A stretch of 64,000 nucleotides of DNA from Sphingobacteriaceae bacterium (GCA_029266635.1 JAQSWM010000002.1:62001-126000); one strand, 5' to 3'. Shown: positions 1 through 64,000, numbered from the stretch's first letter. Program-made: numbers and translations. Notes: a model not told the origin generated them from the letters alone.

Positions 1-1
1 A

Positions 2-274
2 ATCACGCTTGAAGATGCTATCAGACGAATGACTTCGCTGCCCGCTCAGAAGTTTGGTTTTTCAGATCGGGGCTTGCTGCGCAAAGGCATGGCAGCCGAT
101 ATTGTGGTCTTCGATCCGGAAACGGTGAACGATGAATCAACTTATCAAAAACCACATGCCTACTCTTCGGGTTTTGAGTACGTGCTGGTAAACGGCAAAT
201 TAACAGTAGACAATTTCAAACACACAGGTGTGCGGAACGGAAACGTTCTGTATGGCTCAGGACACAGTAAATAA
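2..274 (+). CDS. C-terminal end of N-acyl-D-amino-acid deacylase (amidohydrolase), partial
   Basis: The reading frame is open from the left edge and ends at TAA 272-274, so only the last 90 residues are present. They match the C-terminus of D-aminoacylase-type amidohydrolases: a helix (ITLEDAIRRM), then GLLRKGMAADIVVFDP, in which the protein returns to the small beta-sandwich domain, and FEYVLVNGKLTVDN, followed by HTGVRNGNVLYG. Family members hydrolyse N-acyl-D-amino acids at a metal site that lies outside the visible part. The ATG at 29 is internal and not the start. The next gene begins 5 bases later, so the two are probably co-transcribed. Substrate specificity cannot be read from this fragment. 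Confidence 0.85.
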   Translation: MTLEDAIRRMTSLPAQKFGFSDRGLLRKGMAADIVVFDPETVNDESTYQKPHAYSSGFEYVLVNGKLTVDNFKHTGVRNGNVLYGSGHSK

Positions 275-279
275 CCATT

Positions 280-1356
280 ATGATAAACAAAAAGCAAATC
301 CTCTCTTTGACTGCCAGCGCCCTTGCAGCATTTACAATTTTTATAAGCTGCAGCAACAACGATGCGAAAACGAAAAGCACATCGAAAAACGATACAGCTT
401 CAACTCAATCGGCAGCAGGTGAAGAGGCTAAAAGCGAGCCGATGAAGGCTGCGTCATCGGATTATCCGCCGATAGACAAAAAGAAGTACGACGAAATGCT
501 AAAGTATCTGGCAAACGGCGATACTACAGGCAAGTGGCCTGTTAAAAATCAGCCATATCCGCTTCCGGGCGCTATACTTCCGTTCAAAAGAATTGTGGTC
601 TACTATGGTAATATGCACTCAAAAAAAATGGGAGCTCTTGGCGAGTATGCGCCTAAGGAGATGTGGAGAAGGTTAAACGCCGAGGTGAAGAAGTGGGAGA
701 AGATTGATCCTAAGCTTCCTGTGCAAAAGGGCATTCATTACATTGCCACAGTAGCCAGTGGCGAAGCGGGAAAAGATGGAGCCTATGTTAACCGTATGCC
801 CGAGAAGCAACTTGATTCTGCACTTGCAATCGCCAAAATGGAAAATGCTATTTTATTTATAGACATTCAGGTCGGCTTAAGCACGATACAGAAAGAGCTG
901 CCCCGGTTCGATAAGTACCTTAAAATGCCGCACGTGCACTTGGGAATTGATCCTGAATTCGCGATGCGTAAGAAAGGTGTTAAGCCGGGTAGGAAAATTG
1001 GGACCTATGATGCTGAAGAAATCAATTACGCGACAAATTATTTAGCAAGAATTGTACGAGAAAATAATCTGCCACCCAAGGTGTTCGTTCTGCACAGATT
1101 TACTCAGGGGATGGTAACCAATTACCAAAACATCAAGCTGCACCCCGAGGTTCAATTTGTTATGCACATGGATGGCTGGGGCGAGCCAGAATTAAAGCTT
1201 GGCACGTACAGAAACCATATCTACAAAGAGCCAGTGCAGTTCACAGGATTCAAGCTATTCTATAAAAACGATTTAAAGAAGGCCCCTAACCGGATGATGA
1301 CTCCCGAAGATCTGAATAAGTTAAAGCCTAAGCCGAGCTATATACAATATCAGTAA
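280..1356 (+). CDS. Conserved lipoprotein of unknown function
   Basis: A 358-residue protein with a lipoprotein signal (hydrophobic residues 7-23, lipobox ending at Cys24). A low-complexity Ser/Lys/Ala/Thr linker runs to about residue 60. The folded part (about 65-350) has alternating strand and helix patterns such as RIVVYYGNMHSK, KGIHYIATVASGE, AILFIDIQVG, HVHLGIDPEF, KVFVLHRFT and VQFVMHMDGWG, which suggest a TIM-barrel-like fold resembling a glycosidase. I do not recognise a named family and see no certain catalytic pair. It sits 5 bases after the amidohydrolase gene, so the pair may act on one substrate. A perfect hairpin follows the stop. Confidence 0.8.
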   Translation: MINKKQILSLTASALAAFTIFISCSNNDAKTKSTSKNDTASTQSAAGEEAKSEPMKAASSDYPPIDKKKYDEMLKYLANGDTTGKWPVKNQPYPLPGAILPFKRIVVYYGNMHSKKMGALGEYAPKEMWRRLNAEVKKWEKIDPKLPVQKGIHYIATVASGEAGKDGAYVNRMPEKQLDSALAIAKMENAILFIDIQVGLSTIQKELPRFDKYLKMPHVHLGIDPEFAMRKKGVKPGRKIGTYDAEEINYATNYLARIVRENNLPPKVFVLHRFTQGMVTNYQNIKLHPEVQFVMHMDGWGEPELKLGTYRNHIYKEPVQFTGFKLFYKNDLKKAPNRMMTPEDLNKLKPKPSYIQYQ

Positions 1357-1360
1357 ATCC

Positions 1361-1382
1361 GAAGCCGGCGAAAGCCGGCTTC
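1361..1382 (+). terminator. Perfect GC-rich hairpin after lipoprotein gene
   Basis: GAAGCCGGC (1361-1369) and GCCGGCTTC (1374-1382) pair perfectly around a GAAA loop. No run of T follows on either strand, so it may stabilise the mRNA end or act as a weak terminator. It lies between two genes on the same strand. Confidence 0.5.
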
Positions 1383-1394
1383 ATCACTAAAAAT

Positions 1395-2048
1395 ATGCAA
1401 AGGGCAAGCATCTTTATTTTGTTTATTGCGTTCGTCCCAATATTCTCATTGGGGCAAGAAACGAAGAAAGTAATTGATAAGGAGAAGAACGAGACTTATT
1501 ATGTTCTTAAATCTGACAAGGCAACGAAACACGGCGAGTATCAAAAGTTCGGCTACAACAATGCTCTAATTCTAAAAGGTAATTTTAAAAACGGGATAAA
1601 GGATGGAGTGTGGGAGTGTTATGATTTCGATGGCGCACTAACACTTAGATATGATTACAGCGGTAAGAACCTGCTTTTTTATAAAGCACGTGGCGCAAGA
1701 GAAGCTACAAAATGGTATGGTGTAGCAGGCGCAGATACAAGCTTAACCCGGCCAGCCATATATCTAAACGGCGGTGCGTTTATTGCATCTGAGATAATCA
1801 AGAACCTGAAAATGCCGAGGGCAGCTGTTGAGAATAGAAAGTCCGGGAGGGTCAATGTTCTATTTACAGTGGACAGATCTGGAAAGACAACTAAACACCG
1901 TGTTGATGAGCCCGTGGGCTTTGGGATGGATGAGGAAGCTATCCGTGTTCTAAAACTTATCCCTGAGGATTGGTTGCCGGCAGTATCAAAGGGGCAAGTC
2001 ATCGAAGAAGAGCTTAGTTATCCTATCTCGTTTAGGTTGGGGAGTTAA
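1395..2048 (+). CDS. Exported TonB C-terminal domain protein with MORN-like repeats
   Basis: A 217-residue protein with a signal peptide (about 1-20, ending FSLGQ). Residues about 45-90 carry MORN-like patterns (KHGEYQKF, LKGNFKNGIKDGVWECYD). The C-terminal part (about 130-215) resembles the TonB C-terminal domain, with GRVNVLFTVDRSGKTTKH, GFGMDEEAIRVLKLIP and W. This combination is common in Bacteroidota exported proteins of unclear role. It lacks the N-terminal membrane anchor and proline-rich stretch of a classic energy-transducing TonB, so a periplasmic or cell-envelope role is more likely than energising a receptor. The start ATG lies 12 bases after the preceding hairpin. Confidence 0.75.
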   Translation: MQRASIFILFIAFVPIFSLGQETKKVIDKEKNETYYVLKSDKATKHGEYQKFGYNNALILKGNFKNGIKDGVWECYDFDGALTLRYDYSGKNLLFYKARGAREATKWYGVAGADTSLTRPAIYLNGGAFIASEIIKNLKMPRAAVENRKSGRVNVLFTVDRSGKTTKHRVDEPVGFGMDEEAIRVLKLIPEDWLPAVSKGQVIEEELSYPISFRLGS

Positions 2049-2168
2049 TTAAGCTTATAATATACGCAACGAGCTTTTGTGCTTACTCCAAGCCGAATTG
2101 CAACAAAGGAGCAAGGAAATCGGAACCAGTTTTTATAAACTAACACAAACAGATTTCGTTAAACAGTA

Positions 2169-2717
2169 ATGAATATTCAACAGGCGACATTTGGCGGTGG
2201 CTGTTTCTGGTGCACAGAAGCGGTGTTCCAAACCTTGAACGGCGTGCAAAAGGTTGTTTCAGGTTACATGGGCGGGGAAACCCAAAATCCCACTTACATG
2301 GAAATCTGCAATGGAGACACCGGTCATGCGGAGGTTATCCGGATAGATTTCGATGCTGACGTGATTTCTTTTGAGGAATTGCTGCTTGTGTTCTTCACAA
2401 CCCACAATCCAACTACGCTTAACCGTCAGGGCAACGACATGGGCACGCAGTACCGATCTGTGATTTTCTACCATACAGAAGAGCAAAGGAACGAAGCGGA
2501 GGCTATGGTGCGTAAGCTGGAGGCGGAGCGGGTGTTCGACAAAAAAATCGTGACGGAGATTTCTCCTGCTTCAGAGTTTTACCCTGCGGAGGATTATCAT
2601 CAAAACTACTTCGTTCAGAACACGGGCAAGCCTTACTGCGCTTTTGTAATCCAGCCGAAAATGAACAAGCTTTTAGCAGACTTTAGGGAAAAAATAAAGC
2701 CCGAACTACTTCCGTAG
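2169..2717 (+). CDS. msrA: Peptide-methionine (S)-S-oxide reductase MsrA
   Basis: A 182-residue protein, the usual length for MsrA. The active-site motif GGGCFWCTE is at residues 9-17, with catalytic Cys12. Other family signatures are GYMGGETQNPTYMEIC, GHAEVIRIDFD, FFTTHNPTTLNRQGNDMGTQYRS and AEDYHQNYF. A C-terminal PYC may hold a resolving cysteine. The enzyme reduces methionine-S-sulfoxide in proteins and repairs oxidative damage. There is no signal peptide, so it is cytoplasmic. It appears monocistronic, with 120 bases of non-coding DNA before it and a terminator hairpin that overlaps its stop codon. Confidence 0.96.
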   Translation: MNIQQATFGGGCFWCTEAVFQTLNGVQKVVSGYMGGETQNPTYMEICNGDTGHAEVIRIDFDADVISFEELLLVFFTTHNPTTLNRQGNDMGTQYRSVIFYHTEEQRNEAEAMVRKLEAERVFDKKIVTEISPASEFYPAEDYHQNYFVQNTGKPYCAFVIQPKMNKLLADFREKIKPELLP

Positions 2718-2725
2718 TCGGGCTT
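2697..2725. terminator. Bidirectional terminator between msrA and the T9SS-type operon
   Basis: AAGCCCGAACTAC (2697-2709) pairs with GTAGTCGGGCTT (2714-2725) with one bulged base, and it includes the msrA stop. On the minus strand the hairpin is followed by TATTTTTTCCC, and on the plus strand by T-rich sequence. The minus-strand use, ending the operon whose last stop is at 2743, is the better supported. Confidence 0.75.
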
Positions 2726-2742
2726 AACATTTGTTGTAATTT

Positions 2743-4743
2743 TTATTTTTTAGCTGATGCAAGTGTCCTGGCGCTTGCCATCGACAGAACCGGCTCTACT
2801 TTCACGATCTTAAATTCAGTGCGGCGGTTCATTTGGTGCTCTTGCTTAGAGCATTTTACGCCGTCTTTGCAGCGGTTGAGCAATTCACTTTCCCCAAGGC
2901 CAACAGCCTCCAGCCTCTGGGAAGCCACGCCTTTATTTTTCAAATAGTTGATGGCTGATTCTGCCCTCTTTTGTGATAAATACTGATTGTAAACAGCTGG
3001 TCCGCGGGAGTCTGTGTGCGATCTGAGCTGGATATTTACGTTTGGCATTGAGTTCATGAAGTTTACAACTTTGGTGAGCTCAGGTATGGCATCTTTGCGG
3101 ATATCCCATTTATCAAAGTTGTAGTAGATGTTATTCAACCTGACCAGGTAAGCATCATTTGAACGTTCCAACTCGAAGTTGATAGTGAAGATGGTCGACT
3201 CTTTCAGGCCCTTGGTTGATATCTGCCCTTCCTGTTGCAGGTAATACTTGCTTTTATCGCCGGTAACTACATAGTCCATTTCCGGCTCAAGTTCAAAGTG
3301 GAAGGTTCCGCGGCTATCAGACATAGCAGATGTTTCTACACCAGTGGTCTTATTGGTCAGGATGATTTTGACGCTTTCAATAGGCAAGCCTGTTCCTTTT
3401 TCAAGTACCTGGCCATCCACTGCAAAAATTGGCTGTTGAATTGTCTTTGGCGCAACTTCCGGTATGATCCGGAAACGATAAATATCATCCAACCCTTTGC
3501 CTCCCTCACGGTTTGAGGATAAAAAGCCATTTGTAGAATCAGCATAAGTAATCCCGAAATCGTCTTTGGCGCTGTTAAGTGGAGATTTCAGGTTTTCTGC
3601 GACCGTGAAAATGTCGAATGAACCGTCCGCCATGAAAATGTCGAGCCCGCCAATCCCAATATTCCCTTTCGTCGAGTAAAAGAATTTTCCATCTTTCCGC
3701 ACATATGGAAAAACATCATCCTCTTCAGTATTGATGTTTGGGCCACAATTCTTAGGCGTATCCCAATCTCCCGAGGGGTTTTTGCGGCTGGCGTAAATGT
3801 CCATTCCGCCGAGGCCGCCGGGCATATCTGAAGCAAAATAAAGTATATTTCCATCAGGCGATAGCGCTGGGTGCTGTACAGAATAGCTGTTTCCATTGCC
3901 TAATAACCGAACGGGAATACTCCAGCCATCTTTCTGTTTTACCGACCGGAAAATTCCTTTTTTTACGATGTTGATGTCTTCCCGCTTACGGCTCGCTGGG
4001 AGATCAATTCGCGTAAAATAAATAGTATCACCGCTGGCGGTAAACACACCAGGCCCATTATGATACAAAGTGTTTATAGGCTTTGGCATAGCCGATATTT
4101 TTTGTGCTTTGCCTTCGCGATCTGTTAAATAGAGCTTCAGGTATGGGTTTCCGGTCCAGCCGTAAACAACGTCTTTTCTTTTAGCATTTGGGTCACTGGT
4201 AAACCAACGGTCAGAAACAAACGAAAGATTCTGCCCCACTAACACCGGGCAGAAATCTGAATATTCTGAGTTAAGGTTCTGCATGTTCTCCATCCTGACG
4301 CTTTTATCAGGATTTTCTACCCAGATTCGGGCAGCGTCTGTGGCATTCGCCAGTTTTGTTGCGAGAGCTGCTTTAGACGGTACCCGTTCTCCGTAAAGCT
4401 GGTAAGCCTCTTTAGCAGCTTCAAACTTGCTGTTCTGCTTTAGAGCATCAGCATAGTATTTGTAGTTAACCGGATCAAAGCCCTTAAATGTAAGAACGCG
4501 GGCATAAGCCTTTTCAGAATTTTTGGTGTCGTTAATGAACCGATAACAATTGGCAATTTTTTGAGCAACCTCTAACGATGGCTTTTTTGCCATTATTTTC
4601 TCGTAAAGCTCAAGGGCGTATTTGTAATCGTATTTCTCGTAGTAGCGGTTAGCCTGTTCTACGTCGTCAGAGAAGATATTTTGTGGGAAAAAGTAAAGGA
4701 ACGAGCAAAGAGATAAAGCTAGCGCTAGTTTTCTGTAATTCAT
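2743..4743 (-). CDS. OmpA family protein with TPR, PD40 propeller and carboxypeptidase-like domain (PorE-like)
   Basis: A 666-residue exported protein. The N-terminal hydrophobic segment is a signal sequence, followed by TPR-like helices (about 28-140). PD40/WD40-like propeller repeats come next (about 160-425; PALSPDGNILYFASDMPGGLG, FYSTKGNIGIGGLDIF). A carboxypeptidase regulatory-like Ig domain follows (about 438-525; VDGQVLEKGTGLPIESVKI). The C-terminal OmpA peptidoglycan-binding domain (about 535-655) has YYNFDKWDIR, LRSHTDSRGP and NRRTEFKIV. This is the domain order of PorE of the type IX secretion system, which links the apparatus to peptidoglycan. It is the last gene of a four-gene operon, 10 bases after the PorP/SprF gene. 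It may be a dedicated paralogue rather than the core PorE. Confidence 0.88.
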   Translation of the reverse strand: MNYRKLALALSLCSFLYFFPQNIFSDDVEQANRYYEKYDYKYALELYEKIMAKKPSLEVAQKIANCYRFINDTKNSEKAYARVLTFKGFDPVNYKYYADALKQNSKFEAAKEAYQLYGERVPSKAALATKLANATDAARIWVENPDKSVRMENMQNLNSEYSDFCPVLVGQNLSFVSDRWFTSDPNAKRKDVVYGWTGNPYLKLYLTDREGKAQKISAMPKPINTLYHNGPGVFTASGDTIYFTRIDLPASRKREDINIVKKGIFRSVKQKDGWSIPVRLLGNGNSYSVQHPALSPDGNILYFASDMPGGLGGMDIYASRKNPSGDWDTPKNCGPNINTEEDDVFPYVRKDGKFFYSTKGNIGIGGLDIFMADGSFDIFTVAENLKSPLNSAKDDFGITYADSTNGFLSSNREGGKGLDDIYRFRIIPEVAPKTIQQPIFAVDGQVLEKGTGLPIESVKIILTNKTTGVETSAMSDSRGTFHFELEPEMDYVVTGDKSKYYLQQEGQISTKGLKESTIFTINFELERSNDAYLVRLNNIYYNFDKWDIRKDAIPELTKVVNFMNSMPNVNIQLRSHTDSRGPAVYNQYLSQKRAESAINYLKNKGVASQRLEAVGLGESELLNRCKDGVKCSKQEHQMNRRTEFKIVKVEPVLSMASARTLASAKK

Positions 4744-4753
4744 TTAGGCAACA

Positions 4754-5728
4754 TTAAAAGTAACGTGGCGTGAGCAGCGCAGTACTTTTTCTGTTTGCAT
4801 TCAAAATAAAACCAAGTGATATTTCGTGTGTCCCGTTTGAATAATCGCCCAGTGCTGATAATGCATAATCGTATGCATAACCCACCCGAATATTCCTTGC
4901 AAAAAACAACTCCACTGCTCCCACCAACGAATTTTGGTTAAAAGCAGTAGTATTCAAACCGGGTTTTTTCCACAAGTTAACATTTGTGCGGTAAGAGGCA
5001 CCCAGCCAGACTGCTTCCTTAATCAGAAAGAAGAAGTTAAGATCCATGTTAGTAGGGCTTTTGGTGTCTTCTTTGATCAGGAAAGAGGGTTTGAATTTGA
5101 TTGAAGGATTTATGTCTAATAGTGCTCCTGCACTTAAGAAATAGTGCCTTCCTTGTTTGTAAATAGCTCCCTGGCCTGAATTCCTGTAATCAATTGCGTT
5201 GGCCAGCAGGTTGGTTATGGATGCTCCGGCAAAGAACTTTTCACTGCTGTAGAAAACACCCAATTTTGCATCGGGAGCGAAGTATGTTGATTTACCCGCA
5301 AAGTTTGGGTCCGAAATATCATCAATTACCGCATCATTAGCATTGAGTGTATATTGGGAAACCCCGGCGGCGAGGCCAAGGGCGAGCCTTGAATCGTCAT
5401 TCCCGACCGGCAAGCGGTATGAATAATTTACAAAGGCCGATGATTGATGTTGCAAGCCGATCTTATCGTTGATCACGGACAGCCCTAAACCAACCCTGTT
5501 ATCGAAGAAAGCTCCATCTACTATCAATGACTGCGTTTTAGGCGAGCCATCCAGCCCCGTCCACTGATCGCGATTAAGCATACTCACATTCAGCGTTTCC
5601 TTATAGCCGGCGTAAGCCGGATTGATCACCAGCGAATTAAACACATACTGGCTATACTGAGCCTCTTGCTGTGCGTGGCAAATCAGGCTACAGAATAAAG
5701 CTGTGAAGAGAAGATAGAACTTTTTCAT
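4754..5728 (-). CDS. PorP/SprF family type IX secretion membrane protein
   Basis: A 324-residue outer-membrane beta-barrel protein with a signal peptide (about 1-19, ending CHAQ). It carries the family N-terminus QEAQYSQYVFNSLVINPAYAGYK, repeated strands (GLGLSVINDKIGLQHQSS, GVFYSSEKFFAGASITNLL) and an end with RNIRVGYAYDYALSAL, THEISLGF. PorP/SprF proteins assist secretion and surface attachment of type B T9SS cargo and often lie next to their own cargo gene. Here the type B cargo gene lies directly upstream with a 1-base gap, which supports a cargo-partner pair. Confidence 0.92.
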   Translation of the reverse strand: MKKFYLLFTALFCSLICHAQQEAQYSQYVFNSLVINPAYAGYKETLNVSMLNRDQWTGLDGSPKTQSLIVDGAFFDNRVGLGLSVINDKIGLQHQSSAFVNYSYRLPVGNDDSRLALGLAAGVSQYTLNANDAVIDDISDPNFAGKSTYFAPDAKLGVFYSSEKFFAGASITNLLANAIDYRNSGQGAIYKQGRHYFLSAGALLDINPSIKFKPSFLIKEDTKSPTNMDLNFFFLIKEAVWLGASYRTNVNLWKKPGLNTTAFNQNSLVGAVELFFARNIRVGYAYDYALSALGDYSNGTHEISLGFILNANRKSTALLTPRYF

Positions 5729-5729
5729 A

Positions 5730-6941
5730 TCAGTTCTTTTTTGCCATGCTTATAAAACCTTTGTAAACCTTTTGGTCGCCATTGATCTCTACCTTGAGCA
5801 CATAGAAATAGGTTCCTGCCTGTAAGTTTGCTCCATCCCAGGCATTGGCGGAGTTGTAGCTTTTTGCTTTATAAACCTCATCGCCCCAACGATTAAAAAT
5901 CAACAGCTCGTTGTTAGGATACAGGTCCAGATTCTTCACAATCCAGGTATCATTTTTCCCATCTCCATCAGGCGAAAACGCGTTGAACAGTGTTAATGGG
6001 CTCATGTCTGAAGAGGTGGAAAACGAGAATGGCATATCTTTGAACCCGTTCAAAGAAGTGAATAGAAGGCTTCGGTTCAGGCCATCTCCATATGACCCGT
6101 CGTTAGAAGTTGACGGTGCCGCTTTTTCCCACACACCAGGCGAAATCCATTTGGTTATCTGCCGGTAATCCCCATCGCCTGTGTTTTGAAGGAAGTTGAC
6201 ATTCGTGGCGCCCACACCTGAGTCAAAGCTCAGTTCATAAAAATATTTGTCAAAGATCTTATCGATATCCGGGCGTTTGGAACTGCTGCTATAGCCTGCC
6301 AGTGACGGGTCTTTATAGAAAAACGACCCTGAATAAACTCCCTCACTGCTGGCCTGAGGCTGCATTTCTACGGGACGGTAAATGGCTGAGCCCGATATAG
6401 AAGAGCCAAAAGGAAAAAGGTACGTTCCCGTTGAAGATGTCTTCCTGTAAAGCTTGCCGCCTTTATCAGTGCTCACAAATCCGCTGGTGCGGGATATTGC
6501 ATTATTATCAGGACTCAGCACATTCAAATTATGTTGCAGAAGCTTAAGCTCTTTATCGTTCAATTTCAGAGAACCTGAAACATCAACATCCGCTAACATA
6601 AACTTGAAATCAGAGCCGGATAGCTCAAGGTTCGGAAAAGTGGTTTTTGAGGCGCCACCAATTTTTTGTTGCCCTCCTGATAACGTTACCAGCCCTTTTG
6701 ACTGGCTATCAAACACAAGAGGTGATAAAGCTGAAGGGACAGATGGATTGTTCAGCCAGTTTCCTTTTACTTCCAACTTTCCATTGTTCAGGATGGTGCC
6801 AGCATGATGGACGTAGCTATTGTCCACGAAAAGAAGCCCGTTTGCAGAAATTGTGATCGTTTGACCCGTATTTACAACCTGCGCAAGTAGCATGCTGCAG
6901 GGAAGCAGGCACAAACAAGTGGCGGTAAATAGCTTTTTCAT
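5730..6941 (-). CDS. T9SS cargo with type B (gliding-motility-associated) C-terminal domain
   Basis: A 403-residue protein with a signal peptide (about 1-20, ending LLAQ). The N-terminal half is rich in beta strands and Gly/Ser/Asn (GTILNNGKLEVKGNWLNN), as in surface beta-helix or adhesin proteins. The last 90 residues are a type B sorting domain: FNAFSPDGDGKNDTWIV, NNELLIFNRWGDEVYKAKSY, WDGANLQAGTYFYVLKV and KVYKGFISM. This domain directs export by the type IX secretion system. It lies between the collagen-like gene (1-base gap) and the PorP/SprF gene (1-base gap). Its ligand or function cannot be inferred. Confidence 0.9.
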   Translation of the reverse strand: MKKLFTATCLCLLPCSMLLAQVVNTGQTITISANGLLFVDNSYVHHAGTILNNGKLEVKGNWLNNPSVPSALSPLVFDSQSKGLVTLSGGQQKIGGASKTTFPNLELSGSDFKFMLADVDVSGSLKLNDKELKLLQHNLNVLSPDNNAISRTSGFVSTDKGGKLYRKTSSTGTYLFPFGSSISGSAIYRPVEMQPQASSEGVYSGSFFYKDPSLAGYSSSSKRPDIDKIFDKYFYELSFDSGVGATNVNFLQNTGDGDYRQITKWISPGVWEKAAPSTSNDGSYGDGLNRSLLFTSLNGFKDMPFSFSTSSDMSPLTLFNAFSPDGDGKNDTWIVKNLDLYPNNELLIFNRWGDEVYKAKSYNSANAWDGANLQAGTYFYVLKVEINGDQKVYKGFISMAKKN

Positions 6942-6942
6942 G

Positions 6943-8853
6943 TTAATCTACTATGGTGATGTGGTATGTCATGGCGGCAGGATCCTGAGCGGCGCTGCTG
7001 GCATTGAAAAACTTCACTTCTACTGTGTTCGATGCTGAAACTCTTGCATACGAGATGATAACTCCGTCGGGAAGTGCGGCATCCGGCGAAATAGAAACTG
7101 TTGAACCGGATGCGGCATCAGGTACTGTGAATGTCTGCACCAAAGCTGTTCCCGCCGCTATGTTGGCAAGATCGACAGTTCCTGAAGATGCTTTAACTAC
7201 TTTATTTATGACGGTGCCGTTTTGTCCAAGAATTATTGTGCCGTTTACGTGAAGCGATGCCTGCGGATCATTTTGGTTTATACCGATGTTGCCGTTTGAT
7301 TTTATCCGCATCCGTTCATCAGAATTGCTTCCAAACACAACATCCTTCGCGTCTAACGTTCCAATAAATGAGCCGCTCACCCCGGAAAATGCTGGCGTAG
7401 TTCCCGTATTTCCGGAGATTTTCCAGGCATCGTTGCTGCTTGGGCCTTTTATGTTCCCAACCTGAGCCCAGTTTGATGTACCGCGTTTGAAAACATCACC
7501 GTTTATTACGTTCAGATAATAATCATTCAGCACACCAGAGCCTGACGAAGGCGTGCCGCTACCGCTAAACCATACAGAGCCTTGTGCTCCTGTTGGGCCT
7601 TGCGGACCGGTTGTGCCGGCAGGCCCTACGGCCCCGGTTGCGCCCGGCTCACCTTTATCGCCCTTAGGGCCAGCAGCGCCTGTAGCTCCAGTTGCCCCTT
7701 GAGGGCCTGTGGCTCCGGGATCGCCTTTATCACCTTTGTCGCCTTTCGGACCCGCAAGACCTTGTGGCCCAGCGGCGCCGGTGTCTCCTTTATCGCCTGT
7801 AAGCCCCTGTGGACCAGCAGGACCGACTGGTCCTTGCACGCCTTGCGGTCCGGCTGAACCCGTATCTCCTTTATCACCCTTATCGCCTTTAGGACCGGCG
7901 GGGCCAGTTAATCCTTGTATTCCTTGCGGTCCTGCTAAACCAATGTCACCTTTATCGCCCTTATCACCCTTTGGTCCGGCGGGGCCAGTTAATCCTTGTA
8001 TTCCTTGCGGTCCGGCTATGCCAATGTCACCTTTGTCGCCTTTATCACCCTTTGGTCCGGCGGGGCCAGTTGCTCCCGGTAGTCCTTGCGGACCAGTTAA
8101 ACCTACATCTCCCTTGTCGCCCTTTGGCCCTGCAACTCCCGGTATCCCTTGCGGACCAGTTAAGCCTACGTCACCTTTATCACCTTTAGCTCCGTTGGCA
8201 CCTTGTGGTCCTGCGGGTCCGACATCGCCCTTATCCCCTTTTGGCCCCGCAACGCCCGGTATTCCTTGCGGTCCGGTCAGTCCAATTTTTCCCTGAACTC
8301 CCTGCGGGCCAGCTGGTCCCGCCGGGCCTTGCGGGCCGACAATGCCGGTTGTGAGGTTTGCAATAGTTGTCCAGCTTCCTGAAGCTTGCTTCTGATAAAC
8401 ATCGCCCGTGCTGTTATTAAGATACAGGTCTCCCTCGTTTGCGCCTGTAGGTTCGGTTGCAGCAACCGGAGGTTTCAATGTTCCGTTAAACCACTGGGCT
8501 CCTTTATCGCCTTTAGGCCCTTGCAAGCCGCCGTCAACAGAAACCCACTTGTTTTCAGACCAGAAGTTGAATTTATTCTTATCAGTATTGAAGATCAAAA
8601 GCCCGTTTAAGGCGGCGTTTACAGTTCCTGTAGCAATAATAGCCTCGCGTTGTTGTTCGGTAATCCGGGGAATCAGCAAGCCTTTAGAGTCTGAAACAAT
8701 ATCAAGTATAGCCTTTGTATTGGGCGTCGCCGTGCCAATTCCCACAGATCCATTTTGTGCCTGTGCCATCGCCGGAAGGAACAAAATAGTGCATATAGTT
8801 AAGCGGAAGAGGAGAGCGAGCGATTTAGATTTAGTAGGTAAGTTTCTTTTCAT
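6943..8853 (-). CDS. Collagen-like (Gly-X-Y) repeat surface protein
   Basis: A 636-residue protein with a signal peptide (about 1-32, ending MAQAQ). Residues 35-105 carry a module frequent in Bacteroidota fibre-like proteins ([32 protein letters not shown]). A short Gly-X-Y patch is near 109-118, and an almost unbroken Gly-X-Y region runs from about 170 to 425, rich in [11 protein letters not shown] and GPQG, which should form a triple helix. The C-terminal 210 residues are globular and include a second fibre-like motif ([27 protein letters not shown] written here only in part: [19 protein letters not shown]). No clear T9SS sorting domain is seen. It is the first gene of the operon. The long plus-strand open frames opposite it are caused by its repetitive composition. 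Confidence 0.88.
7822..8064 (-). repeat. Three tandem 81-bp repeats inside the collagen-like gene
   Basis: Residues 264-290, 291-317 and 318-344 of the collagen-like protein are successive 27-residue units beginning [13 protein letters not shown]. The first two differ at one residue (GIA versus GLA) and the third is more diverged. At DNA level the first two copies are nearly identical, which points to recent unequal exchange or slippage in steps that keep both the frame and the triplet register. Confidence 0.85.
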
Positions 8854-8872
8854 AGGTTAAACTTTTTGCCTG

Positions 8873-8905
8873 CAAAAATTTACATCAGACTGCTTTATAC
8901 GACAA
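8873..8905 (-). promoter_or_regulatory. Possible promoter of the collagen/T9SS operon
   Basis: Reading the minus strand, TTG (8905-8903) is followed after 20 bases by TAAATTTTTG (8882-8873), 19 bases before the ATG. This resembles the Bacteroidota -33 TTTG / -7 TAnnTTTG promoter but has two extra bases inside the -7 box, so the call is tentative. Confidence 0.3.
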
Positions 8906-8997
8906 GTTGTTAACATAGTTTCAATCTTCTTCATTATTTGAAATAGGGGTATGCCTTTAAGGGGAAATAATTAATTTAGCGGCACTAAAAGCAAAAT

Positions 8998-9843
8998 ATG
9001 GCAGCAGATATTGAAAAGTTAGAAGGTATAGCAAAGCAGGTCCGGAGGGATATTGTGAGAATGGTACATAGTTGCCAGTCTGGTCACCCGGGCGGGTCTT
9101 TAGGCTGCACAGATTACTTTGTTGCGCTGTATTTCCACATTCTTAACCACAATCCTGAGTTCAATATGGATGGTAAGGGAGAAGATCTGTTCTTCTTGTC
9201 TAACGGCCATATTTCGCCGGTTTGGTATAGTGTGCTTGCCCGCTCAGGCTACTTTGATGTAAGTGAATTAGCCACATTTCGGAAGTTGGATTCAAGATTG
9301 CAGGGGCACCCAACTACGCACGAGCATTTACCGGGAGTACGTGTTGCCTCGGGATCATTAGGTCAGGGCTTATCTGTTGCTATTGGTGCTGCTCTTTCAA
9401 AAAAACTCGACGGAGATAACAGCCTTGTTTATACGCTTCATGGCGACGGAGAATTGCAGGAAGGGCAAATTTGGGAAGCGGCGATGTTTGCTCCCCACAA
9501 TAAAGTTGATAACCTTATCTCTACCATAGATGTAAACGGCCAGCAGATTGATGGCTCTACTGAAAAGGTGCTTTCGCTCGGCAACCTGAGAGCTAAGTGG
9601 GAGGCATTTGGCTGGGAGGTAATGGAGATGAACGGAAATGAAATGGCTGATGTGATTCGCGGGCTGGAACTTGCAAAATCAAAAGCATTCAAAGGCAAGC
9701 CCATCCTCATACTGATGCAAACAGGCATGGGCTACGGGGTTGATTTTATGATGGGCTCCCACAAATGGCACGGAGTTGCGCCTAACGACGAGCAACTGGC
9801 AGCAGCTTTAGTTCAGCTGGAATCACAACTTGAGGATTACTAA
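8998..9843 (+). CDS. Transketolase, N-terminal (TPP-binding) subunit
   Basis: A 281-residue protein equivalent to the N-terminal half of transketolase. Motifs include HSCQSGHPGGSLGCTD near the start, SNGHISPVWYS, GHPTTHEHLPGVRVASGSLGQGLS and the thiamine diphosphate/metal motif GDGELQEGQIWEA ... VDVNGQQIDG-like segment (here IDVNGQQIDG). It acts with the product of the next gene in the pentose phosphate pathway, moving two-carbon ketol units between sugar phosphates. The split form is common in Bacteroidota and archaea. The partner starts 36 bases downstream. Cytoplasmic. Confidence 0.95.
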   Translation: MAADIEKLEGIAKQVRRDIVRMVHSCQSGHPGGSLGCTDYFVALYFHILNHNPEFNMDGKGEDLFFLSNGHISPVWYSVLARSGYFDVSELATFRKLDSRLQGHPTTHEHLPGVRVASGSLGQGLSVAIGAALSKKLDGDNSLVYTLHGDGELQEGQIWEAAMFAPHNKVDNLISTIDVNGQQIDGSTEKVLSLGNLRAKWEAFGWEVMEMNGNEMADVIRGLELAKSKAFKGKPILILMQTGMGYGVDFMMGSHKWHGVAPNDEQLAAALVQLESQLEDY

Positions 9844-9879
9844 ACCGGATTCAGCTCATCTCTTCCACAAAAAACACAA

Positions 9880-10842
9880 ATGAAAAAATACACCTATACA
9901 GAAAAGAAAGATACCCGTTCTGGCTTTGGCGCCGGCTTGCTTGAGGCAGGAAAGAAGAACCCTAATGTTGTTGCACTTTGCGCAGATTTGATTGGTTCTC
10001 TGAAAATGGATGCATTTATAAAAGAGTTTCCGGAGCGGTTCTTCCAGATCGGCATTGCCGAAGCAAACATGATAGGTATTGCTGCGGGGCTTACTATTGG
10101 TGGGAAAATACCTTTCACAGGTACCTTCGCCAATTTTTCGACAGGCAGGGTTTATGATCAAATTCGCCAATCTGTTGCTTATTCTGATAAAAACGTAAAA
10201 ATCTGTGCATCGCATGCCGGGCTTACCCTCGGCGAAGACGGCGCTACTCACCAAATACTTGAAGATATCGGGCTAATGAAAATGCTGCCTGGTATGACTG
10301 TAATCAACACCTGCGATTTTAATCAAACAAAGGCGGCCACTATGGCTATAGCTGAGCACGAAGGCCCGGTTTACCTACGCTTCGGCCGGCCGGTGATCCC
10401 GGTGTTCACAGACCCCGACCAGAAATTTGAAATTGGCAAAGCCTGGATGGTGAATGAAGGTAAAGACGTGAGTATTTTTGCTACCGGTCACATGGTCTGG
10501 AAAGCTATAGAAGCCGGCGAGAAGCTGGCTGAAATGGGAATAGACGCCGAAATTATCAATATCCATACGATTAAACCTTTAGATGAGGAGGCGGTCTTAA
10601 AGTCCGTTGCGAAAACCGGTTGCGTGGTAACTGCTGAAGAGCATAACCGGTTGGGCGGCCTTGGTGATAGTATAGCGCAATTGCTGGCCAGAACTAATCC
10701 AACGCCTCAGGAGTACGTAGCGGTAAACGATTCTTTCGGCGAAAGCGGAACTCCAGATCAATTGATGAAAAAGTATGGTCTGGACAGCAGCAACATAATT
10801 GAAGCTGTGCAGAAAGTGATGCAACGAAGATCGGCGAAATAA
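9880..10842 (+). CDS. Transketolase, C-terminal (pyrimidine-binding) subunit
   Basis: A 320-residue protein equivalent to the central pyrimidine-binding and C-terminal domains of transketolase. Seen are TRSGFGAGLLEAGKKNPNVV, the segment ERFFQIGIAEANMIGIAAGL whose Glu activates thiamine diphosphate, SHAGLTLGEDGATHQ and GPVYLRFGRPVIPV. The C-terminal domain has VSIFATGHMVWKAIEAG and VTAEEHNRLGGLGDSIAQLL. It forms the active enzyme with the preceding subunit, and the two genes are clearly one operon. Confidence 0.95.
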   Translation: MKKYTYTEKKDTRSGFGAGLLEAGKKNPNVVALCADLIGSLKMDAFIKEFPERFFQIGIAEANMIGIAAGLTIGGKIPFTGTFANFSTGRVYDQIRQSVAYSDKNVKICASHAGLTLGEDGATHQILEDIGLMKMLPGMTVINTCDFNQTKAATMAIAEHEGPVYLRFGRPVIPVFTDPDQKFEIGKAWMVNEGKDVSIFATGHMVWKAIEAGEKLAEMGIDAEIINIHTIKPLDEEAVLKSVAKTGCVVTAEEHNRLGGLGDSIAQLLARTNPTPQEYVAVNDSFGESGTPDQLMKKYGLDSSNIIEAVQKVMQRRSAK

Positions 10843-10886
10843 GCTGCTGACGTATTCTGCCTTTGTAGTTAGATCATCGAAATATT

Positions 10887-11435
10887 ATGCAGGTAGAAGA
10901 TTCTGAGATATTGCTAAAGTTCGCGTCAGAGAAGACGCGAAACGAGGCATTTAATCTCCTTTTAAAAAAATATCAGCAGAAGATCTACTGGCACATCCGT
11001 AGGATGGTTATCGATCACGATGATACCGACGACCTTGTGCAGGAGGTTTTTATTAAAGTCTGGAAAAATCTCGCTAACTTCAGAAATGATAGCCAGCTTT
11101 ATACCTGGCTCTATCGCATTGCGAGCAATGAGTCTATTACTTTCCTGAATCGCAAAAAGCAAAAGAATAATATTTCTCTTGATGATGTATCGCCTGACTT
11201 ATCAGCATCGTTAACCGAGGGAGCTTATTTTAACGGCGACAAGGCACAAATGAAACTTCAGCAAGCCTTGCTGACCTTGCCCGAAAAGCAGCGTCTGGTA
11301 TTTAACATGAAGTATTTTGATGATCTGAAATATGATGAGATTTCGGCGATTCTTGGCACAAGCGTAGGGGCGTTAAAGGCATCGTTCCATCTGGCTGTGA
11401 AAAAGATAGAGCATCATTTGCTATCAAACGATTAA
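10887..11435 (+). CDS. ECF-type RNA polymerase sigma factor
   Basis: A 182-residue sigma-70 family protein with only regions 2 and 4. Region 2 (about 20-88) has YWHIRRMVIDHDDTDDLVQEVFIKVWKNL and the WLYRIASNESITFLNRKK segment. Region 4 (about 125-180) has LPEKQRLVFNMKYFDDLKYDEISAILGTSVGALKAS, a helix-turn-helix. It should direct transcription in response to an envelope signal. The two following genes, 30 and 6 bases downstream, encode a membrane protein and a periplasmic protein that probably regulate it. A TGCCTTTG at 10858-10865, one base off the -7 consensus, could be its promoter. Confidence 0.93.
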   Translation: MQVEDSEILLKFASEKTRNEAFNLLLKKYQQKIYWHIRRMVIDHDDTDDLVQEVFIKVWKNLANFRNDSQLYTWLYRIASNESITFLNRKKQKNNISLDDVSPDLSASLTEGAYFNGDKAQMKLQQALLTLPEKQRLVFNMKYFDDLKYDEISAILGTSVGALKASFHLAVKKIEHHLLSND

Positions 11436-11465
11436 ACCTTTTCCGCAAAGACAACTCTTATTGAT

Positions 11466-12086
11466 ATGGATTTAAATGACAGAAGCGAGTTAGAGGGTTT
11501 AGCACCCACGCTTGCCGCTATGGCGAAAGTAAATCCGTTTGTTGTTCCCGAGGGGTATTTCGAACATCTTTCAAACCAGTTGAACAGCCAGATAAAAATT
11601 GAAGAATTAGCTCATTCAAATGCTTTTGAAACTCCTGCTGGATATTTCGAAAGTTTGTCTGAAAATATCAATAGCGCCATCTTTCTAGAGAGTCTTAAAG
11701 AAGAGAATGCATCTGAAGGGTTCAGTGTTCCAGCCGGTTATTTTGAACATCTCTCACAAAAAATTAATAAACGCACAGAAGTCAGGAAATCAGCTTCGAA
11801 GGTTGTTCGGCTACGGTTCATACAATATGCTGCAGCTGCCTGCATTACAATAGCGATTGGAGCCGGCCTTTATTTGAATAATTTCTATTCGGCGACCAGA
11901 AGTGCTGAAAAAGCTATTTCTGAAATTCCTGATGAGGAAATTATAAATTATCTGCAAATGCATAGCGATGCTGCCGATACGCCGCTGATCCTTGAACATT
12001 TGCATGCAACAGACGCAGACGGGCAATCTGCCGGCGGCGATCTCACTGAAGAAGAGCTTCAGCATTTTTTAGATACGAAATTGTAG
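11466..12086 (+). CDS. Single-pass membrane protein with three YFE repeats, putative anti-sigma factor
   Basis: A 206-residue protein with no N-terminal signal. Three copies of a motif F.VPAGYFE.LS..IN lie at about residues 23-43, 52-72 and 84-104, followed by one transmembrane helix (118-138). After it comes an acidic tail ending in DLTEEELQHFLDTKL. The layout (cytoplasmic N-terminal part, one membrane helix, outer tail) and its place directly after an ECF sigma gene fit an anti-sigma factor. No known anti-sigma fold (zinc-binding ZAS motif) is visible, so this role is inferred from context only. Confidence 0.75.
   Translation: MDLNDRSELEGLAPTLAAMAKVNPFVVPEGYFEHLSNQLNSQIKIEELAHSNAFETPAGYFESLSENINSAIFLESLKEENASEGFSVPAGYFEHLSQKINKRTEVRKSASKVVRLRFIQYAAAACITIAIGAGLYLNNFYSATRSAEKAISEIPDEEIINYLQMHSDAADTPLILEHLHATDADGQSAGGDLTEEELQHFLDTKL
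11532..11777 (+). repeat. Three 21-residue YFE repeats in the putative anti-sigma protein
   Basis: Units start at residues 23, 52 and 84 (spacing 29 and 32). Shared residues are P, G-Y-F-E, L-S and N in the pattern F-x-x-P-x-G-Y-F-E-x-L-S-x-x-[IL]-N. The DNA copies have diverged, so the repetition is maintained at protein level. Confidence 0.8.
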
Positions 12087-12092
12087 AGATTG

Positions 12093-12515
12093 ATGAAGAG
12101 GATTGTATTTATACTGTTAAGCATTTTCATAGCAACATCAGCGTTTGCGCAGGCGCCGCGGTCAAAAGGCCGTGAGCGGTTGGAAGCTGCAAAGGCTGCT
12201 TTTATAAATCAGAAGCTAAACCTTACATCTGATGAGGCTGAGCAATTCTGGCCAGTGTTTAATAATTATCAAAGAGAATCTGAGCTTTTGATCAAGCAAA
12301 GAGCGATAGCAAAGAAGAGCGGCGAGGCTTATGATGTAGAACTTGATTTTAAATCAAAGATGCTTGATCTGCAAAGACGTTATAGCCAACAATTTTATAA
12401 AGTATTGCCCCGCAGTAAAGCTATTCAGGTTTTCAAAGCGGAAAGAGATTTTCGCCAGAATTTGATAAAAGAACTAGGCGAACGGCACAGCAAAGGTATG
12501 GCCGTAAGAGATTAG
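12093..12515 (+). CDS. Periplasmic Spy/CpxP-like small helical protein
   Basis: A 140-residue protein with a signal peptide (about 1-20, ending SAFAQ). The mature part is helical and charged. The segment FINQKLNLTSDEAEQFWPVF resembles the sensor or chaperone helices of Spy/CpxP-type proteins (LTxxQ-like position). The ATG at 12093 is preferred to the TTG just before it. It is the third gene of the sigma-factor operon, 6 bases after the membrane protein gene, and could be a stress-responsive periplasmic sensor or chaperone. The family assignment is tentative. Confidence 0.75.
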   Translation: MKRIVFILLSIFIATSAFAQAPRSKGRERLEAAKAAFINQKLNLTSDEAEQFWPVFNNYQRESELLIKQRAIAKKSGEAYDVELDFKSKMLDLQRRYSQQFYKVLPRSKAIQVFKAERDFRQNLIKELGERHSKGMAVRD

Positions 12516-12544
12516 TTAATGTTTGGGTAAGTTTGATTTGATTA

Positions 12545-12575
12545 AACCTCCGGATGTACGTCCTGAGGTTTTTTC
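12545..12575 (+). terminator. Rho-independent terminator of the sigma operon
   Basis: AACCTC (12545-12550) pairs with GAGGTT (12565-12570), extended by GGA/TCC across a one-base mismatch, and is followed by TTTTCG. It lies 30 bases after the stop of the third gene. Confidence 0.8.
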
Positions 12576-12631
12576 GTTATGTGAGATGCTGTCGTCCGGC
12601 AGAGGATGATTAATTTCGCATTTTGCGAAGT

Positions 12632-13816
12632 ATGCTTTCCAACCGCCAGCTATTCCTTCTGAATAATGCACAGACGTCCTCGACTCCCAGGCTTTTGGAG
12701 ATTGAGCGTGCCGAGGGATTGTATTTGTACGATAGTTCCGGCAAAGCATACCTGGACCTTGTTTCTGGCTTCGCGGTGAGCAATATCGGGCACCGGCACC
12801 CGAAGGTGATTGAAGCCATCCAAAATCAACTCGACAAGTATTTACATGTTACTGTGTATGGCGAATACGTGCAGGCACCGCAGGTAAGGTTTGCAGAAAA
12901 GCTCGTGTCTGTTTTGCCCCCCAGCTTGAACTCTGTTTATTTCGTGAATTCAGGCGCTGAAGCCACAGAAGGCGCTCTTAAGTTAGCAAAGCGATTTACA
13001 GGCAGGAGTGAGATAATCTCGTGCAAAAATGCATATCACGGCAGTACCCATGGCGCTTTGAGCGTGATGGGCAATGAATATTATAAGGAAGCTTATCGGC
13101 CGCTTCTGCCGGACGTTGATTTCGTAGAGTTTAATAGTTTACCTGATCTGCAAAAAATCACAGGCAAGACAGCTTGTGTGATCCTCGAAACCATTCAGGG
13201 AGAGGCTGGCGTGCGTGTGCCTTCAGCCGATTACATGAAAGCTCTTCGAAAAAAGTGTGATGAAACCGGAACTCTCCTGATCCTTGACGAAATCCAAACC
13301 GGCTTTGGCCGTACCGGAAAGCTGGTTGCCTTTGAGCACTACGGGATTGTGCCGGATATCTTATTGCTTGCCAAGGGAATGGGAGGAGGAATGCCGATCG
13401 GTGCCTTTATCGCAAATCGCGATGTTATGGCTGTCCTTGCTGATAATCCCATTCTCGGCCACATCACGACCTTTGGTGGCCATCCGGTTTGCTGTGCGGC
13501 GGGACTGGCTACTTTGGAGGTAATCCTGGGCGAGAATTTAATGAATGGCATTGCTGAAAAAGAAGAATTGTTTCGCAAATTGCTGGTGCACCCGCTAATC
13601 AAAGAGGTGAGAGGGAAAGGTCTTATGCTTTCTATTCAGCTCGATTCATTTCAGCAGGTGGAAACCGCGAGCAAACTATGCACAGACAGAGGTCTGTTGA
13701 TCGACTGGTTTTTGCACTGCGATACAGCTTTAAGAATTGCTCCACCGCTCACGATAGGTGAGGAGGAAATCAGAAGCGCCTGCAATATCATCTTGGAAGT
13801 ACTTAGTAACTTATAA
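12632..13816 (+). CDS. Class III PLP-dependent aminotransferase (acetylornithine/ornithine type)
   Basis: A 394-residue protein from the ATG at 12632. A TTG nine bases earlier is a weaker start. Class III motifs are [72 protein letters not shown] and the PLP lysine in [14 protein letters not shown] (Lys248), then THTFGGHP-like [14 protein letters not shown]. It transfers an amino group from an omega-amino donor such as ornithine, acetylornithine or 4-aminobutyrate to 2-oxoglutarate. The exact substrate cannot be told by eye, and no arginine pathway genes are adjacent. It is followed 2 bases later by the pseudouridine synthase gene. Confidence 0.9.
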
Positions 13817-13818
13817 AC

Positions 13819-14703
13819 GTGTCTATTCGCCTAAATAAATACATAAGTGACTCCGGAATATGCTCCCGCCGCGAAGCCGATCGGCATATTGAGCAGGGAC
13901 GCGTTTTTATAAACGGAAAAAAAGCAGCCATTGGGCAGCAGGTCTCGCCCACAGATCGTGTAATGATCAATGGACATCTGATTGAGCCTGAAGAAACAAA
14001 AGACCTCGTGTTCCTGGCCTTCAACAAGCCCGTGGGAATAACCTCTACTACAGAAGCAGGCGTTAGAAGCAATATTGTTGATTATGTAAACCATAGTGAC
14101 CGGATATTTCCAATCGGGAGGCTCGACAAAGATTCGCAAGGCTTAATATTCCTTACGAACAATGGAGATATGGTGAACAAGATTCTGCGGGCGGGGAATA
14201 AGCATGAAAAGGAATATCTGGTAACTGTTGATAAGCCGATCACGCCTCAGTTCATCGCTGGAATGGCTGGAGGAGTACCTATCCTAGGCGAAATGACAAA
14301 GAAGTGCACTGTAAAACAGGAAAGTACTTTTGTTTTTAAGATCATTTTAATCCAGGGCTTGAACAGGCAAATACGCCGGATGTGCGAGCATTTTGGTTAC
14401 GAAGTTACCAAGCTTGAACGTACGCGGATTATGAACATCAGCCTGAAAGGGCTTCCGTTGGGCGAGTGGCGGCAATTAAACGATGCGGAACTGAATACCA
14501 TTTTCAAACTGATCGAAAATTCAAGTTCCACTGCTCCGGTAAAGGAGATTCCCGCAAAACGCGAAGGCCAGAAAAAAAATTCAAGGGATACATCTGATGC
14601 GAAACATCGAAAGACAACAAAGCCACAGAAGACCGCAAGGAACTCGGGCGGCGCCCGACCAAAGGCGAAGGCACAACAGCGAAATAAAAGACCAAAGCGA
14701 TGA
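13819..14703 (+). CDS. rluF: 23S rRNA pseudouridine synthase, RluF-type
   Basis: A 294-residue protein starting at GTG 13819, 2 bases after the preceding stop. An S4 RNA-binding domain is at about 1-60 ([31 protein letters not shown]). The RsuA/RluB/RluF catalytic domain has [11 protein letters not shown] and [18 protein letters not shown], with the catalytic Asp in GRLD. The DKDSQG form is typical of RluF, which modifies U2604 (E. coli numbering) and sometimes tRNA-Tyr. [15 protein letters not shown] follows. The last 55 residues form a Lys/Arg-rich disordered tail of the sort common in Bacteroidota homologues. Confidence 0.9.
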
Positions 14704-14757
14704 GGGAATCCTTAACGTTAATTGTTTGCATCCTAATTTAACGGCACATTTAAAATT

Positions 14758-15207
14758 ATGAGCTTAAAAGTAAATCTTGGCTATTGCGACGCACCGGCTG
14801 CGTTAAACTTTCTTCTCAACGTATTGGGATTTCAGCCTGTAGTGGTTTATACCGGTGCGCATCAGGGAATTATTGCTCACGCCGAAATCCGCTGGCCGGA
14901 GGGCGGTGCTGTGACTTTGCACAGCATAGAAGAAGATGAGGTTTCGGTTTACGATGCGGTTCAGGCGATGGACAAAAAGGGTGGATATCCCGCGTTTTCA
15001 GTTCACATGGAAACATCCGATCCTGACAAGCTATACCAGCGGGCAGTTGAGGAGGGCGCCGAAATCATAAAGGAACTAGATACTACGTCCAGGGGGCGAG
15101 GCTTTATCGTAGCAGATCCAGAAGGCTTGTACTGGAGCTTCGGAACACCTTTGCCGAAGCTGTTGCGGAATGCTGAGGGCGAGTGGCAACCTGAGGACAA
15201 TGCATAA
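14758..15207 (+). CDS. VOC family (glyoxalase/bleomycin resistance fold) protein
   Basis: A 149-residue protein with the paired beta-alpha-beta-beta-beta units of the VOC fold: KVNLGYCDAPAALNFLLNVLGFQPVVVY, HAEIRWPEGGAVTLHS, FSVHMETSDPDKLYQRAVEEGAEIIKELDTTSRGRGFIVADPEGLYWSFGTP in part. The DPEG segment is typical. It resembles PhnB-like members and might bind a metal and a small substrate, but no specific activity can be assigned. Cytoplasmic and probably monocistronic, ended by a strong bidirectional terminator. Confidence 0.85.
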   Translation: MSLKVNLGYCDAPAALNFLLNVLGFQPVVVYTGAHQGIIAHAEIRWPEGGAVTLHSIEEDEVSVYDAVQAMDKKGGYPAFSVHMETSDPDKLYQRAVEEGAEIIKELDTTSRGRGFIVADPEGLYWSFGTPLPKLLRNAEGEWQPEDNA

Positions 15208-15210
15208 AGA

Positions 15211-15246
15211 AAAAATCCCTTAGCTTTCTGGGCTAAGGGATTTTTT
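15211..15246. terminator. Bidirectional terminator between VOC and peptidase genes
   Basis: AAAAATCCCTTAGC (15211-15224) pairs with GCTAAGGGATTTTT (15232-15245) around a 7-base loop, with A and T tracts on both sides. It serves two convergent genes. Confidence 0.92.
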
Positions 15247-15250
15247 ACTT

Positions 15251-17386
15251 CTATTTCCAATACGAATAGAACTCCTGTGGGATTGGTTTATCTAACAGAT
15301 ACCTGTAGATAAAGCGCACCGTCTCCTGATTATTGTGGCGCACCTTGGTTCCGCTCACGCCATGTCGATTTCCTGGATAAACCATGTATTCGAAATGTTT
15401 ATTCAGGTTCTGAAGCTTGTCAATAAACTGGACGCTGTTCTGCATATGCACATTGTCGTCCATATCGCCGTGGATTACCCGAAGCTCACCCTTCAACTTG
15501 TCGGCGTAGGTAATTGGCGATGTAACTTTATACCCTTCAGCGTTGTCTTGTGGCGTGTCCATGAACCGCTCGGTGTAATGCGTATCATATAGGCTCCAGT
15601 CTGTTGGAGATGAGATCGCGATTCCGCGTGTAAATACATCGGCTCCATAAGTCAGAGCCATCGCAGTCATGTATCCGCCGAAGCTCGTGCCGGTTATTCC
15701 CACCTGCTTTTCGTCTACAAAGCCTTTTGCTTCTAAAGATTTAACCGCATCCATGTAGTCTTCAATCTCATGTTTGCCGAGCTGGCGATAGATGTAATTC
15801 ATCCCGGTTTTCCCAAGATGTCCTGCGCTACGATTGTCTATAGCTACCTGCAAAATCCCTTCTTTTGCCCACCAGGCAGTTGTTCCGGTTGGCGTTTTCC
15901 AGCGATCGTAAACTGTGCCTGCATCCGGTCCGCCGTAAATGGAAATCCACATCGGATATTTCTTTGCCGGATCAAAATTCAATGGGTATGTAACCGTCAT
16001 CGGAAGTCTTAAGCCATCGCGGGTGGTGTAATAGACCAGCTCTGTTTTTGGGAGGTTGTAAGCGTTAAACTGTAGCCCTTTTGAATTGCCAAGCTGGCGG
16101 ATTACTTTGCCGTTTCTATCCAGCAAAGCTGACTGAGTAGGAGTTTGAAGATTGGAATAAGTGTCAACAAAGTAGTTTCCGTCTGGAGAAAGCACAACGT
16201 TGTGATCAAAATTGCCAAAGGTTAAGCGTTTCGGTTCTCCGCCCTTCAGGCTCACGCGATAAAGGTCAAAACGTGTGGAAGCCTCCTTGCGGGCAGTGAA
16301 GAATATTTCGCCGGCTTTTTCGTCTACCAGCAGCAAATCTCCAACCCGCCAGTCGCCGGATGTAAGTTGTTTTTTCAGCTTGCCTGTTAGATCGTAATAA
16401 TAAAAATGTCCCCAGCCGGTTTTGTCACTTTTAAGGATAAAGCCTGAACCATTTTTCAGAAAATACATCCCATCAAACCAGTCAACCCAGGTTTTCTGAG
16501 CTTCTTCGTAAATGGTGCTTTTCTTTCCCGTATCCGGATTAACGGTATAAATGATCAGGTCATTCTGATCCCGGTTCATCCACTGCATCCATAAAGATTT
16601 GCTGTCAGCCATCCAGAACGGAGTGCCGAAGTACTGATCCGCTTTTGCGTCGAAATCGGCCCAAACAATATTGGTATTTCCTGTAGCTACAATGCCCATC
16701 TTAACCTCGGGGTTTTCGTCCCCCGCCTTTGGATAGCGGGTGCGCTCCAGGTAGCCGTGCTGTCCGGTCGAGGCATAGATTGGGAACATCGGCACCTCAG
16801 AATCATCGAAGTGCATGAAAGCTATGTGCTTGCTGTCGGGGCTCCACCAGAAAGCTTTGTAGCGGGTAGGGCGGCCGAGGATTTCCTCGAAATAGACCCA
16901 GGATGCCCAGCCATTGTACACTACATCTGAGCCATCAGTTGTGTAGCGGGTTTCTTTACCAGAGGCGATGTCAACAGAGTACAAGTCGTTGTTGCGGGTG
17001 AAAGCCACTTGCTTGCCGTCGGGCGAGATTGTAGGGTTTTTCTCCTCGGAAGTGTCGCGGGTAAGCTGTTTTTCCTGACCCTCAAGGCTTCTGTAAAATA
17101 CGTCTTTGTTTCTCACGCTTACGGTAGCCTCGTTTACCTGAGCGGGAGGCGAAACTACCGCGTTGCCGGTTTTTACATCTACTGTGTAAGGTGTTCCGTT
17201 GCGATATTCGATATAATGTGTGTTATCAGCCCAGCCGCGGATGTAAGGCACCGGATTAATAATGTCTTTAGCCGGATTGGTGAATATGTCTGAAAAGGTG
17301 AGATCTTTCTTCTGTTGAGCAAAAAGCGGGGAGCTGAATGCTAGCAGTCCAGACAGCACCAAAAGTTTAGAGGATTGTAAAAACAT
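15251..17386 (-). CDS. S9 family prolyl peptidase, dipeptidyl peptidase IV type
   Basis: A 711-residue exported protein with a signal peptide (about 1-24, ending LFAQ). The N-terminal half is the DPP-IV beta-propeller (NPTISPDGKQVAFTRNNDLY, YFEEILGRPTRYKAFWWSPDSKHIAFMHFDDSEVPMF in part), whose double-Glu-like loop binds the substrate amino terminus. The C-terminal hydrolase has GTSFGGY with nucleophile Ser568, a later Asp in IHGDMDDNVHMQ and His in GNRHGV. It removes dipeptides, usually X-Pro, from peptides in the periplasm. It lies 48 bases after the lnt gene and may share its transcript. Confidence 0.93.
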   Translation of the reverse strand: MFLQSSKLLVLSGLLAFSSPLFAQQKKDLTFSDIFTNPAKDIINPVPYIRGWADNTHYIEYRNGTPYTVDVKTGNAVVSPPAQVNEATVSVRNKDVFYRSLEGQEKQLTRDTSEEKNPTISPDGKQVAFTRNNDLYSVDIASGKETRYTTDGSDVVYNGWASWVYFEEILGRPTRYKAFWWSPDSKHIAFMHFDDSEVPMFPIYASTGQHGYLERTRYPKAGDENPEVKMGIVATGNTNIVWADFDAKADQYFGTPFWMADSKSLWMQWMNRDQNDLIIYTVNPDTGKKSTIYEEAQKTWVDWFDGMYFLKNGSGFILKSDKTGWGHFYYYDLTGKLKKQLTSGDWRVGDLLLVDEKAGEIFFTARKEASTRFDLYRVSLKGGEPKRLTFGNFDHNVVLSPDGNYFVDTYSNLQTPTQSALLDRNGKVIRQLGNSKGLQFNAYNLPKTELVYYTTRDGLRLPMTVTYPLNFDPAKKYPMWISIYGGPDAGTVYDRWKTPTGTTAWWAKEGILQVAIDNRSAGHLGKTGMNYIYRQLGKHEIEDYMDAVKSLEAKGFVDEKQVGITGTSFGGYMTAMALTYGADVFTRGIAISSPTDWSLYDTHYTERFMDTPQDNAEGYKVTSPITYADKLKGELRVIHGDMDDNVHMQNSVQFIDKLQNLNKHFEYMVYPGNRHGVSGTKVRHNNQETVRFIYRYLLDKPIPQEFYSYWK

Positions 17387-17434
17387 ACTATTTAAATAAT
17401 GTGCGAAAAGATAAAGCTAAGAATAAATACTATT

Positions 17435-19063
17435 TCAGCGGCTGCTCTGATGCCACTTTTTAGATCTGAAAGTTCCGATAATCAAAAATATCGCAAACGC
17501 TCCACTGCCCAAACATCCCGCGAAAGCGATGTAGTCTCCATGCTTTACATAAAACGTCAGAGACTCATTAAGGTTGATATCAGCTTTCAGAGCAGTCGGT
17601 ACCCACCAATCCGATTTCTTCACCACATCCCCACGCTGATTTATAAAACCCGAAATGCCCGTGTTAGCCGCCCGTGCTACCCATCTCCGCGTTTCTATTG
17701 CTCTCAACTTTGCGTAGTCAAAATGCTGGTCCTTGCCGGATGTATTTCCCCACCATCCATCGTTGGTCACAATGGCAATGAACTGGGCGCCCTTTGCCAC
17801 CCCCTTTGCCACCCACTCACCCCAGATTGATTCATAACAGATAACCGGCGCTGCGCCCATCCCGCTTTGCGAATAGAATACAGAAGGTTCAGGCTGGCTA
17901 CCGTAAGTGCCTCCGCCCCCGAAGCCTGCGAACAAGGGCTTCAGGAAAGACAAGGCTGCGAATGGCGTTTCCTCAACTCCCGGCACCAGTTTGGACTTGT
18001 GGTAAAACTGCACATTCGACGAATTCTCAATCTGAATGGCAGCATTAAACTCATCCATGTAACTACCTGCATTCTGGTTGAAGTAAGCTGAAGGGGTTTT
18101 TAAAGTATCGTACAGGGCATACGTGGATATGCCTGAAAGCACATTGCCGTTTTTGTACTTCGTTAAAAATTGCTGAACAGCCTGATAGTTGTAATTGTCC
18201 CTGATGCGAGCTTCGTCCACATACTGAGGCATCGCCGTTTCAGGCCAGATAAAATATTCGGTGTTCTGTTGGCCAAAAGAGTCGGATAAGTGGATGAGGT
18301 TTTGCAATTGTTCCTGAGCCGAAATGCTGTTGAACTTGTGATACGGATCAACATTGGGCTGCACCACCACTACATTCGCCGGATTAGTCTCTTCTTTGTA
18401 CCGGAAATAAATTATCAGCGAAACTGCTACTGGTATCAGGATATGTGATGCAAGTCGGAGGCTCAGATTCAGTCTTTTTCGCTTATCAGCTTTCTCCTGA
18501 ATTGCTAGATACAGGCTAAAAGCAAGGATATTCGACATCAAAATCCAATAAGTGCCGCCGTAAATTCCTGTCCATTCGTACCATTGGACGAGTTGGTGAG
18601 TGGCAGCAAAGCCGTTGCCAAGGTTCATCCACGGAAAAGCTAGATCCCAGCTTTGATGCAGATATTCATATCCAATCCAAAAACAAACGAGCCCGATATA
18701 ACTCCAGGTGAAAGTTGTGATTCGCCGCAGGCGATAGTAAAGCCAGAAAGCAAAGGTCATTAGCAAAGCCGCCAAACCGAAAGGTATTAGCGAAATCAGA
18801 ATGGCTACATATGATGGCATTACGGCATTTAATGAATTAAAAACCCAGTAAATGCATGCGGTATTCCAGATAACAAAAGCTGTGAAACACAGCCGGAAGA
18901 CCTTTTTGCCTTTTTTTGGGGCATCAGAGCGGATGATGTTTTCAACAGCGATGAGCAGCGGCACCAACGCGACCAATAATATCGGACCGGAGTATGGGAT
19001 AGGCGGCCAGGCAAGCCAAAGCAAGAAAGCGCTGAGCAAGGCCAGCAAATAGTTTCTCTGCAC
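17435..19063 (-). CDS. lnt: Apolipoprotein N-acyltransferase
   Basis: A 542-residue integral membrane protein with about seven N-terminal helices (1-215), then a nitrilase-fold periplasmic domain. Catalytic triad motifs are present: Glu in WPETAMPQ, Lys in KSKLVPGVEETPF and Cys409 in PVICYES. NDGWWGNTSGKDQHF is also typical. It adds the third acyl chain to lipoprotein amino termini, which is relevant here since many exported proteins of this window are lipoproteins. The start is GTG (19061-19063), 2 bases after the PH/SHOCT gene. Confidence 0.95.
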   Translation of the reverse strand: MQRNYLLALLSAFLLWLAWPPIPYSGPILLVALVPLLIAVENIIRSDAPKKGKKVFRLCFTAFVIWNTACIYWVFNSLNAVMPSYVAILISLIPFGLAALLMTFAFWLYYRLRRITTFTWSYIGLVCFWIGYEYLHQSWDLAFPWMNLGNGFAATHQLVQWYEWTGIYGGTYWILMSNILAFSLYLAIQEKADKRKRLNLSLRLASHILIPVAVSLIIYFRYKEETNPANVVVVQPNVDPYHKFNSISAQEQLQNLIHLSDSFGQQNTEYFIWPETAMPQYVDEARIRDNYNYQAVQQFLTKYKNGNVLSGISTYALYDTLKTPSAYFNQNAGSYMDEFNAAIQIENSSNVQFYHKSKLVPGVEETPFAALSFLKPLFAGFGGGGTYGSQPEPSVFYSQSGMGAAPVICYESIWGEWVAKGVAKGAQFIAIVTNDGWWGNTSGKDQHFDYAKLRAIETRRWVARAANTGISGFINQRGDVVKKSDWWVPTALKADINLNESLTFYVKHGDYIAFAGCLGSGAFAIFLIIGTFRSKKWHQSSR

Positions 19064-19065
19064 GT

Positions 19066-19644
19066 TTACAGTTGAGATAAAATATCGGCTTTTTTTGCCT
19101 CGTATTCCTGTTGGGATATGAGCTCTCTGTCAAAAAGAGACTTTAGTTTTTGCAGTTTTTGAGTGGCTTCGTCTTCTTGCGAGAGCGGTGCTGCGGCAGG
19201 CTGAGCTGGTGCCGGAGCGGAAGCCCGTTCTTGTTCCATCTGCTGTTGCCTTTGCGCCTGCCGATCGTTCTCCAATTGCTGATTTGCAACCTGAGAAAGC
19301 TTACGGGCTTGTGTTTTCGGGATGTAATCTACGGTAATATTCTCGCCGGTATGCGGAACGGCCATGAATTTTGAACCCAGGATTTCTTCCTTGAAAGAAA
19401 CATCTTTAATATCTTTCCAGAAGAAGAAGTTAAAGTTTGTGGTGAAACCTAAGTTTCCAGGCGTGCAGAAAACAAGGCGTTTATTCGTTATCGCGATAGA
19501 TTCGGAAGCAATGCTAACCGGCTTTTTCTGCACAGCGAAGTACAAAAGCGTTTCGCCAGAGGTGAGCATATCGTCAAGTTTTCCTAAAACCTTTTCGGCA
19601 ATTTTAGGATCCTGATCGTCGGTTGTAAAATTATCTAAGTTCAT
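19066..19644 (-). CDS. Bacterial PH domain and SHOCT domain protein
   Basis: A 192-residue protein from ATG 19644. An upstream in-frame start would add 33 residues without homologous look. The N-terminal part (about 20-110) resembles a YokE-like bacterial PH domain (GETLLYFAVQKKPV, IAITNKRLVFCTPG, FFFWKDIKDVSFKEEILGSKF). A Gln/Ala/Pro-rich linker follows. The last 35 residues are a SHOCT motif (ATQKLQKLKSLFDRELISQQEYEAKKADIL). Such proteins are thought to bind membranes or oligomerise, but no function is established. It lies between rsmI and lnt, 2 bases before lnt. Confidence 0.8.
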   Translation of the reverse strand: MNLDNFTTDDQDPKIAEKVLGKLDDMLTSGETLLYFAVQKKPVSIASESIAITNKRLVFCTPGNLGFTTNFNFFFWKDIKDVSFKEEILGSKFMAVPHTGENITVDYIPKTQARKLSQVANQQLENDRQAQRQQQMEQERASAPAPAQPAAAPLSQEDEATQKLQKLKSLFDRELISQQEYEAKKADILSQL

Positions 19645-19715
19645 TGTGCTGTTTATGACTGTGTTCTGTCGTAAGGCTTGTAGTCCATCGTCTATGGTCC
19701 ATAGTCTGGTGCATT

Positions 19716-20393
19716 TTACTTGCCGCCCCTTCCCGCCACACAAATTACAAATTCTCCTTTTAAGGTATTGTTTTCGAAGTGCGATTTTATTTCCGGCAGG
19801 GTGCCGCGTACGGTTTCTTCAAACATCTTGGTCAGTTCCCGCGATACTGAAGCCTGCCGCTCTTCTCCAAATACAACGATAAATTCTTCCAGGCATTTTA
19901 GCAGGCGGTGCGGAGATTCGTAAAAGATCATCGTACGCTCTTCTTCGACAAGAGATTTCAGACGAGTTTGCCTGCCTTTTTTGACAGGAAGAAAGCCTTC
20001 AAAAGTGAATCGGTCGGCGGGAAGGCCTGAATTTACCAAAGCGGGCACAAAAGCGGTGGCTCCGGGCAGGCACTCAACAACAACATCGTTTTTGATTGCT
20101 TCGCGGACGAGCAGGAAACCGGGGTCGGAGATGGCAGGCGTGCCCGCATCAGAAATCAGGGCAACCTGCTTGCCTTCTTTTAATAGCCGGATAATCTCGG
20201 TAGTTGATTTGTGTTCGTTGTGCTGATGATGAGCAAATACACGTTTATCAATCCCAAAGTGCTTGAGCAGCGGTGCGCTGGTGCGGGTATCTTCAGCCAA
20301 AATTATATCGGACTCCTTTAAAATTCGCAGAGCCCTTGCCGTGATGTCTTCAAGGTTTCCTATGGGAGTGGGAACGAGGTAAAGCTTGCTCAT
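19716..20393 (-). CDS. rsmI: 16S rRNA (cytidine(1402)-2'-O)-methyltransferase RsmI
   Basis: A 225-residue protein from ATG 20393 (MSKLYLVPTPIGNLEDIT). Upstream in-frame codons are non-conserved. Tetrapyrrole-methylase-fold motifs of RsmI are LVPTPIGNLEDITARAL, ESDIILAEDTRTS, LISDAGTPAISDPGFLLV, CLPGATAFVPALVNSGLP, FEGFLPVKKGRQ and FYESPHRLLKCLEE. It methylates the ribose of C1402 in 16S rRNA. It is the first gene of the minus-strand rsmI - PH/SHOCT - lnt cluster and is divergent from serS. Confidence 0.95.
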   Translation of the reverse strand: MSKLYLVPTPIGNLEDITARALRILKESDIILAEDTRTSAPLLKHFGIDKRVFAHHQHNEHKSTTEIIRLLKEGKQVALISDAGTPAISDPGFLLVREAIKNDVVVECLPGATAFVPALVNSGLPADRFTFEGFLPVKKGRQTRLKSLVEEERTMIFYESPHRLLKCLEEFIVVFGEERQASVSRELTKMFEETVRGTLPEIKSHFENNTLKGEFVICVAGRGGK

Positions 20394-20466
20394 TTTAGTT
20401 GCGGACTTTGTAGGATGAGGCGGGCAAAAAAACTGATATCTGCCTCCCACATCTCACATCTCCCAT

Positions 20467-20474
20467 TATCTTTG
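20467..20474 (+). promoter_or_regulatory. -7 box of the serS promoter
   Basis: TATCTTTG matches the Bacteroidota -7 consensus TAnnTTTG exactly and ends 15 bases before the serS ATG, giving a very short leader. No convincing -33 TTG is seen at the usual distance. Confidence 0.6.
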
Positions 20475-20489
20475 TCGAAAAAATAAGAG

Positions 20490-21761
20490 ATGCTGCAAGT
20501 TAGTTATATCCGCGAAAATAGAGATAAGGTTTTAGAGCGCCTGGCTGTTCGTAATTTCAAGCAACCTGAACTCGTAAACGAAATTATTTCGCTGGATGAA
20601 GAACGCCGAAGCACTCAGTCAACGCTCGATGCTATCGCCGCCCAGGCAAACGCTTCAGCCAAACAAATTGGCGAACTGATGCGCCAGGGGCAGAAAGAGC
20701 AGGCCGAGCAAATCAAATCCGAAGCAACAAACCTTCGGGAGCAGTCAAAATCTTTGAGTGAGAAGCTTTCGGTGATTGAAGAGCAACTGCAGTTGAAATT
20801 GGTTTTGTTGCCAAATTTGCCTCATACCTCAGTTCCTAAGGGCGTTTCTGCTGATGATAATCAAGTGGCTCTTGAATACGGCGAAAAACCGTCGCTTCAG
20901 GCAAACGCTTTGCCTCACTGGGAGCTTGCAACCAAATACGACATCATTGATTTTGAACTAGGCAACAAAATTGCAGGTGCGGGATTTCCGGTTTACAAAG
21001 GGAAAGGCGCCAAACTGCAGCGTGCGCTGATCAACTTCTTTCTCGACAACGCTGAAAAAGCAGGCTATCGCGAAATGCAGCCACCCATCGTGGTAAATGA
21101 AGATTCCGGCTTCGGAACGGGTCAACTCCCCGACAAGGAAGGGCAAATGTATCATGTTGGAATTGATAATCTGTACCTTATCCCCACGGCAGAAGTTCCG
21201 GTAACAAATCTCTACCGCGATGTTATTGTTAAGGAAGAAGAGCTTCCGATTATGAATTGCGCCTACACGCCTTGTTTTAGAAGGGAGGCGGGATCGTACG
21301 GAGCACACGTGCGTGGGCTTAACCGTTTGCACCAGTTTGATAAGGTGGAAATTGTGCAGGTGGCGCATCCTGATAAATCATACGAGATTTTGGAACAGAT
21401 GAGTTCTTATGTGCAGTCGCTTTTGCAAGCGCTGGAACTGCCGTACCGTGTTCTAAGCCTTTGCGGCGGAGATATGGGCTTTACGTCGGCCAAGACTTAC
21501 GATATGGAAGTTTGGTGTGCTGCCCAGGCACGCTGGCTGGAGGTTTCCTCTGTGTCAAACTTCGAGACTTATCAGGCAAATAGGTTGAAGTTGCGCTTTA
21601 AAGGCAAAGAGGGAAAGCCGCAACTGGCTCATACGCTGAATGGAAGTGCTCTGGCATTGCCAAGGATTGTGGCATCGCTTTTAGAAAATAATCAGACTGA
21701 AAAGGGGATTAAGATTCCGGCTGTGCTGGTGCCTTATACGAGGTTTGAGTATATCGACTGA
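20490..21761 (+). CDS. serS: Seryl-tRNA synthetase
   Basis: A 423-residue protein of normal length. The N-terminal coiled-coil tRNA-binding arm is at about 1-110. The class II catalytic core has motif 1 around residues 170-195, motif 2 (TPCFRREAGSYGAHVRGLNRLHQF) and motif 3 (HTLNGSALALPRIVASLLEN). It charges tRNA-Ser. It is divergent from rsmI and convergent with the frameshifted reductase gene, whose stop is 13 bases away. Confidence 0.97.
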   Translation: MLQVSYIRENRDKVLERLAVRNFKQPELVNEIISLDEERRSTQSTLDAIAAQANASAKQIGELMRQGQKEQAEQIKSEATNLREQSKSLSEKLSVIEEQLQLKLVLLPNLPHTSVPKGVSADDNQVALEYGEKPSLQANALPHWELATKYDIIDFELGNKIAGAGFPVYKGKGAKLQRALINFFLDNAEKAGYREMQPPIVVNEDSGFGTGQLPDKEGQMYHVGIDNLYLIPTAEVPVTNLYRDVIVKEEELPIMNCAYTPCFRREAGSYGAHVRGLNRLHQFDKVEIVQVAHPDKSYEILEQMSSYVQSLLQALELPYRVLSLCGGDMGFTSAKTYDMEVWCAAQARWLEVSSVSNFETYQANRLKLRFKGKEGKPQLAHTLNGSALALPRIVASLLENNQTEKGIKIPAVLVPYTRFEYID

Positions 21762-21774
21762 TCGAGCGTACGGC

Positions 21775-22763
21775 TTACATTTTCAGCACACGCTCCCAGA
21801 TTTCTTCATCTACTGGAATGCCATTCCTGCTATTATCCAACCGTGTTTTTAAGGTGTTTTCTCCCGGATATGAGATGTTGTTTCCATTCTCAGCCCGGCT
21901 CGATTTTGTATATTCCAATATCTCTTGGACCAATCTCTCAGTAGTTGACTTGTCATCTTGGTAGAAGCAGATAAATACCTGTGAAACTCCAGTCTCCCGT
22001 TCGTTGGCTTGCGTGATCTTTGCCGTCGATTGTCCGCCGCTCAATAGTGTGGCAAGCAGATCCAGCATCAGAGACAAACCCGAGCCTTTCCAAAAACCAA
22101 TTGGCAGCGCTCTTTGCGATTCGATAATGTCGGCCGGAGCTTTAGTCAGATTGCCTTTGACATCAAAGCCTCCGTCAAACAGAAGTTCTTTCCCCTTCGC
22201 TTTATACTCGTGTAACTTGCCATACGAGTATTGCGACATTGCCATGTCTAGCACCACATTCCCGACTTCCCGCGGCACCGCAATTACCAAGGGATTGTTC
22301 CCCAGCCTCGGCTCAATACCTCCCCAAGGCGGAACATTGGCAATAGTATTCGTGAAACAAATTCCAATCATCCTGCTTCCGCAGCCTGCCAGCCATAAGT
22401 GCCTCCACGCATCCAGTGATTGTTGTTTTTGAGAGCCACACAGCCCATGCCGTTTGCCTTGGCAAGTTGAATTGCCCGATCCATACAAATCCGGGCATTG
22501 ATTATTCCCGGTCCGGCGTTGCCATCCCATCGTTCTACTATGCCATTTGATTCAACCAATTCTGCTTCGGCATCTATCTTTATAACGTCATGCTTTACAT
22601 AATCAACAAAAGTTGGAAAGCGGTTTAGTCCATGAGTATAAACTCCGTCAAGGCTGTTTTCAGCGAAGCCATTCGCAAGGATTGTTGCTTTAGCTTCATC
22701 AAAGCCCAAGCTTGTAAGCACACGGTGAAATTCATCTTTTAAAACCTCAAATGGAACACGCAT
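21775..22763 (-). pseudogene. 2,3-diketo-L-gulonate reductase-like (Ldh family), frameshifted
   Basis: Two overlapping frames together make one full-length YiaK-like protein of about 330 residues. The first (22763-22368) encodes MRVPFEVLKDEFHRVL, GVYTHGLNRFP and NNNHWMRGGTYGWQAAEAG, then stops. The second, in another frame, resumes at once with MIGICFTNTIANVPPWGG near 22373 and runs to ILPIGFWKGSGLSLMLDL-type and NRRNGI-like segments (here LPIGFWKGSGLSLMLDLLA and NSRNGIPVDEEIWERVL) at 21775. One missing base at about 22373 explains it. It could be a true pseudogene, a sequencing error, or two coupled polypeptides through the ATGA overlap. The family reduces 2,3-diketo-L-gulonate or related keto acids with NAD(P)H. 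Confidence 0.85.
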
Positions 22764-22780
22764 AACGAGATCAAAATATA

Positions 22781-22806
22781 TAAAAAGCTCTCCACGAGGA
22801 AGAGCT
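22781..22806 (-). terminator. Terminator of the SIMPL gene
   Basis: AGCTCT (22786-22791) and AGAGCT (22801-22806) pair, extended by CC/GG inside. On the minus strand the stem is followed by TTTTTATATATTTTG. It lies 17 bases after the SIMPL stop, and its T-rich tail runs into the leader of the reductase gene. Confidence 0.8.
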
Positions 22807-22822
22807 AATCCAATGCTATTTT

Positions 22823-23530
22823 TTATTTTAGCTCAAACACCGCGTGTATCTGGTAGTTCAGCTTTATCTTTTTAAAGTCGATGTCGGGCATTGAACTCGC
22901 ATCGGAAGATACCATTCCTTCAGTTTTCATCATCGCGTTAGCACGATAGATTGGCTGCGGATAGTACTCATTATTGATCTCCTGAATGTCTAAAGCGCTT
23001 CCAACGTTGTCGCCTACAGCTTGGGCAAGGTAAGTGGCTTTCGCTTTGGCAGCCTGTAATGCCTTGATCTTGAGCTCTCGTTTCAGCGTTTCCATTTTGG
23101 AGTAATCGTAGCTCTCAATGTTGGTGTATTCTATGCCTTTTGGGTCAACGGCACTGATGATGGAGTTAAGCTTTGAAAGGTCAGTAACCTTGATACGGTA
23201 CTGCTTGCGGGCCAAAAAATCCGGGTTTTTCTTTTTCTCCCAAGTGTAATTATAGCTGGAGATGTTGTTGATTGTGAAATCTTCTTTCGGAATTCCGGCG
23301 GCAAGAACTGCTGTTTGAAGCTGCCGCTCGAGCTCTTCAATCTCCACTTTCTTCTTGCTGTTGTTGTCTCTAAAATATTCCTTCAAAGAAATTCCGAAGT
23401 TGATTATATCCGGAGTGACTTCAGCTTCGGCTGAGCCGGTTACATCAATTTTTCTGCGGGTATCAAATGTTTGTGAGAAGCCGGTAAGGCTTATTGAAGT
23501 CAGAGCTAATGCAAATAGGATCCTTTTCAT
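22823..23530 (-). CDS. SIMPL domain-containing periplasmic protein
   Basis: A 235-residue protein with a signal peptide (about 1-19, ending GFSQ). The mature part matches SIMPL (DUF541, Oxidative-stress defence family) proteins: RKIDVTGSAEAEVTPDIINFGISL near the start, a central YNYTWEKKKNPDFLARKQYRI-type stretch, then LKIKALQAAKAKATYLAQAVGDNVG. E. coli YggE is the best-known member. The molecular function is not established. Monocistronic, with its own terminator. Confidence 0.88.
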   Translation of the reverse strand: MKRILFALALTSISLTGFSQTFDTRRKIDVTGSAEAEVTPDIINFGISLKEYFRDNNSKKKVEIEELERQLQTAVLAAGIPKEDFTINNISSYNYTWEKKKNPDFLARKQYRIKVTDLSKLNSIISAVDPKGIEYTNIESYDYSKMETLKRELKIKALQAAKAKATYLAQAVGDNVGSALDIQEINNEYYPQPIYRANAMMKTEGMVSSDASSMPDIDFKKIKLNYQIHAVFELK

Positions 23531-23640
23531 GTTTAGAAATTTACTTTGTTAACTTGAATACTGGATGAATGTTTGAACACGATTCCACAGCCAGCTTTGT
23601 AACATAGACGATGGGATTGAGCTGGGTGTAACAGTAGCGC

Positions 23641-23665
23641 AAAAAAAAGCCGCTGAACGCGGCTT
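23641..23665 (-). terminator. Terminator of the ileS - DksA-like - lspA operon
   Basis: AAGCCGC (23647-23653) pairs with GCGGCTT (23659-23665). On the minus strand the stem is followed by an uninterrupted T tract (23648-23641). It lies directly downstream of the lspA stop at 23670. Confidence 0.92.
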
Positions 23666-23669
23666 AATG

Positions 23670-24320
23670 TTATTCTTCTACTATTTCGTTGTGAGGCGTG
23701 AGCTCCACCTTCTTTTCTTCCTTGAAATACTTTTTCTGAAAGATCAGGATCATGATAACTCCCACGGATATGGCTGCGTCGGCTATGTTGAACACTGGCC
23801 GGAAAAATATGAACTCTTCGCCTCCCCACACGGGGAAAGATGCAGGGAAGCTTCCCTGAAGGATGGGGAAATAAAACATATCCACAACCCGCCCGTAAAA
23901 TAGTCCGGCGTAGCCGCCCCCCGCAGGAAGGAATTTAGCAGGTTCGTAATAACTGCTTTCGCTGAAAAGAAGGCCGTAAAACGTTGAGTCGATGATGTTG
24001 CCCATCGCTCCGGCAAAGATCATGGCCACATTGAGGATGAGTCCTCGGTGATAGCGCTTTTTTATCAGGTAAACCACACCGTAGCCAATCCCGCACACTG
24101 CGGCAATCCTGAAAAGGGTCAGGAATAGCTTTCCGGCTTCTCCGCCGAACTCCATCCCAAACGCCATCCCGTTATTCTCGGTGAAATGGATGATAAACCA
24201 TTTGCCCGCGATGTGGATTTCCTGTCCCATGCTCATGTTAAGCTTGATCCAGAATTTAAGAAGCTGATCGGCTAATAGAATAAAAATAATAAGTAAAGCA
24301 GGCTTGCTGTAACCTTTCAT
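23670..24320 (-). CDS. lspA: Lipoprotein signal peptidase (signal peptidase II)
   Basis: A 216-residue membrane protein with four hydrophobic helices. Family motifs are FTENNGMAFGM, then GAMGNIIDS and FRPVFNIADAAISVG, which hold the two catalytic aspartates. It is longer than the E. coli enzyme because of an inserted stretch between the catalytic motifs (RVVDMFYFPI ... FPVWGGEEF), as is usual in Bacteroidota. It cleaves lipoprotein signal peptides before the lipidated Cys. It is the last gene of the ileS operon, 3 bases after the DksA-like gene. Confidence 0.95.
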   Translation of the reverse strand: MKGYSKPALLIIFILLADQLLKFWIKLNMSMGQEIHIAGKWFIIHFTENNGMAFGMEFGGEAGKLFLTLFRIAAVCGIGYGVVYLIKKRYHRGLILNVAMIFAGAMGNIIDSTFYGLLFSESSYYEPAKFLPAGGGYAGLFYGRVVDMFYFPILQGSFPASFPVWGGEEFIFFRPVFNIADAAISVGVIMILIFQKKYFKEEKKVELTPHNEIVEE

Positions 24321-24323
24321 TTG

Positions 24324-24707
24324 TTACTGCTTCAATTTAGCTTCCATACTAAGGGTAGTATGCGGAACTGCACGCAGGCGTTCTTTTTGGATCAGTTTGC
24401 CTGTTTCTCTGCAAATACCATATGTTTTGTTCTGGATACGCCCTAAAGCTGCTTCCAGGTTCTCGATGAATTTCTTCTGACGTGCAGCAAGCTGGTTGAT
24501 CTGCTCTTTTTCAAGCGTTGCAGAGCCGTCTTCTAAGGTTTTATAGGTTCCAGCAGTATCATCTGTGCCATTTGCGTTGGGGCTGCTGAGCGATAATGCC
24601 AAAGCAGCAAGCTCTTCTTTAGAACTGCGCAATTTTTCTAAAATTATTTCTTTAAATTCCTGTAGCTCGGCATCAGAATACCGGGTTTTCTCAGTGTTGT
24701 TCTCCAT
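24324..24707 (-). CDS. TraR/DksA-family protein lacking zinc-finger cysteines
   Basis: A 127-residue protein with an N-terminal coiled coil (about 10-92) and a short C-terminal segment KTYGICRETGKLIQKERLRAVPHTT, the recognisable TraR/DksA signature. Only one cysteine (Cys99) is present, where classic DksA has four zinc ligands. This reduced form is usual in Bacteroidota homologues found between ileS and lspA. It may bind RNA polymerase through its secondary channel. That role is inferred from the family. Confidence 0.88.
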   Translation of the reverse strand: MENNTEKTRYSDAELQEFKEIILEKLRSSKEELAALALSLSSPNANGTDDTAGTYKTLEDGSATLEKEQINQLAARQKKFIENLEAALGRIQNKTYGICRETGKLIQKERLRAVPHTTLSMEAKLKQ

Positions 24708-24708
24708 C

Positions 24709-27700
24709 TTATGCTCTTGTTATTAATATAGTTAGTTCTGTGTCTTCTATTTGCACTTTTTCTCCTGTATTTAGCTTATTATCAAGCTCAAAAGAATCGG
24801 CCAGAATTTCGGCGCAAATATATGATAAATTATTTTTCACGGCCTCGGCTATCGCCGGGGCATCGGTAACGCGTACATTGATCTTGTCAGTTACCTCATA
24901 TCCAAGATCTTTACGCAAATTCTGTACCCTGTTTACCAACTCACGTGATATGCCTTCCTGTTTCAATTCAGAAGTAATCGTAACATCTAAAGCAACCGTT
25001 AGTTTTCCAAGGTTAGCAACCTGCCATCCGGGCACGTCTTCTGCAATGATTTCAACCTCGGATAAAAGTATTGAGTATTGAGTATTGAGTATTGAGATCT
25101 CGCCTTCATCCTCAAGCTGGCTTATTTCGGCTTGGCTTAGCGCTGTCAGTGCTTCGCTCACTGCCTTCATATCCTTCCCAACCTTGGGCCCTAAAGCTTT
25201 AAAGTTAGGCTTGATCTTCTTCTTGATGATACCAGAAGTATCGTTGATAAATTCGATATTCTTGATGTTCGTTTCCGACAGGATCAGGTCTTTAACTTTC
25301 TCCACTTTCTCTTGGAAACTGCTATCGAGCACCGGAACCAGGATTTTGTTGAGCGGCTGACGCACGTTTATGCCCACCTTCTTGCGCAACGACAAGACCA
25401 GTGAGGAAATGTCCTGGGCAATTGCCATCCGCTCTTCCAGGGCTGAATCAATCAGCTCGGCATTATAAGCCGGAAAATCCGACAAGTGAACTGATTCCAC
25501 TGCTTCCTTCTGAGTTGTGCTGTTCAGGTCAAGGAACAAACGATCACTGAAGAACGGCGCTATCGGCGACATAAGTTTCGCGATAGTTGTCAAACAGGTA
25601 TAAAGCGTTTGGTAGGCTGAAATCTTGTCTTCAGTGTAGTCGCCTTTCCAGAAACGGCGGCGGCATAAACGCACATACCAGTTGCTCAGATTCTCATCTA
25701 CAAATTCCTGTATAGCTCGTGCGGCTTTAGTTGGCTCAAAATCTGCGTAATAACCATCAACTTCCTTTGTAAGCGAGTTCAATAGTGAAATAATCCAGCG
25801 GTCTATTTCCGGACGGTTCTCCACATCTTTTTCGGCATAGCTGAAGTTATCGATGTTCGCATACAAAGAAAAGAATGCGTAGGTGTTATAAAGCGTGCCG
25901 AAGAATTTGCGGCGCACTTCATCCAAACCTTCAATATTGAATTTCAAATTATCCCAGGGCGATGCGTTACTGATCATGTACCAGCGGCTCGCGTCAGCAC
26001 TGTATTTTTCGATGGTTTCAAAAGGGTCAACGCCATTGCCGAGGCGCTTCGACATTTTGTTGCCGTTCTTGTCGAGCACAAGGCCATTCGATACCACGTT
26101 CTTAAATGCGATGCTGTCTTTCAGCATTACTGCGATGGCGTGCAGGGTAAAGAACCAGCCGCGGGTTTGGTCTACGCCTTCTGCGATGAAATCTGCGGGG
26201 AAGGAATTTTCAAATTCTTCTTTGTTCTCAAACGGATAATGCCATTGCGCATAAGGCATAGCTCCGCTGTCAAACCAAACGTCTATCAGATCTGGCTCAC
26301 GGAACATTTTTTTGCCTGTAGGCGATACTAACACGATATCATCCACGTACGGACGGTGAAGATCGGTGATGGTGAAATCAGAGGACATAAATCCCGACTC
26401 AGCGGATTTCTTGATTTCCCCGTTAAGCTCTTCAATCGAGCCAATGCAGATTTCCTCAGAACGATCTTCTGTTCTCCAGATAGGAAGCGGAGTTCCCCAA
26501 TACCGTGAACGGGATAAATTCCAGTCAACCAAATTCTCCAGCCAGTTTCCAAAACGTCCTGTTCCGGTAGATTCCGGTTTCCAGTTTATAGTTTTATTCA
26601 GTTCAACCAGGCGATCTTTTACTGCTGTGGTTTTGATGAACCAGCTATCAAGCGGATAATACAAGAGCGGCTTATCGGTTCGCCAGCAGTGCGGGTAGCT
26701 GTGCTCGTATTTCTTTACATCGAATGCCTTGTTCTCTTCTTTCAGCTTGATGGCGATGAGCACATCCGTTGGCTTAAAGTCCGGATCTTTGCGTTCGGCA
26801 TCGCTGTAGTATTCTTCTTTTACATATCGCCCGGCGAAATCGGTAACTTCATTCACAAACATCCCGTGACGGTCAACCAGCGGATATTCGTTTCCTTTCT
26901 CGTCAGTCACCATCACCGAAGGTACGCCATTTTCGCGGGCAGCTCTAAAGTCATCCGCACCGAAAATGGATGCAGTGTGAACGATACCAGTACCATCTTC
27001 TGTGGTAACAAAATCGGCAGGAATAACTCTGAATGCATTGGCTTCCAGGTTTTCATTGCTCACGTACGGCATCAATTGCTCGTAGCGGATGTTGAGCAGA
27101 TCGGCGCCGGTAAACTCAGCGGCAATTTGCCATGGAATTATTTTATCTCCGGGCCTGTAGTCCTGGAAAGAAGCATTCTGGCCTTCAGTTTTAAAGTGCT
27201 TAGCAACAAGTGCCTTTGCAAGCACCACGCTGACTGGTGCAAACGTGTACTGATTGAAGGTCTTAACTTTTACGTACTCGATTTTAGGTCCGACAGCCAG
27301 GGCGCAGTTTGAGGGGAGCGTCCAGGGAGTAGTGGTCCAGGCGAGGATGGCGGTATCTTCAAGTTCGTCTTCAAAAAGCACAGGAACAAGCGGATGGATT
27401 TGATCTTTCTTCGGGCGGAACTCAGCAACGATAGAAGTATCCTTCAGCATTTTGTAAGTGCCGGGTTGGTTGAGCTCGTGCGAGCTTAAGCCAGTACCTG
27501 CAGCAGGAGAAAATGGCTGAACGGTATAACCTTTATAGAGAAGCCCCTTTTTATAGAACTCTTTTAATATCCACCAAAGTGTTTCGATGTACTTGTTTTC
27601 GTAGGTGATGTATGGATTATCGAGGTCAACCCAATAGCCCATCTTTTCCGTCAGGTCATTCCATACATCGGTATATTTCATTACCTCCTTGCGGCAGGCA

Positions 27701-28050
27701 GCGTTGTAATCTTCAACTGATATTTTCTTGCCGATATCATCTTTGGTGATGCCCAGAGCTTTTTCTACCGCGATTTCAATAGGAAGCCCGTGGGTATCCC
27801 AGCCACCTTTGCGTTTCACCTGAAAACCTTTCAGGGTTTTGTAACGGCAAAAAATATCTTTGATAGATCTTGACATCACATGGTGGATCCCGGGCATTCC
27901 GTTAGCAGAAGGTGGCCCTTCATAAAACGTGTATGGCTTTGAAGCAGGCCGATTGGAGATACTCTTCTCGAATATCTGGTTCTCCTGCCAGTATTTTAAT
28001 ATTTCTTTGCCTGTTTCAGGTAAGTTTAGTTGCTTATATTCTTTGTACAT
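24709..28050 (-). CDS. ileS: Isoleucyl-tRNA synthetase
   Basis: A 1113-residue protein from ATG 28050. A TTG 33 bases upstream would add 11 non-conserved residues. Class I signatures are the HIGH-type motif in GMPGIHHVMS and KMSKRLGNG. The CP1 editing domain lies between them (TTPWTLPSNCALAVGP). The anticodon-binding domain has NWYVRLCRRRFW. It charges tRNA-Ile and clears mischarged valine. A seven-base tandem repeat lies in the C-terminal domain at about residues 986-995. It heads an operon with the DksA-like gene and lspA. Confidence 0.96.
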   Translation of the reverse strand: MYKEYKQLNLPETGKEILKYWQENQIFEKSISNRPASKPYTFYEGPPSANGMPGIHHVMSRSIKDIFCRYKTLKGFQVKRKGGWDTHGLPIEIAVEKALGITKDDIGKKISVEDYNAACRKEVMKYTDVWNDLTEKMGYWVDLDNPYITYENKYIETLWWILKEFYKKGLLYKGYTVQPFSPAAGTGLSSHELNQPGTYKMLKDTSIVAEFRPKKDQIHPLVPVLFEDELEDTAILAWTTTPWTLPSNCALAVGPKIEYVKVKTFNQYTFAPVSVVLAKALVAKHFKTEGQNASFQDYRPGDKIIPWQIAAEFTGADLLNIRYEQLMPYVSNENLEANAFRVIPADFVTTEDGTGIVHTASIFGADDFRAARENGVPSVMVTDEKGNEYPLVDRHGMFVNEVTDFAGRYVKEEYYSDAERKDPDFKPTDVLIAIKLKEENKAFDVKKYEHSYPHCWRTDKPLLYYPLDSWFIKTTAVKDRLVELNKTINWKPESTGTGRFGNWLENLVDWNLSRSRYWGTPLPIWRTEDRSEEICIGSIEELNGEIKKSAESGFMSSDFTITDLHRPYVDDIVLVSPTGKKMFREPDLIDVWFDSGAMPYAQWHYPFENKEEFENSFPADFIAEGVDQTRGWFFTLHAIAVMLKDSIAFKNVVSNGLVLDKNGNKMSKRLGNGVDPFETIEKYSADASRWYMISNASPWDNLKFNIEGLDEVRRKFFGTLYNTYAFFSLYANIDNFSYAEKDVENRPEIDRWIISLLNSLTKEVDGYYADFEPTKAARAIQEFVDENLSNWYVRLCRRRFWKGDYTEDKISAYQTLYTCLTTIAKLMSPIAPFFSDRLFLDLNSTTQKEAVESVHLSDFPAYNAELIDSALEERMAIAQDISSLVLSLRKKVGINVRQPLNKILVPVLDSSFQEKVEKVKDLILSETNIKNIEFINDTSGIIKKKIKPNFKALGPKVGKDMKAVSEALTALSQAEISQLEDEGEISILNTQYSILLSEVEIIAEDVPGWQVANLGKLTVALDVTITSELKQEGISRELVNRVQNLRKDLGYEVTDKINVRVTDAPAIAEAVKNNLSYICAEILADSFELDNKLNTGEKVQIEDTELTILITRA
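25067..25094 (-). repeat. Four tandem copies of a 7-bp unit inside ileS
   Basis: AGTATTG on the plus strand (CAATACT on the coding strand) occurs four times without interruption. Because 7 is not a multiple of 3, successive units are read in all three frames, giving SILNTQYSIL. Adding or losing a single unit would shift the frame of the last 120 or so codons. Confidence 0.95.
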
Positions 28051-28065
28051 CAGGCTAGCGCTCCC

Positions 28066-28088
28066 CAAATTTAAAGGTTGCAAATTTA
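28066..28088 (-). promoter_or_regulatory. Two tandem -7 boxes upstream of ileS
   Basis: On the minus strand TAAATTTG occurs at 28088-28081 and again at 28073-28066. Both match TAnnTTTG exactly. The proximal one ends 15 bases before the ATG. No clear -33 TTG is seen at the expected distance. Confidence 0.5.
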
Positions 28089-28230
28089 GCTATTTAGCAT
28101 GGATTTTTTAACTTTAGGGAACAAATGAAAGACAGTGAGGTGTAATGTTTTACCATAAAAAAACACCCAACTGATTTGTGGCTTGTTTTATGATGTATTT
28201 TGGCGGTGAAACTGCATACAGGAAGATTAT

Positions 28231-28509
28231 ATGTTAAATAAATACGCGAAGCGGGGGCTAATACTACTGGTAGTCGGAGTGATATTCAATTTGGTAGGCT
28301 GGTTTGTAATGACCGACGAAGTTGAAATCGCCGGGTATAAGCTGAAATACGGTTGGATGATGATTTTGGGAGTACTGTTTTTTGGAACAGGGTTTTTATA
28401 CATTCTGTATAGCCTTATCAGGAAGGTGGAACATAGCTCTATACTGGAAGAGCGGGCAAGCAAGCGGAAGAAATTTTGGTCGAAGATTGGGCCGAAGAAG
28501 CATGCCTAA
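28231..28509 (+). CDS. Small membrane protein of unknown function
   Basis: A 92-residue protein with two transmembrane helices (about 8-27 and 40-65) and a Lys/Arg-rich C-terminal tail. The pattern RGLILLVVGVIFNLVGWFVM, a short GYKLKYGW link and MMILGVLFFGTGFLYILYSL suggests a hairpin in the inner membrane. It is not recognised as a named family. It begins a two-gene unit with recO (3-base gap), so it is likely expressed. Confidence 0.75.
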   Translation: MLNKYAKRGLILLVVGVIFNLVGWFVMTDEVEIAGYKLKYGWMMILGVLFFGTGFLYILYSLIRKVEHSSILEERASKRKKFWSKIGPKKHA

Positions 28510-28512
28510 AGA

Positions 28513-29241
28513 ATGCTGTATAAAACCCGTGGCATCGTTTTTAAAAGCACCGATTATTCCGAAAGCAGCTTAGTTGTACAGGTATTTACCGAAGAATTCG
28601 GGATACAGTCTTACCTGGTGAACGGTGCGAAAAAGCCTAAAGCGAAGATCAGGCAAAACATGTTTCAACCGCTCCAACTGCTGGAGATGGTGGTTTACCA
28701 TAAGCAATCAGGGAACATCCAGCGCATTAAGGAAGTAAAGAATAGCCCTCCATTCGGCAGCATCCCCTTTCATTTCAGCAAGAGCTCGATAATATTATTT
28801 CTAAACGAGGTTCTCTACAAAGCCATTAGGCATCAGGGCCAGGACCCGGCGCTCTTCCAATTTGTTTTTCATGGGATAGAACTTTTAGACAGGCTTGACG
28901 AAGGGCTGGCAAACTTTCACTTGTTTTTCCTGCTCAGGCTCAGCCAGTTTCTGGGCTTTTATCCCCACCAGGGCGACACTGCCGTCAATGCAGATTACTT
29001 CGATTTGCAAACAGGCTCTTTCAGCCAGGTTGCTCCCCCGCACACTTTCGTTTTGCAACAGCCCGATACGGGTTATTGGAATATGTTGCTGAAAGGAAAT
29101 TTTGAAACACTGGCAAACCTTAGCATTCCTGCCGCACGCCGACGCATACTTCTTGAGAAGATATTAGATTATTACAAATTGCACATTGATGGCTTTACGG
29201 AAGTAAAATCGCACCATGTGCTCGAAGAAGTTTTAAGCTGA
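28513..29241 (+). CDS. recO: DNA repair protein RecO
   Basis: A 242-residue protein with the RecO N-terminal OB-fold (MLYKTRGIVFKSTDYSESSLVVQVFTEEFG in part, then YLVNGAKKPKAK) and the helical C-terminal domain (FHLFFLLRLSQFLGFYP). RecO loads RecA on single-stranded DNA with RecR in gap repair. The Bacteroidota form lacks an obvious zinc-finger cysteine set. Its stop abuts the convergent receiver-domain gene. Confidence 0.9.
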   Translation: MLYKTRGIVFKSTDYSESSLVVQVFTEEFGIQSYLVNGAKKPKAKIRQNMFQPLQLLEMVVYHKQSGNIQRIKEVKNSPPFGSIPFHFSKSSIILFLNEVLYKAIRHQGQDPALFQFVFHGIELLDRLDEGLANFHLFFLLRLSQFLGFYPHQGDTAVNADYFDLQTGSFSQVAPPHTFVLQQPDTGYWNMLLKGNFETLANLSIPAARRRILLEKILDYYKLHIDGFTEVKSHHVLEEVLS

Positions 29242-29607
29242 TTACGCCGCCGGTATTACCCTGTTGATCACACTCTCCAGCTCATCAATGTCAAATGGCT
29301 TTGGCAAGAAGGTGTCAGCACCTGCCTGCTTGGCAAGGCTTTGAATATCATTGTTGGCAGAAAAGTAAACCACCGGAATGGTCTTAAGTTCGGGATCCTG
29401 CTTAATGGTTTGGGTTGCAATGATGCCGCCCGTATCAGGTATCCAATTATCCATCAGGATCACTTCTGGCATCACATTTCTTACCTTTTCTATTATGTCG
29501 TTGCAATTGGTAGAAGTATGAACCTCCCAGCCCTGTTCTTCAAGAATATAACTACAGATAGAAAGAATATCAATGTCGTCGTCAAAAATGAGTATGCGTT
29601 TTGCCAT
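29242..29607 (-). CDS. Stand-alone response regulator receiver domain
   Basis: A 121-residue CheY-like protein. The acidic pocket DDD (9-11) in ILIFDDDIDI, the phospho-acceptor Asp53 in VILMDNWIPDTGG and Lys103 in FLPKPFD are all present. There is no output domain, so it must act by protein contact or in a phosphorelay. No histidine kinase is encoded nearby. It is convergent with recO. Confidence 0.94.
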   Translation of the reverse strand: MAKRILIFDDDIDILSICSYILEEQGWEVHTSTNCNDIIEKVRNVMPEVILMDNWIPDTGGIIATQTIKQDPELKTIPVVYFSANNDIQSLAKQAGADTFLPKPFDIDELESVINRVIPAA

Positions 29608-30065
29608 ACCAAATAGTTAATTAGGCTTAGAGCGTTAAATGCTAATTGTATTTACTTCTGTATTTAGCTGAGAGTTGCTGCAACATGTTCTATTGCCTCA
29701 CACTTTATCTACGTCGTAACAATGCAATTTAGCTTATGTTTGATTTATTTTTTTTAAAAGAACATTTTCAGGACTGTTGCAAAGTAATAAATTGTAAAAC
29801 TAATCTAGCTTATTATAAAAAATGGCTGTTATGGTTTTCCCATAACAAGCCATTGAGAGAGGTAATTTACTAGCAACCTTGTTCACCTAAAAAATACACT
29901 AATAGTTGTACCCAATTATAGAGCCAAGGCAAAAAGTGCCATTTTTAGGTGTGTGAGAATAGGTGCGGTTTATCCCGGCAGTAAAAATATCCCCATTTTG
30001 GGGAATGCTTCACTTGCAGCCTAAACTATTTCATTGTGTGAAGGTTATTTAGAAAAACTATAGTG
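29608..30065. other. Intergenic region, 458 bp
   Basis: No convincing gene. It holds a strong hairpin with a minus-strand T tract (29815-29854) and a small stem CCCC-ATTTT-GGGG (29991-30003) in the presumed leader of the small DUF6496-like gene. The region is AT-rich. A 45-codon frame from about 29733 crosses the hairpin and is probably chance. Confidence 0.6.
29815..29854 (-). terminator. Minus-strand terminator upstream of the receiver gene
   Basis: AATGGC (29821-29826) plus GTTATGG (29828-29834) pair with CCATAAC (29840-29846) plus GCCATT (29849-29854). On the minus strand the stem runs into TTTTTTATAATAA, whereas no T tract follows on the plus strand. The nearest minus-strand gene upstream is the acid phosphatase, whose stop is about 385 bases away at 30239. 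Confidence 0.75.
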
Positions 30066-30242
30066 ATGGCAAAGTATTCGAAAAAAGCTCAGGACAAGGT
30101 TGAAGAAACCATGCATGAGATGAAAGAAGGAAAACTTAAAAGCGGAACCGGTAAAAAGGTAACTAACCCCAAGCAAGCAATTGCAATTGGCTTATCTGAA
30201 GCTCGCAAAGAAGGAGCAAAAGTGCCAAAGAAAAAGGATTAA
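30066..30242 (+). CDS. Small basic DUF6496-like protein
   Basis: A 58-residue Lys-rich protein, MAKYSKKAQDKVEETMHEMK..., with GKKVTNPKQAIAIGLSEARKEG near the C-terminus. This matches the short DUF6496-type proteins widespread in bacteria, whose role is not known (nucleic-acid binding is plausible from the charge). Its stop overlaps the convergent phosphatase stop by 4 bases. If the phosphatase transcript ends at the hairpin near 29815, this whole gene is covered by antisense RNA. Confidence 0.8.
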   Translation: MAKYSKKAQDKVEETMHEMKEGKLKSGTGKKVTNPKQAIAIGLSEARKEGAKVPKKKD

Positions 30243-31030
30243 AAGCCTTTAATTGCTTCCATCCGCTTATCGGCTTTTTCCTGCTCGGTGAGACCTTTTT
30301 TGTATTGATAAACCGGCGATTCCCAATCGCCATAGGTTGGGTTTGGGATGATGATAAACCGTGTTCCGAACAGTTGTCGGGCTTCATCGACTGTCGCATT
30401 CCTGCTTTGCTGATCTTTCAGGTAGAACATATCAGAAAAGTCGTTCAGGTTATCGCCGCAGAGCATAACTATATTGTATGATTCTGCGACCTGCTTGCGC
30501 CTTGGTTCTTTATCTGACGTATTGTCTTTTACCAGCAGGTGTTTTGCATCGGCAAATGGGAAGTTGAATTTTTGAAGGTTCTTGAGCGTAGCCTCGTACT
30601 CGATCTTTCCACGGTTGGTGATGTAAAAAACCTCTACATGTTTTTTCTCAGCGTATTTGAGGAAGCTGAGTGCACCGGGAATGGTATCGGCTGCAGCCTT
30701 TGAGGTCCAGAGGAGCCAATCATTTTGATCGTAGCTCACACCTTTGTGCAATTCGTATCCTTCGAAAGCAGAGTTATCCAGCACTGTTTCATCAACATCC
30801 ACAACCACGCACCGCGGCTTTTTGCTGCGGTTTTGCAGCGCACAGTCCAATCCGAAACGGGCGAAGTTGTATGCCTGGTAAGCCAAGGCCCGGTACTCTC
30901 CCGATTTTTGCTGCCACAGCACAGCGTTCACATTGTCGCGGGCATACGCGGGGCGAGCGTCAGTTTGTGCCTGAAGCAATATCGGCGTTGAGAAAATGCC
31001 GAGTAATATGACTAGAAATTTCATGTTCAT
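30239..31030 (-). CDS. 5'-nucleotidase, lipoprotein e(P4)-type HAD acid phosphatase
   Basis: A 263-residue exported protein with a signal peptide (about 1-22, ending LLQAQ) and no lipobox Cys. The HAD class of DDDD phosphatases is shown by VVVDVDETVLDNSAFEG (nucleophile DVDET), FYITNRG and LCGDNLNDFSD. Homologues in Haemophilus remove phosphate from nucleotides in the periplasm. The Cys anchor of true e(P4) is absent, so it should be soluble. The ATG overlaps the preceding stop (ATGA at 31027-31030), so it is translationally coupled to the membrane protein gene. Confidence 0.92.
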   Translation of the reverse strand: MNMKFLVILLGIFSTPILLQAQTDARPAYARDNVNAVLWQQKSGEYRALAYQAYNFARFGLDCALQNRSKKPRCVVVDVDETVLDNSAFEGYELHKGVSYDQNDWLLWTSKAAADTIPGALSFLKYAEKKHVEVFYITNRGKIEYEATLKNLQKFNFPFADAKHLLVKDNTSDKEPRRKQVAESYNIVMLCGDNLNDFSDMFYLKDQQSRNATVDEARQLFGTRFIIIPNPTYGDWESPVYQYKKGLTEQEKADKRMEAIKGF

Positions 31031-31959
31031 GGTAGGTTTAATAAAGCATCATCAGAATCTTTTTCAAATTCGTTTGCCTCTTTCTGTTTCGGCCTGGATT
31101 CAAATTCTTTGGAGCGGTAAACGAACCAAACTCCTGAAAGCGCCGCAACAGTTGAGATGATGAAAAAAGTAACAGTTAAGAACACCGCCAGGTTCTGATC
31201 CATCCCGAAATAGGTAGAAGCGTGTGTCATGGCATATTCTCTAGCTCCAATCCCGCCCAAACTGACCGGTAAATTGGCGGCAAGAGTAGATAACAAAAAG
31301 CTGAAGAGATAAGGTGAGAATTTGCCATCAAAGTTTTGCGACAACAGCATCAGGATAACCACCAATACCTGTAAAGATTGCAGCGCAATAGCCTTGATGT
31401 GTGCCGAAAAAAACACCTTGGAATAGTCTTTAAAGAACTTCCGCATTACGAAGTAGTAAATGGTAGTTCCAATAATCAGTGCAATGAGCGGCCACGTTGC
31501 CGGAATATCTATTTTAGGGATGAACAATATCAACGCTACCGCGATAAGCCCAATGGCCCACAACCCACTCAGCCGATCAAAAAACATAGCCAGAATGATG
31601 CGTTTAGTAGGAAGCTGGAATTTTTTTCTCAAAAGATAAACTTTGTACCCATCCCCGCCCACGCCTCCCGGGAGGCTTACATTATAGAACATACCAAGCA
31701 GGTATAATCTCAAATTGAAGCCAAAATTCAGGTTTAGCCCGATGCTCTTCAGAAAATCCAGGCTGCGCCAGGATGCTATCACCGCCGATATAAAGTACAG
31801 GATTAAAGCCAGTAAAATGTAAAGCGGGTTGCTATTTAGGAACAGTTCTTTGAGGGTTTTGCCGTCTATCTTCTGTGAAACAAAGTAGATCAGGATGGCA
31901 GTTACACCTACTTTGAGAAAGATCTTAAGAGCGTTCCAGAGTTTTTCTTTATCAGCCAA
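31027..31959 (-). CDS. Lysylphosphatidylglycerol synthase TM-region/flippase-like membrane protein
   Basis: A 310-residue polytopic membrane protein with about eight helices. It matches the LPG_synthase_TM (UPF0104) family: FWNALKIFLK-like start, SWRSLDFLKSIG, GMFYNVSLPGGVGGDGYKVYLLRK, FDRLSGLWAIG and LPVSLGGIGARE. Relatives flip or transfer lipid-linked groups. No soluble aminoacyl-transferase domain is present. The start is TTG (31957-31959), since no ATG or GTG lies in frame nearby and an exact -7 box sits 17 bases upstream. Confidence 0.88.
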   Translation of the reverse strand: MADKEKLWNALKIFLKVGVTAILIYFVSQKIDGKTLKELFLNSNPLYILLALILYFISAVIASWRSLDFLKSIGLNLNFGFNLRLYLLGMFYNVSLPGGVGGDGYKVYLLRKKFQLPTKRIILAMFFDRLSGLWAIGLIAVALILFIPKIDIPATWPLIALIIGTTIYYFVMRKFFKDYSKVFFSAHIKAIALQSLQVLVVILMLLSQNFDGKFSPYLFSFLLSTLAANLPVSLGGIGAREYAMTHASTYFGMDQNLAVFLTVTFFIISTVAALSGVWFVYRSKEFESRPKQKEANEFEKDSDDALLNLP

Positions 31960-31975
31960 AGTGTGAAATTGTCCA

Positions 31976-31983
31976 CAAAACTA
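31976..31983 (-). promoter_or_regulatory. -7 box upstream of the TTG-started membrane protein gene
   Basis: On the minus strand TAGTTTTG matches TAnnTTTG exactly. A TTG lies 16 bases further upstream. The predicted transcript starts about 10 bases before the TTG codon, which supports that start. Confidence 0.55.
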
Positions 31984-31998
31984 ACAGATTTGCGCAAA

Positions 31999-32025
31999 GC
32001 AAAAAGCCAGAAATTTTCTGGCTTT
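31999..32025 (-). terminator. Terminator of the SRPBCC gene
   Basis: AAAGCCAGAAA (32003-32013) and TTTCTGGCTTT (32015-32025) form a nearly perfect palindrome. On the minus strand it is followed by TTG and T-rich sequence. It lies 23 bases after the stop at 32048. Confidence 0.8.
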
Positions 32026-32047
32026 CCTTTAGATAGTGGGTGAGGCC

Positions 32048-32770
32048 TTAATGTACGGTAGCAGTTACGTTTTGAGCCGGTGGTGCCGTTTGCCCGTTCT
32101 CAATAAAGTTTTTGAAGCCATAAACGTCTTCGCTGATGAGCTTTTCGAACTTCGGATTGAGCAATTTACCTATCGCCGTGCCGATGCTGCCGATAGGAGA
32201 GCGGTAGCTTAAAACCACGTGCAGCTCGGTTCCGCCATTATCAATTTCAGAAAACTGGACTTTCCCGGCATGAGTTACGGGCGAGCCCTCGATAGAGCGC
32301 CAGCCAATAAGCCTGCCTTCTTCTTCCTTCACTATTTCAGCATTGTAACTGAATGTCTGCTCCGTTCCCGGGATTTTAACAGTCCATTTAGAGCGGATGG
32401 CGTCGAGTTCTTCCACATTCTCCAGATGTTGCATGAAAAGCGGCAGGTTGCTCAGCCTGCGCCACGACTGGTAAACTTCATTTTTAGGTTTGTTTACCCT
32501 GAAGTTGCACCGGATGTTAATCGCTTCGGTTTGTGTGCTGTCTTGTTCCAAACGCTGATAAACCGGGCAGTTACCTGAAATGCCGCGTGAAAGCAAGTAG
32601 CCTCCGGCCACGGTGCGGATTATGCTGCTGAGCGGGGAGGAAAACAAATTGTTTATGCCTGAATAGAATAGATAAGTTCCAATAACTGCAGAGGCGATGC
32701 GCTCTGGAGTATTAACATTCACAAAGCTGTGGTGTCTTGGCAGGGTTTCACGGTCAGAGTATATCGACAT
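32048..32770 (-). CDS. DUF2892/YgaP-like membrane and SRPBCC domain protein
   Basis: A 240-residue protein. The N-terminal part (about 20-70) has the short hydrophobic pair of the YgaP-type DUF2892 domain (NVNTPERIASAVIGTYLFYSG, IIRTVAGGYLLSRGISG, CPVYQRL). The remainder (about 80-225) is an SRPBCC/polyketide-cyclase-like domain (VYQSWRRLSNLPLFMQHLENVEELD, IGWRSIEGSPVTHAGKVQFSE). This fusion is widespread and may bind a lipid or other hydrophobic ligand at the membrane. No specific role is established. Monocistronic. Confidence 0.85.
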   Translation of the reverse strand: MSIYSDRETLPRHHSFVNVNTPERIASAVIGTYLFYSGINNLFSSPLSSIIRTVAGGYLLSRGISGNCPVYQRLEQDSTQTEAINIRCNFRVNKPKNEVYQSWRRLSNLPLFMQHLENVEELDAIRSKWTVKIPGTEQTFSYNAEIVKEEEGRLIGWRSIEGSPVTHAGKVQFSEIDNGGTELHVVLSYRSPIGSIGTAIGKLLNPKFEKLISEDVYGFKNFIENGQTAPPAQNVTATVH

Positions 32771-32976
32771 AATACTTTAGTTTAAGTTCAGATTAAGAAC
32801 GCATCATTTTGGTTGAAGTTTTAATTTTTTCCGCAGGCACAAATCAATATTTCTGCTTTAATACGAATTCTACTCATAACATTAGCAGAATAATTAAATT
32901 CGCATCAGCCAATTACATTGTATTATAAAGAATAAGCCTTAGCGATCTTTAAGTACAATATTTGCCTGTCCACTAA

Positions 32977-36117
<3,141 letters not shown>

Positions 36118-36118
36118 C

Positions 36119-38224
36119 ATGAAAATAAAAGTAGGTGCAATTATAGCCTTGTTTGCTGTTTCGGTGTTCCCATCGGTAGGATTTGCCCAACAAGCCTGGC
36201 GCTCTGAGTTGTTGAAGTACATCAACACCAAACTTGCCAAACCTGATGGTGGCTACGGCTGGGAAGATCAGTACGATTCGCACCTCGCTCCAACTTTTGC
36301 TGTTACTGGAATTTTAAAGGATATCGGTGCGCTTCCGGCGGATAAAGCTAAGCTCGCTGAATTCATCCGCACACATCATCCGCAAAGAGGAGCCAATCAG
36401 GAGGCTGGGCCAAGCGGCACAAACATGCGGGATTTGATATATCAGCAAATCCAGGGTATTTTGTGGTTGGGCGGCGATGTGTCGTCTTTCAAAGACGAGG
36501 TGAAGGCATGGAAATCGCAGGCGGGAGCTCTCTCGAATTTCGAAGGCCATAAATACGCTGGTTTGTACCAGGAGACAATGACGCCGATATGCAATGCTCT
36601 CGTGGGAACTGAAATGCAGAACAAAGCTGCTTTCATTCAATACCTCGAGAGCCGGCGCAGGTCCAATGGCAGTTTTAACAACGCACCAACTTCCGCCGGA
36701 GGTGATGGCAACATCCTGAACACGTACTGGAGCTTAGTTGCCTGGGGCGCACTTGGCGAAGCACAAAAGCAAAGCGCCGAAACAGTTTTATGGCTTCAGT
36801 CGTGCCAGTTAAAAAATGGCGGCTTTACTCACCAGCCGAATCCAACAATCGGTGTGAACGATGATGTTGCTTACACCTGGGCAGCAATCAAAGCGTTGCA
36901 GCTTTTGGGTGCCAAGCCGTCAAACGTGCAGGCAGCAATCAACTATTTAGCTTGTTTGCGCAATGCGGATGGAGGCTTCGGACCACGAGAGGGCTTACAC
37001 TCTACCCCAATGGCATCGTTCTACGCTGTGGATGCGCTCAAGGCTTTAGATGCTTTGTCGGCCCTGGATAAAGCTCGGAAACCAACGGAGATTAAAGAAC
37101 CAAAGGCGGATTTAAAAGGCTACAAAACCTACACAGTACAGTTCCAGGGACAGGGGCAGGGCAGCCCGCAAGAAGCGGTTGTGCTTGCTAAGAAGCTGAA
37201 GATAGACTTATGGGGCGTAAAATATCCCGCTGATGGCTGGGTAGTGGCGGCACAGAAGATTGCAAATGAGAGGAAAGTTCCGGTTACATTTTTTGTGTCG
37301 AACGAGCCGCACGATAATGAATTGATCATCCCCGGTATGGGCTCTTTTAACCATGTTTTGGACTATATCGCTCCAGCAAACGCACCAATCCATTTTGCCG
37401 ACAGCGCAACATTTGATCAGATGAAAGAAACCACACTGGAGCAACTAAAAGCTGCCAATGGCGGGCTAATGCTTCAGGTTAGCAATAACGAGCCTTTAGC
37501 CCGAATCCTGCTGGATGAGTCAATAAATAACTTCTTTTATTTGGGGATCAGCACGGTGCACTTCGGTCAAAATTTCATGTTCTGGCTCCCTTATCTTGCT
37601 GAATATCGTTACCGTCTTCCTTTGGTCACTTTGCAGGATGCGCACGGTACGGAATCCTGGTGGTGGGGCGAAGAGCTCATTAATCACCGGAATGTGTTCA
37701 TTGCTAAAGAACCCACGTATGATGCAATGGTGACAGCACTCCGAAATAACTTGATTGTAGGAATCAGGCACGATAGCATCAGCGACTACAAGACTAGAAT
37801 GTTTGGCGGAACCGAAGCCGCCCGCAAGTTTATATCTGCCAAAGAAGCCGACTGGAAGTGGTGGATTACGCCGGATCATCTGGTTAGGCCAGACGCTGCA
37901 ATCACGGTAATTTCTAAAGACGATAAGTTTGAAGCTGGAAAGCCTGAATCAGGATTGAATATTCGGGTACGCACGCGCTGGAATACCGTCCGGCAAACTT
38001 TGAAATCTGCAGCCGTGACTTTGCAACAGCTTAAGGTGGACGGCAAAATAGTGTCTTTTGAAGAAGTAATAAAGAAAAGCCCGCGGGGCGAGGGCACTGC
38101 AGATGTTTATTATCTGTACAAATGGGGGACCCCATCAAAGGGCTTACACCAGATTGAGGCGACGGTGAAAGACCTTTCTACTAATGCTGTCAAAACGTAT
38201 AAAGAAACGTTCATTCAAAAGTAA
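36119..38224 (+). CDS. Exported alpha/alpha-toroid (prenyltransferase/squalene-oxidase repeat) fusion protein
   Basis: A 701-residue protein with a signal peptide (about 1-24, ending GFAQ). Residues about 28-315 carry toroid repeats like those of terpenoid cyclases and prenyltransferases: PDGGYGWEDQYDSHLAPTFA, SNGSFNN ... NTYWSLVAWGALG, KNGGFTHQP ... DVAYTWAAIKALQLLG and ADGGFGPREG. The remaining 370 residues (from about 330) are not recognised, with aromatic, strand-rich segments such as FHFGQNFMFWLPYLAEYRY-like GQNFMFWLPYLAEYRYR and TESWWWGEELINHRN. The toroid here is more likely a glycan-binding or lyase-like scaffold than a terpene enzyme. Its gene is 1 base after the beta-galactosidase. 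Confidence 0.75.
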   Translation: MKIKVGAIIALFAVSVFPSVGFAQQAWRSELLKYINTKLAKPDGGYGWEDQYDSHLAPTFAVTGILKDIGALPADKAKLAEFIRTHHPQRGANQEAGPSGTNMRDLIYQQIQGILWLGGDVSSFKDEVKAWKSQAGALSNFEGHKYAGLYQETMTPICNALVGTEMQNKAAFIQYLESRRRSNGSFNNAPTSAGGDGNILNTYWSLVAWGALGEAQKQSAETVLWLQSCQLKNGGFTHQPNPTIGVNDDVAYTWAAIKALQLLGAKPSNVQAAINYLACLRNADGGFGPREGLHSTPMASFYAVDALKALDALSALDKARKPTEIKEPKADLKGYKTYTVQFQGQGQGSPQEAVVLAKKLKIDLWGVKYPADGWVVAAQKIANERKVPVTFFVSNEPHDNELIIPGMGSFNHVLDYIAPANAPIHFADSATFDQMKETTLEQLKAANGGLMLQVSNNEPLARILLDESINNFFYLGISTVHFGQNFMFWLPYLAEYRYRLPLVTLQDAHGTESWWWGEELINHRNVFIAKEPTYDAMVTALRNNLIVGIRHDSISDYKTRMFGGTEAARKFISAKEADWKWWITPDHLVRPDAAITVISKDDKFEAGKPESGLNIRVRTRWNTVRQTLKSAAVTLQQLKVDGKIVSFEEVIKKSPRGEGTADVYYLYKWGTPSKGLHQIEATVKDLSTNAVKTYKETFIQK

Positions 38225-38228
38225 GGAT

Positions 38229-39665
38229 ATGAAAAGTACCAAAACACTGTTTCTTTCGGGGCTAAGCCTTTTGGTTGGAGCCTTGGCTGCGGGCTGCGTG
38301 GCGGCTAAGAAGGATTTAGCGGCAAATTCAAAACCCAACATCATTTACATAATGGCAGATGATCTTGGATATGGCGAAGTTGGCTTCATGGGTCAGGATA
38401 AGATCAAAACTCCGAATATTGACCAGCTTGCCAAAGAGGGAATTATTTTCACCGAGCACTATGCAGGCACGTCAGTTTGCGGCCCTTCTCGGGCAGCTTT
38501 GATGACAGGGATAAACACCGCTCACGCCCACGTACGGGAACTTTCTGCTTATACTTTGAGCGGTAAGTCAATTGATCTTGAAAGTTATGAAGTAACCGTT
38601 GCGCAGGAGTTAAAACGTGCCGGGTACACAACAGGAATTATCGGCAAGTGGGGGCTCGACGAGAGCAACACCACCGGCAACACCTTGGACCACGGCTTTG
38701 ACTTTTTCTACGGCTATAAAACTCACACCGAGGCGCATCATTATTATCCGCCTTACATTTGGGTGAACCGCGACAAAGTAGTCCTCAAGGACAATGTGAC
38801 TTTGGAAAAGAAAGGCACTTATTCAAACGACGAGTTCACAGCTCAGGCACTCAAATTCATTGGTCAGAATAAAGCTAAACCTTTCTTCCTTTACCTGCCT
38901 TACACTATTCCTCACAACGAGATCACTGTTCCTGAGGAGTCGAAGAAACAGTACGAAAACCTTGGCTGGCCTAAGCGGCCCATGACACAAGGTCACTACT
39001 ACCACGATGCAGAAGGGAATACCACATTCGCCGGCATGGTATCGCGGCTGGACAATTACGTTGGTCAAATCCTCGCAGAGTTAAAGAAGCAAGGAATTGA
39101 CCAGAACACCATGGTTGTATTTACCAGCGATAACGGGCCTGCGTTTAACACGGAATTCTTTAATGCTGCCGGTCCCTTACGAGGAGGAAAGTTGACGATG
39201 TATGAAGGCGGAATCCGTATCCCATTTGCTGCACGCTGGCCAGCCAAAATAAAACCTAACTCCAAAACTGATCAGGCTGCAGCCTTTTGGGATTTTCTTC
39301 CCACAGCTTGTGAGATGGCAGGAATTAAGCCGACCAAAGAGGTTGATGGCATCTCGTACCTTCCTACTTTAACCGGCAATGCCAAAGCGCAAAAACAGCA
39401 CGACTTTTTGTACTGGGAAGTGAACGAGTCCCGCGGTCCGCTGCAGGCAATCAGGATGGGCAAGTGGAAAGGAATTGAGCAATATCAAAAACCTTTCGAG
39501 TTGTATGATCTGAGTACGGATATTGGCGAAACAATTAATCTCGCCGACAAATACCCGGACATTGTTGCTAAAATAAAAGGTACCATGATTGCCACACGCA
39601 CAGACAATCCTGAATTCCCGCTTACCAAACGGAAAGCACATTACGGCAACGACGGCGCTGAATAG
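38229..39665 (+). CDS. Sulfatase, lipoprotein (family S1)
   Basis: A 478-residue protein from ATG 38229. Its signal has a lipobox ending at Cys23 (ALAAGC). Metal-binding DDLGYGEVG is at 44-52. The sulfatase signature SVCGPSRAALMTG contains Cys84, which must be oxidised to formylglycine. Further motifs are GKWGLDE, and FTSDNGPAF with a catalytic metal Asp/Asn pair. It cleaves sulfate esters from glycans. It is third in the beta-galactosidase operon, 4 bases after the toroid gene. The Cys-type site needs a maturase, and one is encoded at 46412. Confidence 0.94.
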   Translation: MKSTKTLFLSGLSLLVGALAAGCVAAKKDLAANSKPNIIYIMADDLGYGEVGFMGQDKIKTPNIDQLAKEGIIFTEHYAGTSVCGPSRAALMTGINTAHAHVRELSAYTLSGKSIDLESYEVTVAQELKRAGYTTGIIGKWGLDESNTTGNTLDHGFDFFYGYKTHTEAHHYYPPYIWVNRDKVVLKDNVTLEKKGTYSNDEFTAQALKFIGQNKAKPFFLYLPYTIPHNEITVPEESKKQYENLGWPKRPMTQGHYYHDAEGNTTFAGMVSRLDNYVGQILAELKKQGIDQNTMVVFTSDNGPAFNTEFFNAAGPLRGGKLTMYEGGIRIPFAARWPAKIKPNSKTDQAAAFWDFLPTACEMAGIKPTKEVDGISYLPTLTGNAKAQKQHDFLYWEVNESRGPLQAIRMGKWKGIEQYQKPFELYDLSTDIGETINLADKYPDIVAKIKGTMIATRTDNPEFPLTKRKAHYGNDGAE

Positions 39666-39732
39666 TTTTAAAAATATTTAAAATTCCAGACGCAGAATAA
39701 CTCTGCTATGGCTTGCTTTTAGCAAAATTTGT

Positions 39733-40818
39733 CTACAAATCCTGCTTCATCGCCTTGTACAACGAATCTGCAAGCAAGGCTGCGCCTTTTACTGTTAAAT
39801 GCACTTTGTCGGTATTTTCACCTGGTTGCAGATTATCAAGAGAAGTAATGGTTTCTCCCGGAATGAAATAAAGCTTTTTATCAGCCAACTGAAACTCGCT
39901 TACAACCCGGCGCACAACATCCCGGTATTGTTCAGTGGTTGCTTGGGTCTTAGCGTTCATCTTCGTTTTGGTATAAAGCAGGCTGATGCAGAAGATTTTC
40001 GCCTTCGGCTGATTCTTCCTGATCTCCGCCAAAAACTCCCGATAATCTTTTTCGAATTGCGCAACAGGCTTACTTTCGCCGTTCATGTCGTTATAGCCAA
40101 TCAGAACGGTGATTAGATCGGCTTTTGGCAGTTCTGCCGACATCCGGGCAACCGGCATAGAAATCCGGGCGCTTCCCACCGCCAGGTTGTACAAATCCAT
40201 TCCGAGTTTTTGAGAAAGCAGGTACGGATAAGTGAAATAGCTGAAGCCATCCTGCCCGCGACCATGTGTGATGCTATCGCCAAAACTGATATAAACAGCC
40301 TTCTTTTCCGGTTTAAATCTTAAAAGCGAGCTGTTGTTAGCTATCTCAAATCCTGTGAGGGAAAGGTTGGAGTAGCTTGGCAGGACAATCTCGTAAGTGG
40401 CGGCGCCATTGGGCAATGAGTCGAGCTTTAAAGTGTAACCATTCTTCGCGTCTTCGGCAGTGAACTCAACTGCTTTGAAGAATGATCCGTTGCGGATAAT
40501 GCCAAAATAGCCTTTTTCGCTCAAGCCCTGCTCTGGGCTGAACTTGAGATGAATGGAAGAGCTGTTGGTTTTAAATTCAATGCTCACGCCGCTCGTGGTC
40601 CGGGCAGTCTGTGCTGGGAACATGCGCTCCTTGTCGGGAGAGTTGAGCACGGCATCAGAAAAGCGTTGATAAAATAGCTTTTCCGGCGAGCGTGTCACGA
40701 AGGCTGCTCCTTTCACATAGATGCGTTTGCTGTTGAGAGGTATGTTTTTGGCATTTGTGATACCAGTGCCGGCTACATAAATTAGCAGAGCGAGAATTAA
40801 TTTAAAACTGATTTTCAT
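39733..40818 (-). CDS. Exported SGNH-hydrolase carbohydrate esterase
   Basis: A 361-residue protein with a signal peptide (about 1-23, ending ITNAK). The N-terminal 150 residues look like the jelly-roll domain of CE2/CE20-type esterases (RTTSGVSIEFKTNSSSIHLKF). The catalytic domain has SFGDSITHGRGQDG (nucleophile Ser), GYNDMNG (oxyanion Asn) and TDKVHLTVKGAALLAD (Asp/His). It probably removes acetyl groups from sugars. It is convergent with the first sulfatase and divergent from the PHP-fold lipoprotein. Confidence 0.88.
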   Translation of the reverse strand: MKISFKLILALLIYVAGTGITNAKNIPLNSKRIYVKGAAFVTRSPEKLFYQRFSDAVLNSPDKERMFPAQTARTTSGVSIEFKTNSSSIHLKFSPEQGLSEKGYFGIIRNGSFFKAVEFTAEDAKNGYTLKLDSLPNGAATYEIVLPSYSNLSLTGFEIANNSSLLRFKPEKKAVYISFGDSITHGRGQDGFSYFTYPYLLSQKLGMDLYNLAVGSARISMPVARMSAELPKADLITVLIGYNDMNGESKPVAQFEKDYREFLAEIRKNQPKAKIFCISLLYTKTKMNAKTQATTEQYRDVVRRVVSEFQLADKKLYFIPGETITSLDNLQPGENTDKVHLTVKGAALLADSLYKAMKQDL

Positions 40819-40978
40819 TCTTAAACGTGCTTGATACTGTTTGTTTTGATGATTCTTTCAAAGCTAATTTATTAAACGAATTTTGATGTCAGACATGTAA
40901 ATGCTTAAACGTAACATTCGCTATACAAACCTTCTAAGCATTAGAAAATAGCAATATTTGATTAAAGCAAACTAATCA

Positions 40979-42211
40979 ATGACATTCCTGAAAGTTCAAT
41001 TAGGCTGCGGTGTGGCAGCTGTGGCGCTATTAGTAACATCGTGCGCAAGTGTGCAGGTAAAAAAGGCCGAACCTGTATATCAAATTTATGCCGGCAGCAC
41101 TCATGCCCACACGGCATACACAAGTTCGCACGGGGCTAACCTTCAGCATCTGCCAAACGAAAAGAAGTTTCTTTTCATTGACTCGAACAGCGTTGGTCAC
41201 GCCATTAACAGCGTGCCGGTTAAAGATCCTGAAAAAGCTCAGGGACCACCGTCAGCGCATTTTGCTTTGGCTAAATCGCTCGGCTACGACTGGTATGTTA
41301 CCACCGACCACTCGCAGGAGCCAAGCTTTTACCCCACAAGCCCCAATGCTCCGGATTGGATCGCATCGCATAATCAGGCTAAAGCCGCTACAGACAAAAA
41401 TTTTGTTGCAATATCCGGGTACGAGCACTCAGAAAACAACGGGCCAGGCGCTACCGGCCACCTGAACGTAATCAACAGCAGATCGTATCTCAATGCACTT
41501 GCACCAGGTATGGACATCAAATATTTATACAAATGGCTTGACACGGTTTCTTCATACGATGGCAATCCGGTGGTAGCAACTTTCAATCACCCAAGTGCGA
41601 AAGGCTACGACAATTGGGCTTACCGCGATCCGAAGGTAACCGACATTATCACCATGCTGGAACTTATTAATTCTAATAAGAACATCCACTACGATGGTTT
41701 CGTAAATGCGCTGGATGCAGGTTGGAAAGTGTCGCCGGTTTGCGGAAATGATAACCACGGGCTTGAGGGAATCAAGAATTCAAAATCCCGCACCTTTGTT
41801 TTGGCTACCGCGAAAACCAAGGCCGCTATCCTTGACGCCATGAAAAATCGCCGCACCTACGCAGCTTTGGAAGGAAACATCCAGTGCCGATACACAGTAA
41901 ATGGCGAGATCATGGGATCAACGCTAAAGAGCCCAACCTCGTTTAAATTCGATATCCAGGTTAGTGACCCTGACGTATCTGATCCCAAGGATAAAATCAC
42001 ACGTATTGACATTGTAAAAGACAACGGAACAGTAGTTGAAACCTACAACGTGCCTATTCCCGCGCATTCGGTAAAATGGAGCCCAACCATCACAGACGCT
42101 GCGAACAAGTACTTCTTTGTTCGCGTTTGGAGCGATGGCGGAGCTGACGCAGGAAAAGTCGACGCAACCAAACCCATAGCATGGCTGGCTCCAGTCTGGA
42201 CAGGAAGATAA
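40979..42211 (+). CDS. PHP-fold metal-dependent phosphoesterase-like lipoprotein
   Basis: A 410-residue protein with a lipobox ending at Cys22 (LLVTSC). PHP-domain metal motifs are present: GSTHAHTAYTSS near residue 37, WYVTTDHSQE, AISGYEHSENN, FNHPSAKG and GNDNHGLEG. The C-terminal part (about 310-405) is an Ig-like or beta-sandwich domain. Such exported PHP proteins are often encoded in glycan catabolic regions. The substrate is unknown, and phosphate-ester hydrolysis is only a family-based guess. It precedes the long operon by 130 bases and may be separate, as a hairpin follows. Confidence 0.82.
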   Translation: MTFLKVQLGCGVAAVALLVTSCASVQVKKAEPVYQIYAGSTHAHTAYTSSHGANLQHLPNEKKFLFIDSNSVGHAINSVPVKDPEKAQGPPSAHFALAKSLGYDWYVTTDHSQEPSFYPTSPNAPDWIASHNQAKAATDKNFVAISGYEHSENNGPGATGHLNVINSRSYLNALAPGMDIKYLYKWLDTVSSYDGNPVVATFNHPSAKGYDNWAYRDPKVTDIITMLELINSNKNIHYDGFVNALDAGWKVSPVCGNDNHGLEGIKNSKSRTFVLATAKTKAAILDAMKNRRTYAALEGNIQCRYTVNGEIMGSTLKSPTSFKFDIQVSDPDVSDPKDKITRIDIVKDNGTVVETYNVPIPAHSVKWSPTITDAANKYFFVRVWSDGGADAGKVDATKPIAWLAPVWTGR

Positions 42212-42232
42212 ATGTTCAATATACGTTGCAAC

Positions 42233-42256
42233 GCCCTGGCATCAGCCGGGGCTTTG
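42233..42256 (+). terminator. Possible terminator after the PHP lipoprotein gene
   Basis: GCCCTGGC (42233-42240) pairs with GCCGGGGC (42245-42252), with one G-U pair and an ATCA loop. Only a short TTTGCTG tail follows, so termination may be weak. Confidence 0.5.
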
Positions 42257-42341
42257 CTGTTGTTAGGAGATAACCTCTTGCAAATGTTACAAACCTGCTT
42301 GCCTAATTAAAGCAGAAACCGCTACTTTCATATTCCCAATT

Positions 42342-43976
42342 ATGAGCTCGAATTTTAGGTTCCTGTTGTCAGTATTTGTTGCGGTTTTTTGCTTACTTGC
42401 AGGCGCTTCTTACCCACAAAAAGCCTCTGAAAAGGTTCAGAAACCGAACATTCTATGGCTGGTTACTGAAGATATCAGCCCTTTCATTTCCAGCTATGGC
42501 GATGCTACCGCTAAAACTCCGAACTTAGACCGGCTTGCCCGTGAAGGGGTTCGATACGCCAATGTTTTTGATGTTTCGGGAGTTTGCGCACCAAGCCGTT
42601 CATGCTTGATTACGGGCATGTATCCCACCTCAATTGGCACCGATAACATGCGTACGCTGAATGCTTTTCCTGAAATCGGGATACCGAAATATTCAGTGGT
42701 GCTACCGCCGGAAGTCAAGATGTTCAGCGAACTAATGCGCAAAGGCGGCTACTACTGCACAAATAACAACAAACAGGATTATCAGTTCGTGGCACCGAAA
42801 TCGGGCTGGGATGAAAGCAGTAAAAACGCTCATTGGCGCAATGGCCCGCAGGGGAAGCCTTTTTTCTCAGTCTTCAACTTTGAAGTCACGCATGAATCCC
42901 AGATATGGAAAAAGAAAAACGACCCCTTGCTGGTTGATCCTGCTAAAGTTCCGCTGCCTCCATACTATCCTGAGTCGCCGGTTATTAGAAAAGACGTTGC
43001 CCGGATGTACTCCAATATCATGGAAATGGATCAGCAGGTTGGCGAAATCCTGAGACAGCTTGAAGCGGATGGTTTGCTGGATAAAACCATCATTGTTTGG
43101 TACTCGGATAACGGCGGACCGCTGCCACGCGGCAAACGCGAAATTTACGATACGGGCCTTCACGTGCCGATGATCATCCGCTTTCCGAACAAACAGCAAG
43201 CAGGGACTGTGCAGAGCCAGCTTGTAAGTTTTGTGGATTTTGCGCCATCTACCCTCACGATGGCGGGCGTGCCGGTTCCGCAATACATGCAAGGCAAAAT
43301 TACATTTGGTGTTAACGGGCCGAAAGAAAACCGTAAATATGTTTTTGCTGCCCGCGACAGGATGGATTCTGAGTACGATATGGTGAGAGCGGTAAGAGAC
43401 AGCCGCTACAAGTACATCAGGAACTTTCAGCCCGAGAAGCCGTACATGCAAAATATTATCTACCGCAAAGACATGGATTTAATGCGGGAACTGCTTAAGT
43501 TTGAAGCAGAAGGGAAATTAAATCCGGTACAGCAGCTTTGGTTTAGAAAGAGCAAGCCTCAGGATGAGTTTTACGATACTTTGAACGATCCCTACGAACT
43601 GAACAATTTAATAGCCGATCCTCAATTCACAGCTAAGATCAACGAGTTAAAGGCGGCTCTTGCTGATTGGATGAAATTGACAGATGATAAAGGTTTTATC
43701 CCTGAGAAGAAATGGATAGAATCTTTTTGGCCGGCGATGAAACAGCCTGCAACTCAGGATCCGGTTTTCAGCCAGAACGGAGGAACGGTATCAATTGCGT
43801 CGGCAACAGATGGAGCATCCATTTCTTACCAGGTTATCGCCAAGGGGCAGCAAGTGAAAGAAAAGCAGTGGCGGGTTTATACCGGTCCGGTAAAGCTGGC
43901 CGACAACCAAACCGTGGCAGCAATTGCTGAAAGGATTGGCTATAAAAGCAGTGCCATTAAGGAGTTTAGCAAATAA
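42342..43976 (+). CDS. Sulfatase, exported
   Basis: A 544-residue protein with a signal peptide (about 1-26). The sulfatase motif GVCAPSRSCLITG contains Cys82, the formylglycine precursor. Metal-ligand segments VTEDISPF (the usual DD is replaced by ED) and WYSDNGGPLPRGKRE are present. The C-terminal 80 residues (about 465-544) resemble a beta-sandwich of the chitobiase/CBM-like type, with SQNGGTVSIASATDGASISYQ and AIAERIGYKSS. It is the first gene of the long run to 60569. Substrate unknown. It belongs to the S1 family by motif. Confidence 0.92.
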   Translation: MSSNFRFLLSVFVAVFCLLAGASYPQKASEKVQKPNILWLVTEDISPFISSYGDATAKTPNLDRLAREGVRYANVFDVSGVCAPSRSCLITGMYPTSIGTDNMRTLNAFPEIGIPKYSVVLPPEVKMFSELMRKGGYYCTNNNKQDYQFVAPKSGWDESSKNAHWRNGPQGKPFFSVFNFEVTHESQIWKKKNDPLLVDPAKVPLPPYYPESPVIRKDVARMYSNIMEMDQQVGEILRQLEADGLLDKTIIVWYSDNGGPLPRGKREIYDTGLHVPMIIRFPNKQQAGTVQSQLVSFVDFAPSTLTMAGVPVPQYMQGKITFGVNGPKENRKYVFAARDRMDSEYDMVRAVRDSRYKYIRNFQPEKPYMQNIIYRKDMDLMRELLKFEAEGKLNPVQQLWFRKSKPQDEFYDTLNDPYELNNLIADPQFTAKINELKAALADWMKLTDDKGFIPEKKWIESFWPAMKQPATQDPVFSQNGGTVSIASATDGASISYQVIAKGQQVKEKQWRVYTGPVKLADNQTVAAIAERIGYKSSAIKEFSK

Positions 43977-44034
43977 TACTATCACCAATTATAACATCGG
44001 CGCAAGCCTCTAATCAAAATATAAAATCACACTA

Positions 44035-44682
44035 ATGGATAGAAGAGAAGCCATCAGGAATGTAGCCATACTAATGGGCGGCGCCATTTCTGCTACCACA
44101 ATGGGCGTTTTGTTTGATAGCTGCAATCAGCCGTCGGAGAAAACAGCCGGCAACACCAAAGATTTGTTCAGCGACAACCACAAAGCGCTGATAACAGAGA
44201 TATCCGACATCATTATTCCCACAACCGATTCACCGGGAGCTAAGGCTGCCGGCGTTGGCCCGTTTGTGGCTATGATGATGAACGAGTGCTATCCTGAAAA
44301 GGCACAGAAAGCATTTGTTGATGGGCTTGACGATGTAGAAGACCGTTCAAAATCGAAGTTCAGTAAATCTTTCATGGAGCTTTCTGTAGCACAACGCAAC
44401 GAGGTTATCAAATCCATCGCAGACGAAACCGTTCAGAAAAGGAAAGAAGATAAAGAGAAGGAGAAAAAGGATGCTGATAAGCAGGCTACAACAGTAAAAA
44501 GCAAGGGCACAAATGATCCGGTGAAGAATGTTTATTTCTTCCAATTGATGCGTGACCTTACGCTGCTTGGCTATTTCTCTTCAGAAGTAGGAACCACCAA
44601 AGCGCTTGCCTATGTGCAGGTGCCCGGCCGTTATGAAGGATGCACTGATTTAAAACCTGGTCAAAAAGCCTGGGCTATCTAA
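44035..44682 (+). CDS. Gluconate 2-dehydrogenase subunit 3 family protein
   Basis: A 215-residue protein. The amino terminus MDRREAIRNVAILMGG resembles a Tat signal, with a possible lipid-anchor Cys30 (LFDSC). The mature part matches the small gamma subunit of GMC dehydrogenases: ITEISDIIIPTTDSPGAKAAGV, MMNECYP, then FFQLMRDLTLLGYFSSEVGTTKALAY. In characterised complexes this subunit is needed for folding and Tat export of the flavoprotein. The GMC gene begins 17 bases downstream. A Lys/Glu-rich central stretch is unusual but in frame. Confidence 0.9.
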   Translation: MDRREAIRNVAILMGGAISATTMGVLFDSCNQPSEKTAGNTKDLFSDNHKALITEISDIIIPTTDSPGAKAAGVGPFVAMMMNECYPEKAQKAFVDGLDDVEDRSKSKFSKSFMELSVAQRNEVIKSIADETVQKRKEDKEKEKKDADKQATTVKSKGTNDPVKNVYFFQLMRDLTLLGYFSSEVGTTKALAYVQVPGRYEGCTDLKPGQKAWAI

Positions 44683-44699
44683 TTTTAATATTCGAAAAG

Positions 44700-46400
44700 A
44701 TGAACATAAATAATAAAGCTGTTGCAGAGAATACCTACGATGCAATTGTAATTGGTTCGGGAATCAGCGGCGGTTGGGCAGCCAAAGAACTTACTGAAAA
44801 AGGGCTCAAAGTGCTTTTGCTTGAACGCGGAAGAAACATTGAGCACGTAAAAGATTACGACACCGCGATGAAAAATCCGTGGGAATTTAAACATCGCGGC
44901 AGACTTACTCAGGAGCAGGTGAAAAGCCATCCGGTGCAGATACGTGATTATCCGTACACAGAATTTAATGAAAGCTATTGGGTAAACGACTTAGAATGCC
45001 CGTACACAGAAGTTAAGCGCTTTGATTGGTACAGAGGCTTCCACGTGGGTGGGAAATCATTGATGTGGGGCAGACAGAGCTACCGGATGGGTGATCTGAA
45101 CTTCGAGGAAAATAAAAAAGACGGTATCGCCATCGATTGGCCAATCCGTTACAAAGACATCTCACCCTGGTACGATCATGTAGAGAAGTTCATCGGTGTA
45201 AGCGGCGAAACTGCTGGCTTGCCAGTTCTTCCAGACGGCCACTATTTACCTCCCATGCAGATGAACTGCGTTGAGAAACACGTAAGAAAGCGCATTGAGG
45301 ATAAATGGAAAGGCGAGCGGATGATGATGATGGGCCGTGTGGCCAACCTCACCCAGCCACACAATGGCCGCGGCTCATGCCAGTACCGGAACATGTGCAA
45401 CAGAGGCTGTCCGTTTGGCGCTTATTTCAGCACGCAATCGTCGACAATGCCGGCTGCTATGAAAACAGGCAACCTGACCCTGCGCCCATTCTCAATTGTA
45501 AACACGCTGCTGTATGATAAAAATACAAAGCGTGCTACCGGTGTGCGGATTATTGATGCAGAAACCATGGAGAACATTGAGTACTTCGCAAAAATCATTT
45601 TCGTGAATGGCTCGACACTTGGCACAACGCAAATACTGCTTAACTCAACATCTGATGAGTTCCCTAACGGATTTGGAAACAGTAGCGGACAATTAGGCCA
45701 TAACCTGATCGACCATCACTTCAGGACCGGCGCTCAGGGCACCGCAGAGGGCTTTGACGATAAATACTACTATGGCCGCAGAGCTAACGGTATTTACGTG
45801 CCACGCTTCCAGAACGTTGGAAAAGACAAACGCGACTACTTACGCGGATTTGGTTACCAGGGTGGCGCAAGCCGTACAGGGTGGCAGCGTGACGTGGCGG
45901 AAATGGCTTTTGGTGCCGAGTTTAAAGACGAGGTAACACAACCAGGGCCATGGAAGATGGGATTGGGTGGTTTCGGCGAAACACTTCCTTATTTCGAAAA
46001 CAAGGTTACACTTGACAAGAGCAAAAAGGACAAGTGGGGCCAGCCGGTGCTTGCTATCGACTGCGAGTTCAAGGATAACGAGCGCAAAATGCGTGTCGAC
46101 ATGCAGAACGAAGCTGCTGAAATGCTGGAGGCTGCCGGAATTAAAGACGTGAAAACCTACGATAACGGCTGTTTTCCTGGCATGGCAATCCACGAGATGG
46201 GAACTGCCCGCATGGGAAATGATCCTAAAACATCGGTATTGAACAAATGGAACCAAATGCATGATGTGCCGAACGTGTATATCACAGATGGATCGTGCAT
46301 GACTTCCAGCGGATGCCAAAATCCATCCTTGACGTACATGGCGTTAACCGCAAGAGCCTGCGACCATGCTGTTCAGGAATTAAAGAAAATGAATGTTTAA
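44700..46400 (+). CDS. GMC family flavoprotein dehydrogenase, putative glycoside 3-dehydrogenase
   Basis: A 566-residue protein without its own signal peptide. FAD-binding GSGISGG is at 19-25, and catalytic His498 is in IHEMGTARMG and Asn541 in CQNPSLTYMALTA. A cysteine cluster C-x5-C-x3-C (Cys227, Cys233, Cys237) resembles the iron-sulfur ligands proposed for FAD-dependent glucose and glycoside 3-dehydrogenases. It would be exported with the small subunit encoded upstream and pass electrons to the cytochrome c encoded at 57249. Oxidation of a sugar hydroxyl is well supported, and the C3 position is inferred from the DUF1080 and isomerase-fold neighbours. Confidence 0.88.
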   Translation: MNINNKAVAENTYDAIVIGSGISGGWAAKELTEKGLKVLLLERGRNIEHVKDYDTAMKNPWEFKHRGRLTQEQVKSHPVQIRDYPYTEFNESYWVNDLECPYTEVKRFDWYRGFHVGGKSLMWGRQSYRMGDLNFEENKKDGIAIDWPIRYKDISPWYDHVEKFIGVSGETAGLPVLPDGHYLPPMQMNCVEKHVRKRIEDKWKGERMMMMGRVANLTQPHNGRGSCQYRNMCNRGCPFGAYFSTQSSTMPAAMKTGNLTLRPFSIVNTLLYDKNTKRATGVRIIDAETMENIEYFAKIIFVNGSTLGTTQILLNSTSDEFPNGFGNSSGQLGHNLIDHHFRTGAQGTAEGFDDKYYYGRRANGIYVPRFQNVGKDKRDYLRGFGYQGGASRTGWQRDVAEMAFGAEFKDEVTQPGPWKMGLGGFGETLPYFENKVTLDKSKKDKWGQPVLAIDCEFKDNERKMRVDMQNEAAEMLEAAGIKDVKTYDNGCFPGMAIHEMGTARMGNDPKTSVLNKWNQMHDVPNVYITDGSCMTSSGCQNPSLTYMALTARACDHAVQELKKMNV

Positions 46401-46411
46401 GTATAATTTGA

Positions 46412-47431
46412 ATGCAAAATAAAAGTAGTTTGTTGCCTTTGTTGCTAATTAGTGCTGTATTGTTTGGCTGCAAACAGAAAGCCGGCAGTACGACCGGTAC
46501 TGAAGCGAAGGTTGATACAGTTCAGTCAAAAATGGTATGGATTCCGGCAGGCTCATTTCAAATGGGCTCAGATGATCCGGCTTTTACCGATGCTCTGCCT
46601 ATCCACAAAATTTCTGTTGATGGTTTTTGGATGGACGAGCACGAGGTTACCAACGCCGAATACGCTAAGTTCGTAAATGCCACCGGTTACCAGACTGTTG
46701 CGGAACAGCCGCTCAATCCCGCCGATTTCCCGGATGTTCCAAAAGAAAATCTCGTTTCAGGATCGGGCGTTTTTACCCCAACCACTCAGCCGGTTAACTT
46801 AGATAACCCGATGCAGTGGTGGCGCTATGTTCCCGGTGCAAGCTGGAAACACCCCTTTGGACCTGAGACCTCGGTAACTGATAAGCCAAACGATCCTGTT
46901 GTACACATCAGCTATACAGATGCAATGGCTTACGCGAAATGGGCAGGCAAAAGGCTTCCCACAGAAGCAGAATGGGAATTTGCCGCTCAAGGCGGAAAAG
47001 GCAGGCGGAAATTTTACTGGGGAGATGAGCTAAAGCCGGGCGGAAAATGGATGGCCAATATCTATCAGGGCAGTTTTCCTGATGCAAATACCAGCGAAGA
47101 CGGTTTTAAAGGCATAGCACCTGTGAAAACCTTTCCGGCAAATGGATATGGCCTGTACGATATGGACGGCAACGTTTGGGAGTGGTGCAATGACTTCTAT
47201 CGACCGGATTACTATTCCAAAAGCCCGGAGAAGAATCCTCAAGGTCCAACCGATAGCTATGATCCCGATGAACCGGGCATAGTTAAACGCGTTCAACGTG
47301 GTGGCTCATTTTTGTGCAGCGATGAATATTGTATCCGCTACCGTCCGGGAAGCCGGGGCAAAGGCGAAGTGAATAGTGCATCTAATAACCTGGGTTTTCG
47401 TTGTGTGAAAGACGGGAATCCTCCTAAATAA
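46412..47431 (+). CDS. Formylglycine-generating enzyme (SUMF1 family), lipoprotein
   Basis: A 339-residue protein with a lipobox ending at Cys20 (VLFGC). The FGE-sulfatase fold is complete: MVWIPAGSFQMGSDD, VDGFWMDEHEVTNAEYAKFV, RLPTEAEWEFAAQGG, DGNVWEWC and SNNLGFRC. The active-site cysteines of true FGE are present as Cys302 and Cys307 in GGSFLCSDEYCIRYRPGSR. It should oxidise the sulfatase Cys to formylglycine using copper and oxygen. Three Cys-type sulfatases lie in the same region. Being a lipoprotein, it would act outside the inner membrane after sulfatase export. Confidence 0.93.
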   Translation: MQNKSSLLPLLLISAVLFGCKQKAGSTTGTEAKVDTVQSKMVWIPAGSFQMGSDDPAFTDALPIHKISVDGFWMDEHEVTNAEYAKFVNATGYQTVAEQPLNPADFPDVPKENLVSGSGVFTPTTQPVNLDNPMQWWRYVPGASWKHPFGPETSVTDKPNDPVVHISYTDAMAYAKWAGKRLPTEAEWEFAAQGGKGRRKFYWGDELKPGGKWMANIYQGSFPDANTSEDGFKGIAPVKTFPANGYGLYDMDGNVWEWCNDFYRPDYYSKSPEKNPQGPTDSYDPDEPGIVKRVQRGGSFLCSDEYCIRYRPGSRGKGEVNSASNNLGFRCVKDGNPPK

Positions 47432-47436
47432 AAGCG

Positions 47437-48870
47437 ATGTTAACTCCTGCGTTAAAAGCTTCAGCCTGCCTGCTGGCGATAAGCCTGCTCTCGTTTGTTG
47501 CAGACAAAAGAACGTTAGCCGATTGTTCGGTGACCATCAATGCTGCCAAAGAGGAAGGTGTTGTGAGCCCGAATATTATGGGTTTCAATATTGTTTATTG
47601 TTACGAAGGCGATGCTGCATGGCAAAGCGGCAAGGGAACTGCAGCCAAAGCTGTAGCTGCCCTGGGCGCACGGCAACTTCGCTATCCCGGAGGAACTGTG
47701 GTAACCAATTATCATTGGGAACACCCAACCGGGCAGGGCTGGAGTGACAGATGGTCGCCTACATTTGATGCCTCAAAAAACGCGAAGCCATCGGAGTTTA
47801 TGGATATTGACGAGTATCTCGGAGTCGTGAAGACTTTAAAGACTGAGCCGCTTGTGGGTATCAACATGGGTTCGGGCATGAAATACAACCGTGTTCAGGA
47901 TGGCGTTGCTGAAGCCGTGCGGTTGATGAAGCATTGCCTGAAAAATGGAGTGAAAGTGAAATACTACTATCTCGACAACGAGCCTTATCAGCCCGACGCG
48001 AACTTCACATACACAGCCGAGCAATATGCAGATGCCGTTAACACGTATGTGCCTGCTATGAAACAAGTTGATCCCAACATCAAGATCATCGTCAACACAC
48101 ATCCCAACGCGGAATTATACACCAACACATTGCTTGAAAGAGCCGGTAAGAATATAGACATTGTTGATGTTCACAATTACTGGAAGCACAAAAATGCCAC
48201 TTTCGAAAACTGGAAAGCAGAGGGTTTGATGAAGCATCGCGGCGTAATTCCTTACAACCAGGAAAGGAAAGTTTTTGAAAAGCTTTTCGCTGAGGCTGGA
48301 TATCCAAACATCAAATTAGCCATTCTTGAGTGGAACATCGGACCTTTCGGCGAAGGCCATACTCCGCCAACAGAGGCTCAGGCAGCGCTAATGGTATCAG
48401 AGCAATTTACCCAATACATTCAAAGCGGCCTGTTCATGGCTACTTTTTGGCCTCTCACCACCCAATCTGCATCGCCGAGCAACAACAGAGCTTTGCTGAA
48501 ATCTAAAGCAGATTACAAAACGAACAAAATTTACGACATGTTCAACCTGTACAAAGATGTATTGGGGCAACAACAAGTCGCCAGCACCGAGTCAGTCACA
48601 AACCTGATCAACCTTGCCGTGAAAAGCAACGATGGGAAAACTATGTGGGTTTACCTGATCAATAAACAACAGGACCAGGACCAGCTAAACGTAAACCTGA
48701 CCCTGGATGGTTTCGCTGCGAAAAGCGTATCTGGAACAGGTTTTGACAGCTTGAATGACTCTGCCGAACGCCTCGCAGTTCGTGGTGTAAAAGCTGACAT
48801 TATAGATGCTACTCATTATAAAGTAGCGATTCCGAAAAACTCATTCGTGAAACTAACATTCAAACAATAG
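47437..48870 (+). CDS. Clan GH-A glycoside hydrolase, arabinofuranosidase-like (copy 1)
   Basis: A 477-residue protein with a hydrophobic signal (about 1-22). The TIM-barrel part has LRYPGGTVVTNYHWE, then acid/base Glu182 in YYLDNEPYQPD and nucleophile Glu298 in LAILEWNIGP. A C-terminal beta-sandwich (about 385-477) follows. The motif pattern is closest to GH51/GH39-type enzymes, which include alpha-L-arabinofuranosidases. The exact family was not determined. It is followed 3 bases later by a paralogue of the same design. Confidence 0.82.
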   Translation: MLTPALKASACLLAISLLSFVADKRTLADCSVTINAAKEEGVVSPNIMGFNIVYCYEGDAAWQSGKGTAAKAVAALGARQLRYPGGTVVTNYHWEHPTGQGWSDRWSPTFDASKNAKPSEFMDIDEYLGVVKTLKTEPLVGINMGSGMKYNRVQDGVAEAVRLMKHCLKNGVKVKYYYLDNEPYQPDANFTYTAEQYADAVNTYVPAMKQVDPNIKIIVNTHPNAELYTNTLLERAGKNIDIVDVHNYWKHKNATFENWKAEGLMKHRGVIPYNQERKVFEKLFAEAGYPNIKLAILEWNIGPFGEGHTPPTEAQAALMVSEQFTQYIQSGLFMATFWPLTTQSASPSNNRALLKSKADYKTNKIYDMFNLYKDVLGQQQVASTESVTNLINLAVKSNDGKTMWVYLINKQQDQDQLNVNLTLDGFAAKSVSGTGFDSLNDSAERLAVRGVKADIIDATHYKVAIPKNSFVKLTFKQ

Positions 48871-48873
48871 CTG

Positions 48874-50298
48874 ATGAAAGCCCTGAGGTTTTTCAGTTGC
48901 TTGCTATTATTTGCTAATTTTTCATTTGTTGCAGATAATGGTAAGCAACCGTTATCCGACTGTACGGTAACAGTGAAGGCAAATGATGAAAAAGGCATTG
49001 TGAGCCCGAATATTATGGGCTTTAACATTGTTTATTGTTACGAAAGCGATGCAGGATGGGGCAGCGGAAAAGGCAAAGTTTCGGAATTGGTAAAAGCCCT
49101 CGGCACTAAACAGCTAAGGTATCCGGGAGGCACTGTTGTAACCAAATATCATTGGGAACATCCAACCGGGCAGGGCTGGAGCGATACCTGGTCGCCCGAC
49201 TTTAATCCTGCTAAAAATACTGATCCATCCGTCTTCATGGATATCGATGAATATCTGGGAGTGGTCGAAAAGCAAAAAATTGAGCCCTTAGTCGGGATCA
49301 ACATGGGTTCCGGGATGAAATACAACCGTGTTCAGGATGGTGTGGATGAAGCTGTGCGGCTGATGAAACATTGCCTCGCGAAAGGAGTAAAAGTGAAATA
49401 TTACTACCTGGACAATGAGCCGTACCAGCCCGACGCTAACTTCACCTATACTCCTGAGCAGTACGCTGAAGCGATAAATACTTATGTGCCGGCAATGAAG
49501 AAAGTTGATCCGGATATTAAAATTATTGCAAATACTCACCCGAATGCCGATCTGTACACCAAAGCATTATTGGCAAATGCCGGCGAAAATATCGACTACG
49601 TAGATGTGCATATGTACTGGAGGTACAAAAGCGCAACTTACGAGAACTGGAAGAAAGAAGGCTTGATGAAGCATCGGGGCGTCTCTCCGTACAACCAGCA
49701 GAATGCTATTTTCCAGAAGATATTTGATGCAGCCGGCTACCCTAACATCAAACTGGTAATCCTCGAGTGGAACATCGGGCCGCCGGGCGATAACAATATA
49801 GCCCCAACAGAAGCCGAAGGAGCTTTGATGGTTTCCGAACAATTCACCCAATTCATCCAAAGCGGTTTATTCATGTCAACCTTTTGGCCGCTCTCCTGGC
49901 CTAACCAGTCGTTCAGGGCTCTTTTGAATGTCAACGCCGAGTATAAGCCATTCAAGATGTATGATATGTTCGCCTTGTACAAAGATGTGCTGGGGCAACA
50001 GAAAGTCAAGTCTACAGGGACAATTGCCAACCTGGTAAACCTGGCCGTAAAGAGCAAAGACGAAAAAACCATGTGGGTTTATCTGATCAACAAACAGCAG
50101 GATAGGCCGGAATTGAAAGTTGACCTTGCTCTCGAAGGTTTAAACCCCAAAAGCGTGTCGTCTTCTGCCTTCAATGCAAGCGATAGTTCTGTAGGCGGCT
50201 TGGACGTACATAGCCTAAAGCTAGATCGGGTAGGTGCGAACCGCTACACGTTGCAGGTACCTAGAAACTCCTTCGTTAAACTCACTTTTAATATGTAG
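48874..50298 (+). CDS. Clan GH-A glycoside hydrolase, arabinofuranosidase-like (copy 2)
   Basis: A 474-residue tandem paralogue of the previous protein. Long identical stretches include SPNIMGFNIVYCYE, QLRYPGGTVV and VGINMGSGMKYNRVQDGV. Acid/base Glu182 and nucleophile Glu298 are at the same residue numbers as in copy 1. The two differ most in the C-terminal sandwich and in a short loop near residue 305 (FGEGHTPP versus PGDNNIAP), which could alter specificity. Both keep a signal peptide. The pair lies between the FGE and the third sulfatase. Confidence 0.82.
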   Translation: MKALRFFSCLLLFANFSFVADNGKQPLSDCTVTVKANDEKGIVSPNIMGFNIVYCYESDAGWGSGKGKVSELVKALGTKQLRYPGGTVVTKYHWEHPTGQGWSDTWSPDFNPAKNTDPSVFMDIDEYLGVVEKQKIEPLVGINMGSGMKYNRVQDGVDEAVRLMKHCLAKGVKVKYYYLDNEPYQPDANFTYTPEQYAEAINTYVPAMKKVDPDIKIIANTHPNADLYTKALLANAGENIDYVDVHMYWRYKSATYENWKKEGLMKHRGVSPYNQQNAIFQKIFDAAGYPNIKLVILEWNIGPPGDNNIAPTEAEGALMVSEQFTQFIQSGLFMSTFWPLSWPNQSFRALLNVNAEYKPFKMYDMFALYKDVLGQQKVKSTGTIANLVNLAVKSKDEKTMWVYLINKQQDRPELKVDLALEGLNPKSVSSSAFNASDSSVGGLDVHSLKLDRVGANRYTLQVPRNSFVKLTFNM

Positions 50299-50316
50299 CC
50301 CATAAAACAAATCGAC

Positions 50317-51747
50317 ATGTGCAGGAAATTCATCGTTCTTTTATCGCTTCTGAATATTGTAGGGTTCGCATCCATAGCACAGGTTCCATCCCCAAAAAAA
50401 TACAACGTTTTGTTCATAGCCGTTGATGATCTTAATACCGATTTAAGCAGCTACGGGCATCCTGATGTAAAAACACCAAATATTGAACGATTGGCAAAAC
50501 GCGGCATCCAGTTCAATCGGGCTTACACGCAGTTCCCTTTATGTAGCCCAAGCCGCTCTTCACTGATGACCGGCATGAATCCCGACATCACCAAAGTTTA
50601 TAACCTGATTACTCATTTCCGTGAGGCTCTGCCCGACGTGATAACCATTCCGCAGCTTTTCATGCAAAATGGCTACTATGCAGCCCGTGTGGGAAAAATT
50701 TATCACTACGGCGTTCCGGGCCAGATTGGGACAAGCGGGTTAGACGATCCGGCTTCGTGGAAAGAGGTAATTAATCCCAAAGGCAGGGATAAAACCGAGG
50801 AAGCAAAGGTGATCAACCTGATGCCGAAGCGCAGCCTCGGCTCATCGCTTTCTTATCTCATAGCCGACGGCACAGACGAAGAACAAACAGATGGGATGAT
50901 AGCAACGGAAGCCATCAAACTGTTGGACAAACATAAAAATGAGCCCTTCTTCCTTGGAGTTGGCTTCTTCCGGCCGCACACGCCATATGTTGCTCCGAAG
51001 AAATATTTTGACATGTATCCGCCCGAATTGATAAGCCTGGCCAAAGAGCCCGCTGACGATTTGGACGATATTCCCGAAGCAGCTTATTTCACTAAACCTC
51101 CAAACTGGGGCTTAAGCGACGACAAATTAAAAGCAGGTAAACGCGGCTATTATGCTGCCATTAGCTTTATGGATGCGCAGGTAGGCCGAGTGCTGGATGC
51201 CCTTGATCGGCTGAAGCTGAGCGACAACACTATTATCGTGTTGTGGAGCGATCATGGTTACAATCTTGGGCAGCACGGGCAATGGATGAAACAGAGTTTG
51301 TTCGAGAACTCAGCCCGTGTGCCGCTGATCATTTCCGTTCCGGGAGGTTTGAAAGGAAAGGTTTCTGATCGTACGGTCGGACTGATCGATATGTACCCAA
51401 CCCTTGCTGATTTGTGCAACTTGCCACTAAAGCAAAAAGTATCCGGCGTAAGCTTGAAACCACTTCTCAAAAATCCGGCAGCGGCTTGGGACAGGCCTGC
51501 GTTTAGCCAGGTAACGCGAGGAAAAACAATGGGCCGCAGCGTGCGCACAGAACGCTATCGGTACACTGAATGGGATGAAGGGCGTGCAGGAGTTGAGTTG
51601 TATGATGAGCAGAACGACAAAGGCGAGTTTGCCAATCTGGCTAAAAAGCCCGAGTACGCCAAAATAGTTAAAGGTATGTCGGCACAGTTGCGAAAAACCT
51701 ATGATGCAGCAGCTGTGCATATTAACGTAGATAATAAGCAAGAATAA
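50317..51747 (+). CDS. Sulfatase, iduronate-2-sulfatase-like
   Basis: A 476-residue protein with a signal peptide (about 1-21, ending SIAQ). The N-terminal VLFIAVDDLNTDLSSYGHPD and the signature PLCSPSRSSLMTG (Cys76, formylglycine precursor) match the iduronate-2-sulfatase subgroup of family S1. Also present are GKIYHYG, FFRPHTPYVAPKKYFD and LWSDHGYNLGQHGQW. Members of this subgroup often hydrolyse 2-O-sulfates on uronic or other sugars. The true substrate is unknown. It lies 2 bases before a sugar isomerase gene. Confidence 0.93.
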   Translation: MCRKFIVLLSLLNIVGFASIAQVPSPKKYNVLFIAVDDLNTDLSSYGHPDVKTPNIERLAKRGIQFNRAYTQFPLCSPSRSSLMTGMNPDITKVYNLITHFREALPDVITIPQLFMQNGYYAARVGKIYHYGVPGQIGTSGLDDPASWKEVINPKGRDKTEEAKVINLMPKRSLGSSLSYLIADGTDEEQTDGMIATEAIKLLDKHKNEPFFLGVGFFRPHTPYVAPKKYFDMYPPELISLAKEPADDLDDIPEAAYFTKPPNWGLSDDKLKAGKRGYYAAISFMDAQVGRVLDALDRLKLSDNTIIVLWSDHGYNLGQHGQWMKQSLFENSARVPLIISVPGGLKGKVSDRTVGLIDMYPTLADLCNLPLKQKVSGVSLKPLLKNPAAAWDRPAFSQVTRGKTMGRSVRTERYRYTEWDEGRAGVELYDEQNDKGEFANLAKKPEYAKIVKGMSAQLRKTYDAAAVHINVDNKQE

Positions 51748-51748
51748 T

Positions 51749-52711
51749 ATGTCAGAGAAATTAACCCGCAGAGAGTGGAATGCCTTAGCACTGGTCGGCT
51801 TGGGAGGTTTATTGGTGCCGTCTGTATTTGCCTCCTGCAAAACATCGTCTGGAGTAATCCCGACAAGATTGATAGGTACTGCGGCTGCAAAACAGGCAGC
51901 AGATTTAGGTGTGATGCTGGGCACTCAAACGTATAGCTTCAGAGACCGCTCACTTGATGATGCCATTAAGGCGATGGTACAGTTGGGCGTAAAAAGCTGC
52001 GAATTGTGGGATGGGCATGTAGAGCCGCGTAACCTGCAATGGGAAGCCGGGCAGTCTCCCATAACAGCAAAAACGAAAGCTGAGAATATCCGCAAATGGC
52101 GGGATACTCTTGATATGAGTACCATCAGAGCCATTAAAGACAAGTTAGATGCTGCTCAGATCAGTATCGTGGCTTATACATCGACGATCAAAGACAATAC
52201 ATCAGACAGCGACATTGACCTGATGTTCAGGATAGCGCAAAATTTGGGCGTCGACACGATAAATAGCTCGGCTACTGTGAACGTGATGAAGCGCATTGAT
52301 CCATACGCTCAGAAGTATAAGATGAGGGTTGCCATGCACAACCACTCACACGTAGAAAATCCGAATGAAATATCCTCGCCCGATAGCTTTTCCCGGGGGA
52401 TGGAGGGCTTGTCAGATTACATCAACATCAACCTTGATATCGGACACTTTACTGCAGCAAATTTTGACGCAGTAGATTTCCTGAAAAACCACCATCAGAA
52501 AGTGTTGAGCATCCACGTAAAAGATCGCAAGAAAAATCAGGGCCCAAATATGCCCTTAGGCGAAGGTGATACCCCGATTGTTGAAGTCTTAAGGCTTATC
52601 CGGGATAACAAGTGGCCAATTCCCGCCAATATTGAATACGAGTATAAAGGCGCAAATACTTTTGAGGAAGTAAAAAAATGTCTTGATTATTGTAAAAAGG
52701 CGTTAGCGTAA
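51749..52711 (+). CDS. Tat-type lipoprotein, sugar phosphate isomerase/epimerase fold (copy 1)
   Basis: A 320-residue xylose-isomerase-like TIM-barrel protein. The start MSEKLTRREWNALALVG is a Tat-like signal, with a lipid-anchor candidate Cys30 (FASC). Barrel motifs are LGTQTYSFRDRSLDDAIKAMVQLGVKSCELW, HNHSHVENPNE, NLDIGHFTAANFD and SIHVKDRKKNQGPNMPLGEGDT in part, giving Glu/Asp/His metal ligands. Export makes a cytoplasmic isomerase role unlikely. Related fold members cleave 3-keto-glycosides by beta-elimination. It has a tandem paralogue 3 bases downstream. Confidence 0.85.
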   Translation: MSEKLTRREWNALALVGLGGLLVPSVFASCKTSSGVIPTRLIGTAAAKQAADLGVMLGTQTYSFRDRSLDDAIKAMVQLGVKSCELWDGHVEPRNLQWEAGQSPITAKTKAENIRKWRDTLDMSTIRAIKDKLDAAQISIVAYTSTIKDNTSDSDIDLMFRIAQNLGVDTINSSATVNVMKRIDPYAQKYKMRVAMHNHSHVENPNEISSPDSFSRGMEGLSDYININLDIGHFTAANFDAVDFLKNHHQKVLSIHVKDRKKNQGPNMPLGEGDTPIVEVLRLIRDNKWPIPANIEYEYKGANTFEEVKKCLDYCKKALA

Positions 52712-52714
52712 ATC

Positions 52715-53680
52715 ATGTCACACAACATAACCCGGCGGGACTGGAATAAGCTGGCACTTATGAGCTTTGGAGGCTTATTGGTTCCCGCAGTATTTGATTC
52801 CTGTAGAACTGCTGCTGTTGCGGTCCTACCAGTTTTGAAGGGAACTCCAGCCGAAAAAGCTGCGGGTAATCTGGGAATAGTTTTGGGTGTTCAGACGTAC
52901 AGTTTCAGAGACCGGCCTTTGGATGAGGCAATTAAAGCCATGCAACAGCTCGGCATAAAAAGCTGCGAATTATGGGATGGGCATGTGGAACCGCGTGTTT
53001 ACTTCCCGCCCTTGGGGCAGCCTCAGCCTACTGCCAAAGAAAAAGCCGACAACCTGCGTAAGTGGCGGGATACGGTGGACATGAGCAGTATCACGGCGAT
53101 ACGAAAAAAGTTGGATGCGGCTGGGATTACGCCAGTTGCTTACACCACCTCTACGATTAAAGATAATAGCACAGATCACGATATTGAACTGATCTTCCGC
53201 ATTGCACAGGCTCTTGAAGTCCCTGCTGTTTACAGTTCATCAACTGTAAACGTGATGAAGCGGGTATATGGCTTTGCTAAGCACTACAACATCAAGGTAG
53301 CACTTCACAATCATTCGCACACAGAGAATCCGAACGAAATTTCATCTCCTTACAGCTTTGCCCGGGCAAGTGCTGGCATGTCGGACATGGTTTACATGAA
53401 CATGGACATTGGCCATTTCACTGCGGCCAACTTTGATGCTGTCAGTTTTTTAAAAGAGCATCACGACAGGATTTTAAGTATCCATTTAAAAGACCGTAAG
53501 AAAAATCAGGGGCCTAATATGCCTTTCGGCGAAGGCGACACACCTATCATCGAAGTGCTGCGGCTCATCCGCGATCAAAAGTGGCCCATTACCGCCGACA
53601 TCGAATATGAATACAAAGGCGGAGACAGCCTTGATGAAGTTAAGAAATGTCTTGATTACTGTAAAAAAGCTTTAGCGTAA
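52715..53680 (+). CDS. Tat-type lipoprotein, sugar phosphate isomerase/epimerase fold (copy 2)
   Basis: A 321-residue paralogue of the previous protein. It starts MSHNITRRDWNKLALMS with Tat-like arginines and a candidate lipid Cys30 (FDSC). The same barrel motifs are present: LGVQTYSFRDRPLDEAIKAM, HNHSHTENPNE, NMDIGHFTAANFD and DRKKNQGPNMPFGEGDTP. Both keep the metal ligands, so both are probably active. A sugar-lyase role in the 3-keto pathway is inferred from fold, export and neighbours. Confidence 0.85.
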   Translation: MSHNITRRDWNKLALMSFGGLLVPAVFDSCRTAAVAVLPVLKGTPAEKAAGNLGIVLGVQTYSFRDRPLDEAIKAMQQLGIKSCELWDGHVEPRVYFPPLGQPQPTAKEKADNLRKWRDTVDMSSITAIRKKLDAAGITPVAYTTSTIKDNSTDHDIELIFRIAQALEVPAVYSSSTVNVMKRVYGFAKHYNIKVALHNHSHTENPNEISSPYSFARASAGMSDMVYMNMDIGHFTAANFDAVSFLKEHHDRILSIHLKDRKKNQGPNMPFGEGDTPIIEVLRLIRDQKWPITADIEYEYKGGDSLDEVKKCLDYCKKALA

Positions 53681-53681
53681 T

Positions 53682-54983
53682 ATGAAAAAGGAAGAAGAAA
53701 AAAGCGTTGGCAATATAAGCAGGCGGAACTTCATTGGAAGCGCAGCTGCGCTGTCAGCTTTTTTTATAGTGCCCCGGCACGTGTTAGGCGGAGTTGGCTA
53801 TTTAGCTCCGAGCGACAGGATCAATTTAGGATGGATCGGTACGGGAAAGCAAGGGCTGAACCTTCACAAATATTTCCGCAACACAGGCGAAGGGCAGATA
53901 ATTGCCGGATGCGATGTTTACAGATCAAAGGTTGATAACTTCATTGATGTTACCAATAAGTTCTACGCGGAAAAAACCGGAAAGGCTGGTTACTCAGGCA
54001 CGCGTGGCTATTCTAACTTTCTTGAACTGTTAGACCAAAAGGATATTGACGCAGTCGTAGTAGCCACTCCCGATCACTGGCACGCTGCTATCACAGTGCG
54101 TGCGGCTGCAGCCGGAAAAGACATTTACAGCGAAAAACCTTTGTCGCTGACGGTGGCTGAAGGCCGGGCAATGGCAGATGCCGTGAAAAAATACAATCGG
54201 GTTTTCCAGACCGGAAGCATGCAGCGCTCCTGGAACGAGTTCAGGAAAACAGCCGAGCTAATAAGGAATGGCTATCTCGGAGAAATCAAGAGCATCACAG
54301 TAAACGTAGGAGGGCCGCCGGTCCCGTATAATTTACCTGAAGAGCCTCTGCCGGCAGGGCTGGATTGGGATTTATGGCTGGGCCCAAACAAGTTTGTACA
54401 TTATAATCATTCGCTTGATTCATTTATCGGCGATACAATCTGGGGCAGGTGGAGAGACTACAAAGGCCTGGGAGGCGGCGATTTGACAGACTGGGGCGCT
54501 CACATGTTTGATATAGCTCAATGGGCTTTAGACATGGACCGTAGCGGCCCGGTAGAAGTAATCCCGCCTGATGGAAAAGACCATCCGCTCCTGACATATA
54601 AATATGCTAATGGAGTGCAGATGTTCCATGACATAAATAAAAAACATTCAATGCAGTTTGTTGGCACAGAAGGCGTGCTGGAGGTGCAACGCGGAAAGCT
54701 GACCCTTCCGGACAAGTTGAAAAGCAAGGTAATCGGCGGCAACGATAAGCGGGTTTATTACAGCGAAAACCATTACAAAAACTTTATGGACTGTATGCGC
54801 AACAGAACCCAGCCGGTGGCTGATATCGAAACTGGCCATCGTACCACCACCGTTTGCAACATCGGCAACATTGCTTACGAAATCAATAAGCCATTGAAAT
54901 GGGATCCTGTCAAGGAAAAGTTCGACAACTCTAAAGCCAATAAATTACTCTCCCGAAAGATGAAGAAGGAGTGGTCTGTATAA
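53682..54983 (+). CDS. Tat-exported Gfo/Idh/MocA oxidoreductase
   Basis: A 433-residue protein with a Tat signal (ISRRNFIGSAAALSAFFIVP). The NAD-binding fold has INLGWIGTGKQGLNLHKYF and VVVATPDHWHAAITVRAAAAGKDIYSEKPLSL in part, with the EKP motif of the family. The C-terminal domain has DWGAHMFDIAQWALDMD. Tat-exported Gfo/Idh/MocA proteins carry a tightly bound NAD(H) and can act by oxidoreduction cycles on glycosides. Here it lies between the exported isomerase pair and a cytoplasmic relative, which fits a periplasmic step. Confidence 0.9.
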   Translation: MKKEEEKSVGNISRRNFIGSAAALSAFFIVPRHVLGGVGYLAPSDRINLGWIGTGKQGLNLHKYFRNTGEGQIIAGCDVYRSKVDNFIDVTNKFYAEKTGKAGYSGTRGYSNFLELLDQKDIDAVVVATPDHWHAAITVRAAAAGKDIYSEKPLSLTVAEGRAMADAVKKYNRVFQTGSMQRSWNEFRKTAELIRNGYLGEIKSITVNVGGPPVPYNLPEEPLPAGLDWDLWLGPNKFVHYNHSLDSFIGDTIWGRWRDYKGLGGGDLTDWGAHMFDIAQWALDMDRSGPVEVIPPDGKDHPLLTYKYANGVQMFHDINKKHSMQFVGTEGVLEVQRGKLTLPDKLKSKVIGGNDKRVYYSENHYKNFMDCMRNRTQPVADIETGHRTTTVCNIGNIAYEINKPLKWDPVKEKFDNSKANKLLSRKMKKEWSV

Positions 54984-54992
54984 AATCTGAAT

Positions 54993-56156
54993 ATGAATAG
55001 AAAATTACGAATGGGAATGGTTGGTGGAGGCAAAGATGCTTTCATTGGAGCCATTCACCGCATTGCAGCAAATATGGACGGGCTTGCCGAACTTGTTTGC
55101 GGAGCTTTGAGCATCAATCCTGAAATAGCGAAAGACAGCGGCAAAATGTTGTTTCTGCCGGAGAGCAGAACGTACGCGAACTATGAAGAAATGATCAATG
55201 CCGAAAGTCAGCTGCCTGAAGGCGAGCGCATGGATTTCGTTACGATCGTTACTCCTAACTTCGCCCATTTTGCACCTGCCATGCTGGCTTTGGAAAAAGG
55301 CTTTCATGTGGTAATTGAAAAGCCAATTGCCCTCTCGCTCGAAGAGGCTCTTCAACTTCAGCAAAAGGTTGAAGAAACAGGCTTGTTGCTGTTGTTAACA
55401 CATACTTATTCCGGCTACCCCTTGGTGAAGCAGGCACGCGAGATGATCAAGAACAATGAGCTCGGCAAGCTGCGGAAGATATTCGTGGAGTATCCGCAGG
55501 GATGGCTCAGCACGCTTACTGAAAGAGAAGGAAATGCCGGAGCTGCCTGGCGTACAGATCCGAAGAAATCAGGCAAGAGCGGCAGCATGGGCGATATCGG
55601 CACGCATGCTGCACATCTGGCAGAATATATTTCGGGAGCAAAGATCACAGAACTCTGCGCCAGCCTTAACATTGTAGTGGAAGGCCGCGGGTTGGATGAT
55701 GACGGAGCTGTTCTATTGAAATTTGACAATGGAGCAACTGGTGTGCTGATGGCTACGCAGGTTGCGGCAGGTGAGGAGAATGCTCTGAAAATCCGTTTGT
55801 ACGGAGAGAAGGGCGGTCTGGAATGGGCTCAGCACGAGCCGAACACCTTGCTGGCTAAATGGCTCGACAAGCCAACTCAGATTTTAAGAGCCGGATCAAA
55901 TTATCCGGGTCTGTCATCTTACGCTACTCATAACGCCCGCACGCCCGGTGGCCATCCTGAAGGGTACCTTGAAGCGTTCGGTAACTTGTACCGTAATTTT
56001 CTGATCACACTAGCTGCACGAATCGACGGAGTTGAGCCACCAAAGGAAGCTCTCGACTTCCCGTCGGTGGATGACGGTGTACGAGGAATGGCTTTCATCA
56101 ACAATGTTGTGAAAAGCAACGAGAGCAGCGAGAAGTGGACAACTTACACCATCTAA
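54993..56156 (+). CDS. Cytoplasmic Gfo/Idh/MocA oxidoreductase
   Basis: A 387-residue protein with no signal peptide. The N-terminal NAD(P)-binding region begins RMGMVGGGKDAFIGAIHRIAA and includes FVTIVTPNFAHFAPAMLALEKGFHVVIEKPIAL in part, with the EKP motif. C-terminal motifs are GSMGDIGTHAAHLAEYISG and GHPEGYLEAFGNLYRNF. It may reduce a keto sugar brought in by the permease, returning it to ordinary metabolism. Substrate unknown. It lies 9 bases after the exported relative and 3 bases before the next gene. Confidence 0.9.
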   Translation: MNRKLRMGMVGGGKDAFIGAIHRIAANMDGLAELVCGALSINPEIAKDSGKMLFLPESRTYANYEEMINAESQLPEGERMDFVTIVTPNFAHFAPAMLALEKGFHVVIEKPIALSLEEALQLQQKVEETGLLLLLTHTYSGYPLVKQAREMIKNNELGKLRKIFVEYPQGWLSTLTEREGNAGAAWRTDPKKSGKSGSMGDIGTHAAHLAEYISGAKITELCASLNIVVEGRGLDDDGAVLLKFDNGATGVLMATQVAAGEENALKIRLYGEKGGLEWAQHEPNTLLAKWLDKPTQILRAGSNYPGLSSYATHNARTPGGHPEGYLEAFGNLYRNFLITLAARIDGVEPPKEALDFPSVDDGVRGMAFINNVVKSNESSEKWTTYTI

Positions 56157-56159
56157 ATT

Positions 56160-57212
56160 ATGAAGACAATTAAAGGTCCCGGCATATTTCTGGCTCAGTT
56201 TGCGGGAGAGGAGGCGCCGTTCAATACATTACCCGCAATCTGCGATTGGGCTAAAAGTTTGGGCTTTGTGGGGATTCAGATCCCAACGAATGACACTCGT
56301 TTCATTGACATTCAAAAGGCTGCTGAAAGCAAAACCTATGCGGATGAAATCAGCGGGATTGTTAATGAAGCCGGACTGCAAATCACCGAACTTTCAACGC
56401 ACCTTCAAGGGCAATTGGTGGCTGTAAACCCTGCTTACGATGTACTTTTTGATGGTTTTGCACCCAAGAGTGTGCATGGAAACAGCAAAGCACGCACCGA
56501 GTGGGCAGTTCAACAGCTGAAATATGCTGCGGTTGCTTCTAAAAACCTTGGGCTCAATGCACATGCAACCTTTAGCGGCTCTCTGCTATGGCATACGGTT
56601 TATCCCTGGCCGCAGCGCCCGGCTGGCTTAGTTGAAGATGGATTCAAAGAACTTGCCCGCCGCTGGATTCCAATCCTTAATACCTTTGATGAAAACGGAG
56701 TAGATGTTTGCTACGAAATACATGCCGGTGAGGACCTTTTTGACGGGCAGACTTACGAGATGTTTTTAGAGCAGGTAAACAATCACCCAAGAGCTTGTCT
56801 TTTGTATGATCCATCGCATTTTATTATTCAATGTCTGGATTATGTGCAGTATATCGACCACTATCACGAGCGGATAAAGGCATTTCACGTAAAAGATGCT
56901 GAGTTTAATCCAACAGGGAAACAGGGTGTGTATGGCGGCTATCAAAACTGGCCCGACCGTGCCGGGCGTTTCCGCTCCTTAGGCGATGGCCAGGTTGATT
57001 ACAAAACCATCTTCAGCAAACTAACCCAATACGGCTATTCCGGCTGGGCGGTACTGGAGTGGGAATGCGCTCTAAAACATCCGGAAGATGGCGCACGTGA
57101 AGGAGCCGAGTTTATCAAGGATCACATCATCCGGGTAACCGACAAAACTTTTGATGATTTTGCTTCAGCACACACAAACCGCGATGCAAATGCGAAGATT
57201 TTGGGAATTTAA
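56160..57212 (+). CDS. Cytoplasmic sugar phosphate isomerase/epimerase
   Basis: A 350-residue TIM-barrel protein without a signal peptide, in contrast to the exported fold relatives of the same operon. Motifs are KTIKGPGIFLAQFAGEE, DVCYEIHAGEDLFDG, ACLLYDPSHFIIQCLDYV, IKAFHVKDAEFNP and VLEWECALKHPEDGAREGAEF, which give the metal-binding Glu/Asp/His/Glu set. This subgroup is usually encoded next to Gfo/Idh/MocA proteins. It could isomerise or dehydrate the imported keto sugar. It ends the tightly spaced part of the run. Confidence 0.9.
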   Translation: MKTIKGPGIFLAQFAGEEAPFNTLPAICDWAKSLGFVGIQIPTNDTRFIDIQKAAESKTYADEISGIVNEAGLQITELSTHLQGQLVAVNPAYDVLFDGFAPKSVHGNSKARTEWAVQQLKYAAVASKNLGLNAHATFSGSLLWHTVYPWPQRPAGLVEDGFKELARRWIPILNTFDENGVDVCYEIHAGEDLFDGQTYEMFLEQVNNHPRACLLYDPSHFIIQCLDYVQYIDHYHERIKAFHVKDAEFNPTGKQGVYGGYQNWPDRAGRFRSLGDGQVDYKTIFSKLTQYGYSGWAVLEWECALKHPEDGAREGAEFIKDHIIRVTDKTFDDFASAHTNRDANAKILGI

Positions 57213-57248
57213 ATCTAATTTTAGCAACACGTTCAATTCAATACTAAC

Positions 57249-57686
57249 ATGAAAAAAGCATTCTTATTTGTAGGCATTTGCTCCATTATAGCAGCATGTT
57301 CATCGAATGACAGTTCGAAAAATGTACAGGATACCACACCAACCCAAAGCCAGACTTCTAACGAAAACAGGTCATTAACAGATACTTTAGGAAGCACCGG
57401 TACAGAAAGCACCAACGCTGCAAATGCGGGATCAGAAAAAGGTGCAGCGCTTATCAGTAAGCTTGATTGCCTGGGCTGCCACAAAGACCATGAAAAATTG
57501 GTGGGCCCGGCTTATGTAGATGTTGCCAAAAAATATCAGCCAACGCAAGAGAATATTGATTACCTGGCAGGGAAAATTATCACGGGAGGTGCTGGAGTTT
57601 GGGGAGAAGTTCCAATGACTCCACATCCGGCCCTGTCAAAAGAGGACGCTTCAGACTTAGCCAAATACGTTTTATCGATCAAGTAA
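57249..57686 (+). CDS. Lipoprotein c-type cytochrome, single haem
   Basis: A 145-residue protein with a lipobox ending at Cys17 (IIAAC) and a Ser/Thr/Asn-rich linker. The haem motif is CLGCH at Cys74-His78. LVGPAYVDVAKKY is typical of small cytochromes c, and a Met ligand candidate is Met123 (EVPMTPHP). It would be held on the outer face of the inner membrane and take electrons from the GMC dehydrogenase. It overlaps the next gene by one base (TAATG). Confidence 0.92.
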   Translation: MKKAFLFVGICSIIAACSSNDSSKNVQDTTPTQSQTSNENRSLTDTLGSTGTESTNAANAGSEKGAALISKLDCLGCHKDHEKLVGPAYVDVAKKYQPTQENIDYLAGKIITGGAGVWGEVPMTPHPALSKEDASDLAKYVLSIK

Positions 57687-58414
57687 TGAGAAAGAACATT
57701 TTAATGCTCTTTGTAGTAGGAGCAATAGCGACATCAGGTTGTAAAACCGTGTCGTCACAGTCATCAACAACCGGGAAAATGGAAAAAGGATGGGTATCTC
57801 TTTTTGATGGAAAGACTTTGTCTGGATGGCATTCATACGGACAAACAACTGCCAGTCCGATGTGGAAAGTTGAAGATGGAGCAATTCATTTAGACCCGAC
57901 AGTTAAAAGCACTGCTTCGGCCGGGCTCAGCAATGATCTTGTAACCGATAAAGAATACGGTAATTATCACCTGAAACTTGACTGGAAGATATCGCCGAAA
58001 GGCAATAGCGGAATTATCTTCTACGTACACGAAGATCCTGCTAAGTACAAGCAATCTTATTACACAGGTTTGGAGATGCAGGTTCTGGACAACGAAGGCC
58101 ACGCAGATGGAAAGATCACGAAACACCGTGCCGGCGATTTATATGACCTTGTAAAAAGCAGCACCGAGCCAGTAAAGTCCGTAGGTCAATGGAATACTGC
58201 CGAAATTATTAGCAACAACGGAACGCTTCAATTATTCATGAATGGGGTTAAAGTAGTAGAAACTCATTTGTGGGATGATAACTGGAAGCAAATGGTAGCT
58301 AACAGCAAGTTCAAAGCCTGGGGCGATTTCGGGACTTTTAAGACCGGAAAAATCGCTTTGCAAAATCATGGAGATGATGTTTGGTTCAAGAACATCATGA
58401 TCAAACAGCTTTAA
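57686..58414 (+). CDS. DUF1080 (3-keto-disaccharide hydrolase) lipoprotein
   Basis: A 242-residue protein from ATG 57686, with a lipobox ending near Cys18 (IATSGC). Family signatures are GWVSLFDGKTLSGWHSYG, WKVEDGAIHL, NYHLKLDWKISPKGNSGIIFYV, TGLEMQVLDNEGH and NHGDDVWFKNIMIK. The fold is a concanavalin-like beta-sandwich. Family members are annotated as 3-keto-disaccharide hydrolases, acting on sugars already oxidised at C3. Its place directly after a cytochrome c, in an operon with a GMC dehydrogenase, is strong contextual support. Confidence 0.93.
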   Translation: MRKNILMLFVVGAIATSGCKTVSSQSSTTGKMEKGWVSLFDGKTLSGWHSYGQTTASPMWKVEDGAIHLDPTVKSTASAGLSNDLVTDKEYGNYHLKLDWKISPKGNSGIIFYVHEDPAKYKQSYYTGLEMQVLDNEGHADGKITKHRAGDLYDLVKSSTEPVKSVGQWNTAEIISNNGTLQLFMNGVKVVETHLWDDNWKQMVANSKFKAWGDFGTFKTGKIALQNHGDDVWFKNIMIKQL

Positions 58415-58452
58415 TCAAACCTAACCTAAACATTCACTAACCAACCAAAACC

Positions 58453-59691
58453 ATGATGACAACGGCAAATCGTGTCAAGCTATCTACAATGATGTTCCTG
58501 GAATTCTTTATTTGGGGAGCATGGTTTGTAACGCTGGGCACATTTTTGGAGAAAAATCTCCACGCATCCGGTCCCGAGATCGGGTCGGTGTTTTCTACCC
58601 AATCCTGGGGCGCCATTATAGCGCCTTTCATAATCGGATTGATAGCCGACAGGTATTTCAACGCAGAAAAAATCCTTGGCATCTTGCACATCGTCGGTGC
58701 AATTCTGATGTATCAGATGTACCAGTCTGCGGAGGTTTCTACCTTTTATCCTTATGTGCTGGGCTATATGGTGTTGTACATGCCAACACTTGCGCTTGTT
58801 AATTCGGTGGCTTTTAATCAGATGGGCGATCCGGAAAAAGAGTTTTCTAGTATTCGGGTTTGGGGAACCATCGGATGGATAGTAGCAGGTTTAGCAATAA
58901 GCTATATTTTCCATTGGGATTCGCCCGATGCTGTAGGCGATGGGCTCCTGAGGAATACTTTTATGATGACTGCAGTTGCCTCGCTGGTGTTGGGCTTGTT
59001 CAGCTTCACCTTGCCAAAGACACCGCCCAAAGGCTCGTCTAATGAGAAGGTAAACGTTTCCGAATTGCTCGGGCTCCATGCTTTAAAGCTGCTTAAAGAC
59101 AAAAACTTCGCGATCTTCTTTATATCATCAATCTTAATCTGTATTCCCTTAGCTTTTTATTATCAGAATGCACACCCGTTTCTTACAGATACTGGTATTG
59201 AGAATCCAACCGGTAAAATGACCATCGGACAGATTTCAGAAGTTTTGTTTTTGCTTTTGCTGCCAGTGTTCTTCAAAAAGTTCGGATTTAAAAGAACCAT
59301 CCTCGTCGGAATGCTTGCATGGGCTATCCGTTATGCCTTTTTCGCGTATGGAAATGGGAGCGAGCTCAGTTTCCTGCTGATCCTGGGCATAGCAGCGCAC
59401 GGCATCTGCTACGATTTCTTCTTCGTTTCGGGTCAGATTTATACAAATTCTAAAGCTGGAGACCGCTACAAAAGCTCTGCTCAGGGCTTAATTACGTTAG
59501 CAACTTATGGAGTGGGAATGTTGATAGGATTCAAAATTGCGGGCATCATCAGCGAAGCTTATAAACTTGGCGAAGCTAGCCATGACTGGAGAATGATCTG
59601 GCTTATACCTGCCGGAATTGCGGCTGTTGTATTCCTGCTGTTTGCCGTGTTGTTTAGAGATGAGCGTGTGAAGAGCCCTGAAACAGTATGA
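58453..59691 (+). CDS. MFS permease, nucleoside:H+ symporter (NupG-like)
   Basis: A 412-residue protein with about twelve transmembrane helices. The first helices contain MMFLEFFIWGAWFVTLGTFLEKNL and STQSWGAIIAPFIIGLIADRYF, as in the nucleoside:H+ symporter family. GHICYDFFFVSGQIY-type segment (here GICYDFFFVSGQIYTNSKAG) is typical. NupG/XapB import nucleosides. In Bacteroidota such genes often accompany sugar isomerases, so import of a small sugar or keto sugar is likely. The next gene starts within its stop codon (ATGA). Confidence 0.9.
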   Translation: MMTTANRVKLSTMMFLEFFIWGAWFVTLGTFLEKNLHASGPEIGSVFSTQSWGAIIAPFIIGLIADRYFNAEKILGILHIVGAILMYQMYQSAEVSTFYPYVLGYMVLYMPTLALVNSVAFNQMGDPEKEFSSIRVWGTIGWIVAGLAISYIFHWDSPDAVGDGLLRNTFMMTAVASLVLGLFSFTLPKTPPKGSSNEKVNVSELLGLHALKLLKDKNFAIFFISSILICIPLAFYYQNAHPFLTDTGIENPTGKMTIGQISEVLFLLLLPVFFKKFGFKRTILVGMLAWAIRYAFFAYGNGSELSFLLILGIAAHGICYDFFFVSGQIYTNSKAGDRYKSSAQGLITLATYGVGMLIGFKIAGIISEAYKLGEASHDWRMIWLIPAGIAAVVFLLFAVLFRDERVKSPETV

Positions 59692-60569
59692 GGAACCAGA
59701 ACAGAAGGACAGCTCTCAAGAACATCCTTGCCGGGTCTGCGGCGATTGGAGCTTCGGGAGTATTAACTTCTTTTAAACCGATAGATCAAAACGCCAAATT
59801 GGAATTAAAAGGAAATATAAACCATGCTGTGTGCAGATGGTGCTACGCCGATCTTTCAGTAGAACAACTCTGTAAGGAAGCAAAGCGCATTGGTATCAAG
59901 GGCATAGACCTGGTTGGCCCAAAAGATTGGCCGACGCTTAAGGAATTCGGCTTGTACTCCTCAATGTGCAATGGAGCAGAAATCAACCTGATCGACGGTT
60001 GGAACACAAAAGCAAATCACGCTACGCTGATCAAGAACTACAGCGAAATGATTCCGCTGGTGGCGAAAGCCGGATATAAAAACCTGATCTGCTTTAGCGG
60101 CAACCGACGTGGTATGGATGATGAAACCGGCTTGCAGAATTGCGTAGAAGGTTTAAAACAGGTAATTTCTATCGCGGAAAAGAACAATGTGATTTTGTGC
60201 ATGGAACTGCTGAACAGCAAGATCAACCACGTAGACTACATGTGCGACAGGTCCGCTTGGGGAGTGGAACTTTGCAAGCGCCTGGGCAGTGAAAACTTCA
60301 AGCTTTTGTATGATATCTACCACATGCAGATTGATGAAGGTGATGTGATAAGGACTATTCAGAACAATCACCAGTATTTTGCTCATTATCATACAGGCGG
60401 TGTTCCTGGCAGACATGAAATTGATGAAAGTCAGGAGTTGTATTATCCAGCAATTATGAAGGCTATTGTAGCAACGGGCTTCAAAGGCTTTGTAGCTCAG
60501 GAATTCATTCCGAGTAAAACTGATAAAATCGCATCGCTTGAAAAGGCGATTAGAATATGTGACGTTTAA
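59688..60569 (+). CDS. Tat-exported TIM-barrel sugar isomerase (hydroxypyruvate isomerase-like)
   Basis: A 293-residue protein starting with a Tat-like signal (RNQNRRTALKNILAGSAAIG) and no lipobox Cys. The barrel has NHAVCRWCYADLSVEQLCKEAKRIGIKGIDLVGP in part, LCMELLNSKINH, KLLYDIYHMQIDEGDVI and GFVAQEFIPS, which match the hydroxypyruvate isomerase branch of the AP endonuclease 2 fold. The Glu/Asp/His/Glu metal set is present. It is the last gene of the long run, translationally coupled to the permease gene. Periplasmic action on a keto sugar is more likely than on hydroxypyruvate. Confidence 0.88.
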   Translation: MRNQNRRTALKNILAGSAAIGASGVLTSFKPIDQNAKLELKGNINHAVCRWCYADLSVEQLCKEAKRIGIKGIDLVGPKDWPTLKEFGLYSSMCNGAEINLIDGWNTKANHATLIKNYSEMIPLVAKAGYKNLICFSGNRRGMDDETGLQNCVEGLKQVISIAEKNNVILCMELLNSKINHVDYMCDRSAWGVELCKRLGSENFKLLYDIYHMQIDEGDVIRTIQNNHQYFAHYHTGGVPGRHEIDESQELYYPAIMKAIVATGFKGFVAQEFIPSKTDKIASLEKAIRICDV

Positions 60570-60611
60570 TCTCGGTAACTATTTTTAGCTCAACTGCTTA
60601 TTCAAAATTTC

Positions 60612-60642
60612 AAATGCCCCGGATATCTCTGGGGCATTTTTA
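60612..60642 (+). terminator. Terminator of the long catabolic operon
   Basis: AAATGCCCC (60612-60620) pairs with GGGGCATTT (60631-60639) around a 10-base loop, followed by TTATTG. It lies 43 bases after the last stop at 60569. Confidence 0.88.
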
Positions 60643-60929
60643 TTGAAGGGTATTCGCAAGAAACGAAAATCGTGAGCTAACGTATTGTGTACTTGGTTGC
60701 TAGGCGTACGGTCGAAAACTGGCTGACGATATAAAATAATGCCGAGTTTCCCTGCCAGGCGATTTTATTTTGGTGTGTTTTTAACACTAAGTGAGATGGC
60801 GAATTCGGTCATTTGTTGCTAAAATGTTACGTCGCCGAGAGGAATGTTGCCGGTATTTTATGCATCGGCATTTTTTATTAAATTTTCGTTAAAAATTTAT
60901 CATCTATTCTTCTCTCGTGTTCCGGAGGT

Positions 60930-60937
60930 TATATTTG
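60930..60937 (+). promoter_or_regulatory. -7 box upstream of the SusC-like gene
   Basis: TATATTTG matches TAnnTTTG exactly. It would give a leader of about 170 bases. No good -33 TTG is seen. A second near match TAATTTTTG lies at 61003-61011. Confidence 0.45.
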
Positions 60938-61114
60938 TTATGTCATAGCAGGTACGAATACTAGCCAAGCATAATCCCTGTAATATTCTCCTGTATATCA
61001 GCTAATTTTTGTCAACAGCATGGATGCAGGAACAATCTTATAATGCTGTGCCAATCTCGAACAACAAACAAATCAAATTACTAACCGCATTTTTTCAATG
61101 CTAAGAAGCGCTCT

Positions 61115-63958
61115 ATGAGAAAACTCTTACATGTAAAATTCAACACCACATTAATTTCTTGCACAGTATTGCTCTCGGCTCTTATCTCCGGGAGTAGTTA
61201 TGCAAGCGCAATGCAGCAGGACAGCATTCGGGCTGCAGCCAACGATTCATCTAAGCTTGGGCTTTCAGTTATTCCCGCGGGAAGATTGCCCGAAGTTGTT
61301 CCAACACTTTTTGGGCAACAGGTTCGTAACCGCTTGGTGCAGTCAGTGAGCTATCTGGATGGGAAAAAATTAGAAAGCGCTCCGGTGGGAATCGTGAGCA
61401 ACGCTCTCCCAGGTCAGTTGGCCGGGCTAGGCTCAATTCAAAGCACTGGTGCGCCAAGGTTTGACAGCCCTAATTTAACCATCAGAGGTAGAAATCCATT
61501 GATCGTGGTAGATGGTGTGCCCCGTTACAATTTGATAAACGCTGATAACAATCAGAATTTATTTGACGTGTTGTCCATCAATCCGGAACAAATTGAATCA
61601 GTAACTCTGCTGAAAGATGCTCTTTCAACAGCCATGTTGGGCAACAGAGGAATGGACGGCGTTTTGATGATTACCACACGAAAGCAGGGTGAGGGGAAAA
61701 ATTCTTCGATGTCGTTTAAGGCACAAGCCGGCCTGCAAACTCCGATCGGGATGAGAAAAGCTTTATCTGCTTTTGATTACGCAACTCTGTACAATGAGGC
61801 AGCAGTAAACAGCGGCTTTGCTCCTGCCTATACACAGGCGGAGTTAAACGCATACCGAACTGACCCTGTGTTCTCTGGTTTGGATTGGCGCAATGAAGTT
61901 TTAAAGAAAAATGCACCAATGCAACGGTATACTTTCACGGCTGGTGGAAATTATACAAACGTCAAGTACTTCGTTTCCCTTGATTACCAATCTCAAGGGG
62001 GCTTGTTTAAAGAAGATCCAAATACTTCTTACGGAACAAATGTGGATTATAAGCGGTACATCTTTCGTTCAAATCTTCAGTTAAATATTGATAAATATCT
62101 GACCGCTACACTTAATCTTACTGGGAATATTCAGGATTATATTGAACCTGGAGCTGGATATGCTACAGTCTTCAACAGCTTGTTGACTACTCCTAATAAT
62201 TCGTCACGAATATTTCTTAACGGCGATTCGCTCGCAGCATCACGGCAGTACGTAAATAATCCTTACGGGCTAGCAGTTTCAACGGGCTATCTAAAAAACA
62301 ACTTACAAGCGGGGGCGGTAGATGTGAATCTGCGCCGGAGCATGGATGATGTTGTTAAGGGAATGTGGATGAAAGCTTTATTGTCATACAGCCCATATTA
62401 CGAACAACGTGTTGACCGATCTAAAGGATATAACGCATATTATTATCCCGACCCCACCAGCAATGGTACTGTTACAAGAGTAAGGGCCATAAGTGATCAG
62501 TTGAATACTTCGTCTGTGATGGGGCGTTTTCAACAAACGTATGCAGAATTGTCTACCGGTTACGATCGTGAATGGAGCAAGAATGCGCTCACCGCTGTTG
62601 TTTTAGCGAACCTTGATAATAATCAAAGCGATAATCAATTGAATCAGGTGTATAAGGGTATTTCTACCCGCTTGGCTTATAGCTACGACCAACGGTACAA
62701 TCTTGAGGCAGCAGCGGCTTATACCAGCAATAATTGGTATGCTCCCGGGCATCAAGGGGCTTTTTACCCGTCTGTTGGTGCAAGCTGGAATCTTCATAAT
62801 GAGAATTTTTTGAAAGATGTGGCAGGCATAAATGAGTTCAGGTTGCGCCTATCATATGGACAGGTGGGTAATGCAGACCCAGGATATTATTTGTTTCGCG
62901 AAAGGTATGTTGCCAGTACCGCTTATTATTTCGGCAATGGAAATAGCAGTTCTGCGTCTACGAGTATAGGGGCTGTTTCTGTGGACAGGCGTGATGAGAA
63001 AGCAAATAAGTTAGACATTGGTGCAGACCTTGCATTCAGCAAAAACCGAGGTTGGCTGAATGTAGATTATTATGATAATCGCGAATCCAACCTGTTGCAG
63101 ACCAGAGGCAGTAATAGCGGTATTTTTGGTCAGGCGTATCCAGGCGAGAACATTGGAAAAGTTAGATATTATGGTATTGAGTTAAACACTGGTTGGGCTA
63201 ATCATGTAGGAAAGCTCAGCTACTCTGTGTCGGGAAACCTTTCTACTGTAGGAAGCGAAATTTTGTTTATTGACGAACCTTCGGTTGCATATCCGCATAT
63301 GGCTCTGACGGGAAGCCCGGCAAACCAAATACGTGGTTACGTATATGAGGGGCTGTTTAATTCAGGCAATCTTAGTGCTGCAACTATCCCCGGCTTTACA
63401 CCAGTTGTCGGCGATGCCAGATATAAAGACCTTAACAATGATGGTATAATTAATCAAAACGATCAAACTGTTATTGGAAACGATCGCCCACTTCTTTTTT
63501 ATGGCGCTAACCTGGGTTTGAAGTACAGCGGCTTTGACATGAATGTTTTAGTTCAGGGGGTGGCTCACCGCGATATTTTAACAGCAGGAAATTATGAGTT
63601 CCCGATCAGCAACAATGGCTTTGGGCAGGCATACGAATATAATTTAAACCGCTACAATGCCCAAAACGCATCTACTGCAACTCTACCAAGGGTAACTTTA
63701 GGTACTGACATCAACAATTACATCGCATCATCTTTATTTGTGCGAAATGGAAGTTTCCTCAGGTTGAAGAATGTGGAATTAGGTTACAGTTTTGGTGGCA
63801 AAGCTCTTGCATCAGCTAAAATAAAAGGGATACGCGTATTTGTGAATGGAGAAAATCTTCTCACTGCTTCTGAATACAAAGAATCAGATCCGGAGGATTA
63901 TACCGGTTTGTACCCGTTACAACGGGTTATCAATGGTGGTTTGTCTATTAAATTATAG
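61115..63958 (+). CDS. SusC/RagA family TonB-dependent receptor lacking the N-terminal carboxypeptidase-like domain
   Basis: A 947-residue outer-membrane protein with a signal peptide (about 1-30). The plug has SNALPGQLAGLGSIQSTG, LTIRGRNPLIVVDGVPRYN and IESVTLLKDALSTAMLGNRGMDGVLMITT in part, as in SusC plugs. A long beta-barrel follows, including FRLRLSYGQVGNADPGYY and YGIELNTGWANHVG. Between the signal and the plug there are only about 40 residues with no CarboxypepD-reg-like domain, which is usual in SusC. It imports glycan fragments with a SusD lipoprotein, probably the gene that begins at 63970. It ends at TAG 63956-63958. Confidence 0.93.
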   Translation: MRKLLHVKFNTTLISCTVLLSALISGSSYASAMQQDSIRAAANDSSKLGLSVIPAGRLPEVVPTLFGQQVRNRLVQSVSYLDGKKLESAPVGIVSNALPGQLAGLGSIQSTGAPRFDSPNLTIRGRNPLIVVDGVPRYNLINADNNQNLFDVLSINPEQIESVTLLKDALSTAMLGNRGMDGVLMITTRKQGEGKNSSMSFKAQAGLQTPIGMRKALSAFDYATLYNEAAVNSGFAPAYTQAELNAYRTDPVFSGLDWRNEVLKKNAPMQRYTFTAGGNYTNVKYFVSLDYQSQGGLFKEDPNTSYGTNVDYKRYIFRSNLQLNIDKYLTATLNLTGNIQDYIEPGAGYATVFNSLLTTPNNSSRIFLNGDSLAASRQYVNNPYGLAVSTGYLKNNLQAGAVDVNLRRSMDDVVKGMWMKALLSYSPYYEQRVDRSKGYNAYYYPDPTSNGTVTRVRAISDQLNTSSVMGRFQQTYAELSTGYDREWSKNALTAVVLANLDNNQSDNQLNQVYKGISTRLAYSYDQRYNLEAAAAYTSNNWYAPGHQGAFYPSVGASWNLHNENFLKDVAGINEFRLRLSYGQVGNADPGYYLFRERYVASTAYYFGNGNSSSASTSIGAVSVDRRDEKANKLDIGADLAFSKNRGWLNVDYYDNRESNLLQTRGSNSGIFGQAYPGENIGKVRYYGIELNTGWANHVGKLSYSVSGNLSTVGSEILFIDEPSVAYPHMALTGSPANQIRGYVYEGLFNSGNLSAATIPGFTPVVGDARYKDLNNDGIINQNDQTVIGNDRPLLFYGANLGLKYSGFDMNVLVQGVAHRDILTAGNYEFPISNNGFGQAYEYNLNRYNAQNASTATLPRVTLGTDINNYIASSLFVRNGSFLRLKNVELGYSFGGKALASAKIKGIRVFVNGENLLTASEYKESDPEDYTGLYPLQRVINGGLSIKL

Positions 63959-63969
63959 GAGGTTATTGA

Positions 63970-64000
63970 ATGTATACTAAACAATTATATAAAATATTTG
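63970..64000 (+). CDS. Start of probable SusD/RagB-like lipoprotein, partial
   Basis: ATG 63970 opens a frame that runs off the right edge: MYTKQLYKIF. It lies 11 bases after the SusC-like gene, where the SusD partner is expected. Ten residues do not allow a direct identification, so the call rests on position and on the basic, then hydrophobic, start. Confidence 0.5.
   Translation, partial: MYTKQLYKIF

Follow-up and report, generated by a model that had tools for sequence, protein, structure and literature searches.

Adhesins of the T9SS are described as single chains that bear their own sorting signal. Within the T9SS, the described systems closest to the locus considered here are the anchoring operons PG1035-PorP-PorE of Porphyromonas gingivalis and Fjoh_3952-3951-3950 of Flavobacterium johnsoniae, and the gliding adhesin pair SprB-SprF. 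A type B cargo depends on its PorP/SprF shuttle and binds to it, and a porE-like gene beside a cargo-PorP pair has been proposed to accompany non-mobile anchoring; Fjoh_3952, which is encoded beside a PorE homolog, is static (PMC9143113, PMC12618676). In the gliding system, twin cysteines in the C-terminal tail of SprF tie it to the gliding track (PMC12635249).

The window, a stretch of 64,000 nucleotides from a Sphingobacteriaceae bacterium, contains four co-directional minus-strand open reading frames separated by successive gaps of 1, 1 and 10 bases (Table 1). Both this layout and the gene identities given in an earlier note on the same DNA, namely a Gly-X-Y protein, a type B cargo, a PorP/SprF protein and an OmpA/PD40/TPR anchor, are borne out, the former by the sequence itself and the latter by Pfam and NCBIfam matches. 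The four genes probably form a single transcript, whose upstream limit is set by a divergent transketolase gene starting at 8998 and whose downstream limit is set by the terminator-like hairpin with its T-run; its neighbors are the transketolase gene and msrA, with no phage genes around. The stretch between the operon and the transketolase gene yielded no strict match to the Bacteroidota promoter, and the matches from scans for Sigma-70 promoter-like and terminator-like elements are only at chance level. Opposite the collagen region, the other strand has a long open frame (7709-8296), which we discarded as a mirror of the Gly-X-Y repeat.

Table 1. Features of the four-gene locus, in positions of the window
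Feature	Position	Strand	Basis
Gene 1, collagen-like/phage-tail-fibre-like secreted protein, 636 aa	6943..8853	-	Pfam + NCBIfam, signal peptide
Gene 1 conserved N-terminal head, residues about 35-108	8530..8751	-	Ortholog alignment
Gene 1 uninterrupted Gly-X-Y shaft, 86 triplets, residues 170-427	7573..8346	-	Sequence
Gene 1 C-terminal knob, about 85-100 aa, phage tailspike/pyocin-fibre/H-type-lectin-like fold	6946..7245	-	AlphaFold2 + Foldseek
Gene 2, short type B T9SS cargo, 403 aa	5730..6941	-	Pfam + NCBIfam, predicted structure
Gene 2 type B (CHU_C) sorting domain, residues 317-403	5733..5993	-	Pfam CHU_C, Foldseek
Gene 3, PorP/SprF-family outer-membrane barrel, 324 aa	4754..5728	-	Pfam + NCBIfam
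Gene 4, PorE-like protein, 666 aa	2743..4743	-	Pfam + NCBIfam
Terminator-like hairpin and T-run, 3' of gene 4, convergent with msrA	2697..2725	-	Direct sequence reading
Intergenic stretch to the divergent transketolase gene, presumed operon promoter site	8854..8997	.	Sequence

The product of gene 2 matches the type B signal profiles PF13585 (CHU_C; 88 bits against a cut-off of 27, 3.4e-25) and TIGR04131 (49 bits against a cut-off of 35). It is predicted to be all-beta throughout (mean pLDDT 87), with an N-terminal domain of approximately 300 residues (about 21-310) preceding the sorting domain, and its C-terminal part resembles the translocon-bound substrate chain 8glk_D (Foldseek probability 1.00, E 0.1). 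The T9SS components SprA and GldK are encoded in the same genome. The PorP/SprF gene lies directly downstream at a gap of 1 base and its product is recovered by PF11751 (PorP_SprF; 255 bits, 2e-75) and, over the cut-off, by the TIGR03519 PorP family model (267 bits). Its C-terminal tail ends in ...STALLTPRYF, and in all orthologs examined the final 22 residues are free of cysteine; going by these sequences, it is devoid of the SprF-type twin cysteines. Gene 4 combines PD40, CarboxypepD_reg and OmpA domains; it has no TPR match in Pfam, and a TPR part is suggested by the alignment of residues 25-620 to the PorE profile. Its NCBIfam scores of 440 bits for CHU_0125 (cut-off 620) and 392 bits for PorE (cut-off 600) place it below the curated thresholds despite the PorE architecture, and hence we use the name PorE-like. 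It also lacks a lipobox, and thereby departs from PorE as an outer-membrane lipoprotein.

Genes 2-4 thus share with the PG1035 and Fjoh_3952 operons the type B signal, the PorP/SprF gene immediately downstream and a third, PorE-like gene with the PD40/CRD/OmpA architecture, and on account of this match, of the adjacent PorE-like gene and of a barrel tail without the SprF-type twin cysteines, they most likely encode a static, wall-tied anchor. In contrast to those operons, the cargo is short and preceded by a separate fibre gene, while the OmpA protein has neither the lipobox nor a score reaching the PorE cut-off. With SprB-SprF (PMC12635249) the locus has in common the pairing of a type B cargo with a PorP/SprF barrel; however, the tail of the barrel lacks the twin cysteine, a PorE-like gene is present, and the adhesive part is found on a separate gene rather than within one giant chain.

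This separate gene, gene 1, encodes a signal peptide and, after it, three parts: the head, with about 75 residues, the shaft, and a domain of about 85-100 residues at the C-terminus. The head has a mean pairwise identity of approximately 50% across 9 orthologs and displays the motif '[11 protein letters not shown]...KGLLIPRIT...LLIFN...FNFW..KW', for which we use the short form 'VGIGT...LIPR'; a variant of the consensus reads 'GSVGIGT..PN...[13 protein letters not shown]...NGLLIYN...FNFW..KW'. The Gly-X-Y run of the shaft compares with a longest run of 7 triplets in 2000 shuffles of the protein, and the Pfam Collagen model matches it with 138 bits (1e-40). While it shares the Gly-X-Y domain with collagen-like adhesins such as Scl1/SclA and Lcl, it has no LPXTG anchor and differs in its head and tip domains, and its NCBIfam matches to SclA, Lcl and SclB all fall under the curated cut-offs. 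Searches of Pfam and NCBIfam returned no match to TIGR04183, TIGR04131, PF13585 or PF18962, indicating that gene 1 is without a type A or type B T9SS signal; a lipobox is likewise absent.

As PHROGs and NCBIfam matches obtained with the whole of gene 1 are mostly repeat driven, we set them aside and searched with the C-terminal domain alone. Its AlphaFold2 model (mean pLDDT 87) matches a Klebsiella phage depolymerase (6tku) in the PDB with a Foldseek probability of 1.00, a TM-score of 0.61 and an E of 0.06; further matches are to R1 pyocin fibres (6cl5) and H-type lectins, none with an E below 0.06, whereas 25 viral predicted structures match at E<=0.001. Sequence searches of the PDB with the cargo, the PorP and this knob gave nothing useful. 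A prophage tail-fibre setting (L125) likewise contains the knob domain, and a single phage record shows a weak match to it. Gene 1 thus has in common with phage tail fibres, tailspikes and R-type pyocin fibres the head-shaft-tip plan, the knob fold and the use of collagen or other repeats in the shaft, and differs from them in its host signal peptide, its Bacteroidota-type 'VGIGT' head and its fixed place in a chromosomal T9SS operon. Given the likeness of the knob to phage fibre tips, the most fitting description of gene 1 is that of a phage-tail-fibre-like, probably trimeric fibre in which a collagen shaft is optional.

In a survey of 60 relatives, with the cargo required at >=41% identity, the same four genes occur in the same order adjoining the same transketolase gene in 9/9 genomes with a full-length cargo, a count that includes the window's own genome. 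Named species with this order, found by scanning public genomes, include Hufsiella arboris, Desertivirga xinjiangensis, Pedobacter chitinilyticus, P. ureilyticus and Nubsella zeaxanthinifaciens, in agreement with a place of the window in Sphingobacteriaceae. Across 201 genomes of the family, the cargo was found in 29, at 30 places in 8 of 25 genera, always as an open frame of 393-424 aa, and the profile of the gene 1 C-terminal domain matches directly upstream of it at 29/30 places. The exception (L135 in genome G080) has three other head-bearing genes upstream of the cargo. Judging from these genomes, the four-gene order is kept far beyond chance; the survey proposed in the earlier note therefore came out in favor of the linkage, and the lack of a conserved order elsewhere, which the note had named as grounds for giving it up, was not what we observed.

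The linkage described in that note, however, was one with a collagen-like protein, and it is the collagen that fails to hold as the defining part, being absent or nearly absent in many of the orthologous operons. The shafts of orthologous gene 1 proteins range from 0 to 162 Gly-X-Y triplets, while the head and the knob persist. In one case the shaft consists, instead of collagen, of another repeat of about 35 residues (L034), and in three others it is gone altogether (L038, L138 and L139). In one genus (g18) the collagen shaft is mostly lost: gene 1 is only 242-272 aa long in 10 of 11 genomes, and for three of these we checked directly that collagen is absent. Elsewhere in the genome, some members of the genus encode a long collagen protein with the C-terminal domain of gene 1, adjoining a small type A T9SS cargo (L122, L123, L124 and L126). 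Across the orthologs, collagen is not the conserved part of gene 1; the head and the phage-fibre-like knob are.

The presence of a separate upstream gene is related to the size of the cargo. Among cargo-PorP pairs with readable upstream DNA, an abutting upstream gene accompanies 30/36 cargos of up to 500 aa compared to 1/30 larger cargos, and with the orthologs of the window's locus left out the counts are 9/14 and 1/30, respectively (Fisher p = 2.5e-5), a single query having served to collect these locus samples by similarity, with no correction of the counts for relatedness. Four of the six exceptions among the short cargos have a head-bearing fibre downstream instead (L050, L129, L130 and L131). 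Among the matches listed, only the C-terminal signal or the cargo N-domain is common to the large and the short cargos, and no fibre-cargo fusion, which would have pointed to contact between the two, was found there.

A quick tree of the PorP proteins, in which several branches are long and of unsure placing, recovers the close orthologs of the window's PorP as a single clade with support. In a second clade, formed by closely related PorPs of Pedobacter, the upstream genes are quite different: collagen fibres (L104 and L075), a fibre with a tail-collar-like end (L067) and CshA-type or related adhesins (L066, L084, L085 and L096), with the CshA_NR2 domain among such passengers; a further member has a single cargo of 2754 aa (L115). 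These unlike genes beside closely related PorPs look like the exchange of passengers on a constant anchor.

Relatives of the cargo N-terminal domain are encoded by 124/395 genomes of the class. To place the linkage in this wider setting we used a sample of around 40 loci with this domain outside the family, a fibre gene being defined by the head profile or by >=15 Gly-X-Y triplets. Fibre genes occupy position -1 of the cargo domain in 11/34 cases, as against 2/278 for distant or opposite-strand genes (Fisher p 3e-10). The arrangements are diverse: collagen fibres may come as arrays of three (L164-L166), fibres may flank on either side a cargo whose ending appears by eye to be of type A (L151 and L152) or follow the PorP gene (L148), and some fibre-cargo loci have type A cargos or are without an OmpA gene. 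The fibres adjoining this same kind of cargo end in unrelated tips, such as the knob, tail-collar-like and C1q-like domains. With a fibre at 10/20 short-cargo and 5/20 longer-cargo loci of the sample, half of the short-cargo places having none nearby, the association is frequent and not universal. The same is seen in the window's own genome: none of its four further PorP loci, whose cargos measure 827, 915, 906 and 430 aa, contains a fibre. The 430-aa type B cargo with its PorP lies in a SusC/SusD/sulfatase locus, and hence not every short cargo comes with a fibre.

Taken together, we consider it rather probable that the operon encodes a static surface-fibre machine, with the head of the fibre docked on a cargo that is held by PorP and the PorE-like protein. 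The short cargo would leave via the T9SS translocon and be collected by its own PorP/SprF shuttle, while the PorE-like protein would tie the barrel to peptidoglycan and thereby render it immobile. The gene 1 fibre, with its conserved head, its evolvable and often collagenous shaft and its C-terminal knob, would be probably trimeric in this assembly. Since the tips of the fibres beside the same kind of cargo are unrelated, the head is their common feature, and docking of the head on the short cargo's beta-rich N-terminal domain is the simplest and most likely arrangement; cargo, PorP and PorE-like protein would then hold the fibre at the surface with the knob pointing outward for adhesion or glycan binding. 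T9SS substrates are believed to emerge from the translocon with the signal leading (PMC10994853), and a partner bound to the N-terminal part of the cargo could accordingly follow it through the translocon. In this picture we infer the common transcript, the trimer, the export route, docking, static anchoring and adhesion, and with them the display by the cargo that the earlier note suggested for the collagen-like part. The idea of a dedicated surface fibre or adhesin module that had been put forward from the sequence is thus still the best reading, given the conserved linkage, once collagen is dropped as its defining part.

The signal peptide of gene 1 is an ordinary one, a T9SS signal is absent, and head-bearing fibres are also found with no T9SS cargo adjoining them (e.g. 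L132). It is therefore conceivable, though on balance unlikely, that the fibre is exported and anchored without the cargo, by another outer-membrane route or an unrecognised end signal, and that the genes are merely those of co-regulated adhesins. The conservation of the knob within the orthologs is what might be expected of a C-terminal signal; however, its fold is that of phage fibre tips, the unrelated tips beside the same kind of cargo argue against a common C-terminal signal, and fibre genes specifically adjoin the cargo domain across the class. The signal peptide, as the sole export signal, and the company of a PorE-like periplasmic protein in the operon might also accommodate a fibre that stays in the periplasm, for example bridging the outer membrane and the cell wall together with the PorE-like protein. 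We regard such a location, on which the earlier note would have abandoned its proposal, as improbable: a phage-like tip of the receptor-binding type, alternative passengers of the adhesin type with the CshA_NR2 domain and fibre lengths of over 1000 aa all fit a role at the surface better.

The prophage tail-fibre setting of the knob domain and its matches among viral predicted structures, together with the mostly collagen-driven PHROGs tail-fibre matches of the whole protein, raise the question of whether gene 1 is a domesticated or drifting prophage tail-fibre gene that came to lie in the operon by chance or recombination. Phage ancestry of its parts is possible. As an account of the operon this explanation is nevertheless very hard to uphold, because the gene keeps the same position and order in 29 of the 30 occurrences, which are spread over 8 genera, no phage genes surround it, and the frames are intact with host signal peptides and a Bacteroidota-type head.

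With regard to what has been described before, the static type B anchor operon is of a known kind; what is new, as far as the open-access literature that we searched goes, is the dedicated, separate, modular fibre gene and its class-wide link to one cargo domain. Searches of that literature for collagen-like proteins in connection with the T9SS turned up no account of a fibre-cargo linkage. More tentatively, and with greater doubt than assent, we propose that the class as a whole might use a two-component form of T9SS display, in which a short adaptor cargo, consisting of a conserved beta-rich docking domain with a type B or type A signal, carries separate, signal-less, trimeric fibres of the phage-tail-fibre-like type across the outer membrane or onto it, the fibre genes serving as interchangeable cassettes and arrays. 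If this were true, the T9SS would export or assemble hetero-oligomers and not only proteins with the C-terminal signal.

The recurrent gene pair suggests that adhesion and anchoring can be divided, the former falling to a signal-less fibre and the latter to a short adaptor that is itself anchored. Such a division would account for the exchange of surface fibres in Bacteroidota with the anchor left as it is, and raises the question of whether the T9SS can deliver a partner that has no C-terminal signal. Many unannotated secreted proteins, 'VGIGT'-headed or collagen-like, would thereby also gain a suggested function.

Long collagen proteins ending in a C-terminal knob of the gene-1 type also occur outside the four-gene operon, at L122, L123, L124 and L126 in genomes of genus g18; two of them contain more than 280 Gly-X-X units. 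At these loci the neighbour of the knob-bearing protein is small, secreted and equipped with a type A T9SS signal, and in three of the four genomes gene 1 of the organism's own four-gene operon is shortened. Five loci in families other than Sphingobacteriaceae (L164, L165, L166, L151 and L152) have a single T9SS cargo surrounded by an array of collagen-like fibre genes, two to four in number, some of the fibres ending in a His-rich tip resembling a phage tail collar. The upstream passengers of the Pedobacter short-cargo operons L066, L084, L085 and L096 are about 500 aa long and share a C-terminal 'ITNP.LPS' motif; one has a CshA_NR2 domain, and at L084 and L096 an additional gene of 1700-2000 aa lies upstream of the passenger.

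The split copy of gene 1 in Pedobacter (see table) stems from a frameshift or else from misassembly of the repeat. The frame opposite the collagen repeat in the window was rejected as a real gene: it is an artefact that mirrors the Gly-X-Y codons.

Coordinates of additional features in the window, its genome and Pedobacter
Feature	Location	Coordinates	Details
430-aa type B cargo and divergent PorP/SprF-like gene	L146, window's own genome	6378-8618	
PorE-like gene of another cargo operon	L143, window's own genome	about 5009-6703	G000:C7:199981-201630
Gene 1 as two separate frames	L051, Pedobacter sp. UBA4863	5344-7994	500 and 173 aa
Long open frame, Pro/Ser-rich	window, plus strand	7709-8296	opposite collagen repeat
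Gene cluster	window	44035-56156	GMC oxidoreductase, gluconate dehydrogenase subunit 3, formylglycine-type activator, sulfatase, xylose-isomerase-like, Gfo/Idh/MocA

In the window's own genome, the cargo/PorP pair at L146 is flanked by SusC/SusD-like genes and a sulfatase-like gene, with neither a fibre gene nor a PorE-like gene at this locus. The PorE-like gene at L143 carries an in-frame TAG within its matched stretch, and its frame is shortened to 564 aa. Elsewhere in the window, the tabulated gene cluster likely has a role in sulfated-sugar catabolism.
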